The position numbers and the translations under genes are program-made. A stretch of DNA of 64,000 bases, from the NCBI GenBank assembly GCA_010356995.1, contig ML996704.1, forward strand, positions 356,404-420,403, given 5' to 3'. Below, piece after piece: positions 1 to 64,000 of the stretch. The notes beneath the pieces are model-generated. The model saw nothing but the letters and a program-made list of their open reading frames with translations, did no database searches and was not told the origin of the DNA. Within the stretch, counting starts at the first letter, position 1; each line of letters opens with the position of its first letter. Origin of the DNA: Trichodelitschia bisporula (Eukaryota; Ascomycota; Dothideomycetes; Phaeotrichales; Phaeotrichaceae).

Positions 1-1901
1 GTGGCTAATCAACTTCAAAAACGCATGGCGCTTTTCGGGGTTAACGATGCACGACTGAACTTGACCGTATTGGCGCATGAAGGCAACAAGCTCGGCCTCA
101 CTAGTCCTGTGAACAGTTAGCAATCTGGGGGAGAAGCTGGAGAAGAAACTTACTTGACGCCTCCAACAAATAGAGTTCTGCTGAGCACTAAGCACAGTTA
201 GCTACGCGTGGCAAGGGATAATCATTGGGTGATACCTTTTATACTTCCAGCAGGAAGCTTGTTGTCGTAGCCGATAGGCTTGGGCATGTTGCTGTGGGGC
301 ACATTGCCGGGTGGTATGTTCGCCTGAGGAGCCTGGTGACGTTCCCTCGACGGAGGAGGGGACCGCTGACGGTAGTCATTGCGTCCACCACGCCCCTTAC
401 CGCGCCCACGGCGGTTCTCAAAGTCCATATGATGCGGCGCTTCGGCCTGAGCAGCTTGCGGGTCGTACACCCCATACGTCGGGCTGTCTCTGCGGTTGGG
501 AGGGGAGTGCCGCCTACGCTTGTAGTCGGGCGATCGGCTACGCTCACGATCGCGCTCACGATCCCGCGGCATGTACTGCTGGTCTTCGTAGCTACGCGAA
601 TGACTCTCCTGGCCGCTGTATGTACCGTAGGTGGGCTGGGCAACCACAAATGGGGCCATTGGGGTAACAGACGGAGCAGCTACAGGCTGAAAGGCTGACT
701 GAGCCTGTCCCGCAAGCTGTGGAAGCGCACTAATCACAGCTACAAGCTGTTCAGGTGAGATCTGAGTGGCGAGCTGTTGCAGCAATTGAAGCTGAGAAGG
801 CAGAGGATTCGTAACCCCACCTTGAGTAATTGCAGCAATCGGAGCCGCCTGCTGGCTGTAGCTACTGGACTGAGCCTGCCCGTTTTGCGGGAATGAAGCT
901 TGAGGGACAGGATTTGGCTGCGTCACAACATTGGGCTGCGCAATAGGAGTGGGCTGTGGATAAGACGACATACTGACCGGCTGGCCGGAGGGCACAGTGT
1001 ACGGGTTTACGTTTGTGTAGGTTGACGCCATGGGAACAGGAGCAGCTGCAACGGGAGCAACCTGGTGCTGGGCGGGTGGCTGATGCTGCTGCAGGCTGGC
1101 TAGAAGACTCAAGATGCCTCCATCGCTGGGAGCATTGTTTGCCTGGGGTGGCTGCATGGTCGCTTGAGCCTGTGAGTTTCCAGTGTGCACGCTGGCGTAG
1201 TTTGATGCAGAAGGTTGACCGTTAGAAGGGGCCGGTGCAGGCTTTGCAGATGAAGTGACAGTGGGAGCTGAGGTGTGTTAGCCTCTCATAACACGCACGC
1301 TCCGGTACTTACCAGAGATTCCGGCAAGCTTCCGCTTGAAATCGGAGAGCATGACTTCGGGGAAGGTCTTGGAGCTGACCCAGATGTCGATAAGCTTCTG
1401 AATGCGCTCCTGCAGAAGGTTAGCAAAGGGACATGCTTACGTTAGAACTCAAGGCTGGTGAATCCGAGACTGCCGAGTTGAAGGCATACCTTTTGATTCT
1501 CGGGTGCAACAGCGATAAGCTCGCCCATCATGTTTGGCAGTATGGCCGCGATCTGCGCCAGAGCGCCCGTACCCTGGCCAGCGTACCATTGCCGGGCAAC
1601 GGAGTCTACGATGTAAAGGATGCCGAGCTTGTGAGTCGCGGGGCTCTGCTGGAAGGCTTCGTGCATAGCTTGAACGGCAGCATTGCGATCGATCTACGGA
1701 TCACTTCATCAGTTAAATGTTACGGCCGAGAGGAGCAGTAGTTAACAATACCGAGTTTTTCGCGGGGTCGTCGCAAAGGCAGAGCGCGCTGATAGCCGCG
1801 ACTTTGGACTTATTTACGCCCGGTGGCTTCAGAGTCTGCAGCGACTGCAGAAGAGCTCTGAGCTCCTCTAGCGAGGCTTTCTTGGGGGCTCCAGCTTCCA
1901 T
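1..1901 (-). CDS. seb1: Seb1/Nrd1-like CID-RRM RNA-binding transcription termination factor (partial, C-terminus beyond left edge)
   Basis: This family binds the RNA polymerase II C-terminal domain and nascent RNA in the nucleus and directs termination and 3'-end choice. Exons as read: 1901-1752, 1693-1490, 1409-1313, 1267-236, 187-154, and 106 to the window edge; every junction keeps frame. Residues 1-150 (exons 1-3) form a CTD-interacting domain, with LYIVDSVARQW and a final helix ERIQKLIDIW. About 345 residues of Gln/Pro-rich linker follow, then an arginine-rich RDRERDRERSRSP stretch and a small RGG-like patch (RRGRGKGRGG). The RRM begins at VLSRTLFVGGV (RNP2) and runs off the window. The start at 1901 is the first ATG giving a clean CID; an in-frame ATG at 1970 would add 23 residues of no recognisable character. 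The family call is firm; the start is less so. Confidence 0.88.
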
Positions 1902-4102
1902 GGACACAAAGGTAATACTGCCTACAGGAGACCTGGTAGCTAGGTAGTGGGTGGGGGGAATAACGAGCACGAATGGGGCAGAGATGTTCCTCGTCAGCTG
2001 GACGGGTGTATGAAAGTGTCAGACTGGCAGGCTACGAATGATGATTTTGGCTAGGGATGCGAGCCGCAGAGTAAAGAAGGGAGACGTGAACGTTGCCTAA
2101 GGAGGCGCGAAGGCAAGAGCGCAGTTTCTCAGAGCAGACCTAGGGGAAGAACGTGGAGTTGAAGTGGACAGGTGAAGTAGTGCGCAAGGAAGCGCAGCGC
2201 GGACTCAGTGCGGACGATAAATGCTGAGGCGTTGACGCGAATTCGAGGTGGTCGGTCGATGGAGTCTTTGTCTTTCTTGGAAGAATGAAGCGCAGCGATC
2301 GGGGAGAAGTGAAGCGTTGGTTTCGCCTTTGTCCACGTGATGGTACTTGGGGGCGCACGTGCCAGGATCTAGAGCTAGCAGGATAAATGCTTTTTCTGAA
2401 AACACAAAAGTCCGGGGTAGATGCCAAGGGCCACCTGAAAAAGGTTGTGGCCGTCTCTGTCCCCAAAAACGACCAACAGATCAGCTACGACTTTTTCGCG
2501 TGGTCCTCGTGCCATTATCAACTCCCAGATCTCAACTCTCAGCATCTCATCGCATAACCAGTCGCTGAGTATTTGGCCACCTTCAGAGATGAAATGCTAA
2601 CACCGATTCCAGCTACCTTGCTTAAACTACGTGTCGGCCATTGCCTCTCGAGTAGCCAGAAGGACTTACGAAATCGGGCTTATTCTCTTTGCTTCTGTTC
2701 GTGAGCCTTCCAGTGCAATCGTGACCCGGAGTGGAGTCTTACGATAGTATCTCCTCGGTGACATCAGACAAAGTCTCGGGTGTGCTGAACATCACCTTCA
2801 AAGGAGCTCTATGAGCAGATATCGCAAAGTTCGACATCAGCGTGTCGCGAAAGTGGAGGAGGTGCGGCCATCGCCTTACCCGTCTGCTATACGGTTCAGC
2901 TTCCATCTACTTTCCAGCCTGGCGTAGCAAAACATATCCCACCTTTGGCTGATTGCGCCCCGCTTTCAATTCGATTTGTGAGGTTGATGGTGCTGGAACC
3001 ATTGACAGGCCCGTAACGGCATCTCGACCGGGCCAGGCTGACTTCCCGACACCCGACGATCACCAGAGTCCCGAGAGTCCGGGTAACATTATGGACAAGC
3101 TGCTCACAGGGCGCTAATGGGCCGTAAACTGACGGGAAACTACCCTACGGTTTCTGATGACGTTCTCAGTACACTGAAAGTACGTGGAGCTTCCGGAACC
3201 AGATCGTAGACCTTTGGCGCAACCTCGCTGGAACCATCATCAGAAGTTTGACATGTCTTCCTCTCGGAGAACCTTCCCTCCGTCGAGCAGGCAGATAACC
3301 CAGTAAGCTCTACCGATATTGACGAAGAGGTTGAAGTCGATTCCTTGTGCAGGTATATGCTGACTGGGGAGAAATGCGTATTGTGGTATTTATATAGATA
3401 TTACTAATGGCAGCACAGCGGAAGGAGTGTCGTGGTAACTAGCAATCTGATGGTGACTCGGACCGCAACATTGAAGACAAACAGAACAATGAGCAATTGC
3501 AATTGCAAGTCGTACTCCTTGCTCAGTACATTTGAGTGGACACATTTTTATGGGATGCCCCTTTGGTCAGCAAGATGTAAAAGGCCTCCAATTGGCGTAC
3601 GCTAACGCTCAACCGAATGCCGTGTAGGGAGTACGCAGGTGAGCAGAAGGAAAATGTCTCGGAAGTCTGATGAGACTCAATGGTTTACGGGGGTACAAGG
3701 CGTGCACCTCGGGCCTTGCACCGCCCAAAAAGCCGTGGAGCCGTGGAGCCGGCGGCCTGCAAAAAAAAAAGTTGAGCCAAGGCCGCTTCCTTCCTGGGAT
3801 CGATGGCTTGCAGTCGCTGTCGTCAGGTGTTGCTGTTGGTGATGCTGTTGGGTGAAATGGCTGGGGTTGGCTGATCGTCCGAGTGTCCGATTGTCCGACT
3901 GGGCCGTGGTGGGTTTGAAGCTCTGACGTTTTTTCTTCTCACCAAAAACTGCCCCAAGCCTAGGGAGCAGCTTGCCGCTAGTAAAAAGCGCGCACCCGCC
4001 CTATCTACCACTTCTCAATCCCGAATCTCTCCTCCACGTAAAAATTCCACCTTCCTCCCCCCTCCTCCACCTATTACTCCCCCACAACACATCTGTTTCA
4101 AT
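1902..4102. other. Intergenic region, no gene recognised
   Basis: This holds the divergent upstream regions of the Seb1-like gene and of citrate synthase. The stretch 2600-3400 has short open segments interrupted by stops in all frames I tried and resembles no family I know; it could be an old gene relic. The last 80 bases before the citrate synthase ATG are strongly C/T-rich, as is usual for leaders of highly expressed fungal genes. Confidence 0.5.
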
Positions 4103-5901
4103 ATGGCTTCAGCTTTGCGGCTCAGCTCCACCACCCTCCGCGCTTCGTCGCTCTACTCCTCCGCGCCTGTGCGGTCGGCGGCCTTCAATGGCTTCCGCGC
4201 TTATTCCACCGGCAAAACTCAGGTTCGTCCGCTCCGGCACGATGCAGAGACACTAGCGGGATCTAACTTAATTCACATCTACAGTCGCTGAAGGAAACCT
4301 TCGCCGCGAAGATCCCCGGCGAGATTGAGAAGATCAAGAAGCTCAAGAAGTATGCCCTCCCTTCTCGCAACCTACACAAAGTGAAAAATTGCAATTGGCA
4401 CTGAGATATCTGTCGCCAATTCGGTCTCGCATCGGGACCCGCTCTTAGCGCATCGGACAATTCATTGAGCTGTTTACGGTCCTTGGCATCGAGCGGAAGC
4501 TGACGGCATTGTTACAGAGAGTATGGCAGCAAGGTCGTCGGCGAGGTCACTCTCGATCAGGTGTATGGTGGTGCTCGTGGCATTAAGTCCCTCGTCTGGG
4601 AGGTATGCTCGCCCAATTGCAAGCGATGGCGTGATAATTAACGTGGCTCGCAGGGTTCCGTCCTCGATTCGGAGGAGGGCATTCGCTTCCGCGGCAAGAC
4701 GGTACGACGGGTCTCGAGTCCGAACATCACAACGCTCACATTCCTAGATTCCCGAGTGCCAGCAGGTGCTGCCGAAGGCGCCCGGTGGCTCGGAGCCGCT
4801 CCCTGAGGGTCTCTTCTGGCTGCTCTTGACCGGAGAGGTTCCCTCCGAGCAGCAGGTTCGCGACTTGTCGGCCGAGTGGGCTGCGCGCTCCGATGTCCCC
4901 AAGTACGTGGAGGAGCTCATCGACCGTTGCCCGAACGACCTGCACCCCATGGCTCAGCTGTCCATTGCCGTCTCCGCTCTTGAGCGCGAGTCTGCTTTCG
5001 CCAAGGCCTACGAGCGCGGCATTCCCAAGTCGCAGTACTGGGAGCACACCTTCGAGGACTCGATGGACCTGATCGCGAAGCTGCCCTCCATTGCTGCCCG
5101 CATCTACCGCAACGTGTACAAGGATGGCAAGGTCGCTCCGGTCCAGAAGGACAAGGATTACGGCTTCAACTTGGCCAACCAGCTCGGCTTCGCCGACAAC
5201 AAGGACTTCGTTGAGCTGATGCGTCTTTACCTGACCATTCACTCTGACCACGAGGGTGGCAACGTCAGTGCCCACACTACCCACCTGGTCGGCTCGGCTC
5301 TCAGCTCGGCGTATCTGTCCCTGGCCGCCGGTCTAAACGGTCTGGCCGGTCCCCTCCACGGCCTGTGAGTATTGTCCTCGGCACCTCTGCACACTAGCTA
5401 ACTTTCCGCAGTGCCAACCAGGAGGTCCTCCGCTGGCTCCAGAAGATGAAGGCTACGATCGGCAACGACCTTAGCGACGAGGCCATCAAGGACTACCTGT
5501 GGTCGACGCTCAAGGCCGGCCAGGTCGTACCCGGCTACGGCCATGCCGTGCTGCGCAAGACGGACCCGCGTTACGTGTCGCAGCGCGAGTTTGCGCAGAA
5601 GCATCTGCCCGACGACCCGATGTTCAAGCTCGTCAGCCAGGTCTACAAGATCGCCCCCGGCGTTTTGACCGAGCACGGCAAGACCAAGAACCCGTACCCC
5701 AACGTCGACGCCCACTCGGGTGTCCTGCTGCAGTACTACGGCCTCACCGAGCAGAACTACTACACCGTTCTGTTCGGCGTGTCCCGCGCGCTCGGCGTTC
5801 TGCCGCAGCTCATCATCGACCGTGCCGTTGGCGCGCCGATTGAGCGCCCCAAGTCGTTCAGCACGGAGGCGTATGCCAAGCTGGTCGGTGCGAAGTTCTA
5901 A
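4103..5901 (+). CDS. cit1: Citrate synthase, mitochondrial
   Basis: Condenses acetyl-CoA with oxaloacetate to citrate, the entry step of the TCA cycle in the mitochondrial matrix. Exons 4103-4222, 4285-4349, 4518-4602, 4654-4701, 4748-5364 and 5412-5901 give 474 residues, the usual length for the fungal mitochondrial enzyme. The first 35 or so residues are rich in Arg, Ser and Ala without acids, ending RAYSTGK, a typical presequence. The three catalytic residues are visible: His in [12 protein letters not shown], His in [16 protein letters not shown], and Asp in [11 protein letters not shown]. The C-terminus lacks a peroxisomal SKL/AKL signal (it ends VGAKF), supporting the mitochondrial rather than the peroxisomal or methylcitrate-type isoform. 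All splice sites are GT-AG and all joins keep frame. Confidence 0.97.
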
Positions 5902-6903
5902 GGGATTTCCCGGAGCGAGGAGTAGGTGGGGGTAGCGTTGTTGTGCATGGCGAAAAGCGAAGCTCACGTTCTATGGTCTTTTTCTTCCCCCGCTGTACAC
6001 GTAGGATAGGGTGACTTGTTCGGCATGGGAAATGGGGGAGGGGAAAATCTTAGATGGGCCGGGTAACGGCTGTACTGTCAAACTGGTAGTAGTTTGTGCT
6101 TTGTGAGCGCCTAGGGATTTTGATTTTACTGGCAAAGTTTTTGGATTGCTCCCTTGTTTCGGTCTGCTCTCCAGGCCAATACATTGTCTGGCAGCCTCCA
6201 TGTGGTTCTCTGTATCATATGCCTACCATCTCCACTATCTAAATCTCGTATATCGAGAGCTCAATGTCTCTCTTCGGTACCACCGGCAAAGGAACCTTCT
6301 CCGCGGTTCATGCCTTCGTACTCGGTGACCGACGCGCCGAGCGGGCGGCCCGAGGTCTGCGCTTCTGACGTCTTTGAACCTCACCCTTGGTGACGTGCAA
6401 GGTCCGGGGTGGAACAGAGCTCGTTGCGTGGGGGGCTTTTGATTGATGAGGGGCATGGTGGAAGGGTCGGCACGTTGCGGGGCTCAACGAATAGGATGCG
6501 ACAAATAGATAATGAAGCTAGGGGTCAACAGCGTCATGGTGAAGTAAGCGGCGCGGGGTGGAGGTGGTGCGGATTTACTTCGGATTTCAAGGATCATGAG
6601 GTTGAGGTCATAATGCTGCTTTTTAAACTGCTAATTATTCGGTCGTGCCTTCTATATCCTTTCAAAAAGGCCGAATTGAAGTACATTCACGCAGTACAAG
6701 CCGTAGCGCGCCCGTCTGATGATATCCCGCAGAACGCCATCTATGCAAAATGTGTACACCGACCCAATGCATGGCTGCTTCTCAGTCACCCGACTGACAA
6801 AGCCTACACTCCGGTGTATCAAAATACGCTACAAGAGGAAGACATCGAGACGCGGAAGGTGGAGCAGTTCGTGATGCGTGGTGTATGGAAAACAATTGTG
6901 CGT
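5902..6903. other. Intergenic region between convergent genes
   Basis: Holds the 3' flanks of citrate synthase and of the facing Rcf2-like gene. One 34-codon ATG ORF at 6264-6368 (plus) has no support from conservation or splice structure. Nothing else recognised. Confidence 0.5.
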
Positions 6904-7712
6904 CTATTTCGACGCGGCTTCGGCATGGGCCTTGCGCTCGTTCATTCTCCTCTCTTCAGCATCAACCATTTCTGCGTAGAGTTAGCAGTAGATTCAACAT
7001 GTAACGCTCGGAAACGTACCTCTCCATTGGTCCTCGCCAGCATAGCGCTCATGGTGGATACGCTTCTCAATGATCTTCTTGTGCAGCGGGTCATTGGGGT
7101 CGATGACCTTGATAGTCTCCCACCGGCCCTTGCCCTTGGTGGCATCATTTGCCTCAAGCATAAAGCTCGCCAGCAAGATCGCAATCGTCAAACCTTGCGC
7201 ATACACACGTGCCTGCACCAGCTTCTGCTGGCCAGTCAGGTACGGATTGCGGCGAACGAGGCCGAGCGACACGCCCATGGCCGCCACCCATCCGCCGAAC
7301 ACGATCTTGTACCGGTTCTCCGCGCCCCATTCCTTTGCTCTTTCCAGCGCTGATTTCTGTGCATTGATCTCGTCCTGCAATGTGTGGTCTGGCTGCGTGT
7401 ACCGCTCGGGATGCGCTATCTTCTCGTACCTGGCCGATGCCCGGTCGGCTGCAATGATAGCGGAAAAGGTGCCCGTGGATGCGGCGAGGAAGGCCCGGAA
7501 GGGAACCGTTAGGTTGCGGAAGGCGGGGAAGCGGCGATTTGCGGCGAGGACGCCGAGTGTCCCGACTGTGAGGCCGGCTACACCGCCAATGGTGCCGCCT
7601 TTGACCGTGGCGCTGTGTGAGTGTAAGAAAGAGTGTCTGTGAAGCTGAAGGCTAGCGAGGCAGTGACGTACCGGTAGTGATCATCCTCTTCTTCCTTGCT
7701 GATGATTCTCAT
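6904..7712 (-). CDS. RCF2: Respiratory supercomplex factor 2 (HIG1-domain protein)
   Basis: Rcf2 is an inner mitochondrial membrane protein that associates with cytochrome c oxidase and helps form respiratory supercomplexes. Exons 7712-7672, 7612-7020 and 6971-6904 give 233 residues, close to the known length. The start MRIISKEEEDDHYR was chosen because it is followed directly by a frame-preserving intron into the conserved body. Hydrophobic segments are seen near TIGGVAGLTVGTLGVLAA, FRAFLAASTGTFSAIIAA, YKIVFGGWVAAMGVSLGLV and YAQGLTIAILLASFMLEA; the last two flank the RRNPYLTGQQKLVQARVYAQG signature of the HIG1 domain. The C-terminus is charged and helical (EERRMNERKAHAEAASK). Convergent with citrate synthase. 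Confidence 0.9.
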
Positions 7713-8463
7713 GTTGAAGTTGCTGTGCGGTGATGTCGATCTAAGTGTCTGTGTGTGCCTGGAATGCAGAAAAGGAGGCGAGAAAGGCGGACCAGCTCAC
7801 TTGTTAAATAAAGCGGTTGGTAAGTAGTGCGACAGAGTAATTCTCTTCAAGGCCAAAGGCTAGAAGCCGATGCGCCGCAAGTCCGCGGGTTTGATGCCAA
7901 ATGACGTTGCGCTTGCTCACGCCACACGGAAAATGCGGCCAGTGCCGCACATGCCGCGCCGCCCCAGGGCAACCCTCGAGGGACATGCGCTGAGTGACGG
8001 CAGGCCAGCGATGACTGAGCGAAGCCGCACTCATACATCGTTGTCAACACGGCTCTTCTTACTTAAGCCTTCTCAGTCATCTCCGCGGTGCTCGCTTCGT
8101 GCCTTGCCCTGTTCTCGTCGCGGGCTCTTTTGTTCCAATATAGATTTTGAGTTTAACAGCATGCAGGCAACATCTCGGCCTACCGGAGGCGCCTACGTAG
8201 TACGGCATCGAACCACCACGCACCACCGTGATATACGAGTATCATTCAACGCTGTACCCTGGATGAGGTTGCCATGACAGTCAAGAGCACAAGGTATAGA
8301 TAACAACTATTCGAAGAGCCATAAGAAAATGCCACCCATGGTGCGCGGAAACGCAACGACCATCTACCCAACAAGACTCCGTGTCCGTACAGGTATCCAA
8401 ACGCCAAACCATATCCGAGCAAATGACAGTTAGAAAGCCTAAGAACGCCGAACCATGTTCCTC
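7713..8463. other. Intergenic region, upstream of the Rcf2-like gene
   Basis: Contains the Rcf2-like promoter and the 3' flank of the S41 peptidase gene. No ORF with recognisable features and no obvious repeat. Confidence 0.5.
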
Positions 8464-10685
8464 TCAATGAAGTGCCTTGCTATCAGCCCCGAAGAAGACG
8501 AACACCTCCGATTCCAGGTCCCTGCTCTTCTCAAGAGCATCCACTACCTCCGTGCTCAAAGTATTCTGAAATGCAACCTTTTGGGTGGTGCCGCTGCTTG
8601 TCTGCTCGCTGCGGCGCTTAATGCTCCCAAGATTACCGGCAACACATTCTTTTCCGTTCCACTTTGCGTCCGCGGCGGCCTTCCACATGGCAGTGGCGTC
8701 GACCGTCATCTGGAGAGTGTAAAAGAGCCTGCAATCCGCTGGTTCGTACACAAACTGCAGCGGCGTTCCGGTCGAGTCTCCCTTCCTGATGCCGTCTCTG
8801 TTGTTAACGCCCGACGCAACCGACCTTTGGAATGGCAAATCCGAGTTGTACTGGTCTAGCTCTGAGTTCTTCATCTTCTTGGACTGGTCCGCAGTCGCCA
8901 TAGCCACACTCTCCTGGACCATATTCCTGATATTACCCAGCCATGACCAAGCGTTCGTACCCTTGACGCCTCCTACAGCCTGGATCATGTTCTTATTCGG
9001 ACGGCCTCCCATCACAACCGTCTTTACACCGACGAGCTGGCGCATCAGCTCGCTGAAAATCGTGCAGGACGAGGCGCAGTGGCCGTCGTAGACGATCACG
9101 ATATCTTCAGCTGCAAAGGGTTGCTTGAATTCGGTCCGGGTTCCATAGCCGGTCATGGTAATCCCGCTCAAGACGTTCGGATCCGTCCAGTCCCAGCGTA
9201 TGAGTTGGGTGAAGTTGTCTCCATGGCTCTGCACGGGGCCAAACTTTTCTGGCCAGTTCTTGAAGTGCTTGCCGTCAACTTGGAGGTCTTGCTTGTAGTT
9301 GAAGGGCGAGTCCGAGCCAGTTGCGGAGTAAACCTCGCCAATCATTTGCACCTCGTTACTTGCGCGGAGGCGGTCTGCTGCCGCGTACGCCTCGGTCTGC
9401 GGGAACAATTGTTTGAACAGCTCATACGCCAACACGATGTATCCGCCACCGTTGCCGCTGACGTCGATGACGAGCTTCTTCTTTCCCGCCTTTTTGGCCT
9501 CCGCAAGGAACTTCTCCGTCACGCTCTGGAATTCGTCGATGCTGGGCTCGAACGAAGCAACGGTGAGTACGGCAACCTCTGAATGTTCCCCGTCGAGGAA
9601 GTACCCGGAAATGAGGTTACTCGAATCAACAACCACGGGTTCCGGATATCCTGGCGACGAGGCCGAGGCCGTCTTTTTGGCCACCATGTTCTGCATTGCT
9701 CCCGCGGTTTTGAAGTACTTGTCATACAGGTCCTGGCCACTCTTGATGTTGGCAAAGCTTTGCAGAACGCGGGCATAGTTCTCATAAGTCACCGTCGTGC
9801 CATTGGCGTAGGTGATCGTTGTCTTCCCGCCCGGATACGTCCAGCGTGCGTAGTTCCCTCCGGAAAACAACCCCGTTGCGGAACCCGCACCGCCCTGCCT
9901 AACCTGCGCCAGGTTGTAGAAGTTGACATTGTACAGCGCGTCGCGGTCCTGGAGCCCGGAGATCTGGGACCAGTCTTGCAGGAAGGCGGCCGCGTCCTGG
10001 CCGTTGATTTGACTCACGGCTGAGGGGTGGAACGTGGTGTCTTTTGCGGCGGTGAGCACGTCGGCGAAGACGAAGATGCCCGGAATTTTGAAGCCGTCTT
10101 CGGATACACTGACTAGCTCCAATGGTCGGCCCCAGCTGAAGATTCCGGCGACGACGTCGGGGAGGTAGTAGAAGTGGCCGTCGTGAGCTGATTGGAATAG
10201 GTGGTAGAGCTCCCAGCCGAACTGCGACGATGTCAGCCTCGTCCTGGAAAAACACAAAAATTCTAGAACCGGGAATCACTCACATCATACTCCCGCGTCC
10301 ACTCTCCCGCTTTCAACTTCTTCTCAATGTTATCCAGTCCGCCCCATATATCCACCGGCTCCTGAACCTTGGCCACGTACTCAGCCGGCGGGTTCTTGAG
10401 TACGGCTGTCGTGCTCTGCCACCGCACATACGGCCTCACGGCAGTAAGTAGCTCCAGTGCAGCTGTCCGGTTCAACGGCACGCTCTGGATACAGTCCCAA
10501 GCCGCTTGCGCGGGAATGCTTTTTGCGCCGGCGGGGAGGCGGGCTTGGAGGTCCGCGATGACGGAGCACGGCGCTGCTGTATCGTCCCGTGCTGCCAACG
10601 GGACGGCATGTGCAAGCGTAAAGAAAAGCGCGGCACTAGCCAGCGCAGCAAAGAGACGGGATGACGACATCGCGAAAGGAAACAA
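8464..10685 (-). CDS. Secreted S41-family (tail-specific/CPAF-like) serine peptidase
   Basis: Two exons, 10685-10284 and 10221-8464, joined in phase 0 (EYD to FGWELYHLFQ), give 719 residues. The N-terminus has a signal peptide (LFAALASAALFFTLAHAVP). The catalytic domain carries KLVIDVSGNGGGY, the core strand and glycine loop of the S41 fold, and YDGHCASSCTIFSEL near residue 510, where the serine following the strand is the likely nucleophile. This architecture matches fungal S41 proteins related to bacterial CPAF, including the UstP-type enzymes of some RiPP clusters. No RiPP precursor or DUF3328-like gene lies beside it, so a biosynthetic role is not suggested here. The start could instead be the Met at 10670. 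A TATATA element is seen about 60 bp upstream (near 10745). Confidence 0.87.
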
Positions 10686-11796
10686 CGCGCTTCAAACCTA
10701 ATCGAACTGCTGACGCCCGAACCCAACCGTCCGGCGTCCATTGCGCTATATACCCGCGCCCTCGCCGCAGACTTCCGCGCCCAGCTGCGACGAGCAAAGA
10801 CTCGCGGTTGTAGGCATGGTGGTCATCGCGGCGCTGGATCGCTGTGTGGCGCTTAGGCTGAGACTTCCGCATTTGGAAGGTTGCGGTAATGGGGCCAATG
10901 CTAGAGGAGTGGGCTGAGGGGTGAGGCGGTGGAGGGGAGTCATGGGCGTGATTTGCGTGCTTAGGTGCGCTGCTTGTGACGGGGTGGGGGAGTGGGATGG
11001 AGGGGCAGTGTGGGGCTTGCTTGTGGCCTGAAGGAGGGGAGGAGGAGAGGGATGTGGGAGCTTGTGTCACCGATGTGTGTACGCATCGTGAGTTTGGTAT
11101 TTTGAGTTGATGTTCTCGAATATGGAGCTGTGGAGGAGGAGCTATGGCACCTCGAACGGGACCGTGGACGGGATGCAGTTAAGCTTATTCCTTAGCCGCT
11201 GCGACTTCATTTATTCATCGTGGACAACCTGTCCCGATCGCTGTGCGATAAATTGCTGCGAACTACGTATATTGCACCCGCATGCCCCCTCCCCTCCCCC
11301 TCCACTCTCCTCCCGGGGGAAGATACCGCCCCCCCTCTCCGACCCCCCCCTGTCATACCACGCGCTCCTAGTGTCCTGGCGGGGAAGGAGCGAAGACGCA
11401 CCACCGGTGATCGGTACCAAAGGGCGAAGTTCGGTGGTGCGCGGGCCGTGGATCAGGTACCTGCCGGAAATAGATTGCGGGGGGGGGGGGGGGCTTGGCG
11501 ATCTTCGCCAGGGGGCTATTTGGGAAGGTTGATGGATTGAGCTAGGGATGATGGGGCTGTTTTGAGACGGGAAGGATGAGGGGCTGGATGGGTGTGGCGG
11601 TGCTGTTGACATGTGCTCGTATGTTGAGATCCGGATTTGTGATGCCTGGCCTGGCGGAGGAGGCTCCGCCTTGCAGCCTAGTAGGAGGGGGAAGGAAGAG
11701 GTATTTACGTCGTCGACTCACGAACTCCATCCCACGAACACGAACTCCTCCCTTCAAACGAGAATAACCCCCCTTCCCGCCCCCACCTACCTAACC
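10686..11796. other. Intergenic region with C-rich tracts and a 15-G run
   Basis: Upstream of the S41 peptidase gene. The part from 11285 to 11360 is very C-rich with several runs of five to eight C, and 11479-11493 is an uninterrupted run of 15 G. No supported gene. Confidence 0.5.
11479..11493. repeat. Homopolymer run, 15 G
   Basis: Fifteen consecutive G on the plus strand, flanked by C-rich runs 120-200 bp to the left. Likely length-polymorphic and error-prone in sequencing. Confidence 0.9.
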
Positions 11797-13833
11797 TCAG
11801 CCCTCCATCTCCAAACTGACCTCAAAGCACCCACTCCCCTTCCCCCCCCTATGCTCAACCTCAAGCTCAAACCAGCTATCCTCCCTCGGCACATCCGTAA
11901 TCCCCACCTCACCCCTAAACGTCGCATTCCCCCCCTCCCCCACCATCGCCTCCCTCAACACAGTATTCAGCCGCACATGGCGCAGCAGCACGCGAATCGC
12001 CAGTCCCTCCGTCAATGGCGCAACGCTCACGACTGCATTCCGCAGCGCTTGGGCTTCGAATGTGAGTCTGCGCGGTTCGAGGCCGGGCGAGACGTAGTCT
12101 GCGATGGAGAGACCGGGGAGGAGGAGTGTTGCTGTGTCGGGCCCGTTGTCGTACCCCGTCAACCCGCGGCTGACAACTGCGTGCAGAAAACTCCCGACTT
12201 GGGAGGAGTTATGCAGCGCCGCATACGTGCCGCCGGTGCGTAGAATCGCAGTTCTTAGATCCGCGAGGCGCTGCGCGTCCAGAGCTGGATCCGGGCTAGG
12301 CGGGGACGGGAGGATGAACCCGATGTGCACGCGGATGTGTTCATCGCCGGCTCGCCAGATATGGCGGATCTGCTCGGAAAGGCTGGCGGGGTGCGCATGG
12401 GTAAGCAGTATGACGGCAGATTTGTTCGCCGGCGTGTTGGCGTCTGCCACCAGCTCCGACACAAAATGCCCTATATCCAGGCTGGCCGTGACGAAGTGCG
12501 CCGCCGACCCGGTATCGAAACCGCCGTCGAAATTACCCCCGGCGCCGGCGAGCACCGAGAAGGTCATTTCGGCGGTCGCGTGTGCGGAGGAGTTAGTATC
12601 GTTGGTCGGGAAGAACTCCCCCTCGTCATGCGACGAGCCCTGCAGCTCGGACAGGATCCAGGACTCGATCGGCGTATGCATGTAGCTAATCGTCTGCACG
12701 ACATTAGACCCAAACTCGCGGTCAGCGACGATAGCGATGCGTCGGCCGTAGCAGTCAGACGCGGGGTTATCGCGGATCAGGGCGCAGATAATGATATTCC
12801 CCTTCTCGGAGCCGTAGAGCCGGCGGATTTCCTCGCGGAAGTGTCGCCATTGGCGCTGAGTGTCAAGTATGGCGCCGCTCACGGCGGCTTGGAAGTTCCC
12901 GTAGAGATCGCTGCGCGGCGTGTTCGGGCCGGGATCCTTGGTGGCTCCCGTTACCGGGTCGATGATCCCGTTGTCCTTGTTTAGCGTGTGGTGTGTAACC
13001 CGGCCTGTGCAATCCAGCGAGCCGGGCTCGAGCGGGTGTCCCGGCTGCCCGATCGCGCCGTCCGTAAGCAAGCCGCCGAAGCAGCCCGTAGACAAATGAT
13101 GCGGCACCTGCTCCGCAATATGATTCTCCGCCCTGAGATCCATAAACGGGGGCAAATCCTCCCTGTTCAGTCCCGGGGGATTATCCAGGCCAAACGGCGC
13201 CACCGCCCTATCACCCCAATTCGAATGCGCCCAAAAGTCCTGCACGCCATGCAACGCGCGCCCCAGCCCCTCAAGCGCACTACACTTCCCGCGGCTGAAG
13301 AGATGCAGTTGCAGATCCGGGAACGAGAACACGCAGTGCGCGGCCCGGATGTCCACATCGCCCTCATTGATCCGCGTATGGTCATCCACGATCTTCTCCG
13401 CCGCGTCCAGGCCCTCCATCATGCGCGTGCGCAGGTGGTCGATGCACGCCTGCAGCGTCTCGGTCGCCTGGGCGCGCGAGCGCGGATACTTCCCGTCTAA
13501 CCCCCAGGCGCCGTGATCGAAGAAATCGGCATTATCACAATGTGCGTGTGGACCCTCCGGGACTGGGTCCAGCGTGTCTGGTGCGCCGACGGCGCCGTTA
13601 AAGCCCCGCCCGATATGTCCGTCCGGCCCGGATGTGCCGGCGATTTGCATCAGTGATAGGTCCTCGAAGCAGACGGCGTCGGAGAAGGGCCGGCCGGGGG
13701 GGCAGCCGAGGGCGGCGCGGGTGAGGCGCTCATGTTCGCAGTGCTGGCCGATGCGGAGTGGCTCATTGACGGTGCCGAAGGCGGCGGTGGAGGTGGCGAA
13801 GATAAGAAAGGTGAGGGCCGGGAGGCGGCGCAT
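11797..13833 (-). CDS. Secreted HET-C/CinY-like protein with zinc-dependent phospholipase C-like fold
   Basis: A single exon gives 678 residues with a clear signal peptide (LPALTFLIFATSTAAFG). The N-terminal 300 residues carry histidines and aspartates spaced as in the HET-C / zinc-dependent phospholipase C fold: HCEHERLTRAALGC near residue 30, HCDNADFFDHGAWGLDGKYP near 95, a long helix, then ALHGVQDFWAHSNWGD near 190, the hallmark HxxxDFxAHSN motif. The rest (about 330-560) alternates strands and helices like a von Willebrand A fold, but I see no DxSxS metal motif. Related fungal proteins are annotated as CinY or HET-C-like; molecular function is poorly known. Six or more cysteines suit a secreted protein. 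The ORF is intact. Whether it acts on lipid is inference. Confidence 0.85.
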   Translation of the reverse strand: MRRLPALTFLIFATSTAAFGTVNEPLRIGQHCEHERLTRAALGCPPGRPFSDAVCFEDLSLMQIAGTSGPDGHIGRGFNGAVGAPDTLDPVPEGPHAHCDNADFFDHGAWGLDGKYPRSRAQATETLQACIDHLRTRMMEGLDAAEKIVDDHTRINEGDVDIRAAHCVFSFPDLQLHLFSRGKCSALEGLGRALHGVQDFWAHSNWGDRAVAPFGLDNPPGLNREDLPPFMDLRAENHIAEQVPHHLSTGCFGGLLTDGAIGQPGHPLEPGSLDCTGRVTHHTLNKDNGIIDPVTGATKDPGPNTPRSDLYGNFQAAVSGAILDTQRQWRHFREEIRRLYGSEKGNIIICALIRDNPASDCYGRRIAIVADREFGSNVVQTISYMHTPIESWILSELQGSSHDEGEFFPTNDTNSSAHATAEMTFSVLAGAGGNFDGGFDTGSAAHFVTASLDIGHFVSELVADANTPANKSAVILLTHAHPASLSEQIRHIWRAGDEHIRVHIGFILPSPPSPDPALDAQRLADLRTAILRTGGTYAALHNSSQVGSFLHAVVSRGLTGYDNGPDTATLLLPGLSIADYVSPGLEPRRLTFEAQALRNAVVSVAPLTEGLAIRVLLRHVRLNTVLREAMVGEGGNATFRGEVGITDVPREDSWFELEVEHRGGKGSGCFEVSLEMEG

Positions 13834-14758
13834 TGTGTGTGGGGTGCGTCCGGTGGGATTCCTAGCTCGGGGCGCGGATCTTGGAAGTGTGGAAGAGTGG
13901 ATGTCTTAGTGTTTCGGACAGAATTTCCATGGTGCGCTGACGGTTGAAGCGGTTCTTGACGGCTTCGCGGGAAGATGGAAGGCTGGGTTAAAAGGCGACG
14001 GCGCACATTTGGAGGGTACCGGTACAGATGAGACGGTGGATTTGGTAGGATGAATTGTTTGATAAGGTGGGAGAGCGGGACGAAAGGAGGAGAGGAATTA
14101 AAAGGTTGTCGTGGCCTGTTGCTTTGGGCTTATGTGAGGGTTTTTGTCAAGATATCGACCTCAGAGCTTCACTCCAGGACCCACGCGTTCGGATCCCATG
14201 ATTTTCCGATCTTACGCCGCACCGCCACCCTTACATCAGAGGCCGACGCTAACCACGCGCTGACTTGCTCGTTATCCATTGGCCACATGGCGCTATCATC
14301 GGACTCCCAAGGCTGAGAACTTATGCTTGTGATGCAGTAGGACACTCTCGGAGGATGTAGGTGTAAAATTAGCCTGGTCAGAACTTATTCTGCAGATCGA
14401 ATAGACTGGGACAGCTTTAGTCGTCACCAATGGGTAATGCCTCGCATCCTCACACTTTTCACCACGCAAATCACCGGAAAGGAGCAGCAATAACCCCAAA
14501 GTCCATCGTCCGTTGAATGACGAATGACGTATATAACCACCGCAATCACCACCACCTCCATCACTCGGGACTGGGGGCACATATCGACAAAGCGACCAGA
14601 ACTAGCAACCAGGGGGATATGCCACCACCTCTCTCGCAACGAAAACGCAAAAAGTCCACTAAGCGATCGCTAAACCCATTCCTCCCACACAACGCACTCA
14701 ACCCCAAATCCAACGCCCCGCACCGAAAGCAATACCTCTATTGGCCCTCTGCCACAAT
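13834..14758. other. Intergenic region, no gene recognised
   Basis: Contains the promoter of the HET-C/CinY-like gene and the 3' flank of the Pns1-like gene. The short ORFs here are not convincing. Confidence 0.5.
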
Positions 14759-16888
14759 CTATACATCCATCGAATCACTCATTCTCCCACCGAACAACTC
14801 CCCAGCTTCCCGACAATACCGTCCGCCACGCTCACTAATAACCTCACTCCCCCAGCACACAACCACCGCGTCCAGTACGCCCAACACAACTCCCTCCATC
14901 GCACCCAGCACGCCCCACCCAATCGCAGCAGCCCCAAGCCCAACCACATACGCATACCCACTACCACCATGCCCGTCCACAACACGCACAGCCCTCGCAC
15001 CGGCAACCCACGCACCGATCCCCAGCGTCAGCGCCACAACCCACCGCGTCGCATGAAGAAGCATCTTTGCCGTACGATAAGCAAGGAGCGGGTCTTGTCC
15101 CCGTCCGCCATGTATGCCCTTAACATTTCGTGGGGAGAGCGTTGTCGTTGCCGCAGTGGCGTCCACGAACTTCAACGTGGCGAGGCCGCGCGCCGCCGGA
15201 GCCAGTGGCATGGAGTGGATGGCGGCATAGGTGAGTGTGAGGGGGTTAGTGAGCGCGGCGACGGGTGCCGGCACGATGGGGAAGAAGCAAAAGGATATGA
15301 GCGCGACCATGCGACGGGGAAGAAGCAGGAGCGGGAGGCGGACAGCGAGAGCAAGCAGTGTTGAGAGGCAGATGGTGCCGAAGAGGGAACCCGTGGCGTG
15401 GCCTAGAGAGGCCAGAACAACGGCGCGAGACGATGGCGCTGGTGAGGCGAGCCGGTGGAAGTACCACTGACTCGTCGTGGCGGCTGAAGTAGCGCGATGC
15501 ACGCCCGAGATGATCGAGAGTGTCCACAGCAACATGAGGGCGTAAAAGGCGCCTAGCCACCAGGTGCTCACGTCGATGACGAAGAGGCGAGTCTTGCCGC
15601 GCGGTACGGACCAGTGACCCTCGAGGAACACACGCGCGAAAAGGCCGAGCCAGACCCAGAACCAGACAATCGTCACAAACAGGGCACCGAACCCCGCAAG
15701 GACGAGTGCCGGACTGGCAGCGACGATTTTGCATGAGAATTCGAGCACCTCGACGGCCCGCTCAATCGAGTGACGCGCTTTGATAGACAGGTAGGTCCAC
15801 ATTATGGCGCCGGCGAGGGGGACAAAGGACAAGATACGCATCGCCTTGTCTTGGAAGCTGGCGCCGTGCCAGAAGCCTTTGTAGCTCGACACCAGGGCGA
15901 ACAGCGAAAAGGAGAAGAATATTACCGGCACTGCAACGAGGATAAGGTAGGTGAGCGGGCGGAGATATGTCCGCAGCAGTGCCAGCCATAGTGCAGCCAC
16001 TATGACTGCAACAAGCGTGTCGACAGCCAGCAGATGAAACGATGACCTTAACGTAGAGTAAATGGTGTCTCCTAAGGGATTCCTGCCGCTGGGGGGAGCA
16101 TCTGTATGAAGATAGACGAGAAGCGCGCTTCCGAGCAATGACGCCAGGCAGATCCAGAAGAACGAAGACCAGAACTCGTCGTGTCGCGGGGGTCCAAATG
16201 GCTCCTCCGCCACGCCCGGCGGCACGCTCTCCCGGTCCGGACTTGGTGGGCGGGGGTTTAAGTGCGATGTCTCCTCGTCCGTCTCTTGCGGTATCCACGT
16301 ATGCTCACGCGCGATGCCGATGGCGGGGGAGTTTCGAAAGGTCTGAAAGGCGGGCGGATCGTCATCCGATTCCATCTCGTCTCCTTCGATCTCATCTCGC
16401 TCCACTGCATCAATACTGCTTCGCTCCGACTCGGACAGCTCAACGTCGACCAGCCTGCCGCGTCCCCTGCTGCTGGCACTGACTTGAGACTCTGCGATGG
16501 TGCTCCGGTCTCGATCGGGATGTTCCGCAACCGACTCCACGCCGCGTGGTCGTCCTCTCTTGGTGCTCTTATCTCCCCGCCACGAACTGCGTATGCCTCG
16601 GCTCGTGCCGTGCGGGCGCTCCTCCTCTGGTTTCCTGTCGTCGACATGAGAGGAATGGTCTGGATCGTCGATTTCGGATGATTCGGTCAGGTTGCTTGCA
16701 CCAAAGTAGCGTCTAGACTTTTGTAGGGCATAATAATCCGTCACTTCTCGTTCATGCTCCTCCCCATCGTCCTCTTCCCGGAAATCCTCTGTTGCACTAA
16801 GGAAGAGTGGTGCCTGTTGTGCAGCGATCCGCGATGCAAAGGGAAAGCGCGAAAGCTGCGAGCCGGAGGGCTGATAAGGGCTCGCCAT
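14759..16888 (-). CDS. PNS1: Pns1/choline-transporter-like (CTL) multispan membrane protein
   Basis: A single exon gives 709 residues. Residues 1-230 are hydrophilic, acidic and Ser/Arg-rich (disordered cytosolic tail), longer than in yeast Pns1 (about 540 residues in total). About ten hydrophobic spans follow, starting FFWICLASLLGSALLVYL and including LLAVDTLVAVIVAALWLALL, LTYLILVAVPVIFFSFSLFAL, and FVTIVWFWVWLGLFARVFLEG. The last matches the conserved CTL core, and the segments after it (WWLGAFYALMLLWTLSIISGVHRATSAATTSQWYF) carry the family's V-x-R-x-T-x-A-x2-x-x-WYF signature. Family members sit in the plasma or endosomal membrane; some animal CTLs carry choline, but the yeast protein's substrate is unsettled. 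Confidence 0.9.
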   Translation of the reverse strand: MASPYQPSGSQLSRFPFASRIAAQQAPLFLSATEDFREEDDGEEHEREVTDYYALQKSRRYFGASNLTESSEIDDPDHSSHVDDRKPEEERPHGTSRGIRSSWRGDKSTKRGRPRGVESVAEHPDRDRSTIAESQVSASSRGRGRLVDVELSESERSSIDAVERDEIEGDEMESDDDPPAFQTFRNSPAIGIAREHTWIPQETDEETSHLNPRPPSPDRESVPPGVAEEPFGPPRHDEFWSSFFWICLASLLGSALLVYLHTDAPPSGRNPLGDTIYSTLRSSFHLLAVDTLVAVIVAALWLALLRTYLRPLTYLILVAVPVIFFSFSLFALVSSYKGFWHGASFQDKAMRILSFVPLAGAIMWTYLSIKARHSIERAVEVLEFSCKIVAASPALVLAGFGALFVTIVWFWVWLGLFARVFLEGHWSVPRGKTRLFVIDVSTWWLGAFYALMLLWTLSIISGVHRATSAATTSQWYFHRLASPAPSSRAVVLASLGHATGSLFGTICLSTLLALAVRLPLLLLPRRMVALISFCFFPIVPAPVAALTNPLTLTYAAIHSMPLAPAARGLATLKFVDATAATTTLSPRNVKGIHGGRGQDPLLAYRTAKMLLHATRWVVALTLGIGAWVAGARAVRVVDGHGGSGYAYVVGLGAAAIGWGVLGAMEGVVLGVLDAVVVCWGSEVISERGGRYCREAGELFGGRMSDSMDV

Positions 16889-18234
16889 GGTGTTGCCGCC
16901 CAGCCGTGAAGACCGTAGAGCAGCTCTGGAGGAAGCGCGGGTGCGGTCCGGATGTCGTGAACTATGGGTCGCATCTGGCTGAGAGGCAGTCTGTGACTGC
17001 GCGAGGAAGCGCGAGGCATCTAGAGTACGAAGAAAAAATGAGCAACCGAATCAGTCACGCGAACGCAGAAGAGCAGGCGTGAGACAAGACAAACAGGTGG
17101 TGCAGGCAACTGATAAGGCTATGGACGACGGGAGCAACTCACACTCTGAAAACATGGCGCATCTGCCACGAGTAAATGACTTGTGCCTGGTTGCCTTTTG
17201 TGGGGATGTATTGTGTTTCGCTGGATGGGCGAGACGGAGCAGTAGAACGACAGTCGGGCAAAGAGGGGCGTTGGAGGAGTTGTCCGCGGTGGTCGACGAG
17301 GTTGGGCAGCTCCGGGGGCGGCGGGCGGTGTGTCACGGGCAACGCAAGAGCAAGGCTCCAGGGTTGGGTGCCTTGGGGGACCTGTGACAGTCGTCAGGAC
17401 TAGTGAGATAGAGTGCTGCTGCGTGTGGGTGGGTGTCTGCCTGGGATGTATTTATGATGTCGACGATGACGGAGATGACAATGAAGGTAGATAACAACTG
17501 CAGGCGATGTCGGCTTCAGAGGGTGAGAGGTTTGAGAAAGGGAGAGAAGAGGAAGAGAGGTGTTTGTAGGAAGCGAGAAAGAGTCAACGATGCACAGCGT
17601 CACTTCTGCTTCACTGCAAACAAAAGTACGACATTTCACTGCTCTATCACCCTCTGTGCTGCCTACCCGCGCTTCCCTCTCTCTCTCTCACCAGCCTGTC
17701 GGAGACGGTCGAGAGCGGATGAAGCGCGAGCACGTGACGCTCTCTGACGCAACTTAGCTGAAAGAAGTTTAGTGGCAGCGGCTTTTACCAGCTTGGCCGG
17801 TGCCTTATGCGCCCCGAAGTTCCGATCATGGAGCTAGCCACAGCTTGAGCCACAGCTTGAGCCACAGCTTGAGCCACATATATGTACGGTACAGCCACAT
17901 CAACTAGCCATTCACCAGCCACCACCATATTATCTCTTGGCGTCCAAAGCGTCATGTGCGGCGCATCACATGCTCCGACACGACGAATGACGGAAAAGGT
18001 GCCACCTCGTCAAGCTGGCAACAGCTCGACAACTCACCAACTCAACCACCAAATACTTCCCCATCATCACTCCTTTGTCCTGTTCCAACACCCCATCCAT
18101 CCTCGGCTCCCCTTCGTGCAGCTCCCACCCGCTTCCATCTCTTTGTCCGGCGTCTTTATCCTCCACATATCCACTTTCAAGGCTGTACCACTTCCGGGAA
18201 CCGCCCATCAAACCTCACACGACTCCACCATCCC
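16889..18234. other. Divergent intergenic region between the Pns1-like and Rab genes
   Basis: A shared 1.35-kb upstream region. It contains a 12-bp tandem repeat at 17837-17877 and a C/T-rich leader from about 18030 to the Rab ATG. No gene supported. Confidence 0.5.
17837..17877. repeat. 12-bp tandem repeat, about 3.4 copies
   Basis: The unit GCCACAGCTTGA is repeated exactly three times, followed by a partial fourth copy. It lies about 360 bp upstream of the Rab GTPase start, in the shared promoter region. Confidence 0.95.
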
Positions 18235-19059
18235 ATGTCGCAGCCATGGGACTACATCGCCAAAGTCGTCTCCCTAGGCGACTCCGGCTGCGGTAAATCG
18301 AGCCTGACGATCCGTCTCTGCGAAGGCCGTTTCTCTCCACACCATGACGTCACCATCGGCGTCGAATTCGGCTCGCGGATCGTGCCCGTCGGGCCTCCAG
18401 CCTCGCACGACCTAGGTGTCAACGACCCGGCCGTCACGATCCCACAAGGACACTCTTCAACAGCCATACCACACAAGGGTAACGAGAAGCCCAAGTCCGA
18501 TGAGAAGCAAAAGTACATGAAGCTCTCGCTATGGGATACCGCAGGCCAGGAGACCTACAAATCCATCACACGGTCATACTTCCGCGGCGCGTCGGGCGCG
18601 CTACTCGTCTTTGATATCTCGCGCCGGGCAACGTTTCTATCGGCGACTGCGTGGTTGCAGGACCTGCGGCAAATAGCAGATGAAAACATCATCGTCGTGC
18701 TCGTGGGCAACAAGTCGGACCTAGCATCGGACTCGGTCGCCGAATCTGAATCTGGAGACAGTAGTCGCGCGAACCAGCGCTCTGTTTCGAAGTCCGAGGC
18801 GCTTGAATGGTGTCGCGCAAACGGCGTGCTAGGCTACGTGGAGACGTCAGCGAAGAGCGGGGCTGGTGTTGAGCGGGCGTTCCTCGAGGTTGCGGAACGA
18901 ATATATCAGAACATTGAGGCGGGGCGGTATGATTTGAACGACCGGCGCAGCGGGGTAAAGAGCGCAGGCGCAGTGAACGGTGGGAACAGCGCAAGGATAA
19001 ACCTGGGGATGAATGACGGTCCAGGAGGGACGGCGAAGCGTGCAGGGGGATGTTGTTAG
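18235..19059 (+). CDS. Rab2/Rab4 (Ypt4)-type small GTPase with long interswitch insertion
   Basis: A single exon gives 274 residues; start at the ATG giving MSQPWDYIAKVVSLGDSG. A Rab-family switch that recruits effectors to endosomal or Golgi membranes. All nucleotide motifs are present: GDSGCGKSSL (P-loop), TIGVEFGSR (switch I), WDTAGQE (switch II), NKSD, and ETSAKS. The C-terminus GGCC is the double-cysteine geranylgeranylation signal. TIGVEFGSR and the SYFRGASGALLVFDISRR block are closest to Rab2 and Rab4. Between VEFGSRIV and KLSLWDTAGQE lie about 45 residues where a normal Rab has about eight; the extra part is rich in Pro, Lys and Ser. I see no convincing intron that would remove it. 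A further low-complexity stretch (SDSVAESESGDSSRANQ) follows NKSDL. Confidence 0.92.
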   Translation: MSQPWDYIAKVVSLGDSGCGKSSLTIRLCEGRFSPHHDVTIGVEFGSRIVPVGPPASHDLGVNDPAVTIPQGHSSTAIPHKGNEKPKSDEKQKYMKLSLWDTAGQETYKSITRSYFRGASGALLVFDISRRATFLSATAWLQDLRQIADENIIVVLVGNKSDLASDSVAESESGDSSRANQRSVSKSEALEWCRANGVLGYVETSAKSGAGVERAFLEVAERIYQNIEAGRYDLNDRRSGVKSAGAVNGGNSARINLGMNDGPGGTAKRAGGCC

Positions 19060-20004
19060 TTTGAACGCATTTGACGAGCGAAGCATGTTGTATCAAGGGG
19101 AGTTGTGGCGTTGGCGGGCGCCGGTCCAGGCGCGGACCATTGCCTTGTCCAGGAACGGAAATATCGCATCCATGATTTTGCGCCCATCTCAGCCGCCTAC
19201 CGTACCCTCGCGAACCGTCGCTCCGTGCATCCAAAGGGGCGTCATACGGTCAATCACTCAAAATCCGGGGCAGCAATCGGCCCCTCACCCCCCCCCGCGC
19301 CTTGGTCTTGCTGCCGTCACAATCGTATAGTTACCTCATCTCGCGCCCCCGCGCGCCTATCACCTCCGCCAGCCACAGCCAGCATGCGCCGATCCCACCA
19401 CAACGTCGCTTGATTCACCGCGGCTGGCATGGCGTACGCCGCGCCCATTCTTCTACTTACCGTACACGGTTCAGGCGTGTGGCGGGATGAAGGCCCGTGA
19501 GTTCCGATGGTGTGGAGGCGAACGCGGGGTCGGATATACTCCGTTACCGCCAATCCCACCTTGCGAAGTCGCAGATGTTGGGCTGCGACGTAGGTGATGA
19601 ACTGATCCTCCCGCGGAAACGGCGTTTGTCGCTCGCGCTGAGTGGCTGAGTGGTGCGCCAAGTCTGGCGCGTGTTGTCCCGATTTGGCGCGGCGGCCCGA
19701 TTAGGCAGGTTGGATTATGGGATGGGGTATTTGAGTTGGAAGGTGGGATTGAGGTGTTGGTGTGTGCTTTTGAAGCTCTTGTTACGTATTGGGCTTACTT
19801 GAGGGTTTGGCTTTGCGTTCTACGAGCGGCTTTCAGACCCTTGAGCTTTGCCTGGCAAAAACTCGAGTTCGCACATCAGTGGCTGCTAGAAATAGAGCTT
19901 GGTTGCTAGAAATAGAGCTTGGTGATACATTAGAGCGCGGCTCTGGTGATCATACATGCAGGGTCAAAAATGCATTTCTGCAAAAATGCATTTCTCCAAA
20001 AAGC
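19060..20004. other. Intergenic region with short direct repeats next to the tRNA
   Basis: No gene recognised. Two 20-bp direct repeats abut at 19882-19901 and 19902-19921 (CTAGAAATAGAGCTTG core), and two 16-bp repeats with core AAAAATGCATTTCT at 19965-19980 and 19981-19996 follow the tRNA 3' end. Confidence 0.6.
19998..20002 (-). terminator. RNA polymerase III T-run terminator of the tRNA
   Basis: Five T on the minus strand, two bases past the tRNA 3' end; a second T5 run follows within the 16-bp repeats. Confidence 0.75.
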
Positions 20005-20092
20005 TGGACGCGGAGGGAATTGAACCCCCGACCGTTCACAATATTGCATGGGGAAATGCAAAGCGAAAATCATACCCCTAGACCACGCGCCC
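20005..20092 (-). tRNA. tRNA-Ala (anticodon UGC), with 16-nt intron
   Basis: The minus strand folds into a complete cloverleaf: a 7-bp acceptor GGGCGCG/CGCGTCC, anticodon stem TTCGC/GTGAA, and a T arm GGGGG-TTCAATT-CCCTC. The anticodon TGC is followed after A37 by an intron (20041-20056). ATGCAA in the intron is complementary to TTGCAT at the anticodon, the usual intron-anticodon pairing. Alanine identity is supported by the G3-U70 wobble pair and discriminator A73. The D arm (TGGTCTAGGGGTATGAT) resembles fungal tRNA-Pro, so proline was considered and rejected on anticodon, G3-U70 and A73. Confidence 0.85.
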
Positions 20093-22155
20093 TTGCAGCT
20101 TCCGAAAGTTGAATGAAAACCCTGGAAAAACCATACATAATGTCATCAAAATATGGCCTTTTTTGCTCATAGAGCACGTGGATCACCTATCCAATGGCAG
20201 GTCCTATTCCATGCTCGACGCCAGGTCAAAGATTCAATTATCTCCACCATTCGTACATCGCCACTCCGCATCCCCGTAGGCTATCCCCACACCAGGCTCT
20301 CTCGCTGAACCCCGCACGCCACATAGCACAAATCACCCCATTAGCCCAACGTGGCGATCCAGGCGCGCGCTTGATCGGCATGGAGTGCAGGATCGGCATG
20401 GAGTTCAGGAAGGGTAAAGCGAAGAGCACGTATAGACGAGATCCCGAATAGATGAGACATGGTGCGACGTCAATGCGGGGGAGCACGAAGACGGGCCAAC
20501 CATGCATCTACCCCCGCTCTCTGAGCTACTCTTCTCGCCTACCCCCGCGGGCGTGCAGGACCGAAGCGAGCGCGAACACACGAGACATGGCGGGGACCGG
20601 CACTGGCACACCCCATATGGGGGAGACGAGGGCGGGGAGCTGTGATGCCCCTCTCGCCCCACGGGGTGAAGTGAGGAGCATACATAGACGAGACATGGCG
20701 CGGGGACCAGCACGCCCTATGCGGGGCAGCAGATGAAGACGGGGAGCCGCGCGCCTGCTCCACTTCCTAGCTACCCCTCAGTGGCCGCTTCCCCCGCCGC
20801 GGCGTGCAGGATCGAAGCGAGGAGCATGAACAAACGGCAAATGACGCGGGGCCCAACGCGGGGGCGGAGTAGCACTCCGAAGACGGGACAGCCGCGCGCC
20901 TCCTCCGCCCCTCCCCCGCTCGAGGCTCGCGTGTAACCACACTCCGGATGGCAGGCCAGTTATCCGCAGCGGGGGTAACTGGCCCTGCATCCGTTCCCCT
21001 AGACCCTGGTGGCTTGCTTCTAAGGCTAGCCAGCCTATCCGCACCTGGCCAGCCTGCCAGCCTATCCGCACTGGCGCCACGGTCTGCGCCTTTCCTTCGT
21101 ATGGGGCTCCGCGCTGCGCGGGGTTCGCCTTTGCGCTGCGATGCTGCCTGCCACCCCCACGCTTGGACACGGACCCGGATAGGCTGGAAGTGACGTGTCA
21201 CAGGACGGCGTGGGCTGGGAGTTGAGACCTGTTTCTCGGGTTTAGGGGAGGGGTATGGCTGGTTAGGGAACGGGAATGCCGATGGAGGGACTGAGAGACT
21301 GGGTGGTGGTCAGGGGATGGTGGTGAGGGGATAGTGATGAGGGGTTCGGGGGCGTGTCGGGGCAGTTAGTGGAGGGCGGCTGGAGGATGAGCTGATGATG
21401 GGCGGGACGGCATATGTCCCGTTGAAATGGCGTGCGGGGCTCCGTGTAGGGGCGTGGGCTGAGGAGCGGAGGGACGGAGATGGGGAAGACTGGTGCGCTT
21501 ACCTAGAGGTTGATTTTGTGGCCGGGTGATGACTCGGGCTGAGGAGTAGGAATACTGAAGGGCAATGATACTGGAGCAGGAGAGGGGATTGAGTTTGGAG
21601 ATTGCATTTATGGCCAGATGATTAGTGATCTGCCCATTTCAAGAGTCTCGACCAGCTCCAACGAGCCAGTGAGTAGCTAATGTACGGAGGATGATAGCGA
21701 GCATCGCAAACCAAGGAAAAGGGGATGCCGTCGTGACAACTAAGAAGAAGACTACGCCGCCGTATACACCCGTCCAACAAAAGGGGAATATCCCACCCAA
21801 ACGCAAGGAGACCCAGAGCAGCGTTCGTATTCTGACCCGTCCAAAAAGACCCTGAAGAAACCTCATGCTGATGCTGATGCTTTTGTTGTTTGATTCCGCT
21901 TATTCCCCGTCCAAAAAGGCGCCCGTCGCTGAAACCCGTCGTTATGCTTGAAGTGGAAAGTTCCCGCGAAGCCTGAGGGAAAGCGCCCGTCTCTTGATCG
22001 TGAAGGAGGAAGGTGAGGCCTCCTCCGTCTGTAAGATCCGCCATCCATTCCGCGCCAAAGTTCCCTTGTCCCATCCTATCCCTTCCCACCCTATCCAGTT
22101 CCCTTAGCAAAATCTCAATCCCAAACGAACCCGGCATTGTCGGTATGATGCCCCG
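20093..22155. other. Gene-poor region with degenerate minisatellite
   Basis: 20400-20930 is an array of diverged repeats (listed separately). 21230-21600 is G-rich on the plus strand without structure I recognise. The ORF 21622-22137 (minus) is not convincing. Confidence 0.5.
20406..20930. repeat. Degenerate tandem repeat, about four copies of 110-150 bp
   Basis: Landmark words recur in the same order: a CGAGACATGGCG-like word at about 20453, 20581, 20690 and 20838, and a GAAGACGGG-like word at 20488, 20628, 20734 and 20879. GTGCAGGAxCGAAGCGAG occurs at about 20552 and 20804. Copies differ by many substitutions and indels. No coding frame is kept through the array. Confidence 0.7.
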
Positions 22156-22674
22156 TCATCCCCTCCTAGCCCGCTTCGCGCCCCTCACGGGCAGCGACGG
22201 GATGTCGCCCAGCTCCCACGGCCGCCTGCGATTGCTCGAGGCAGCAAGCGAAGGCGACGACGTACTCGCAGCCGCGACGACCCGTTCCCGCTCCTTCTCG
22301 CGAACCGCCTTCTCACGGGCCTCCTTCTCATGCTCCCTCTCTCTGGCGGCCCTCTCCTCACGCTCCTTCTCCTTCTCCTGCTCCCTCACCCGCTCCTTCT
22401 CCTTCCCCTCCTCCTCCTCCCGCTCCTCCCGCTCCCTAGCCTCACTCCTCTGCTTCGCCTTGAGCTCCGCATCCGCCACACGCTGCCGCCCCTTGCACTT
22501 TTCGCAGATGTCGTCCACGGCCACGCTGCCCGTCTCGTACCACGTCGATCCGCACGCATCCAGGGTGGCGTTGTAAGTCTCGCAGAACTCGACCCATACC
22601 CAGCGCGGGAAGTCGTCGTCTTCTGGCTCGATTTCGTGGCAGCAGCGGAAGACGAAATAGACCCGGGCGCACAT
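22156..22674 (-). CDS. Hypothetical small protein with CxxC pair and charged coiled coil
   Basis: A single exon gives 172 residues. The first 75 residues are compact and aromatic (VYFVFRCCHEIEPEDDDFP, WVWVEFCETYNA) and end with CEKCKG, so C-x-x-C could bind metal together with the CC and C upstream. Residues 80-150 are an almost pure E/K/R helix that would form a single coiled coil. The C-terminus is basic (RRRPWELGDIPS, RGAKRARRG), suggesting a nuclear or nucleic-acid site. I do not recognise the family. The ordered N-terminus argues against a chance ORF. Confidence 0.6.
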   Translation of the reverse strand: MCARVYFVFRCCHEIEPEDDDFPRWVWVEFCETYNATLDACGSTWYETGSVAVDDICEKCKGRQRVADAELKAKQRSEAREREEREEEEGKEKERVREQEKEKEREERAAREREHEKEAREKAVREKERERVVAAASTSSPSLAASSNRRRPWELGDIPSLPVRGAKRARRG

Positions 22675-25600
22675 CGGGTTGGTTGTAGTGCGGGGGCGAG
22701 CGTGTGGAGTGAGGGTAAAGGGCTTGAGGTTGAGAAGACGGCCGGGTAGAAGACGGGAACTCCTGTAAGAGGCTGACGGGGGCCGCCCAAGTAAAGGTGG
22801 TGAGAGAGAACGTGATGAAGGTCTGCGGTGCGGGCTAGCGTTGACAGATGCGCGAAAGCTAAATAGGTTGTGTAGCAGCAGCGGAGGCGGTGGTGATTTT
22901 GGCTGGCTGCCAAATCCGCGGGTCCGGGATTCGAAGTTTTGATATCAGCCCGACAAAAGCGTTAAAATTTTAACAGTGGAGTTGGTGGCGGGCCTAATAG
23001 TCCTCCTGAAGGCGTACTCCGATCGAAGTAAAAGTGTATTGTGGTATCACATATTACCGCGCCATGCGGTGCCAAATAATCGCACCAGAAGGGAAAGGCT
23101 TTCGGTGAATAAGGCGGGATTGTCGTTCGCTTTCCAAAAACATGTCCCAAAAATGTTGTTCCAAGGAGTGGGCTCCCGAAAGGGCCAAGCACACGCGACG
23201 AAAAGACAGGACCAAGTGCTATCGAGAACGATCAGAGTCCAGCACGGCCTCCCAGCCTGGTTATGAAGCTTAGCAATTCAACTCGGCGTGCACACCATGT
23301 AGCGTGGCTTCAGGTGAAGAAATGCGCGCCCATTTGTCCCCAAAACGCCCAACCTTGCATATTCCCTACCCGCCCTTGAGGCCACGGGTAAGAAGCTCTC
23401 AGCGGGCGTAGCCGTCGCCCTTGGGGGAGGGGCCGGGCCTAGCGGCCAATGGTGACGGGTGTGGAGGCCCCTCCTCAGGCTGGAGAAAGAGTTGGGGTGC
23501 CTAGGGCTTCGCTCGCCGTGTGCACGGTAGGTATGCGTAGCGGCCTGTCGCCTGTTTAGTGGACGCGGGCCGCTGCAAGGAGCTTGGCAGGGAAAGCGCT
23601 CTTTCGGCTTGCTTCAGGTGTTCGGCCTCGTTGGTAGGGAAGAGTATATTTCGGTGAGCTTGCCGAGCGGGACGCCTCCTCCAAGGGTCCTTGGCCGTAC
23701 TGGCGCTGAGGGGCTGTGAAAGACCCATGGGGGAAAGCAAGCGACCACACTGGTGCGGATCCAGGCCCGGTGGTCATGCATCAGAAATGCGTCCTGCGGA
23801 TCACCAAGAGGAGACGGTGCAACGCTGAATTACGCAACTCGCTCGGTGGGACGATCCTTGCAGAGGAAGCAGCTGCGGGCTGGCCAGGGGACATCTGTCG
23901 ATTGGAGCCGCAAAAAAGCCCTTTGGTCAATGACTGGATGTGCCTGCGTCGGGACGATGCTGAAGAAAAAAAACGGCCGATTTTGCTGAATCCTAAGCGA
24001 CCTTCGACGGGCACCAGTCCCTAGCTGCATTAGTTTTAGCAGCAACATCATACCGGTACCGAAGTGTACAGTAGCGGCTTGCCGCGGTAAGAGCCGAATG
24101 TTTGAGGCGCACAGGCGCCGCGTGGCTTCCGTGTACGTCAGAGCCGACTAGCGCATCGTTTTCTTTCTCTCATCGAGGGATAAATTGAGGATCGCCAGTA
24201 GTTTCTCGAGCGGATACTAGACCGTGGAGTACAAACTTTGTGAGCAACCGGCGAGCCATGATGATGGGAAGAGATGGCGCCGGAGCATCCAGCATCCATT
24301 CGACGAATAGCAAACGTGAGGGCATGACTCCACGGACCAAGAAGACGTCGTACAGCGATCATGCACGACCCTGTTTTACCGTAAGGAGGTGGCACAGCAT
24401 GAGTAGGAGGCTGCAGTAGCTGGTTCGCGCAGCGCGAGCTCGATATCGGCAGGGCCGAAGGAGAGAGAGCGTGGAACGCGAAAAGATTGAGAGCTTGGAG
24501 CTGGATTTGCGCGAGAATGGAATGTCGAAAAGCCGGATGTTGGATGGTTGGACAGTTGCAGTGGTGTGGGAGAAAAGAGTGTGCTTGACAAGGGGGAGGG
24601 ACATGAAGATGGCTTTGTTGGTGGCTGAATGAGGTGCCGTCACCATCGTGCTCGCAAAGATCCGTGGCACCCGCATCGCCCACGCATCCGCAGCGCCTTT
24701 TTCCCCCCCCACGACCTTCCGAGAAGTCGAGCTTTGGTTCCGAATGGGGGCGTGCGGCCTTTGTGGCGTGGCGTCCGGCCGGCTTGACTAGTCCGGGGAA
24801 GCGGGAGGCAGCTTTTGGTGCCCGTTTCTCTTCGCAGGGAAGACTGTACGGTAGCCAGTAACATAGGGAGCTCCCTTGTCCTGATTCGCGCCTCGAGCCT
24901 TGTGCCAGACCGACGACAAGTCAACATCCATTGCGCCTTTTGGACAATTTTTGCTCAAGTTCGAGCGCGCTGGTGGTTGTATTCTACCACTGTGTTCATT
25001 GATCGGAATTCTGGGGAGAACTAGTGATGTTGCGTGCGGCGGGAGCCTTCCTGCAGCGATATTTTTACGCCTGCGTCGTGTCCAATTCCCTTGCATCTAC
25101 GGTAGGTACGGGCTGCAGTTTGGGTCAATCCTCTTGCAGAACCGATTTGGTAGGCGATAATCAAGGAGTGGAGTCGGAGCGGGAGCTACGCAGCCGAACG
25201 GCGACCTCGGGCCTTAGAATAGTCTGCATAGTTCCATTTTCGGGAGCCCGTGGGTTGGCAGCGCCACCCGTTGACAGCATACCGTAATTATTGTGCCTGG
25301 GGCTTGAGAGGCATCATTACGACCGTTTGATTCACTTCCGCCGTGGCAACCCCTCAATGAGACATCCTAGACGCCGTCCGACTCAAGCTGTTGCCCAGGC
25401 GCCAAAGACGCGCCGGACGACGCGCACAGGCAACCGGCTGCGACCAGAGAGTGGGGGAGGGGGAAGCGGGGTAGGTTCTAAAAGCCTAGGGCGGTGGCTG
25501 CTGCTTGGCTGCAGCTGCGCAAGAAGCAGGAGGCTTCTTTCGGAAGGCTGACTGTGCGATTGTGGTGCACTTCCGCATGCTGGCCACGACAGGCTGGAGG

Positions 25601-26969
25601 GGCAGCCAAATCTTCGGATCGGTGTTGCATCCAGCGTCCGCGCCAGCATGCGCAACCCGGGATGTGACTGGCTCTGATGTGAAGTGGTAAGTGGACACGC
25701 AGAGAACGCGTTGACTTGGGCCACCTGTCCTGCATTGGTCGTGAAGCCAGCATCACAATGGCTGGTGGATATTGCTAAGAAAACGCTCGTTGTGACATAA
25801 TGCCGAGCTCGATTGCCCGGATCACTAGTCCACTGCGCGACTGCCGTGATAATTGTTGTCTCGTGTCCGTGGATGAATTACCAATTCCAAGCAGCATTAC
25901 ATCGTATCCGCTACTGTGATTTGAGTAAAGCCGTCAGTCCTCTCTTAACGATAGCCGCTGTCGAGGAGTAACTGGTTCCCTGCGCCGTTAGCAGAGATTG
26001 ACCATTCTGAAACGGGAAAATGCAGCACGTGCCATACGCGACGTCGTCGCCAGTCAACCTCTTCGCGGCCGAGAAAGTGGAGGCTCCATACGGCTCTCCT
26101 CACACGCCATATCAGGAGGAAGCGGCAATAGCTTCCGTCTTGCTGTTGAGAGCACCGATGGACAACACGTATTTGTCAAGCGATAGAGTCCGCTCAGTAC
26201 TATCATGACTTCAGGCACAGGACAAGCCACTTGTGGTACTGGGTTTGCTGATAGACGAGACGATAGGAGCCGCGCGTGTGCGCCAAAGCCACATGAAGGC
26301 TTGGAGAGACAGGTTGCAGTGATCGTCCCGTCCTCCAGCGGAAGTTTCCCCAATACCATGTCGGCCCGAGGGCAGTGGCCCTAGCACTGGGGCTTATTCT
26401 TGCATGGAAAAAGCAGCCTTATCAGAGAACTCGGGTGTTTGGAAACGTGGTGCGGGCGGGTGTGTAACCGATATGCATCGCGGCCTTTGCCCAGGCAAAC
26501 AGATAGCGAAGTGAATGCACGTTTCAGCGGTGTGTCTTTGGGGTACATCCGTATATCCTACAGAATCTGGTCTGCTTGGTGGTTGCTGAAGTCAAACGCG
26601 GTATGTTCGCAACACCGGGCTCTTCTTGCCTGTGAAGATGGGAGGAGGATTTTAGCATTTTCCTGGCGGCATATCATTGCAAGCGACTCTTCACATGGGG
26701 TGACTGCTGCAAGTCCTTGACCGTTGACGGCGCTTGAGGAGGTCAACCGTGAATATCCACGCGCTTCTTATTCTTCAACACTTTGCGAGAGTACATGGAA
26801 ATTTGCAAGATAGGGCGAGGAGGCAAAGAAGAGGTTGTGGTCCCAGGAGGTGTACGTTGTAGACCAAATGGGTGTGTCAAAATTTGATGTGCCCCGAGCA
26901 CTTACGTGGTACCGTACAAGCGTAGTCGAGTGTGGCACAGGCGAGCAAACATAGCCACACCCGGCCCGA

Positions 26970-27047
26970 GGGCCAGCCGAAAAGATTGCGGCCGCTTTGC
27001 CCGAGCGTCGTCCCGGATGGGGCAGCCACGACCTTTTCGGCTGGCCC
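26970..27047. repeat. 15-bp perfect inverted repeat with 48-nt loop
   Basis: GGGCCAGCCGAAAAG at 26970-26984 is mirrored exactly by CTTTTCGGCTGGCCC at 27033-27047. The loop is G/C-rich and includes a NotI-like GCGGCCGC. It could be a hairpin RNA element, a small non-autonomous element end or a coincidence. Confidence 0.8.
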
Positions 27048-27280
27048 GTAGCCCCCTTCGATAAGTCGCACCTGTCACCAGTCGACCCTTCCGAGCACTT
27101 AGAACTCCACTCATAGCATCACCAACTAAGTACTTGATGAGTAATCTTTACCTAAACTAATTAGATTGCAGGTGTCGATTTAAGGTGTCGATATAAGAGA
27201 TTTGAGGCTGTCCAGGTAGTAGATCCCATCGCAAGAGCCCTCGACGCCCTCATAAAGCTAAGCAACTTATTTGAGATTCT

Positions 27281-27344
27281 CGCTATGCTCCTTGGTCCGT
27301 ACGAGGCACGTGCGCTATGCTCCATGGTCCGTATGAGACACGTG
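27281..27344. repeat. Two abutting 32-bp direct repeats, each ending in CACGTG
   Basis: Copies 27281-27312 and 27313-27344 differ at three positions, two of them C/T or G/A transitions. Each ends in the palindrome CACGTG, a bHLH-type binding word. They lie about 255 bp upstream of the WD40 gene start. Confidence 0.85.
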
Positions 27345-27598
27345 ATGCTTACAAATGTAAAGGGTTCTCCAACTACCTTGCTAACCTCGCTAATTCACCA
27401 GAACTAGACTTTAAGGAGATTAACGAATGTAAAACACGTAGCCCATGAAGACTTCATACCTTAAAGCTTCAACCGTACCCCTTCTACACAACTCCTCCAC
27501 TCATTACGGTGTCTACGTTTACGATTTCCCTACTAATTTTGGGCGTAAGATTCGATTCCCGGGATTGAATCATTCTTTAATGTTCTTTTAAGGTCTTC

Positions 27599-30500
27599 AT
27601 GGCTTCGGCGCGGTATGTAGTATCGCCTTAAACATTCCCAGCGCGACGCGACGCGCTTATATGAGCGTTTCGGCATCACTATGCTAACGGGCATTCCAAT
27701 ATCAGAATCGTGATAGACCTTTCCGAAGGAAACTATGAAGAAAGCAACGGCGTAAATGCACTTGAATCATTTAAAGAGCGCAAGCCGAGGCCAGCCGACG
27801 CTCGTCCGTTGCCTAGTCCCGCTGCATCCAGGCAGATTAGAGTCCAACAACACGGAGCAGCATCTGGACAGGATAGTAGCCTTAGTGCAGCTGCAACTGC
27901 CTCTGTGCTGCCAACAAGCAGCATATTTCGGCCCCTAGAACACTTTGACGTTGGACCTTCCATCCCGGGTCTTGGCATCTCTGCGGGTTTCAGCCCTAGT
28001 TCTAGGGTAACGAGGCAACCTTCCGCCTTCTCATCTGACTGGTTATCTGGTATCCCATCGACACCCAGCGCCTTACAACCACCGAACAATGTCGGTTGGA
28101 AGAACGATGCTTTCCGCTACAGTTTCGGCCGTTTGCCGGGGCTTCAGCTCGACGAAATCATGTCCAAGAAGCGGAAGGCCGATAGTGACCTCCCTTCGTC
28201 TCAGGACTTCCACCTCAGCAGGAGTGCGCAACCACAACCTGCATTCCATGGGCTGCCCATTATTTCACCATCTGCTCTCAGAACCTTTTCTCTGACGCGC
28301 TCTTCCAACAAATCCGCCACACCTCCAACTATCCATGAAAGCTCCAAATCCTCATCGGTGCCGGTTCCTGTGGATGGAGCCAGTGTCCTTCGGCCACCTG
28401 CGGCGTCTCAACCCTCCACATCGCCACAGCCGCCTACAGTGCCTCCGCCATCTGTAGTTCTTGAGTCCTCTGTAGGGCCACAGCCCTCTCCCAGGCTTCA
28501 GTTACTTCTAGTTCCTCAACCACATGCAGCACCTCAGCCCTCTACATCACCGCAACTGCCTACAGTCCCTCGGGAACAAGCGGTATCTCCACCACTTGGA
28601 GTTCTCCAGTCCTCTGTAGTGCCACAGTCCTCTCCCACGCTTCAGTCGCCTTTGGTTCCTCAACCACATGCAGCACCTGTGCCCTCTGCAGCGCCACAGT
28701 CTTCGGGGGGGCCTCAGTCCTCCGCAGTACCTCAGTCCTCCGCAGGGCCTCGGTCGCCTGTTGCGTCTGAGCTATCAAAACTAGCCAGAGATATAAGAGG
28801 AAGGGCCCAGTTTACTGACCTGCTAGACAAAGCATATGACGATGCTGGTGGAGTCGCATTCTCGGACCTTATCGAGAAGGATAGAACTCCTCTCAACGAT
28901 GACGATGGTGTACTCCTGCCGCTAGTGGGGCCTCAGACGGCAGTCGAGCTCCAAACGCCGGTGACGTCGGACCCTGATGCGAGAGATCCCAAACGGAGGC
29001 GTCTAGACGGCGCGCTGTCACCGCTACAGCAGCGGGCAAGCTCTGATGTGATCCTCACGGGGTTTTCGCCGTCCCCGGTTCCTGTAATGAGATCCGAGCT
29101 GTTGCGTAGCAACACTGACAACCATGGAACCAACGCAACTCCGAATGGAAGTCCCTGGAATAGTCAAGCGCCTGAATGGAACGCCCCTGCCTCCGGAATG
29201 TCGCCTTTGTCAGCGAACACTCCGGATGGTCTACCTGCGCTCTCGCGGCTGCGGAAGCGTAACCACTTGATCAGCTACCACCCCAAAGCTTCGATGCGCC
29301 AGTTCAACCCCGACCGTCTGAAGAAGTTCAAAGCGAGCACGCTCCCTCCAGCGGGTGGGGCGCACTTTACTTTTGAGGAGCAGATCATGATCGGGTTCCT
29401 TCATGAGGTGATGGGTGTGTCCTGGACTGGGATCGATGCCATCATGGGCCGCGGAATTAACTGTTGCGCTACCAAGTTTCTCCGAAGACCTAAAGGATTT
29501 AATGTTTCGGAAGTCAGACGCCAAATACATTATGACAGACATATTGAAACCATAAAATCCATCCTCGTCAAGGACATGTCCATCGCGGAGGTTATGGATG
29601 CCTTTTGCCATCGCTTGCAGGAAGGTAAACCACCTTCTGATGTCGGCCGGCGCTGGGCAAAGGCAAGCCCAGTAGCCAAAACCGGGACGCCGAACATTGA
29701 GGCACCAAGCATGGAAACCCCCGGCATTGAGACCCCAAACATGGTGACGCCGACTATCGAGGCGCCGAACGTGGAGACTCCGAATGATATAAAGGTACCT
29801 AGAGCTGCACCAGTATCTCGTATTCTTCGGCCTAGACTGGAACGGGGCACGTCGGCTTCGGCTTCGGCTTCAGCGCCCGACACCCCCAGCGCTTCTAGTC
29901 AACTGCCATCTCCGGATGCTGATGTTTCCTCGTCAGAACACACTGGACGCCACGCACTGCGAAGCCGGCACTCGTTGCGCTTGAAAAACAACACATATGC
30001 CGATGGAATGGTTCCCACGCAGCTCAAGCCGTATCTCGACTTCTTCACGAGAAAGACACTTAAAGAGGGTCTAAGCAGCATTGACTGGAGTGACGATCCC
30101 GAGGCGTGGAAAGGAACCGAACTTCATGTTCCATTCGATCCAGACGAGGCGGAGGAACTGCTTGCATGTGTCCAAGCGAGATTGCACCAACGGAAGAGAG
30201 CAGTACCGCAGAGCAACGCCAGTCCGGTCCGGCAAATCATCAGCTTGGTGCAGGACGCGACGACTGCTGAACTTTCGGACTTCGCATGGCGTGCAAAGAA
30301 CGGAGGGAAACTCAATGATCGGTCATATGCAAGCATCGAAGGCTTCCTCAAGGATGCCGCTCGCAAGCGCCCTCAGACCTCTGAAACCGCACCGCCCATT
30401 CAGCTGGCTCGAGGTGGCGTGCCGAAGACCAAAGCTCCCCTCACGACGAGATTGCTTCAACGCGAAATCTCATCCGCGGGGCCTGAGCCTGGCTCGGCTA

Positions 30501-32743
30501 GAACGGTCGCTGCGCAACTCAAAGAAATGGTTCACGATGCCATGAATCCGGTATTGAACTTTACGGGGGCATCCGGGGATGTAGGGACAGTTGCCTGGTC
30601 TCCGGATGGGCTTCAATTCGCCGCTGGTTCTGTGTGTCTGGTGGATCCCAGCAGTATGCAGTACAACCGGCCGAACAACCTCCTTCTCGGGGATATTCCG
30701 CGTAAAGCCATTCGAGAACTTCCCGAACATTCGCGGCCCCGTCCACGAACGGAAACTGGACCGAACTCGACGCGGGCTATGCAGGCAACACAAGATCCAC
30801 GGCTATTTGAAACGGTGTCTAGCGTCAGTTTCAAGGCTGACGGATCTTGCTTCTACTCCACCGGGTACGACAATGCTCTTCGCGTCTACGATGTCAGCGA
30901 GGGCACCAAGAACTGTAAGATGACTTGGTCCTATGATCACGGCGCTAAAGTCGACTTGCTTGGGGTCAGTCGGGTCAACGGACTCATTGCTACGGGATGC
31001 CATCAAACCGAGAACAGTATCCGCATCTTTCATCATGGCTCCGATGGTATCGAGCTTGATAGCCAATTCACGTCTAGGTTGGCGACCAAGTACCCCAACA
31101 AGAAATCCCACCCGTCCTGCCTTCGATGGGGGCCTCATTCCCTGACAAGCAACTTACTCCTCGCGGGATATGCCACCCAAGTGAACGATGATGTCAAGGA
31201 GACATACGGCGAGATTTGCATGTGGGACGTCGAGACGGGTCGTCCCCTCACGATGAGTCCCAGCACGGGAAATATCTTCGATTGCGCCTGGAGCCCATCT
31301 AATCGGCTGCTTGCCACTGCCAGTTCTGCTGTCTCCATCAAAGTTAACAGAGGAACACGCTCAGTTGTCAAGGTTTACTGGCCAACTGAGTCTAGGTGGT
31401 CCAGCCACGGCGTCGAGCTTGAGTGCACTGCGCTGGACATCAATGACGTTGTGTTCTGTCCACAGGAACAGCACTACGTCGCAGCTGGCGCAACCGACGG
31501 CAAGGTTTACGTCTGGGACATCCGGAGGCCCGATTACCTGCTCCATAAGTTCTCACACGGAGAGCCCCTTGTAGAGCCTGATCCGAACTTCGCACGCGAG
31601 GTCCTCGACACCGGGGTATGCTTCTGCGCTTGGGGCGATTCCCGGTCGAGGCTCCACACAGCATCGTCAGACGGCATCCTCAAAGCCTGGGACATATTCC
31701 GCTCCCCGCAAGACGCGCACATCACCAACATAGCGTCCTTCAACTCGGGCATCATGTCCGGCGCCTTCAGCTCCGACTTCTCGAGCCTTCTGATCGGCGA
31801 AGTCAACGGCTCCGTCTCCGTTCTCGAAGCTGGCGCCCCCTCCATCAAAGGCCGCGCCGTCCGCCCCTTCCGCTTCGAACCCGCCCCCACCGAACCCCCA
31901 CCTTTCCTCCCAACCACACCCGCCGAGCGCCCAACCACGCCCGTCGACTCGCTCCCCACCACGGACGACGAATCCGCACCGCAAGGCTCCACGACGCCAA
32001 AGCACTCGCCCTCCGGCCGCGCTCTCGGCGAGCACCTCGTCGCGACCAAGCAAATCGCCATCCGCTCCTTCGGCCCGAAGCGCCAAGCCGTACGTGGCCG
32101 CAAGTACACCGGCCCGTGGGACCGCGGCGCCGACGCGGGCTCGCTGCGCGCCAAGGCCGTGGTTTTCCAGCATGGGATCCGCGCGCGCCGGGCGCGCACG
32201 CCGTGCCATATCCCGCTGTGCAGGGCGTCGGTGCCGCACTTCACGGACGAGGAGGGTGATTCGGGCCGCTGGGCGGATCGCATTCCCGGTGCTTTGCGGG
32301 ACGCGGTTGCGGCTGCGGCGCGGCATGAGGGGAAGGGGGAGATGGTGCCTGGGATGCTGAGCTGTGCGCATTGCTCTGCGCCGGCGAGGCCGCGCACGGG
32401 GGATGAGGAGCAGGAGGTTTTTCCGCTGTGTGAGAGGTGTGGGTTTGCGTGTTTTCGGTGTGGGGAGAGGGTTAAGGTTGGCTTGGCGGTTGGGGGGGTG
32501 GAGTGTAAGGCTTGTGGCGTGGGGTGGCGGGCGGGGGTGCTGGGGTATGCGGTTGTGAGGGATCGGAGGGCGGAGGAAAGGGAGACGCGGATGGAGGTGG
32601 ACAGGGACGAGGATGGGACGGGGGAGGGGGGGGGGTGGAGGATGAGCCGCTACAAGGTCGATTTGGTGTCTGAACTCGAGGACTGGATGCATTCGCGCTG
32701 GGGCTCCGCTGGGGCGAGGAACTTGGCTGGGAATACTCGTTAG
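27599..32743 (+). CDS. Large WD40-repeat protein with SANT-like segment and C-terminal CxxC zinc module; candidate CUL4-DDB1 substrate receptor
   Basis: The long frame from 27706 lacks a usable ATG at its start (only GTG). A short first exon, 27599-27612 (ATG GCT TCG GCG CG), followed by a 93-nt intron with donor GTATGT, branch GCTAAC and acceptor ATCAG, joins in frame and gives MASARIVIDLSEG; total 1683 residues. Residues 200-350 are low-complexity Pro/Ser/Gln with an internal duplication sharing LVPQPHAAP. Around 557 is a SANT/Myb-like helix set (HFTFEEQIMIGFLHEVMGVSW). IETP-type repeats lie near 665-695. WD40 blades run from about 960 (VAWSPDG) to about 1380. YVWDIRR near 1275 holds the WDxR motif of DDB1-binding adaptors. 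Four CxxC pairs (CAHC, CERC, CFRC, CKAC) near 1556-1610 suggest zinc binding. It may correspond to the Raf1/DIM-9 type heterochromatin factor; that identity is a guess. Confidence 0.85.
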
Positions 32744-33578
32744 CGAGGCGTTGGGAGCGGCGGTGGGGTGGGGACACATCCCTGGTGGAGTGTTGTGTTG
32801 ATGTAGGAGGATGTGTGTGTAGCGAACTCTGGATAGCATGCCTTCGGAATAATACTACGTAAGGCCCGCCTGCCAGCACTAGTTCTAGCGTCCGTCTGTT
32901 TGCAGCACATTCTTCTGGATCCTGCCGCATCTATGGCTAATTGCCCCAATCAGCACGACATCTCAGGCATCCGCCATCCATTCCACACATCACCTCCCCT
33001 CATCTCCCACTGCTCATTTCCCAGTCCCACGTGTCCGTAACCCCATCATCGCATGTCTTACGGGCGAAAATTCCGAGCCCTTCCATCAGCTGAACTCCCA
33101 GCATCTGCCCTATAAGCCAACGAGTGAGAGCAAAATGCGGGGGCCGAAAGGAGGCCAGGGCAGCACGGCTCCGAATATCGTGCATCTAGAGTTTACAGGG
33201 CGCAAGGAAGATGCGCACCCCGCGCTGGCCCCGCGCTACCGTATATGCCGAAGCGTTTAAAGCCTAGGCCCCGTTTAAGCCTGGACCCCGTTCTAGCGGG
33301 CCCTAACAGGGAGCTGCTAGCGAGCGGAGATCTTCTTGCGCGGAGTATTTGGGTTACAAGCCCCGGCTAATTGCGTGCGATCGGGTATATATTGCGGACA
33401 TGCTTTGTGGGATGAGCGGGGGGATGAGCACCAGGGGGGTGCTAATGAGACCTCCAGCCTTGCTGCCGCCTGTTGCGGAACCGATGTCACGAACATGGCA
33501 TTGGAGCAGGGTAGCATCGGACAAGGAAAGTGAATTGGACGTTATGTACACCGGCCCGTTGGCCCCCTAACCGAGCAC
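32744..33578. other. Intergenic region between convergent genes
   Basis: 3' flanks of the WD40 gene and of the glycine-rich repeat gene. No gene recognised. Confidence 0.5.
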
Positions 33579-34474
33579 CTATTCCGAACCGTGAGAGTGG
33601 CCAGCATCACCCATGCCCTTCGGCGACGCACCCGCACCACCCGCCGCCTTCGGTGAAGCACCTGCACTAGAGGCACCACCCTTGGGGAATCCTAGCCGCA
33701 AGATCAGTTCCCGCGCCCATAGAAGCATCAAGAAAACTTACCACCAGCACCACCGAACCCACCGCCAGGAGCGCCACCCGCACCAGCCTTGGGGAAGCCT
33801 AGCCGCAAGATCAGTTCCCGCGCCCGTAGAAGCATCAAGAAAACTTACCACCAGCACCACCGAACCCACCGCCAGGAGCGCCACCCGCACCAGCCTTGGG
33901 GAAGCCTAGCCGCAAGATCAGTTCCCGCGCCCGTAAAAGCATCAAGAAAACGTACCACCAGCACCGCCGAACCCACCGCCCGGAGCACCACCCGCACCAC
34001 CCTTGGGGAAGCCTAGCCGCAAGATCAGTTCCAACGCCCATAGAAGTATCAAGAAAACTCACCACCAGCACCACCGCCAAACTTGCCTAGCAGAGCCGCA
34101 AGGTCAGGCGAGCCACCGCTACCCCCGGGCGCACCACCGCCGAGCTTGCCGAGCAGGGCCGCGAGATCGGGAGGGCTGCCGCCGGCGCCGCCCTTGGGGA
34201 AACCACCGGCACCGCCCATGCCACCCTTGGGGAAGCCGCCGGCACCGCCGGCACCACCCTTGGGGAAACCGCCGGCGCCGCCGCCGAACTTGCCCAGCAG
34301 AGCCGCGAGATCGGGGGAGCCGCCGGGGGCGCCGCCCGCGCCGCCCTTAGGGGAGCCGCCGGCACCGCCACCGAGCTTGCCGAGCAGGGCTGCGAGGTCG
34401 GGAGAGCCTTGGGGCTCGGCGTAGGGGGCCGCGATGACGGAGGCGACCAGCGCGGTGATGGCGAAGACCTTCAT
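33579..34474 (-). CDS. Small secreted glycine-rich repeat protein encoded by tandem exon-intron units
   Basis: Exons 34474-34063, 34012-33956, 33905-33849, 33798-33742 and 33691-33579 give 231 residues. A signal peptide (MKVFAITALVASVIAAP) starts it. Exon 1 encodes four copies of a helical motif (S/P)PDLAALLGK(L/F)GGG separated by glycine-rich GGFPKGGAGG spacers. Exons 2-4 are each 57 nt, phase 1-1, and encode the same 19-residue spacer type (FPKAGAGGAPGGGFGGAG); exons 3 and 4 are identical in DNA. The last exon ends in a His/Ser tail (GDAGHSHGSE). All four introns are 50 nt with GT(G/A)(A/C)GT-type donors and a shared CTAG acceptor. If any intron is retained, the frame hits a stop a few codons in. 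Likely a cell-surface or extracellular protein; function unknown. Confidence 0.88.
33692..34062 (-). repeat. 107-bp tandem array in which each unit is one exon plus one intron
   Basis: Introns occupy 34062-34013, 33955-33906, 33848-33799 and 33741-33692, exactly 50 nt each, with three 57-nt exons between them. Introns 3 and 4 differ at one base; introns 2 and 3 at two; intron 1 at about six from the others. Exons 3 and 4 are identical and exon 2 differs at four positions. Period 107 bp. Confidence 0.97.
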
Positions 34475-34580
34475 TTTTTTTGGGTGGTTGGTGGGGTTTG
34501 GTTTGGTTGGTAAGGAGTGACTGTGAAAGAGACTGTTGTGCTTGGGGTGAGGGAGGACTTGAGGTTGATGGGGTCCGTGG

Positions 34581-34588
34581 ACTTTATA
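34581..34588 (-). promoter_or_regulatory. TATA box of the glycine-rich repeat gene
   Basis: TATAAAGT on the minus strand, about 107 bp upstream of the ATG at 34474 and just 3' of the 35-bp repeat array. Confidence 0.6.
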
Positions 34589-34595
34589 GCTGGGT

Positions 34596-34700
34596 CTTCG
34601 TCCCTAAGTTGCCCTGGTTGACAGCTGAGTCTTCGTCCCTAAGTTGCCCTGGTTGACAGCTGAGTCTTCGTCCCTAAGTTGCCCTGGTTGACAGCTGATT
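34596..34700. repeat. 35-bp tandem repeat, three copies, in the promoter of the glycine-rich repeat gene
   Basis: Copies 34596-34630, 34631-34665 and 34666-34700; the first two are identical and the third differs at one base. Each contains TTGCCCTGGTTGACAGCTGA, with the palindrome CAGCTG. The array sits directly upstream of the TATA box. Confidence 0.95.
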
Positions 34701-36631
34701 CCAGGCTCCTGACCTTGGCTTCTATTGCAGGAGGGGCGCGACGCAGGCATAGTGGCAAGATGCACTATAGTCTTCAAACTCGGTTGGAGATCAGGGCCCC
34801 AAGCAGAAATGGAAAATAGATGAGCATCTGGAGATCCGTAAAATCGCCGGGAGTTGGACGAATGGGGGTGCCGAGCTCCACGACGCTGTATCCTCCGCAA
34901 CGTGCATGCTGGATCCAGACTCCTGGGCAAGACATTGGCCAGTGTGGTGAGCACGTGTGGGGCAGAGCACTCTGGAAGCATATAGCCTTGGAGTGATTTG
35001 TGAGATCACTTTGTCACAAACGCGGGCTGATCCACGCCCCAACTCCCAACAGTCCGGCTTGGTGGAAGATCGTTTGACGGGGAAAAGGCTTGTCCAAGCT
35101 TCGCCACGGGTTGCATGGTAGGTCTTCCCAGGACGTTGCCCAGCGCTTCTCCTGGTTGGAAGGTCTGGTGACGGAATCCCGTCGGCAGTGGGTTTGTTCC
35201 TGAATGAAGAACCACCAAGTGCCGTCATCCTCAGCCTGAAGAGTCACGAGATATCATCTTTCATGCTGAATTGCTGAAGGCCTGGTGCTACCTAGCGCAC
35301 CCCCAGGTTTGATGATCTGCTCCGGATGATCCGCAGCAGCCCGTAGCGAGTGGACCAGATGCTGTCAACGTCTAGGCGAGGAGCCTAACACTAGTGTGCG
35401 GAAATTGGAAACACGAGGGCACTGAATGTTCCGTGAGGGGAAGTCGTGGCAAAGGCGGGCACGATGGTCGAATGACGTTCTATTTTGGTCAACACAACTG
35501 CCCTCTATCAGATGCTTCATCCGCAGCAGAATGCGGAACGGGGAGCTACTTCTCTCCTTGGTCCGTTTGCTAGTGAAGTCAAAGGCGAGGGCGGGTCACC
35601 CCAGACTCGTTAAGTTGCTTGAGTTTATTTTCCCGCTCCATGTGTGAAACGAGAACACCTCCAATCAAAGGACATGAGCGTTTCATCGGTCTGGGTGCTA
35701 CACACATGTGCAAACTACGTATTCCAGATTCATTGCCAGCCTGTCGGGAAGACCCGAGATCACTACTTTGGAGGCATTAGGCCACTAGGAAGCCGTGCAG
35801 CAAATCGTGGAGAGACGGAAGCACGAGCAGGACATGGAGGTGATTTCAACCTGGTGGCAAGCGACACATGACGCAGAAGGGTACCGGCGAACAAGCAAGC
35901 AAAAATCGGTAGATTGGAGGTTGAGAGCAGCTAGAGAAGTGCTTTGAGTGTTGAGTGTAGAGTGATGGAGTGAGGTTGGGCTTGAAATGGCTGAGGTTGC
36001 AGTCGTGAGAGACGTCCAGAATTTCCGAGCCCAAACGGCCCGAGAGTTATACCCGGACAGATAGTGACGTCGTGACCCTGACGACGGCGATGACCTCCAC
36101 TTCACTTCACTTCATCGCTTCTCTTCATCATCTCTTTTTCATTTTCATATGGCTTTCTCCTTCCATTTGAGCTTCAAGTTCATAGCACACCCCGCTAAAG
36201 ACACTATATTAACTGCAGGATATCATTTGCCAAGATGTCACCATTTCCGCCTTCCGGAACGCAATGCCTTGACCAGTGATTCCTCGGAAATTGGACGAAA
36301 GAACCTACGGCAGTGGTGTGCGCACTCTTCGGGATGACGTTCATCATCCTTCAACAAGCTTTACTGTGGTCCTGTTGAGCAGCAGATCGTGAAATCCTAT
36401 TTCGGCTGCATATTCCGGTCAGATTGATGTCCCGAGGCAGCATGATTAATATCGACACAAGGCAGTCGAAAACGTACAAGGTAGTCGAAGACGGTACAAT
36501 TGGCCAAGCATGCATACCGCCCAGCCTGTAGCTCGCACTCATAGACACCAATTCTCTAGGCAGCAGGATCCTGATGATACTAAGAGAGCTCCTAATTCGT
36601 GCTTCTAGCTCAACGTCAGCAGAAGAATACA
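34701..36631. other. Divergent intergenic region, no gene recognised
   Basis: Upstream of both the glycine-rich repeat gene and the LanC-like gene. About 1.9 kb with no convincing ORF and no repeat that I could see. Confidence 0.5.
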
Positions 36632-38318
36632 ATGACAGACCCTCAGCTTCCCCAATATTACGAAAATGACCTCGAGCTCATCGATGTCAACGACGCAGCC
36701 GCGCTGCGTAGCGTCTTGGAAGACCTTCGTTCGGCCGTAAAGATAGGCACCGAGCTTGTTCTCGCCCACGTGCACAAGGCCACTCTCTCCGATACCCAGT
36801 CCCCCACGAGTCTGTACACTGGTGATTTAGGTAAAGCTCACTTGTTTTGGGCCTTGTGCGACGCCTGGACTCTTTGCCACGCTAACTAGTGGCAAAGGGA
36901 TCGCCCTCGCCCTGCTCCGGCTCGAGCGCCAGGCCGAGCATTGCTTTCCGACCGGTCCGGCAACCGACCAGCTGCTCCAGGAAGTAAGGGCCGGAATTGA
37001 GAGTATCGTCGCCCTCACGGCAAGGCCTACGGATCAAGATGGTCCCGAGCGCTTCTCGCCGATTAGCTCGACGGTGCTTGGCCCGCCGTTTGTGCGCTTG
37101 CTTGTAGGTGGGAGAGATGATGCTGATGTTGCTACGCTGCAAGATGCGCTTGACAGATCACTGGTGAAAGGGCCGGAGGTGTACAAGGACCGTCTCTTTT
37201 ACGTGCATGAGATGTTTGTCGGGCGGACCGGGATGCTCTGGACGGCACTCGAATTGAAGAAGCTGCACCCTCAGAACACTGCTTTCACACACCTTTATGA
37301 ATCTGTGGATAAACTCACAGATGTCATTCTTCAAGATGGATACAAGGAAGGCAAGCTCTACCTTGAGAAGGGAAACGCGGACGTGGGGATGCCGCTCATG
37401 TGGCGTTGGTTTGACGACTATCACGCACTGGGATTGTGAGTAAACTTGCTGGTGCCTGCACTGTCCTGCTAACACTGGTCTGCAAAGTGTGCACGGCAAC
37501 AGTAAGTCTCCTCGCCCCAAACCTCGCGCCCACTAACCAAGCCCCTAGCCGGCATACTCTCATTCTTCCTCTCTTCTCCCCTCACCAAATCCCTCCAGCC
37601 CGCCTACCCCACCATGGCCACCACAATCACCGGCCTCAGCGCCCACGTCCTCGCAAACGCCGGCCATCTAGCCATGTCCATCCCCCCCCACGCAGCCACC
37701 CGCACCCCACCCCTCCTCCAAATCTGCCACGGCACCCCCAGCTTCACCCTCCTCCTCGCCTTCGTGCAACGCAACCGCGCCTTCGCCTCCACGGTCTGGC
37801 AACCAGCCTGGACGGACGCCCTGCGCGCCGCTGCCGAAACCACCTGGACCCAGGGGCTGCTGGGCAAAGGAATCAGTCTCTGCCACGGTATTACGGGAAA
37901 TGCCCTCCCGCTGCTCATGCTAGCCGACGGGGCAGCCTACCTCCCCGGTCCCGCCGCGCTCTCGGACGCAGAGACAGATACCCTGCTCGCCCGCGGGTTG
38001 AGCATGCTCCTCCACGCGCGGGCCTGCCCCCCCTTCGCAGAGGCCATGGAGGCGGATGAAGTCACCGCCCTAGCTAGGGGGAAGACGTACCGTGCCCCGG
38101 ATCGGCCGTTTAGTTTGTGGGAGGGACTGGCGGGGGCGGTGGCGGCGTGGGCGGAGGCGTGTGTTAGTGTCACAGCGAGGCTGCGGGTGTTGGAGCTAGG
38201 GGGGAGTGGGGTGGGGAGGGGGGAGGTTTGGAGGGATGAGGCGCTGCAGCGGATTTTGAGGACGAGTGAGGGGTTTCCTGGGGTGGGTGGGTATTGGCCG
38301 GAGGGGGTGCGGGAGTAG
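36632..38318 (+). CDS. LanC-like (LANCL) protein with zinc-site CHG motifs
   Basis: Exons 36632-36830, 36898-37435, 37488-37501 (14 nt) and 37549-38318 give 506 residues. The first join makes SLYTGDLGIALALLRLE, the third restores GFVHGNTGILSFF; both are the alpha-toroid signatures of the LanC fold. Two CHG motifs (QICHGTPS and SLCHGITGN) supply the Cys, Cys and His that bind zinc in this family. Bacterial LanC cyclases add cysteine thiols to dehydrated residues; eukaryotic LANCL proteins join glutathione to dehydroamino acids in damaged proteins. No LanB/LanM-like dehydratase or precursor peptide lies nearby, so a LANCL-type role is more likely than lanthipeptide synthesis. Introns 1 and 2 use AAG acceptors (GCAAAG) with GCTAAC branch sites. 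Confidence 0.88.
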
Positions 38319-39079
38319 AGGCGGCTGGGTGGGGACGTTGCTGGGGTTGTTCAGCCTTGCTGTACCCGGCTTGCACAGCTTCAGCCATACATGTTTCTTG
38401 CAGGACGGTGACCCCATTATGATGCTTAACTTAATTCAGGCTAGTGGTTTTGCTACATGCACAGGTGATTAAGTGAACCCCTCCTCGATGACGTAAACAT
38501 AAGGTAGGAGTAACGTTGTCAGGAAGGCGCATATTTGGTATCATCGTGTATTTATTCTTGAGAGTCCCTGATGTGGTTATGGAAGGAGCATTCTTATGTC
38601 ATCAAGGGATATGATGTAATGCGAGTATCAAGGGAAGAAGCGTTGAAGGACACGGTGTATATATTCCTGAGAGTCTGACTCTCTTCCTCTCCTCGTCTTT
38701 CATCAACTCTTTCACAATTATCATATTGTATACACGTGCCGTGAGCTCTGTTCTGCATCAGTCCCCGAATCTCTTCCTCTCCTTGTCTTTTACTTCAACC
38801 TTCAGATTTCACAGTCGCCTTTGCACGTGGTGAGCCTTGCTCCCGATGCTCGATTCGACATCTGTCATCACGAGCCACAGCAGGGCTGCCGGGCATCTCC
38901 TCCTGGACATGGGACTAAACATTAACATTTAGAGATACAGTAGAACTAGTACATAGACATCACGCATGACCCCCTCATACCCAGACAGACACCCAAAATT
39001 CCAAAAAAAACCAAACCAAGGAAACCCAAACGACGGTCAGACATTACACCAAGGAAAACTATACCCAAAAGATCGCATT
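38319..39079. other. Intergenic region between convergent genes; possible solo LTR
   Basis: From about 38500 to 38930 the sequence has two similar C/T-rich blocks after a TATATATTC word, and a general LTR-like look, but I could not fix terminal TG/CA or a target duplication. If it is a solo LTR it is an old fossil. Confidence 0.3.
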
Positions 39080-42000
39080 TTACCCATCCGCCAGCTCCAC
39101 CACCCTCACGCCCCCAATCTCAAAAATCATACTCCTTCCCCAAACCGCACTCAAATTAACCTCCACCTCCGTTTCATCCCGCCCCGCCACAAACGTGCCC
39201 GTCGCGACATGTACTCTCCCCTCCTTCTCCTCGCTCCTCCACGCTGCAACCATATTCCCGTCCGCAAGACAGCTCACGCAACCCCCCTCGCCATTGATGT
39301 CAAACCGCAGCCACACGCGCGCCTCGTACCGCATCCCGGGCTTCGTGGCGATGCGCTGCCGCAGCCACACCGTCTCCACCGCACGGTACAGCACCGTGGC
39401 CACGAGTTTGTGGCTCCGGCCGCGCAGCCCGGGGCTCACGAGATGCACCTCATTATCCCCACGGGACATATCCCACCCGTCCAGGGTCCCCGACGCAAAG
39501 TCCCCATTCTGCAGCAGGCAAGTAGGCAGTGTAGGCAGGGGCGGTATGGGCGGTGAATTCGGGGGGATGGGGTGGCTCGGGAGGTTTACCTCCGAGATAC
39601 TGATGCGGATGCCGGGGTTCTTGTCGTGTAATTTGCTGAAGGAGATGGCGCGCTTGACGAAGCTGCGTACGGGATGGGGGTTAGGATTTGAGGTGGTGGT
39701 GGGGTCGGTGGATTGGTGGGGGGTGGGTAACGGACGCAGATGCCGGGCTGATGAGATGCGGCGGAGCCAGTTGGGATGCCGGGTGGGTGTCGTAGGGAGG
39801 AGGGTGGGGGCGAGAGTTGGGGGAGTGGTGGGGGGAGTGGGGAGGGGAGCGCTGACGTTGGGTGGGGCAGGGTCAGTGTCGGTTGTATCGGGCTCGGGGA
39901 GGTTGATGTCGGGGACGGGTGGGCTTTGGACGGCCTCGGGAGGCGTGGTATTGTCGTCGACCGTCGGTTCGGGGACTTCGGCATCGTCAGGTGCGGATGT
40001 TTCATGGCCCCCCTCGGTGTCCGGCTCTTGGGTTTCTCCTGGAGGCAAGTCTCGGTCGGTATTAATGCCTTCAGCCCCTTCGGCATCAATCGGCCCAGTT
40101 TGCTCTTCGGGAGCTCCCAGCTCCGGCTCCCCAGCCACCTCCTTCTCACCATCAACTTCTAGGGGCACCGGGCCGCGCACAAACGCCGGCGCCGCACCCC
40201 ACTTAGACGCAGTAAACACCGTCGTCCCATCCACCAGCACCGCCCTTACAAACGCATGCACACTCTCCACACACGGCAGCACATCAGGCTTAAACACAGC
40301 CTCATGCGCCTTACCAATCGTGACCGTTTCCACAGCCGCAGGGTCCTCGGGGTCACTGCTAGGGCTAAGACGGACGCGCCAAGTGATATTCGCCCAATCG
40401 CCATAGTTGTAGTTCTTCGCGTTGGGCAGGACGGCGGCCCAGTCGACCTTGACCTCACCGCCGGCGACGCTCGTAGCTGGTGGCCCAGAGAGGACAATCG
40501 CATCCTCGATGAACTTGCGCGCGGTTGAGAGGGCCGCTTCCGCCGCCTTGTACTGCTCCTCGGCCTCCTTGCGTTTCCTTCCAAGCGACGGTATCGGTAG
40601 TGGAATCGGCAGACCCAGAAGCAGGCCCACGACGCCCTTCGCCGCGCCGACGGCGCTGAGAGCCAGGGATGCGGCTTCTAGCGCGGCGAGGCCAGCGGCG
40701 AAGGCACCGACGCTGAGAGGGAGGGACGGGGAGATAGGCACGCTAGTGACGACAGAGAGGGCTTTAAGTGCGGTGGAGCTGAGTAAGGAAGTTTCAGCCT
40801 CGGCGAGGGAGGAGGCGTGTGCGAGGAGGTTTTTGGGAGTGACTTTGCGGCAGATGAGGCGGGAGGTGAGTTGGTTGCTGTATTTGGAGACGGATTGGAC
40901 GGCGATTATCGCGGCGAGGTCTTGTGGGTGTTGGAGGAGGGTTTTGCCGATTTCGGTGGCGGAGGATTTGATGGCGTTGCCGAGGGCGGTCCAGAGGGCG
41001 TCCTTTGTGAAGGGCGCGGGGACGGTGATGCTCAACTCGCCGAGCGCGATGGAGGCGACTTTCTTGCCTTTGACGGAGACGTCGAACGCCACCGCCGCGC
41101 GCGCCGTGACATTGACCTTCACCCCCTTCCCCCGGCCCGCCGTAAAGCTCAACTTGAAGTTAAACTTCGTCTTGACCTGCTCAAACACCAGCCCCGTCAG
41201 CTTACCACAGCTGCAGCTCCTATCGCCCTCCGACCCCTTCATAATCGCGTCCGCAAGATCGAGCAGGCCATCGCCATCCCGTGCGACTCCCCAATCTTTC
41301 AAGCCGAACCCATCACCGCTGAACGTGAACGGGATCTCCGGGTTCTTGACCCCAAACACGGAGCCCGTAAGCTTCGCCTTGCCGGCAAACTCGCCACCCT
41401 CACTCGCGCCGCCCGGCGTACAGGTGAGCTGGACTTCGCCCGCGAACCCGAAGGCGCGAACCCCGGCACGCGCACCGAACACGGCTTTCCGGCCTGTAGT
41501 GTCGATGTTGAGCCGTGGGCATAGCAGCTGCGCGAAGCCCAGGTCGAGATCATCCTCATACGTGCCGGCAAGCACGATCCCGTCCCTGCTGTCAGGTAGG
41601 TCGAGCTGCACGGTGAAGGGGGCATCGAAGAGCGAGATGCGTGCGTGGACGTGGTACCCTGGCACATATTCGAAGTCCTCGAGAGACAGCGGTTTGGAGT
41701 CGGTGTAGTAGTACAGGCGCGCGGTCTCGAGGGTCAGGGAGGGGAAGCCGGACGGCCAGGTGGGCGATTTGGGGCCTGAGGCCAGGAGCGCGCTGAAGAG
41801 GTCTGTGATCGGCAGGGGGTGGTCGAAGGTAGCGGTTAGAAGTTTAGGTTGGCCTTCGAAGAAGGTCAGGGCGCCGAGGGGGCCGCTGGCGCTATCGATG
41901 GAGCCGAGCTGCAGCCGGCCGGAGAGGATGTGGGTTTGTGTGATGGTTCCGTTGGCGGTGAGAATTGAGCCGCGGAAGGAAGGCGCGGTGAGCGAGACGT

Positions 42001-45000
42001 TGAACATCTTGCCGTTGAAGAGACCTTTGATGGCGGGGGGCGCGCGGCGAGTTGCTTGGGCGGCGGTGCTAGTGGCGGATCCGTTCGTGGAAGGCTTCAG
42101 GGGAGAGCCGTTTTGCTTCGTCGGGCCGTTGATGCCAGATTTCTCCACAGCGTCCGGCCTCTTGCCATCCGCAGCCTCAGACGACGGCAAGCCTTGTCCG
42201 GCCTCACCACCGTCCAACAGGCCCTCCGGCCTCCACGCACTAAACGTCGTGCCCCCCGGCTTGACGTACAAATCGACATCAAATGCCAGCGGCTCCTTGA
42301 CAAGCCCACTCAGCACCAATGTGCCCTGCACCGCCAGCATATCCTGTGCAGGACAATACGTGCCCCGTCCATCAAACGCCATATTCCCACTCAGCAACTC
42401 CAACCCCCGAACATCAACCTCAACCACTGAATCCACCTCCTCACTCACGAGCGCAAACGCCGTAACCCGGGGCACACTCCCCGTCTTCACCCCCAGCCTC
42501 AACGACCGCGCAAGCGGACTCTCTCCATCCAGCGCTAGCCGCGCAAAGAACCACGCCCCGCGCGCTAACCGCATATCAGGCGGAAGATCGACGAAGCCCG
42601 CCATAGCATCCATAACCCGCTGCGTGCGCTCCGGCCCCACCCCACTGAGCCCCAATTTCCCAATATCAGCCTGCAACCCCGCCAGCGTCGTTTCGAGCGC
42701 AACAACATGCACCGCCGCATCACGGACACCCAGCGGTGCAAGCCGCGGCCACAAGCCGCCCAGGTTATCCGTCGTCAGGCTCAGGGCAAAGCCGTGCTCC
42801 CCAGTCGCTGGGTCCGGTTTAGTAAGGATAACCGCCTCGCCATGCCCCGGCAGTGCGCCGAGCAGCGCAACCTGCTCAGCCGTAAAGTCCGCGTAGACCG
42901 CGAGCGTCGGCGCCGCGAATCCGAGCGGTGTGGAGCTAGCAGGAAGGATCGTCGACCATGTGCCCTTCGCGCCGAACACATCGGCCAGCGCCGTAACCTC
43001 GACGCTACCACCCTGGGTGGCTTCAACCCGCCCAACGAGCACGGTGTGCCCACGAGGATTGACTTCCAGGCGGAATTGCGCAACTAAACCGCCGGGCAGC
43101 GCAAGAGAACCCGTTAGGCACACCTCGAGAGCATCCATGGTGGCGAGATGCTTGATATGGGCGCCGATGTTGCTCAGCTTGAAAGGTACCCCGCCGCATG
43201 TGGCATCCCAGACGGACTTTCCCGTCGCGTGGATCTCGAGCGCGCGGTCTTTGGTGAATTTCGCGTCGATGGTATTTAGTGGGAGAGTAGATGGGAGGCC
43301 GAGGCCGGCGAGCGCGTCGAAGAAGGTGCTCGGGAGCGCAAGGCTGCGGATGAGATCGTGCATGTCTAGCGACTCGACGCCAAACACGCCGGCGTAATGC
43401 TCGCCGTCGGCGTCGGAGCCGAAGGAAAGCCAGAGTTCGGACGTGGCGATGCGCAGGCGGCCTTTGATGGTTGCAACGAGATCGTGCCCGCGGACGAAGG
43501 ACGCGTCCAGCGTTAGCTTGTCGAGGTTGATGTTCCCCTTTGTGAAGAGCTGGATTGTCTTTGCTGACTCGCCGACCACATCGAGCGAGTGGATATCGAG
43601 ACGGGGTAGCTCGACGCCGGGCGTGTTCTGGATCTCCAGCTGGCCGATGACTTTCTGGACTAGCATGTCGAAGTCGCCGGGTGGGAGCTTAATGTTGTGG
43701 GTGCTGATCTTGAGAGACTTGAGCAGGCTGAGAACTGACAAGGCGCCGTCTGTCTCCGGGTGGATGGCCAATGAAAGCAGTTTCGTGTCCACACCCGCCG
43801 CGAGGGGGAATCCGATCCGCACGCGCGACTTCGCCGTTTCGGACCCCAACGTGCCCAACAACTCGAGGACGGAACCCATCTTATCCGTATCGATGCCCGG
43901 TACACCCACGGCCGGTACCTCGACCGAGGGCTTGTTCTGAGACAACACGCCAGCCGCGCCATCGGGCGCATCCGGCCCAGAAGCCACACTCCCATTGGAG
44001 CTCCCCGACCCGTTCACCGGTCCAGTGAACTTAATCCTAGGCGCCCTCAGCTTAAAAACTCCCAAATTAATCCCCTCCGCCTCAGGCACATCAATATTGA
44101 ATGCTTTCACCTCCCACGTCTCCGCATCAAGCGTGGCCTCCGCGCCCTGAACTTTCAACGGGGCAAGTAGGGCCACAAGCTGCTCTGGCAGCTCCCGGTC
44201 GAGAAGCTTCGCCAGCAGTGTTGTCACGGAGATGAGTGTGCGGGGCCGGAGGGCGACAAGAATGCTGTTGTCGTTGCTGGTGTAGGTTGCTGAGGCGGCG
44301 AGGTAGAGGCTCGCCAGGGAGGCACGGATACGCGCGGTGTAGGAGTTCAGGGTGGGGCTGATGATTAGGGAGGCTTCGAGATCAGTTAGGGGTATGGGGC
44401 CGATTGTGACAGCCGCTTTTTGGAGGGTGAGGGTTGCGCTGTGGAGGGTAGCTATGGAGGTCGGGAGGGCGGGGAGAGAGAGTGTCCCGGTCGATGAAGA
44501 AGGAAGTGGGAAATCGGGAATAAAAATATCGGGAGAAGAGACCTCCGGGGAAGCGAGCACAGGAGAAGATATGCCGGGAGCAGACACCTCGGGAGCCGAA
44601 AGATGCGGCTTCGACAGGCTCGCCGCGCCGAATGAAAGCGACGCCATGGTAAGCGGAATATCGAGCAACCCGCCCACAATCGGTAAGCCGACGATTCCAT
44701 CCGTCTTCAATCCAAGCCCACCCATCAGCGCAGCAGGCGACAAGCCTCGTGGGTCGAGAATCTCCAGCGTAACTAGTCCGTCAGCTCGGTCCCTCCTCAA
44801 CGCAATGAACTTACCCGTCTTCCCAAAATTCGGCATCAGCACCGGTAAATAGACCATCTTCCCGCCGGCCTCGACTTCCAACTCCCCCCTTGCATCACAC
44901 AGCACCGTCCCCCTCACACTTTGCACCTCAAGCGCCAGTCCACGCACCCTCGCCGTCCCCGAAATCAACTCCAGAACGTCCGACGCCACGCTCGCGCGCC

Positions 45001-47137
45001 AACTCTCCACCTCCCACGCCTGCCCCACCTGCGCCATATCCAGCTTCAGCGCCCGGACATGCACATCGCGCAGCAAGCCCTCGAGGACGGGCACACCCGC
45101 CACCAGCCCCCGCACCTTGTCCGAAAACCCCAGCGCGGCCCAGAGGTCAAAGAACCCCGTCGGGCCGCTGGTGCTGGTCACAGCAAGGCGATACGCCCCC
45201 GTATCAGCGGTGGCGCTCCACTCCGCGCTCATCTCCATCGCCAGGCGTACCGGGTTCTCCCCGAGCTTGACCGCAAGCTGCACGTGCGCCGCCACCGCCC
45301 TCGCATCATCATCAAATGGCTGCAAGATTTCAACGCGCATCTCCCCAGTCTCGATCCCCTCCTCGATTCGCGGGGGTAAGTGCCCTTTCCACCCTGTCTC
45401 CCCAACGAAGGCCCAGACCCGCGTACACGCAGGCCCCTCCCCCTCCTTCTCTAGCAAAAACCCCACGCCCGTAACGCCTCCAAGTCTCCCAACACTCTTA
45501 TCCTCGAACGGAACCCGCGCCTCCAGCGCCTGCGACTTAGGCTCAAAAGCCGCGATCACATCAGCAAGCGAACTGCTCCCGCCATCGATATACACCGCCA
45601 ACCCCGTCATCTGGCTGCCTTGATACCGCGGCTCAAGCTTAATGGGAAGCCTTACGCCGTCTGCGCCGCGCAGTGCACCGCGAATCGACAGCGCCAAATC
45701 CCGGCTAGGAAGCGCGGGGTCGGTGATGTCGAGCGCGACGTGCTCGACGGAGATACCCGCGGCGCCGATGGTAACATCCGGGAAGCCGGACTCGAGGGGT
45801 GGGAGGAATAGGTGCACAGCTTTGATAACCACGCCGGTGGGCGTGAGCGCTGCGTCGACGGTTGAGGCGCTGAGGTCGGGGTGTAGGTTGAGCAGGTGGG
45901 CGAATGTGGCGAGGGTGGCGGTGAGCTTGACGATCTCGCCTTCAGGGAGGGCGTGGTGGGTGAAGAGAGATAGGGCGTCGAGGACGTGTGTTTCTGAGAC
46001 GGCGGGGCCGCGGAGACCGCAGCTTAGGAGGTAAGTCTCGAGTGAGGTGGTTAGAGGAACGGAGGCGATGGAGTGGACGTCAGTTAAGGTGCAGTCGTCG
46101 GCGAGGTGAATGGTGCTTGTGATAGTTATGTCGCCGCCTGGGGTCCATGTCAGGCTGAGATCCGCGGCGAGGACGGGTATCTCATCGTTTCCGTAGAGAA
46201 GGATCCAGTCCTGATCCGAGGGCAGGAGGGGGCGGATTAGAGCCTCGGTGATGGAGAAGACGGGGCAGTGACGGGAGAAATCCACAGCGGAGAGGGCGGT
46301 GTTGGCGGGCCAGGAGAGTAGTGCGGTGATAGGCTCGGCGTTGAAGGTAAAGCAGTCGAAGTTGGCTTGTCCGATCAGAGCCACCAGCGCGTCGCGAAAT
46401 GTGAAGCCTTCGAGCATTTCAGTGCCCATTGCCGTGCAGAAGTCCTCCAGCGTCGGGCCTTCGATGGTGATTTCGATGTCTACACTCGCTGTGTCTCTGT
46501 CGGCTTCGGCATCTTCCTCGGGCGCAGGTACGTTTTCGGGCTCTACGTCCATCTTGGGAGCAATTTCTTCAACTGTCGGAATCTGAACGTTGCGATGCTC
46601 TCCGTTGTTTTGCTCCGAAGGCTCCCGGTCCGTTTCGGCGACAGCCTCACCAGCGGTCGATATCAGAATGTCGTGAGGCCCTTCGTACTCCCCCTCATAC
46701 TCCGTAACCGTTACCTCCGGAATAAGCATCTTCTTCACCTGCATCTCCGCCTGCTCCCCCATATCCAACGGCGCCGGTAAAAACTCAAAAACCGCCGTAT
46801 GACCCTCCATCAGTGGATCAAGGCCCCCAGAATAAACCACTTCTTCACCCCTCCTGTAGCCCTTATAAAACACGCAAAGAGCGCGCTTCTCCACCCAAAG
46901 CAGCGCACCTTTCGTGCCCGAATGTTCACTCAGCTTAACCGTAGCCGACAATCCACCTTTTTCAATCTCAATCCCGTCGCCGCGATCAAGAACCGTCGTC
47001 CAGTCTGGCCTGGTGTTCAAAACTACTTCAGTAGTTACAGCGGCAAGCCGCCCGTCCTCGCCGATGTCTAAATAGAACGCGCGCACCCCGCACACGGCGC
47101 GGGCTACAACCTCCACACCTGCACCTGAAGGAGCCAT
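39080..47137 (-). CDS. Giant intronless beta-rich protein with C-terminal galactose-binding-like domain, unknown family
   Basis: A single exon of 8058 nt encodes 2685 residues; the start MAPSGAGVEVVARAV is the first ATG. No signal peptide. Residues 1-2100 are mostly alternating strands with many short amphipathic repeats of the type LxGxLxLxGxV, recalling large lipid-groove or AsmA/TamB-like beta folds, though I see no firm motif. A Ser/Pro repeat with (S/A)PE(V/I)S words lies near 835-885. Around 2130-2180 is a hydrophobic Ala/Leu/Gly stretch (LALSAVGAAKGVVGLLLGL) followed by a helical segment. An immunoglobulin-like piece (YGDWANITWRV) is near 2240, then a 190-residue acidic and Pro/Thr linker. 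Residues about 2535-2685 form a CBM4/9-type jelly roll starting NGDFASGTLDGWDMS. I do not recognise the protein as a whole. Confidence 0.85.
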   Translation of the reverse strand: MAPSGAGVEVVARAVCGVRAFYLDIGEDGRLAAVTTEVVLNTRPDWTTVLDRGDGIEIEKGGLSATVKLSEHSGTKGALLWVEKRALCVFYKGYRRGEEVVYSGGLDPLMEGHTAVFEFLPAPLDMGEQAEMQVKKMLIPEVTVTEYEGEYEGPHDILISTAGEAVAETDREPSEQNNGEHRNVQIPTVEEIAPKMDVEPENVPAPEEDAEADRDTASVDIEITIEGPTLEDFCTAMGTEMLEGFTFRDALVALIGQANFDCFTFNAEPITALLSWPANTALSAVDFSRHCPVFSITEALIRPLLPSDQDWILLYGNDEIPVLAADLSLTWTPGGDITITSTIHLADDCTLTDVHSIASVPLTTSLETYLLSCGLRGPAVSETHVLDALSLFTHHALPEGEIVKLTATLATFAHLLNLHPDLSASTVDAALTPTGVVIKAVHLFLPPLESGFPDVTIGAAGISVEHVALDITDPALPSRDLALSIRGALRGADGVRLPIKLEPRYQGSQMTGLAVYIDGGSSSLADVIAAFEPKSQALEARVPFEDKSVGRLGGVTGVGFLLEKEGEGPACTRVWAFVGETGWKGHLPPRIEEGIETGEMRVEILQPFDDDARAVAAHVQLAVKLGENPVRLAMEMSAEWSATADTGAYRLAVTSTSGPTGFFDLWAALGFSDKVRGLVAGVPVLEGLLRDVHVRALKLDMAQVGQAWEVESWRASVASDVLELISGTARVRGLALEVQSVRGTVLCDARGELEVEAGGKMVYLPVLMPNFGKTGKFIALRRDRADGLVTLEILDPRGLSPAALMGGLGLKTDGIVGLPIVGGLLDIPLTMASLSFGAASLSKPHLSAPEVSAPGISSPVLASPEVSSPDIFIPDFPLPSSSTGTLSLPALPTSIATLHSATLTLQKAAVTIGPIPLTDLEASLIISPTLNSYTARIRASLASLYLAASATYTSNDNSILVALRPRTLISVTTLLAKLLDRELPEQLVALLAPLKVQGAEATLDAETWEVKAFNIDVPEAEGINLGVFKLRAPRIKFTGPVNGSGSSNGSVASGPDAPDGAAGVLSQNKPSVEVPAVGVPGIDTDKMGSVLELLGTLGSETAKSRVRIGFPLAAGVDTKLLSLAIHPETDGALSVLSLLKSLKISTHNIKLPPGDFDMLVQKVIGQLEIQNTPGVELPRLDIHSLDVVGESAKTIQLFTKGNINLDKLTLDASFVRGHDLVATIKGRLRIATSELWLSFGSDADGEHYAGVFGVESLDMHDLIRSLALPSTFFDALAGLGLPSTLPLNTIDAKFTKDRALEIHATGKSVWDATCGGVPFKLSNIGAHIKHLATMDALEVCLTGSLALPGGLVAQFRLEVNPRGHTVLVGRVEATQGGSVEVTALADVFGAKGTWSTILPASSTPLGFAAPTLAVYADFTAEQVALLGALPGHGEAVILTKPDPATGEHGFALSLTTDNLGGLWPRLAPLGVRDAAVHVVALETTLAGLQADIGKLGLSGVGPERTQRVMDAMAGFVDLPPDMRLARGAWFFARLALDGESPLARSLRLGVKTGSVPRVTAFALVSEEVDSVVEVDVRGLELLSGNMAFDGRGTYCPAQDMLAVQGTLVLSGLVKEPLAFDVDLYVKPGGTTFSAWRPEGLLDGGEAGQGLPSSEAADGKRPDAVEKSGINGPTKQNGSPLKPSTNGSATSTAAQATRRAPPAIKGLFNGKMFNVSLTAPSFRGSILTANGTITQTHILSGRLQLGSIDSASGPLGALTFFEGQPKLLTATFDHPLPITDLFSALLASGPKSPTWPSGFPSLTLETARLYYYTDSKPLSLEDFEYVPGYHVHARISLFDAPFTVQLDLPDSRDGIVLAGTYEDDLDLGFAQLLCPRLNIDTTGRKAVFGARAGVRAFGFAGEVQLTCTPGGASEGGEFAGKAKLTGSVFGVKNPEIPFTFSGDGFGLKDWGVARDGDGLLDLADAIMKGSEGDRSCSCGKLTGLVFEQVKTKFNFKLSFTAGRGKGVKVNVTARAAVAFDVSVKGKKVASIALGELSITVPAPFTKDALWTALGNAIKSSATEIGKTLLQHPQDLAAIIAVQSVSKYSNQLTSRLICRKVTPKNLLAHASSLAEAETSLLSSTALKALSVVTSVPISPSLPLSVGAFAAGLAALEAASLALSAVGAAKGVVGLLLGLPIPLPIPSLGRKRKEAEEQYKAAEAALSTARKFIEDAIVLSGPPATSVAGGEVKVDWAAVLPNAKNYNYGDWANITWRVRLSPSSDPEDPAAVETVTIGKAHEAVFKPDVLPCVESVHAFVRAVLVDGTTVFTASKWGAAPAFVRGPVPLEVDGEKEVAGEPELGAPEEQTGPIDAEGAEGINTDRDLPPGETQEPDTEGGHETSAPDDAEVPEPTVDDNTTPPEAVQSPPVPDINLPEPDTTDTDPAPPNVSAPLPTPPTTPPTLAPTLLPTTPTRHPNWLRRISSARHLRPLPTPHQSTDPTTTSNPNPHPVRSFVKRAISFSKLHDKNPGIRISISEVNLPSHPIPPNSPPIPPLPTLPTCLLQNGDFASGTLDGWDMSRGDNEVHLVSPGLRGRSHKLVATVLYRAVETVWLRQRIATKPGMRYEARVWLRFDINGEGGCVSCLADGNMVAAWRSEEKEGRVHVATGTFVAGRDETEVEVNLSAVWGRSMIFEIGGVRVVELADG

Positions 47138-48392
47138 GTCACCTCACGCGGACGCGCATGGCGCGAAGGTGTAGATGGCTAGCTGAGCTGAGGCCAGACC
47201 GCGCAGGGCTGACCGAAATGCCGGTAAAAACTGCAGCAAAGCGAGCGCGGCGAAAAGCCAAACCACAAAACACACTCACGCGCTCAAACGAAGGAATGGG
47301 ATATCAAATGTCGTGCAAGGAACTCGGGCTAGAATCGCCTCGAACTCCTCCCCAAGTTTTATCCGCACGGTCCTCAATATTGAAGCGCGCGCCCCCTTCT
47401 CGGTCTGGATCTCGTCCTGGACCCCGCCCCTTTCCCTCCCGCGCGGCATCCCCGGTTCCCTGGTGAGGCGGCATCGCGAAGACAGGAACAGGCCAGCGAA
47501 TCGTTCTTGAAGGCCACCCCGCACGCAGCAGCCTCAATTATGCACCCCGGTACTGCAGCAGCCTCAATTTCACACCCCAGCATTCGCGCGCGCCGGAAGC
47601 GTCGCGCGCGTCGAGTGCGGGGATTGAGTGCCAGTCGCGGCAGCGCGCGGCGAGAGGTTCAGCTGAGCGGGCTTTTGTGGCGTCGCAGCGCGGGGAGGGA
47701 AGGGTGCCGGATTTCTGCGGAAGGATGAGGCCGTGAGGAATTCTCCGCTGGTAGGAAGCAGAGGAATCCTTCGCTGTTCGATCTGGCGATCTCTTCATCA
47801 AGTCTTCATCGTATTTATTGGCTCCACAAACGCTATGCGTGTCGTCAAAAGAGGCGTTTCGTAGGGCGTTCTCCTCGCCCCACGCCAAGTCATTGAATAC
47901 CCCTGAAGCGTGCAGGGCTAGCAGTGACCCGTGCCGTGTCGCGGGCCGATCCCGGTCGATTGGAGTGGCCGGATCGGGGATTGGCGAGGACGACTTCATC
48001 TGCTGATGAAAGCTTAGGCTTGAGACGTGCAATGGCAACGGTGTGAAGTAAAAGGTTGATGAAAGATGAAAAGAAGAAGAGGAGAGGAGAGAGGCGAAGC
48101 CGGACTAAACATGCATGTGTGGGTCCCTTTGTCCTTTCCTCCAAATGCGCCTTCCTTCCATCTCAGGTGTCTACACAGTTGCTCATTAATAAAGATTCAT
48201 GTTCATCACTGGAGAATGAAATTCATATCAAGTCAGATGCTCATGCCATACGCCAGAAATCCCATAACGCCCCGAATGCTCCATGATAGGAACCCCTCAC
48301 CTGCGCCTAGCCTCATGCAACGATCGTGTCCCGTAAGATATCATAACGCTCATCATCCACCCAAAAACTCCCCCATCCCACCATACTCGCCC
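47138..48392. other. Intergenic region, no gene recognised
   Basis: Promoter of the giant gene and 3' flank of the PARP-domain gene. Nothing else recognised. Confidence 0.5.
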
Positions 48393-51300
48393 TTATATTG
48401 CCCCGGACTTCAAGCTCGCAAACACACTCGCCATCGCCGGCGTCAGATGCCGCGCAACCGGCATGGACGCCGTACCCGGACACACGAAAATATATCTCAC
48501 CATAATGAGCGCCTCATCCTGAATAACATGCACCCCACTCGAAACCGCCTTCTGCTCGCCGCCGACCTCACACCCAAGCAGCACACGACACGAAGCAGGA
48601 AAGTTCATCGCACCCCAACGCTTCTCCGTCGTCCCAATCGCCGTCTTCGCATATCCCCACGCCGTCGACGGCTCCTCGGCCAGATATATGCCCTTGCCGT
48701 GGTACGCGCCGTTCGCCTGCAGCGGCGTACCGCTCATCTCGCGCAGGCCCAGCGTCAGAATCGCAAATACCCGGTCCAGCGACGTGCCGTGGAAGAGCAC
48801 GCGTGTCGGCGCTTTGCCGACTTTTTCTGCGAAGCGCTTTTCCATCTCCGGCGTCCCGTTTGCTATTAGGTATTGATGTGTCCCTGGCGGGATGCTGGGA
48901 ATGCGCAGCGGCCCAGTGGCCGGGACGATGTAGATTGGGAAGGCAAGGGCAAGGCCGCGAAGCAGGTCCGCGTAGGTGGGACCGGAACTCTGGGCGAAGG
49001 CTTGCGAGGTGAATGTGGCGTTTTGCAGGTCTGTGATCGGCGGGAGTGCGGCGATGGCGGTTTTGACGTCGCTGGGGTTGTTCACAGTGAAAGTCTCTAG
49101 GAACTTGCGGCCGTTGGGCGCACATGCAGCGCTCTGTAGTATCACCACGAGGAGGTCCAGGACGGGCGGGTGGCGCGTGAGCTTCACAAGCCAGCTCTTG
49201 GGCGTATTGAGCATGGTCATCATCGCGGCGCATTTGAAGTCAGCGCAGAGGGTTGTGTGGCGGAGGGGATGCGGATGAGGTTCTAGGCATACGGTGCAGG
49301 TAGAGCCGAGGAGGGTGATCGCCTTGGTAAGGTGCTGGTAGATGATAGCCAGCGAGGTGGCGCCTCCGCGGAGGTGCTTATATAGGGACTGGCTGAGGTG
49401 AAAGATGACGGGAGACATGCCGTCCTTTTGACAGTAGCGCTTCTTCGGCGTGATGTTGTCGACGAACACGAACTGGTACTTGTGGTTCTTGAAATGATCC
49501 TGCTGACCTTCCAGCTTCTTGTCGAAGTGAATGCAAAACCCAAAGGACACGGGGTACCTGGACACCGTGAGGCGGACGAGTACGTTCTCCGCCCCTTCCA
49601 CTTCCAGCGACTGACGCTGAAGCAACGGTAGCTTCGAGAGCGGAATTTGCAGTTCCACCTCTGATATCCCAATGCGCTCCACCACGTCAACCATTTCCAC
49701 CGGCAGTTCGCTCATGATATCGTCCAGCAGCGAGGTGTCTTCAATGCCGAGCTGCTTCAGCGCCTTCCCCACGCCTTCGGGGTCCACCGCCTTGAATGCC
49801 ATGCGCAGGCCCTCTAGATTCTGCGCTTCAGCCATCATATTTCCCAGTATGGACTGCATTTTCGCCTTGCGCGCGTCCAGAGCTGCCAGGTTGGCATTTT
49901 CGGTCTCCTCCCGGCTAATACCCAATAACGCCCCCACAGCGGCAACGGAAAGCCTATCTGTTTGACTCAGTCGCTTGGAACGCAGGTACGCGCAATGCAT
50001 AATGACGGCATAATCCCGACTCTCCATGTGAAAAAGGTCAAGAATACGCAAACAGTGGGGAGGTCCATGGTCGTGGCTCGACTTTCGAACAGCTTTGAGC
50101 GCCTCCGCTACTAATGCCGCATTGTCCCCCGAAATGGAGAGCTTGAAAAATATCCTGGCCATGACATCCCAGTGTACGGTTTTAAATCCCTTGGAAAGTG
50201 ATTGAAGTATCTGCTGAAGTGACTTTTTGAAGTTGGCCATGCCGAGGGGCCCAGCAAGAAGGCGAAACACCGGCTCACTCTTCCCCATCACGGTGAAGAG
50301 TGCTTGAACCATATCCTTATTGGGAATGAGATTCATGGTCCAGGTGTGAATCTCCACGATAGGTAGGGTTGTAATGGGAGGGACATCGCCAGAAAGGAGG
50401 TCGGCAAATAGGATGCCCATGCGCTCAACCCAAAGAAACCATAGAACAAGCGAGCGCGACTTAAACACGGTTTCTATAAACGTGATTGAATCCATGGTAT
50501 ACATTCGCTGCAGCACCACACGCCAACTGTGCTTGATGAGTTCCGGGTACTCGAATTTCCGGGTGGGAGACGTAAGGAAAAAGGCCAGATGAAAGCAAGC
50601 CAAGGCCGGCTCGTTTTCAGCTTCCATGAGGATGCTACTAAGGGATTTGTAATATCCCTCGCCGGGATTGGGTTCCTTCAGCATCTGCCCAATGCATTGC
50701 GCCACAAGCGTCAGTTCGAACTTGTCCGGTTGTTGGAGGAGGAGGGTTGCGACGTGTTTGATGTGGGCGTCGGGGTCCCTTTGGCGCCATAATTCAGTAA
50801 TCATGGCGATGATGGAGAGATCATCCGGGAGGAGAGAAGTCGGATGGATGTAGAGATGCAGTACATATGCATCGAACTTCGACCGGAGATTATGTATAGG
50901 CCCAGGAGGGAGACTCCGGATAGCGACACCAGTGTCAAAGCAGGCACGCGTATCTTCCAGCGAGGGCCATTGATCGAAAAGTCTCTGGAGCCCTTGATCG
51001 AAAAGTCTATGGGGACTGCCCGACAGTTCGGAGAGCCAGGGCGATGCTTCGACTTGCCGACGGATGTCCTGCAGGCTTGTGAGCGTACTAAGATGCCCGT
51101 TTGTCCACTCCTGGCCCTTGGACCAGAGCTGTAGCACTGCAGCCTGCCCGTTATTGACGATTCCGACCAGTCCTGCGATAATTTGCGGTTGGAAAATCTC
51201 GCGCAAGCGGAACCCTTTCCCGGATCCCGTTGCTGCGGCGAAGAAGACCATGTCGCCGAGATGGGGTAGGACATTTTTGTCTTGAGCGTCCAGAAGTCTC

Positions 51301-52403
51301 GTTACCACCCTCGTCAGCTCGGGATGCTTCATCTCGAGGCAGCATTCTGCAATATCCAGGGCACGTTCGCTCAGTGCAGCTCTCCACACCAGGAGGTAGC
51401 GAATAAGCGTCCCTTCGGAGTCGCTTCCCACAGCTGCCCGAAAAAGGACGGCTTTCATGCGTCTTATGATTTCTCGCAAATGTTGCACATCCGGGCTTGA
51501 TATTTCCAACACAAAGTTGCCATAGGTGATGGTCGTCAGTGGACTTTGCTCGAAGGAGTCCATGATGCTCTGAAGCAAGGTCGGCTTTGTGGGGTCTTTG
51601 AAGCAAGGACCGTCCAGAGCAATGATATCGCGGAAAACTTCGCGCTCTCTGTTCTCGAGGGTGTCGTAAAGCTTGATGGAGTGAATATTCGGCTTCCACG
51701 AGGCCCACGCACGCCAGCTTGGCCATTCGCTCTCCAGAATTTGTATGAGAGATATTGACGGTATTGGGCTGATTTTGGGTGTGAAGCCAATCGACAGGCA
51801 GCTGACAACATCGTGGATCACGTACAACCGGCCCGAGGTGGCGAGTTGCTCGACGTAGCTTTGGAACTCTCGACAAATGTGACGTGATAAAACTGCTGAG
51901 TGTTCGTACACCCGGGATGACATTGGTACCCCTCTTTTGAGGAGAACAAGCATGCGTTGGAAAGCGAATGGCTTGTCTGTACACATGGGAGGTAGCATGT
52001 AGAGTAGATCCCGAGCGCGCGCAGCTTCATCGGCATCTACAATAGCGGGGTGATATTTGTGAACCGAGAGAAGAATCCGAAGATATGTCGGAAGCTCGCT
52101 GAAGTATTCCGGAACAGCTTTCAATTCCATGAGGAGCAACTGGATCGCCGTTTGGGAGAGGGCATGGCAGCATGCCGCGACAGCCACATCTTTTCTGTCG
52201 AATTTCCTGATGGCAGGGAGAAGGATGTCGTCAAGTTGCACCTTGCTTGTACTCTTCTTTTGTATGTATCCGTCGGTAGTTTGCTGGACTCTCTGCCACG
52301 GAAATGCGGGGTCGGCGGGGTTGTGGCCATCTGCGATCTTTTCGATCTGTCGATGGAGCGGTTCAGCGCCTCGCAGGCAATCGAAGGAGAGGAAGAATCT
52401 CAT
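48393..52403 (-). CDS. PARP-fold ADP-ribosyltransferase with long helical N-terminus (PARP6/8/16-like)
   Basis: A single exon gives 1336 residues; start MRFFLSFDCLRG. Residues 1-900 look alpha-helical with no domain I know. Near 1035 a cysteine cluster (CTVC, then CADFKC) precedes a helical block, as in the PARP6/PARP8 group. The catalytic region, about 1150-1336, has VLFHGTS (NAD-binding His), HGKGIYLAEEPS (Tyr), and a final strand set ending ALIMVRYIFVCPG. I see no Glu at the third H-Y-E position, so mono- rather than poly-ADP-ribosylation is inferred. No BRCT, WGR or zinc-finger modules of PARP1-like fungal enzymes are present, so this is not the DNA-repair PARP. Target unknown. Confidence 0.87.
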   Translation of the reverse strand: MRFFLSFDCLRGAEPLHRQIEKIADGHNPADPAFPWQRVQQTTDGYIQKKSTSKVQLDDILLPAIRKFDRKDVAVAACCHALSQTAIQLLLMELKAVPEYFSELPTYLRILLSVHKYHPAIVDADEAARARDLLYMLPPMCTDKPFAFQRMLVLLKRGVPMSSRVYEHSAVLSRHICREFQSYVEQLATSGRLYVIHDVVSCLSIGFTPKISPIPSISLIQILESEWPSWRAWASWKPNIHSIKLYDTLENREREVFRDIIALDGPCFKDPTKPTLLQSIMDSFEQSPLTTITYGNFVLEISSPDVQHLREIIRRMKAVLFRAAVGSDSEGTLIRYLLVWRAALSERALDIAECCLEMKHPELTRVVTRLLDAQDKNVLPHLGDMVFFAAATGSGKGFRLREIFQPQIIAGLVGIVNNGQAAVLQLWSKGQEWTNGHLSTLTSLQDIRRQVEASPWLSELSGSPHRLFDQGLQRLFDQWPSLEDTRACFDTGVAIRSLPPGPIHNLRSKFDAYVLHLYIHPTSLLPDDLSIIAMITELWRQRDPDAHIKHVATLLLQQPDKFELTLVAQCIGQMLKEPNPGEGYYKSLSSILMEAENEPALACFHLAFFLTSPTRKFEYPELIKHSWRVVLQRMYTMDSITFIETVFKSRSLVLWFLWVERMGILFADLLSGDVPPITTLPIVEIHTWTMNLIPNKDMVQALFTVMGKSEPVFRLLAGPLGMANFKKSLQQILQSLSKGFKTVHWDVMARIFFKLSISGDNAALVAEALKAVRKSSHDHGPPHCLRILDLFHMESRDYAVIMHCAYLRSKRLSQTDRLSVAAVGALLGISREETENANLAALDARKAKMQSILGNMMAEAQNLEGLRMAFKAVDPEGVGKALKQLGIEDTSLLDDIMSELPVEMVDVVERIGISEVELQIPLSKLPLLQRQSLEVEGAENVLVRLTVSRYPVSFGFCIHFDKKLEGQQDHFKNHKYQFVFVDNITPKKRYCQKDGMSPVIFHLSQSLYKHLRGGATSLAIIYQHLTKAITLLGSTCTVCLEPHPHPLRHTTLCADFKCAAMMTMLNTPKSWLVKLTRHPPVLDLLVVILQSAACAPNGRKFLETFTVNNPSDVKTAIAALPPITDLQNATFTSQAFAQSSGPTYADLLRGLALAFPIYIVPATGPLRIPSIPPGTHQYLIANGTPEMEKRFAEKVGKAPTRVLFHGTSLDRVFAILTLGLREMSGTPLQANGAYHGKGIYLAEEPSTAWGYAKTAIGTTEKRWGAMNFPASCRVLLGCEVGGEQKAVSSGVHVIQDEALIMVRYIFVCPGTASMPVARHLTPAMASVFASLKSGAI

Positions 52404-53487
52404 TGAGAATAGTGGCGAAGTTGTGGTCGGAGGAGGAGCGTTCTTTTTCGGAGGAAGTGACGTTGCGGGCCAGGGTCCATATGTCTTTCATACGAGGGTG
52501 AAGCTCGTACTCGCAGGCGGTTTCACGATTCCTCGAGGGGCTGAAGACCGTTGTACTTTAGATTTACAATAAGGTCCGAGGCTCCTCAGACGCCACCGCA
52601 ATGAGGAGTATACGGGAAACGCGGCTGATGTGGGGGTACCGGAAGGCAGATAGCTGTGTTGGCGACATCCTCAGCCTCACGATCACGAAAGATATTGGAG
52701 ATAGACAGGGTGAGGCGGAAAGAAAGCTTGAGGATGTTACATACCGTGTGGTCAATTGGGTACAGAATGAAGACAGAGACTTGCACTGCTGATGCAGCGG
52801 TTGTGGGGTGGACGGAATACTACGCGAGCGTCGTCCGGGTATACGTAGTCTGAACCCTGGCAGCGCGTGGTAGTTTTGGTCGGCGGCATCAATGACCAGT
52901 CGAGGAGAGCCCAGTCAGCGCATGACATTGAGGACGTCCGTCGAAAACGAGAGTCCGGGGGAGGCAGAGTTGTACTAGAGAAGCTTGAGGCGAATTGTTA
53001 AGTGGAAAGCGAAGGGAGGGGTAGCTCGCGAGCTTGACGGGACGAAGCCATAGGATTGGTGTATGTATGCAGAGCGTCACCGAAACCCATCTGGATACGG
53101 TAGGTCCAGAGGACTCGGTGCGGACTCAATGCCATGAGACGCTGCAGCATTCGATGCACTGTTTCTGGAAAAGGAGCCTGACCGCTGGCGGGGCTGAATG
53201 CTGAAAAGCCTTATGGAGCGTAAATACGCCTGCCAAGCCACCCGTGCTGCGACTGTGCATTAGCATCAGGCTGGCATGTCTCTTTTCTTATCATCTTTGC
53301 GACCAAAAACTGCGCAGCTATTTTCGCATCGAGGTCCTTTTGACAATTAGAATACGAAAGGTGGGACTATATTAGTTTCACTTTGCCTCTACTGGAAGGC
53401 GTAGAGCCCTCAAAATCATCGCCGGCCCTTCCAAGTGGACTCTTGACCTCCCCCACCTCGACACCACCACTCCCCGGCTAGCTCAGC
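52404..53487. other. Intergenic region, no gene recognised
   Basis: Promoter of the PARP-domain gene and 3' flank of the U-box-like gene. No ORF or repeat of note. Confidence 0.5.
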
Positions 53488-54999
53488 CTAATGCTGTTTA
53501 CGAAGGTGTGCAGCGGCCTGACGAATGAAATCTCCTGCAGCAAGGAAGGAAGGATTAGCACATGTTTCAGCCTGCAGGACGCCCGCCTCAACTGTCCATT
53601 CGCCACGAGCGGAAGCGGGAGCGGGGTTGTGAGACTGATGAGAGAGTGTGTAGAGCAAGTGCAGGACGAACGTACCAGTCTTGTGGAAGCATGTCCGGTT
53701 TCCTTGTGCGTCTCGCACCGCTTCTCCAATCGTCGTGTCATAGGCCATCCCGGTGTGTGAGTCTCTCGCCGGCACCCGCAATCCGTCTAGGGCGGTCTGC
53801 TCGGCTTGCGGAAGGGTGGCAACATAGGCGAGAAACTCGTCTGTAGCCTTGCGACTATCCAACGCGTTGTCGCTTTGGTCCTTGAGCAAGACGGGCCATA
53901 GCTTGTTCATCTCGTCAATCGTTTTGTCACGCACGCCCTGCTTCAGCCTGCTTTGTTCGATCTGCAGCGCTGCCAGCGCTTTTCCGAGCGGATGTTGGAC
54001 GATGGCGCGAATGTCATTGGCCGCGAACATTTGTTTGCTCAGCGGATTGCGCATGACTCCCGAGTTGGCTGTAATGGCTTGTGCCAATTCCTCCATGTCC
54101 CATGCGTAGCCGTCCTCGGTGACATAGAAGTTGGTCCGCGGTATGTCCGAAATGGGGTCGCCGAGCATTGTCTCGTCGTTGACATAGGTACGGCCGAGCA
54201 GCTCGTGCTCGATGTGCATCATGGCAGTAGTGGCGTGGGGCTGCATGTCTTTCGGCAGCGCTGCCCTGAGAACTTTCACTCGCTTTGCAAGATTCTCGCC
54301 CAGCGCGTCGTTGTCCGGTGCGTCCGGCCGCGATCGCAGCCACTTGGACATGTCGCAAAGGTCTGCGTATACTGTTTCGACAGCTTTCTTCGGGTCGGCT
54401 TCCATGGCCCTCGCGACAGCTCGGGCGCTCCCGGGAGCTTGAATGCGCTCGGCAACCTTAGCTTGCTGATGCTGGGTGCGAAGCAGTGTAACAATCTTGC
54501 CCGCGGCCAGGGACTCAACATCCTCAAGGAAACTGTTGTCGAACCCTCCCGCACCCGTATTTTGCATTAGCTCATCGAGGAACAGAGCGTCGCTTTGTAG
54601 TGCCTTGGCCTTCGCACTGAACTGTTCATAGTCTGTGAGCCACTTCTCTCTTAGTCGAGCACGCTCCGCTGGGTTGTCTGGCAGTTTGGGGATGCTTGTG
54701 GGGGGCTTGTATGGTGGGAGCTCTGCCTTTGGCGATGTCTTCAGGGCTTTTCTGTTTACGGCGGGTTTTGCGGCTTGTTTGGCGGAGCAAAATGCTTTGT
54801 GCCACTCGAGGACCTGTGGGTCGAGCGAGACAAGCGTCAACAACTCCTGGGTCTGCTCGCGGACGGCGTCATCCCAACCGGCAGCGATAAACTGTTGTAC
54901 GAGGAGCTTTCGCGCTTCGACTCCGGGAGGGTGTCGTTCGATTTCTTCGTAGAGCTCGCTGAGAAGTGACAGATCGAGTTCCTCACGTGTTGTGGCCAT
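53488..54999 (-). CDS. Protein with U-box-like segment, unknown function
   Basis: Exons 54999-53676 and 53534-53488 give 456 residues; the join yields CFHKTGDFIRQAAAHLR. The start MATTREELDL is preferred (context GCC ATG GCC) over an ATG at 55110. Residues 1-70 are helical, 90-115 Pro/Lys-rich, then long helices. Around 275-330, MLGDPISDIPRTNFYVTEDG, YAWDMEELAQAI and RNPLSKQMF follow the order of a U-box (DP-I, xDGxxY/W, NPxS/T), without zinc ligands, so an E3-type or degenerate U-box is possible. The intron (53675-53535, donor GTACGT, branch GCTAAT, acceptor TGCAG) is 141 nt, a multiple of three with no stop, so retention would give an intact 503-residue form. Family not recognised. Confidence 0.78.
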   Translation of the reverse strand: MATTREELDLSLLSELYEEIERHPPGVEARKLLVQQFIAAGWDDAVREQTQELLTLVSLDPQVLEWHKAFCSAKQAAKPAVNRKALKTSPKAELPPYKPPTSIPKLPDNPAERARLREKWLTDYEQFSAKAKALQSDALFLDELMQNTGAGGFDNSFLEDVESLAAGKIVTLLRTQHQQAKVAERIQAPGSARAVARAMEADPKKAVETVYADLCDMSKWLRSRPDAPDNDALGENLAKRVKVLRAALPKDMQPHATTAMMHIEHELLGRTYVNDETMLGDPISDIPRTNFYVTEDGYAWDMEELAQAITANSGVMRNPLSKQMFAANDIRAIVQHPLGKALAALQIEQSRLKQGVRDKTIDEMNKLWPVLLKDQSDNALDSRKATDEFLAYVATLPQAEQTALDGLRVPARDSHTGMAYDTTIGEAVRDAQGNRTCFHKTGTFVLHLLYTLSHQSHNPAPASARGEWTVEAGVLQAETCANPSFLAAGDFIRQAAAHLRKQH

Positions 55000-55260
55000 G
55001 GCTAATATGTGAAAGCGAGAGATGCGGATAGACAGGTATGGATTTGGGCGATTTGAAGCCGGATAAAAGTGTGCAGCCGAAATCTGTTCAGTGTACATGA
55101 AAGAGAGCACACAAAGGTCCGTATGGCAGTGATGTTTTTATGGGGCAGCTATTTCGGCAAAGTTGCAGACCCGGGGAGAGGGCCGCGAGGGCGTCTCCCA
55201 CAGGCACGTGTAGCTTCTAACAGTTGAACGGTATGCGGGTGCTGGTTGCTTTGGTGGCCT

Positions 55261-55294
55261 GTTGCTGGTTGCTGGTTGCTGGTTCTGGTTGCTG
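55261..55294. repeat. 7-bp microsatellite (GTTGCTG)n
   Basis: About five copies of GTTGCTG with one shortened copy, about 260 bp upstream of the U-box-like gene. Confidence 0.85.
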
Positions 55295-58200
55295 CCGTCT
55301 GCTAGTCGCCAGTGCCACATCCCGCAGTGTGCACAGCCTCTGAAGCCTAAGGCGGCGCAGTCAAGTTCAGGCGATGTGGAAAACCGCACTATCTCTGGCG
55401 CCTTGAGCCCTGTCCATCTCAACCTTTCCATCAACTGGTTAGCTAACGGTAGTAGACACACAGGTTTGCCAGTCCCACCTCACACAGCCTGATGCATTTC
55501 GTCCAGTCCTCCATCTCGCCTGACACTCGTTTCTTATCTTATGAGTCTTAGCAACCCCCACAGGGCTTTTCGTATCGCCTTCCTTCATCGCGGACCCGAT
55601 TCTTGAATCATAAACGAGCTGGAGGAAAGCGACACAACAACGACTATATCACCGATGGGAAGAGGTGACGTCTCTCAAAGCGCGACCTGGGAGATTGAAT
55701 CGGCTCAACGCTAAAACGCGCTCGGCTAGTTGGAATGGCTTGATCTCCCACTTATGACCTCACCCATTGGCTCTCATAATTCCTCGGTTCTCATTCGTCG
55801 CTGCTGGCTTGCGATGGATGCCATGAAGTCCATGGAACACAATTGCTTGCTTCACTCATCTACAGTCCTACGGCTCTGCTCCTCTGTCTCTATGGTGCTG
55901 TAGCATTGGCCGCGTTGCAATTGCACACCGGCTCAGAAACCCATCAGAGGCTAAGTCTAAATTATGATCTAGTTTAAAGGCTTTCAACTTCTTCCTTTCG
56001 CTGACATGGTTACCTCAGATCTTACCTTTGACGTCTCCATGCCGCTCGCTTTCACGCTCGCTCTCAGCTTCTCACGGATATCTTACAACTATTGAATTAC
56101 AAGTTTCTGAAAGGCGCCAAGTAGCACACAATCCTTGGACGAGCTGGCATATCTTCCGGCGAAATGATGATGCAGCACTACATATTCCTTCTAGAACGCC
56201 AATTCACGGCCAAGTGCGCTATTCAGAGAATGATAAGACTGAGCCATGGCAAACGGATGCCACGGGATTGACACTCTCGGACAAGCTGTCACTTTGCTCG
56301 GATCGCGACCCCGAAAGCAATAGGGCAACTGGCCAGACCAGGCGCCAACCGTACTAGCCAGCATCACGCCCAGGGACCAATTAACTCGCAGGCCTGCAGC
56401 AAGTGTCGACTGTTCTGGGCACCATCGCCTGGCCTGGCTAGCCGTAGCAGCGATATCAACGTCAACCACTCACAATATCCACCAACCTGGGCCGTTTCAC
56501 CTCCGGATCTTGTCCGTCATTTCATCCTACTAATGAGCAGGCCATATATCCACCTCACTGTCGCGCCTGTGTGCCCTTCCAAGCCAGCACAGGACAACAA
56601 CGAAATATCCAAGTCCTCACCAGCGCTAAACCGAACCACCCAAGGCCTCGGCCCTTCTTTACGGTTCTACGCCCTGGCCTGCCAAACGCTTGATAATCGC
56701 GCCCGGCCCGAAACTTGGCCCGAGGATTGCCTGCGCCGATCCCGTTGTCATATCGACTGCATGGCGCGCCCGAATCGGCAGGGAGAAGTCCGGCTCAGCC
56801 TTTTTGGCGCCCATTTCGGACGTCTGGGCGCCGATTCCTCCCTATCCGGAGTCTGGGCTCTCTGGCCACTCCATATCCGGCTTCTGGGCTTTGCGTCTGG
56901 GCTGGAGTTATGGTAGGGCTGGCGAGGCCGCGAGGCGCTCTGGTACGAGACTCGGTAATATCTGGGACTGGGCGCCGACACTGCATCTTACTTCCGCACA
57001 GTACGGACACTTGGCTTCACGAGAGAGCAAAAAATGCCGCATTCAGCGGCTAAGACGGACGTCTTGGACGTGATGAGGATGCCCTCGACACGCATGCTCG
57101 CGTGCCACGCCGGTGCTTGACGGGAAGCATGTCCGGTACGTAGCGGTAACCCGCACCATCCGCCTCGCTCGTCCACCCTAGCACCCGGCACCCACCTGGC
57201 TAGTCCTCGATGTCTCCCTCCCGAAGCACGCATGCCGCACGCCCCCACGCCGCTGTCCAACCCCGGAGCTTGGCGCCTGCCCTACTTCTCCCCGCATATC
57301 ATGCACGGTACCGGAAATGGCAATGCCAAGAGAATGGTACGGACGCTGGTTGGTACTGCTGGTCGGTACTTGCCGCTGGAGCCACCGGATGCGGCTCTTG
57401 GGATGGGGTATGCAGGCGTGCATGACCTAGGCTATGGGGATATGGGGGCGGTGTGGTGGACCGAGTAGCCGATCGGACCCGATGGATTTATGACTGGCGT
57501 GCGGGCTTGGAGATCGGTAGGTGTGGGGTTGGGTTTGATTTGCGGGGTCTGCGTTGTGGGGGTTTGGGGGTTGGGAGTGCCGGGCCGAAGCCGAGGCTGA
57601 GATTGGGGTTATCGGGATTGGCTTGGATTGTCAGATGGTTGATCTGAATTCTCGGCATTCACGGTTATTTTGGGAGAGAAGGTTCTGGATTCGGCTGATG
57701 AGGGCGTGACAATTTGCTGCTTGCGGCGGTTGTATGATAGGAATGGCTCTTTCGTGTCATCGGGCACGTCGGGTTAGGTATCAGTGCGCATATTCATATC
57801 TGGTCGCGTGCACTTGCTCACTTCTGTCACGTTCTTGATGTGTAATCTTCGGACTGGATGTTGATACATCCGTATACAGTGTATTCTCCTAGTGGATTAT
57901 GGATGCCAAATCGCTGCTGCAGGGACTGTCACTGGGCACATTCGCCGTGTTCCGCAACGCAAGATACTCGCTCTGTAGTCAGACACAGCGAATTTTCCAA
58001 CCTACTCATCACCATTGCCCGCTATATCTCCCGACAGAGGAACCCAAGCCAATCCTACACTACCACCGACAAGGCCAGCACAAGGCTGAACCGAACCACT
58101 GCAACCTACCTCCTGATCCCCAACTCCAAACCTATCCTCACCCACCCATATTCACAGCAAAGAAAAGCCAATACTTACCCAAGTGCATTATCACACCCAC

Positions 58201-61200
58201 CCATGGAAATCCCATCTCAAAAGCCCAGTCCCTCATCAAACCCCCACACTTACCCGTACCCAGCACACCCGAGCGCGAAACACACCTCCGTGCCCCCCTC
58301 GGCCCGCGTCAACCCCAAACAAAGCCCGTGCCAGCGCCCCAACCGGAACACAAAGAACCAAAGTACATTCGTATAAAAGGGCAGCTTGGCCCGCCCGCGC
58401 CCAGCAGCCCAGAACTCCTCGCCCAGCCCTGCGCACCGTTTCGTTGTTACACGTTCTTGGCCCCAAGATCGGTACGACCGCCGCGGATGGGAGGAGGAGG
58501 GTTTTACCGCGCCGAGACGGCGGGATGGGTAACCGTGCTTCGTACTTCGTACCGTACAACGGGCCCAAGGCGCCGAGAGGGTATAATTACCGCCTGCGCG
58601 GGGCGGTTACGCAGAGGATATGGGTGCGGCGGTTACCTGAGCAGGACGCGGATTCGACGAAGCTGCCGGTGTGAGTTCGGTGAAGAACAGCACTGAAGCT
58701 GAGATGCCGATCTGCAGCCGAGAATAGCATAAAGAGATCGGACAGTCCTTACAGACACGCTGCGAGACACGGGGCGTGTGCTACGTGCGCACAAGGTGTG
58801 GCTGCGGCGGGAAGGGCGGGCTGGTGGTTCGTCGATTGGGTCTGGGTCTTGGGCCGATGTGCGATCGGCAGGAGAAGACTTGGCTATGTGCGATGAGTGC
58901 GGTGCCGAGACATGGGAGTTTCACGCCGAGAGATAGAGTCCGTTTTTGTGAAAGGGGACGATGCGTAGAGCCGCGTCGCGTGCTCAGTTTGTCCCCTCGG
59001 GTTCTGCTGATGTGAGCCCCCAACCCCCGACGAGACGTCCTGCCGGTAAACAGCGGAGAGCAAAGAAGAGTCGTTGTGCGACGCGCGCGACCGCCAATGT
59101 CGCCAAGTGGGATATTGGGAAACGGAACGGATGGGAGGAGGGATGCGTCGCGGGGCTTGAGCCCTTTGAAGTGAAGCTTTTCCCTGCGCCGGGCAGAGCG
59201 GCATCATCGCCACGCCCGCGCTTCCGGCGGTGAGCGGCTGCCGATTTACGTACGAGCCGCCGTGGGGGAAGCGGTGACCGCGTGCGCTCGGGACGGTATC
59301 TTACGATGAGGGATTTTGGCCGCTGGGACAAAGCCGACGGATGGACATGCCGGTGAGCTTCGTGTTTGCGGAGCTGAAGCTCGAGCTCCAACTTGAGCTT
59401 GACGACGGGAAGAGGTTAAGCAAGTCGCACGGCCACCTGCAGCACTCTCCGACAGGTAACGTCACGGCGGCCGTTTTCCCAGCCTCGTGCTTTCTTGAAG
59501 AGGTGTAGCAAAGGCCGCGGCTCGCGATGCGGGATTAATATGTCGCGCCGCTCTAGCCGCGCCGAGGACCCGGCCTTACGCTGCGGGCAGACCCGGCGAG
59601 GGCCGCTCGCTTGATGCTGCTCCCGCGCGCAACTCGCAAATGGTAACTACTCACACGCGCAAGGCAAGGCTCGTCTTTATCGTCATCCCGCGGGGTCCGC
59701 AGACGAGACTGTTGCTGTCAACGGTACCTACCAAGGTAAGTGATCACGATTCCAGCCCGCCGCCCACGATTGGCCAACCGGGAGCGCACTTTGCTCGCGC
59801 CCCGGTCCTGGTCCAAAAGCGGATAAGCTCCACCGCGGCTCGGCCGCGGCTGACGGGGCATGACGCAGCGTGCGGGCTGGCTAGCGCGGTGGCGCGCGGG
59901 GGTGCAGCGTGGGATATGGGCGAGGCTGGGAGTGTGAAACGCGGGACGCTGGACGGAGCTGAGGGGGGGGCATGGGGGGTAGCGGAGATGGTGCCGGTAT
60001 GGGCTCGTAGAGTAAGCGGGCTGGGAAGGGAGAGGTACGGTATTTGGGACTTGATGGGCGATTGGACGGGAGGATAGATGAATTCACGGGTTGTTGAGTG
60101 TGAGGGCGTAAACAATAACGTCACTCGCCGAGGCCGCTGCGTGCCCGGTGCATACTGCGCATGGCGCGATTCGCTGCGCGGGGGGCCAAGGCCGGGACTC
60201 GGGTGCGCTTCTGTCGCCATCGCGAGGCTTGCGAGCGGCGTAGGGTTGTGGAAACGCAGGACGAGTCGTGCGAAAGTCAAATCGCCTTCGTGCGGGCCGG
60301 GGCGGAACGAGGACGATTCAGATGCGGGATGTGGTGCCGATGGCTGCGATATGCGTTTCAAACTCGCTGCGAGTTTGTGGGTTGTGGTGCACGTGCGACG
60401 CTCGTTGTTGCGGGGAGGAACGGGCGGTATGAAGCGCTCCAGCTATCGAGGTGGGATGCAGTGATGCGGCGATGCGTACCTACGCGCCCGAGTGACGTTT
60501 AGCGCTCTGCATGTCGCGAGCTGCGTGCAGGTCTAGTGTGGGGTGCAGAGCTAGCACGTCGTGGCCGAGTGCCGCAACTCCTCGGAGGGGACGGAGGTGC
60601 GTAGCCGCGAGCGCTGTCGGCTTTCAATGGTGTTGGTGTTGGCGCCGAGCCTGCGGGTGGGTGCGGTAACCTTCCGTTATGCGGTCGCGGCGACTTGGGA
60701 GAGACGAAACGAAGCGATGTTGAGATGTTGGCGATGTGTTGTGCTTGCGGTGTCAGAGCTCCAGGAACAGTATCAGACTGTTTCTGCGGCCATGGCCCCG
60801 TGCAAAGCGCGCGCGAGGATGCCCCGAATGCGGCCCGTCGGGCGGAGGGTGAGGGACGATCGCTGGTTTCGGGGATTGGGCGTGCTTTCGAAGGAGCGGG
60901 ATCGGAGACGGATGCGGGTCGGCGGTAGGGCGGGCGGGCTCGAGATGCGAAAGGGTATGCGGATGGACCAAGGGGCTTTTGGCCGCGCGTTTGATGAGGA
61001 CCCAGACTGGCAATTATGTTATCTCCTTTGTAGAGGAGATTCGCCGTCGATCACGATATCGCGCGTAGAACGGCGCTCATAGACGCGCCGCTCTTTTCAA
61101 AGTGCCTAGACTAAACGCGCTACTGTTGGAACTATCGGTATCATGTAGTATCCACCGGTACCTGGTGTCCGCCGCGTACATGGCGGCGTGTGGAGACAAC

Positions 61201-63779
61201 TGTGGTTCCTTCCCCCCTTCCCGTTCCTCTATCATAAGCTTCGATCCCGGGCTCTGCCGTCGGCTCCACAAATTATGCGGAAAAGGGTCGGTGGCCAAAT
61301 TACCGCGTCCATCCGCCGCCGGACTACTACGTAGACGCGAGAAGCCGCGAACCGAGAACAGAAAAGTCCTAATGGTGTCTTCTGGAATTGGGGGGAAATC
61401 GCGCGCGCCAGACACCCCCAACTACCCACCAATAGCGCTCGTCATAGCCGACGTTTGCGCCTGTCGGGGAAAGCAGAGAGAGAGGCATTTTACGTCCTGC
61501 TGGGCATTCCATCTCGTTTCCGTCATTATTATTGCCAGCCTGCATTCCGCCTTCTGTCCAAGCGCAGCCCGACGGCCGGTGATGCGGGCATCGAAGGCCG
61601 GGATTCCAAGAGCCTCATCCCGATCATGCCGTGTTTCCATATTTTTCTCTTCCACTTGCCGGATTGGGAGTACCTGGAAGACGCCGATGAATTCGCGATG
61701 CAAAAATTATTTGCTGGCAACCGTGCAGGGTATAGGCGTTGATGTGTGTGGACGGCCTCCTAGCACTTTTTTGCCCTTCCCGTCACCCAACATCCACTTC
61801 TCCCCCACTCTCTCCCGCAGGGCTATGGATAGGGCTAGGTACGCGGTTCTGGCCTGGGACGATGGATATGCCACAGCGGGAGGTGGGTTTTGGCCGTTTT
61901 GCCTCTTTTCAAAGCTCCGCAAGGGTTCACGACCGTGTCAGCTTCCTCGTTTGGCGTATCTGATGCTGGGGGAGGAGAGGAGACGTGGGAGAGATGTAGG
62001 CGAGTATTGAGAATGCCGATCGCTTTTGCTAGTAATGCGTGAGTAAGCCTCGCGCGGGGTACACCTTGGCTTTGTTGGACTGTTGCATGAGCATCAGCAT
62101 CGGTATTTCGGCCTTGTGGTTTGCGTTCTTCTTCTCTCGAACCCGCAGCTTCATCGCTCTCTTCATTCGTCGGCCAGATGCTTGGTATGGAGGCAGATAG
62201 TGAATAAACGGTATCCCCCACCAGCTCACCACTGCAAAGCCAGGGGCAGCCGTGGCCACCCAGCGGGGCATGCACACCAAGACAGGAGGCTCCGTAGTGA
62301 CCGAGGGTAAACGGCCTATTCCCAACGTAGAAAGGGCGAGGAACGTCCTCTCCAAAGTACCCCGAGCTGGCCCATTTGATCCCGCCAGCCCAGCGACAAC
62401 ATGGTGAGCCATGGATGGAATCTGGATGGTTCATGGATTATTGGCCCTCTCCCATGCTCAAACATAAAGCTGCCATTTGATACCTGGCCCCGAAGAAAGG
62501 CACCGACACGCGCGCGTACGGTACACTGCAAGTGCACGACTAAACTTCCGTATGGTGGGGAAGAGATGTGGCGGCGGGCGGCAGAGCAAAGTCTGTTGAA
62601 GCACTCTGTGACAGCTTGGTGCGGGGGACAGCGCCTCACCGTAGCATGTCACTGCGAGCCTCTCCATCGCTGAGGGCTTCATCGAAGGGCTGCCCGAGAG
62701 CGGCGTCTTGTATCGCTGGGCTCTGGCCGGCCAAGCTGCTGGGCGCAATTCTCGACTTGGCGGCGACGATGCAAATCGGCTTGGTTTTTGCTTGGAGACG
62801 TTACATGCTTCGTCGTTTGCGGATGTAGATGGGAAGATCAAGACGGACACGGGGTTATTATCGAGCTGGGCGTCTGTTTCGATGTGGCTCTTGTACTCTT
62901 GTTATCGGTGCAGATTGAGTTTATACGTGCGTGGAGGGTAGCCAAAGCGGGTTGGGTGTCGTCGTCCCTACCGTACCATTGTGAAGCTTAAAGGGATCTG
63001 GTCGCCCACGGGTTCCATCAACCAAATGCAAGACTGACGGGCAGTCGAGCGATATATCTCATCAAAGGGACCTTCTTTCCCTTGAGCCAAACTATCTGCA
63101 GCTTGAGTTTGATCATTGTGTCTTTTTCTCAACTACATCCATATAGCGCGCGATCATCCCTCTTTCATCATTTTATCGGCCTTTTACATCTTGCATCATC
63201 ATCGGCATCATCCACGCCAGCCCCGCGCCTCGCTGCTGATAACGGTTTCGGCACCCGACACGGCTGGGATTATTCAATTACCCACTAGCCGACCCTGTTC
63301 CCGCCTTCACCCTGCGCGGTCGCTGCACGAGAAACGGGCGAAGGAAAAAAAGCCGCGCATTTTTTTCGCTCACTCGACGGTGATTTGAGGATTTGCTTGC
63401 CTCAGGCCAGTTAGTGCTCGGTCGGGACCAAGTTGTTGCCGTAGCGAGAAGAGACGGCGAGAGAGCAGGAAGCCTTCGTCAGTCACCCCAAACAAACAGT
63501 TGGTGAGTTGACACCTTTGCTGCATAGTTGCGTACGTAGTAGAGACGAGAAGAAAAAAACTCAACCACAAAAAAAAACCCGCAAGGCTAGAGAAGGGATT
63601 TGCAGTACGCAAGCTGGTCCCGGAGGGTAAAGACCGCATAATCACCGACCTCTACTGACTATTAAATCAACAGTTTTGTCGGCATTCTGTTCTGAGTGTT
63701 CGACAGCTTCATCAGTTCTTCACTCTCGTCTCTTAATTCTTCAGACTTCTTTGTCGCCTTGAAGAGAGTGGAAGCTCGT

Positions 63780-63823
63780 CCACCATCACCACCACCACCA
63801 CCATCACCACCATCAACCTCCAC
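63780..63823. repeat. CAC/CAT trinucleotide repeat
   Basis: Fourteen or so triplets of CAC and CAT (one AAC). Non-coding as far as can be seen, within the presumed leader region. Confidence 0.85.
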
Positions 63824-64000
63824 CGGCGTCATAAGCACAGCAAGCAACTGAGCAAAGAGACCGGCCTGTCGCGCACCCCGGTCAAGGCCATCGGTCGCCG
63901 AACACGCCAAACCCTTCAAGGGCACTTTAGCAGCTTTTTCTCTCTAGCTCCGCTTCAAGCAACGCTTCAGAGGAAAACCAGCCAAAAGTTTCCCCTCCCA

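Follow-up and report, generated by a model that had tools for sequence, protein, structure and literature searches.

A 107-bp exon-intron minisatellite in a glycine-rich gene of Trichodelitschia bisporula and a candidate source of its founding intron

A predicted Gly-rich gene of T. bisporula carries four near-identical introns of exactly 50 nt, alternating with three 57-nt exons at a spacing of exactly 107 bp. The head-to-tail repetition of an intron together with its flanking exon identifies the array as a case of intron multiplication by internal tandem duplication. For the founding intron, we moderately favor a history in which an insertion acquired its 3' end by copying an adjacent coding repeat, came to be spliced as an intron and later multiplied by tandem duplication. 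A more specific proposal, to which we give an even chance, is that the coding minisatellite of the gene supplied part of the intron. The PDLAALLG codons would have contained a latent branch site and acceptor, a templated insertion would have carried these to a Gly-Gly junction, and the exon-intron unit would then have spread as a minisatellite. If so, the source module, the empty site and the four intron copies would lie side by side in the gene.

Gene structure and the 107-bp array

Coordinates refer to the window, i.e. the whole stretch of 64,000 nt that was analyzed. The following features are distinguished:

33579..34474, minus strand: five-exon gene for a 231-residue Gly-rich protein (splice model; repeat-like protein)
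34063..34474, minus strand: exon 1, 412 nt, with the signal peptide, four PDLAALLGK modules and intronless FPKGG/SPKGG spacers
34250..34294, minus strand: intronless counterpart of spliced junction 1 (GKFGGGAGGFPKGGA), 15/15 residues and 38/45 nt
34087..34108, minus strand: fourth PDLAALLG module of exon 1, containing CTGAC and CTAG; the 3' end of the intron may derive from it
34013..34062, minus strand: intron 1, 50 nt, GTGAGT...CTGAT...TAG
33956..34012, minus strand: exon 2, 57 nt, phase 1-1
33906..33955, minus strand: intron 2, 50 nt, GTACGT...CTGAT...TAG
33849..33905, minus strand: exon 3, 57 nt, identical to exon 4
33799..33848, minus strand: intron 3, 50 nt, GTAAGT...CTGAT...TAG
33742..33798, minus strand: exon 4, 57 nt
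33692..33741, minus strand: intron 4, 50 nt, GTAAGT...CTGAT...TAG, one base from intron 3
33579..33691, minus strand: exon 5, 113 nt, with a repeat-like start (FPKGG) and the end HSHGSE-stop
33673..34076, minus strand: 107-bp minisatellite array, 3.8 units (Tandem Repeats Finder and repeat spacing)

The coding sequence begins with the ATG at 34474, and its stop codon ends at 33579. After splicing, it comprises 696 nt (231 codons and the stop) and specifies a protein with 90 Gly and 43 Ala residues. A signal peptide, MKVFAITALVASVIAA, was recognized by eye, and the Gly-rich repeat protein is probably secreted. No Pfam family was matched by the 231 residues at E up to 0.01, and no second locus of the gene was found in the organism's own genome (25.65 Mb).

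The promoter region of the gene also contains a minisatellite. A 35-bp tandem repeat at 34588-34698 (3.2 copies, 98% matches in Tandem Repeats Finder) lies directly upstream of a TATAAA box (34588-34583, minus strand). Other parts of the window hold large open frames: 1692 codons with WD40 beta-propeller matches (27665-32743, plus strand), 2687 codons from stop to stop that match no Pfam family (E up to 0.01; 39080-47143, minus strand) and 1364 codons with a PARP catalytic domain match near the end (E 1e-9; 48393-52487, minus strand).

Tandem Repeats Finder reported the array with a period of 107, 3.8 copies, 94% matches and a score of 710, the highest among its 23 rows for the window. A separate repeat search returned spacings of 107, 107 and 107. 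The array extends no further than ~14 nt into the end of exon 1 and ~20 nt into the start of exon 5. The tandem repeat spans intron-exon boundaries, as in the mirages of amphioxus. Pairs of introns differ at 1 to 7 of the 50 positions (7 for introns 1 and 2, 1 for introns 3 and 4), and exon 2 differs from the identical exons 3 and 4 at 4 of 57. When exon and intron are compared as one unit, 1 of 107 positions separates units 3 and 4, 6 separate units 2 and 3, and 7 separate units 2 and 4. A simple assembly duplication would be hard to reconcile with the array, since unit 2 and intron 1 carry differences of their own, but the number of units could be misjudged if the assembly was made from short reads.

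Each intron opens with a donor of the form GTRNGT (GTGAGT, GTACGT, GTAAGT and GTAAGT), has a CTGAT branch site whose A lies 12 nt ahead of the last G, and ends in TAG. The GT donor, the branch consensus and the AG acceptor, spaced as is typical, would place them among the U2-type spliceosomal introns. Invariant in the four copies are the last 20 positions and donor positions 1, 2, 5 and 6; the variable positions are seven (3, 4, 16, 20, 23, 29 and 30). The length was compared with a 264-kb sample, in which 20 pieces of this genome, 10 kb each, were added to the window, with the four introns at issue counted in. Here, GT..CTRAY..YAG signatures of 40-54 nt numbered 77 (24 + 33 + 20 in three bins), against 29 (6 + 14 + 9) in the reversed control. 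Given this excess, fifty nt is an ordinary intron length in this genome. The shortness of the introns and the style of the gene look like those of a filamentous fungus. We infer that the 50-nt segments are introns removed from the RNA.

All boundaries are in phase 1, all ten donor-acceptor combinations stay in frame, and the retention of intron 1, 2, 3 or 4 leads in each case to a stop after 3 residues. An earlier note on this DNA had described four near-identical 50-nt introns at 107 bp between 57-nt exons, an exon and intron amplified together, a very recent last duplication, and phase 1-1 exons with frame-neutral skipping and stops upon retention. These descriptions are borne out by the coordinates, by the period and the unit comparison, by the identity of exons 3 and 4 with introns 3 and 4 one base apart, and by the frame analysis, respectively. 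The product may also be a surface protein, as the note has it.

Candidate origin of the founding intron

Spliced junction 1 reads GKFGGGAGG^FPKGGA. The same 15 residues are encoded without interruption at 34294-34250, with 7 base differences that are all silent. The gene therefore contains one protein stretch both with and without the intron. For junctions 2, 3 and 4 the best counterparts are found at 34228-34184, with 12, 12 and 13 of 15 residues. A single gain with subsequent duplication would be the simplest history, as it requires fewer events than several exact losses.

The earlier note had also pointed to intronless equivalents in exon 1 and proposed that the intron was gained in one spacer and spread by local duplication, which the match of 15/15 residues supports. 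The 3' end of the intron resembles the PDLAALLG module and not the FPKGG spacer. The multiplication step duplicates an existing intron by a known process; a true gain would be confined to the founding intron.

The resemblance concerns the last 16 nt of the intron, from branch site to acceptor. The intron end, CTGATCTTGCGGCT followed by AG, agrees with the module nearest intron 1, CTGACCTTGCGGCTCTGCTAG, at 13 of 14 bases; a gap of 5 nt follows, and then the same AGGC. The gap could be a slip between two GCT triplets. Pairs of the four PDLAALLGK modules differ at 2-5 of 27 nt without a single residue change, and from this silent-only divergence it follows that the modules evolve as coding sequence. 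The Leu codons CTT and CTA each occur once in the whole protein, both in module copy 4, and both are mirrored in the intron.

A pattern that covers the four modules, CNGAYCTYGCRGCY, was chosen after the similarity had been seen. On both strands of the 264-kb sample it has 9 matches, namely the four modules, the four introns and one elsewhere. Both strands of the 25.65-Mb genome yield 42 matches, of which 8 lie in the gene (4 modules, 4 introns) and 34 elsewhere; read backwards, the pattern has 21 genome-wide matches, to be set against the 34 outside the gene. From these 34, about 2.5e-5 matches are expected per 50-nt intron. Among the 42 matches, CTGAYCTTGCGGCT is restricted to module copy 4 and the four introns.

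More general comparisons are less sharp. Among 3000 shuffles, 10, 27, 49 and 48 reached the local alignment score of introns 1, 2, 3 and 4 with exon 1, and 220 of 5020 window segments did so too; both are crude tests with a borderline outcome. A match of 13/14 to exon 1 was found in 347 of 52329 segments of 50 nt; among intron-like sequences it occurred in 0/93, and 12/14 in 4/93. For a 3' splice site that might derive from a duplicated exonic segment, the 13/14 nt shared with module copy 4 and a motif confined to the gene are supportive and the crude tests borderline. The shared stretch is short, and the branch consensus accounts for part of it.

The first 34 nt of the intron behave differently from its 3' end. 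No source was found for them in exon 1 (score reached by 658/2000 shuffles), nor within about 3 kb on either strand (274 and 258 of 300 shuffles). When up to 3 mismatches were allowed, a core of 25 nt from this part was found nowhere in the genome except in the four introns. A 5' splice site taken from the other copy of the duplicated exonic segment was likewise sought, and no match was better than shuffles. The model of the founding intron would therefore account for one third of its length, the 5' 34 nt having no detected source. The 25.65-Mb genome was also searched for other copies of the intron, by an exact pattern, with up to 3 mismatches and in one DNA search, from which distant relatives could escape; none was found. 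An introner or introner-like element was considered and rejected, as such elements are expected in many genes and the four copies that these searches recovered all lie in one.

The main alternative, which we regard as unlikely but deserving of attention, is that an old intron between two repeats was merely copied with its exon, and that its likeness to the module is due to chance or minor conversion. The duplication of the unit is indeed plain from the sequence, and this alternative would also sit well with the borderline outcome of the crude similarity tests and with the two thirds of the intron that match nothing found. It leaves unexplained, however, why CTGAYCTTGCGGCT is confined to this gene among the 42 genome-wide matches, and why the copy nearest intron 1, copy 4, should both match best and possess the sole CTT and CTA codons. 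The identity of spliced junction 1 with an intronless stretch (15/15 residues) speaks against it as well.

The favored history, insertion followed by tandem duplication, would proceed in five steps. A coding minisatellite of PDLAALLGK modules and Gly-Gly-FPKGG spacers would have come first, as the silent divergence suggests. Next, as the intronless counterpart suggests, ~50 nt would have been inserted at the Gly-Gly junction after the fourth module. For the 3' end of this insertion, the PDLAALLG module a short way upstream would have served as template, with a slip of 5 nt and a rejoining at the common GGC. The copying would have delivered a ready branch site (CTGAY) and acceptor (CTAG); the similarity itself is observed, and the route may have been break repair or template switching. 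The other 34 nt, GT donor included, would be filler with no traced source. Subsequently, the insertion would have been spliced in phase 1, leaving the protein unchanged. Finally, as the sequences of the units show, tandem duplication of exon and intron led to four introns, with a recent last step.

Splicing, protein length and an intron-like exonic segment

Short introns with strong sites favor constitutive removal, and intron definition over exon skipping. The four introns are today probably removed constitutively. No significant RNA structure was found in introns 1-4 (z-scores of 0.32, -1.16, -0.54 and -1.02). Their centroid folds have a small hairpin in common with the branch A in its loop; the fold energies are not significant, 118, 23, 55 and 33 of 200 shuffles folding at least as well. 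Each 57-nt exon further contains an in-frame alternative donor, GTGGGT (33976, 33869 and 33762, minus strand), 21 nt upstream of the real donor, and its use would remove 7 residues.

A regulated length switch, in which exon skipping or copy-number change varies the secreted protein, would be compatible with any of the histories, and is considered improbable. Symmetric repeat exons and the ten in-frame donor-acceptor combinations are what such a switch would need, yet the symmetry is already explained by tandem duplication alone, and the strong donors and short introns favor intron definition. The earlier suggestion that DNA copy number and splicing could vary the length of the protein found no support here. 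At the level of DNA, each unit gained or lost would change the protein by 19 residues without a frameshift, and unequal exchange could alter the unit number. Natural length variation of the protein would be expected.

Exon 1 itself contains a segment of 48 nt, GTGCGC..CTGAC..CTAG (34134-34087, minus strand), that is in phase 1 at both ends and has no stop. It is possibly an in-frame exonic intron (exitron-like) with a weak donor. The descent of the whole intron from this segment was considered and rejected, since its 5' part aligns no better than shuffles.

The segment also bears on a further alternative, intronization, whereby a coding linker and PDLAALL segment became an intron through a new donor, with later decay and loss of frame and without any insertion. 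We judge this to be quite improbable. Exon 1 does retain the 48-nt phase 1-1 segment without a stop, the intron ends on the same Gly phase, and among 14 exon-1 GT-AG segments of 40-61 nt the two that end there (51 and 48 nt) align best to intron 1. When the interior of the 48-nt segment is shuffled, however, it aligns as well to introns 1-4 in 2832, 2566, 2926 and 2862 of 3000 cases, and the 5' parts of segment and introns are therefore not alike. Moreover, PDLAALLG is followed by K in all four coding modules and the intron by F-P-K, and the spliced protein lacks nothing relative to the intronless stretch. For these reasons, an insertion is preferred over the conversion of coding sequence into an intron.

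It is very improbable that the 50-nt segments are unspliced and the gene a decayed coding minisatellite or a wrong model. In favor of this reading, the protein has no Pfam match and a single locus in the genome. Against it, each of the four segments combines a donor, a branch site and an acceptor and is of a usual intron length for this genome, their last 20 positions are invariant, and the spliced frame stays open through exon 5 and gives a repeat-like protein.

Comparison with known systems

No published description of such an array in a fungus was found among the matches listed (titles and abstract openings, subscription journals being mostly outside), which is weak evidence. The Balbiani ring 3 gene of Chironomus encodes a secretory protein. 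The SP7 effectors of arbuscular mycorrhizal fungi were considered as a case of one intron per repeat; in the passages listed, a conserved intron stands before the first repeat (PMC11333574), and SP7 was rejected as a precedent. The AGL Gly/Pro-rich repeat proteins, with one or two introns near the signal sequences (PMC8786786), and schistosome micro-exon genes were considered and set aside. Balbiani ring 3, like the present gene, is a repeat gene with many introns, its internal repetition being split by 38 of them, but the repeats of that 11-kb gene have diverged (PMC4192438), whereas the units here are near-identical.

The closest known systems are the mirages of amphioxus, the multiplication of introns by internal duplication, and intron gain through tandem duplication. 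Mirages are minisatellites across splice boundaries, as observed here. Length instability between haplotypes is reported for them, and they are proposed as a model of intron gain (PMC3087553). In mirages, the repeats consist of boundary pieces, and regular splicing of the mRNA is reported in spite of them (PMC3087553). In the present gene, read from a single assembly, complete introns alternate with complete in-frame exons, and all of them are apparently used.

Duplication of an existing intron is a known process. In TOUCH3 of Arabidopsis, a complete intron and its flanking exon were duplicated in tandem within one gene, as in the present case (PMC4974935). The present array differs in that its four introns belong to a 107-bp minisatellite and that the same gene offers a candidate source of the founding intron. 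The tandem genomic duplication model of intron gain, attributed to Rogers, takes splice signals from a nearby exonic or boundary copy (PMC4974935). Fission yeast genes with 24-nt repeats and AGGC sites are counted with this model (PMC3629103), and the module here likewise has AG|GC. However, no exonic source was found for the donor half, which departs from a simple AGGT duplication.

In human segmental duplications, internal tandem repeats activate cryptic splice sites and form new introns from repeat sequence (PMC2812944). There, the expansion makes the intron, whereas here the intron itself is the repeated item. Introns from the repair of double-strand breaks in Daphnia are insertions at a single site, accompanied by short direct repeats or by homology (PMC4202315), as would apply here; in the present gene, a coding repeat of the gene itself may have supplied part of the insert, and the intron was subsequently multiplied.

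For many gained introns no source can be traced; in fission yeast, 2 of 62 gains could be given a definite one (PMC3629103). Within 900 bases, the present gene offers four intron copies together with a candidate source and an intronless counterpart, and the steps of intron birth and multiplication are therefore testable in one gene. The array is a readable case of how an intron may arise and then multiply, and it outlines how the number of introns in genes for repetitive secreted proteins could rise with the frame unharmed. The founding step would resemble tandem-duplication gain and the human repeat-driven introns, for the acceptor half only.
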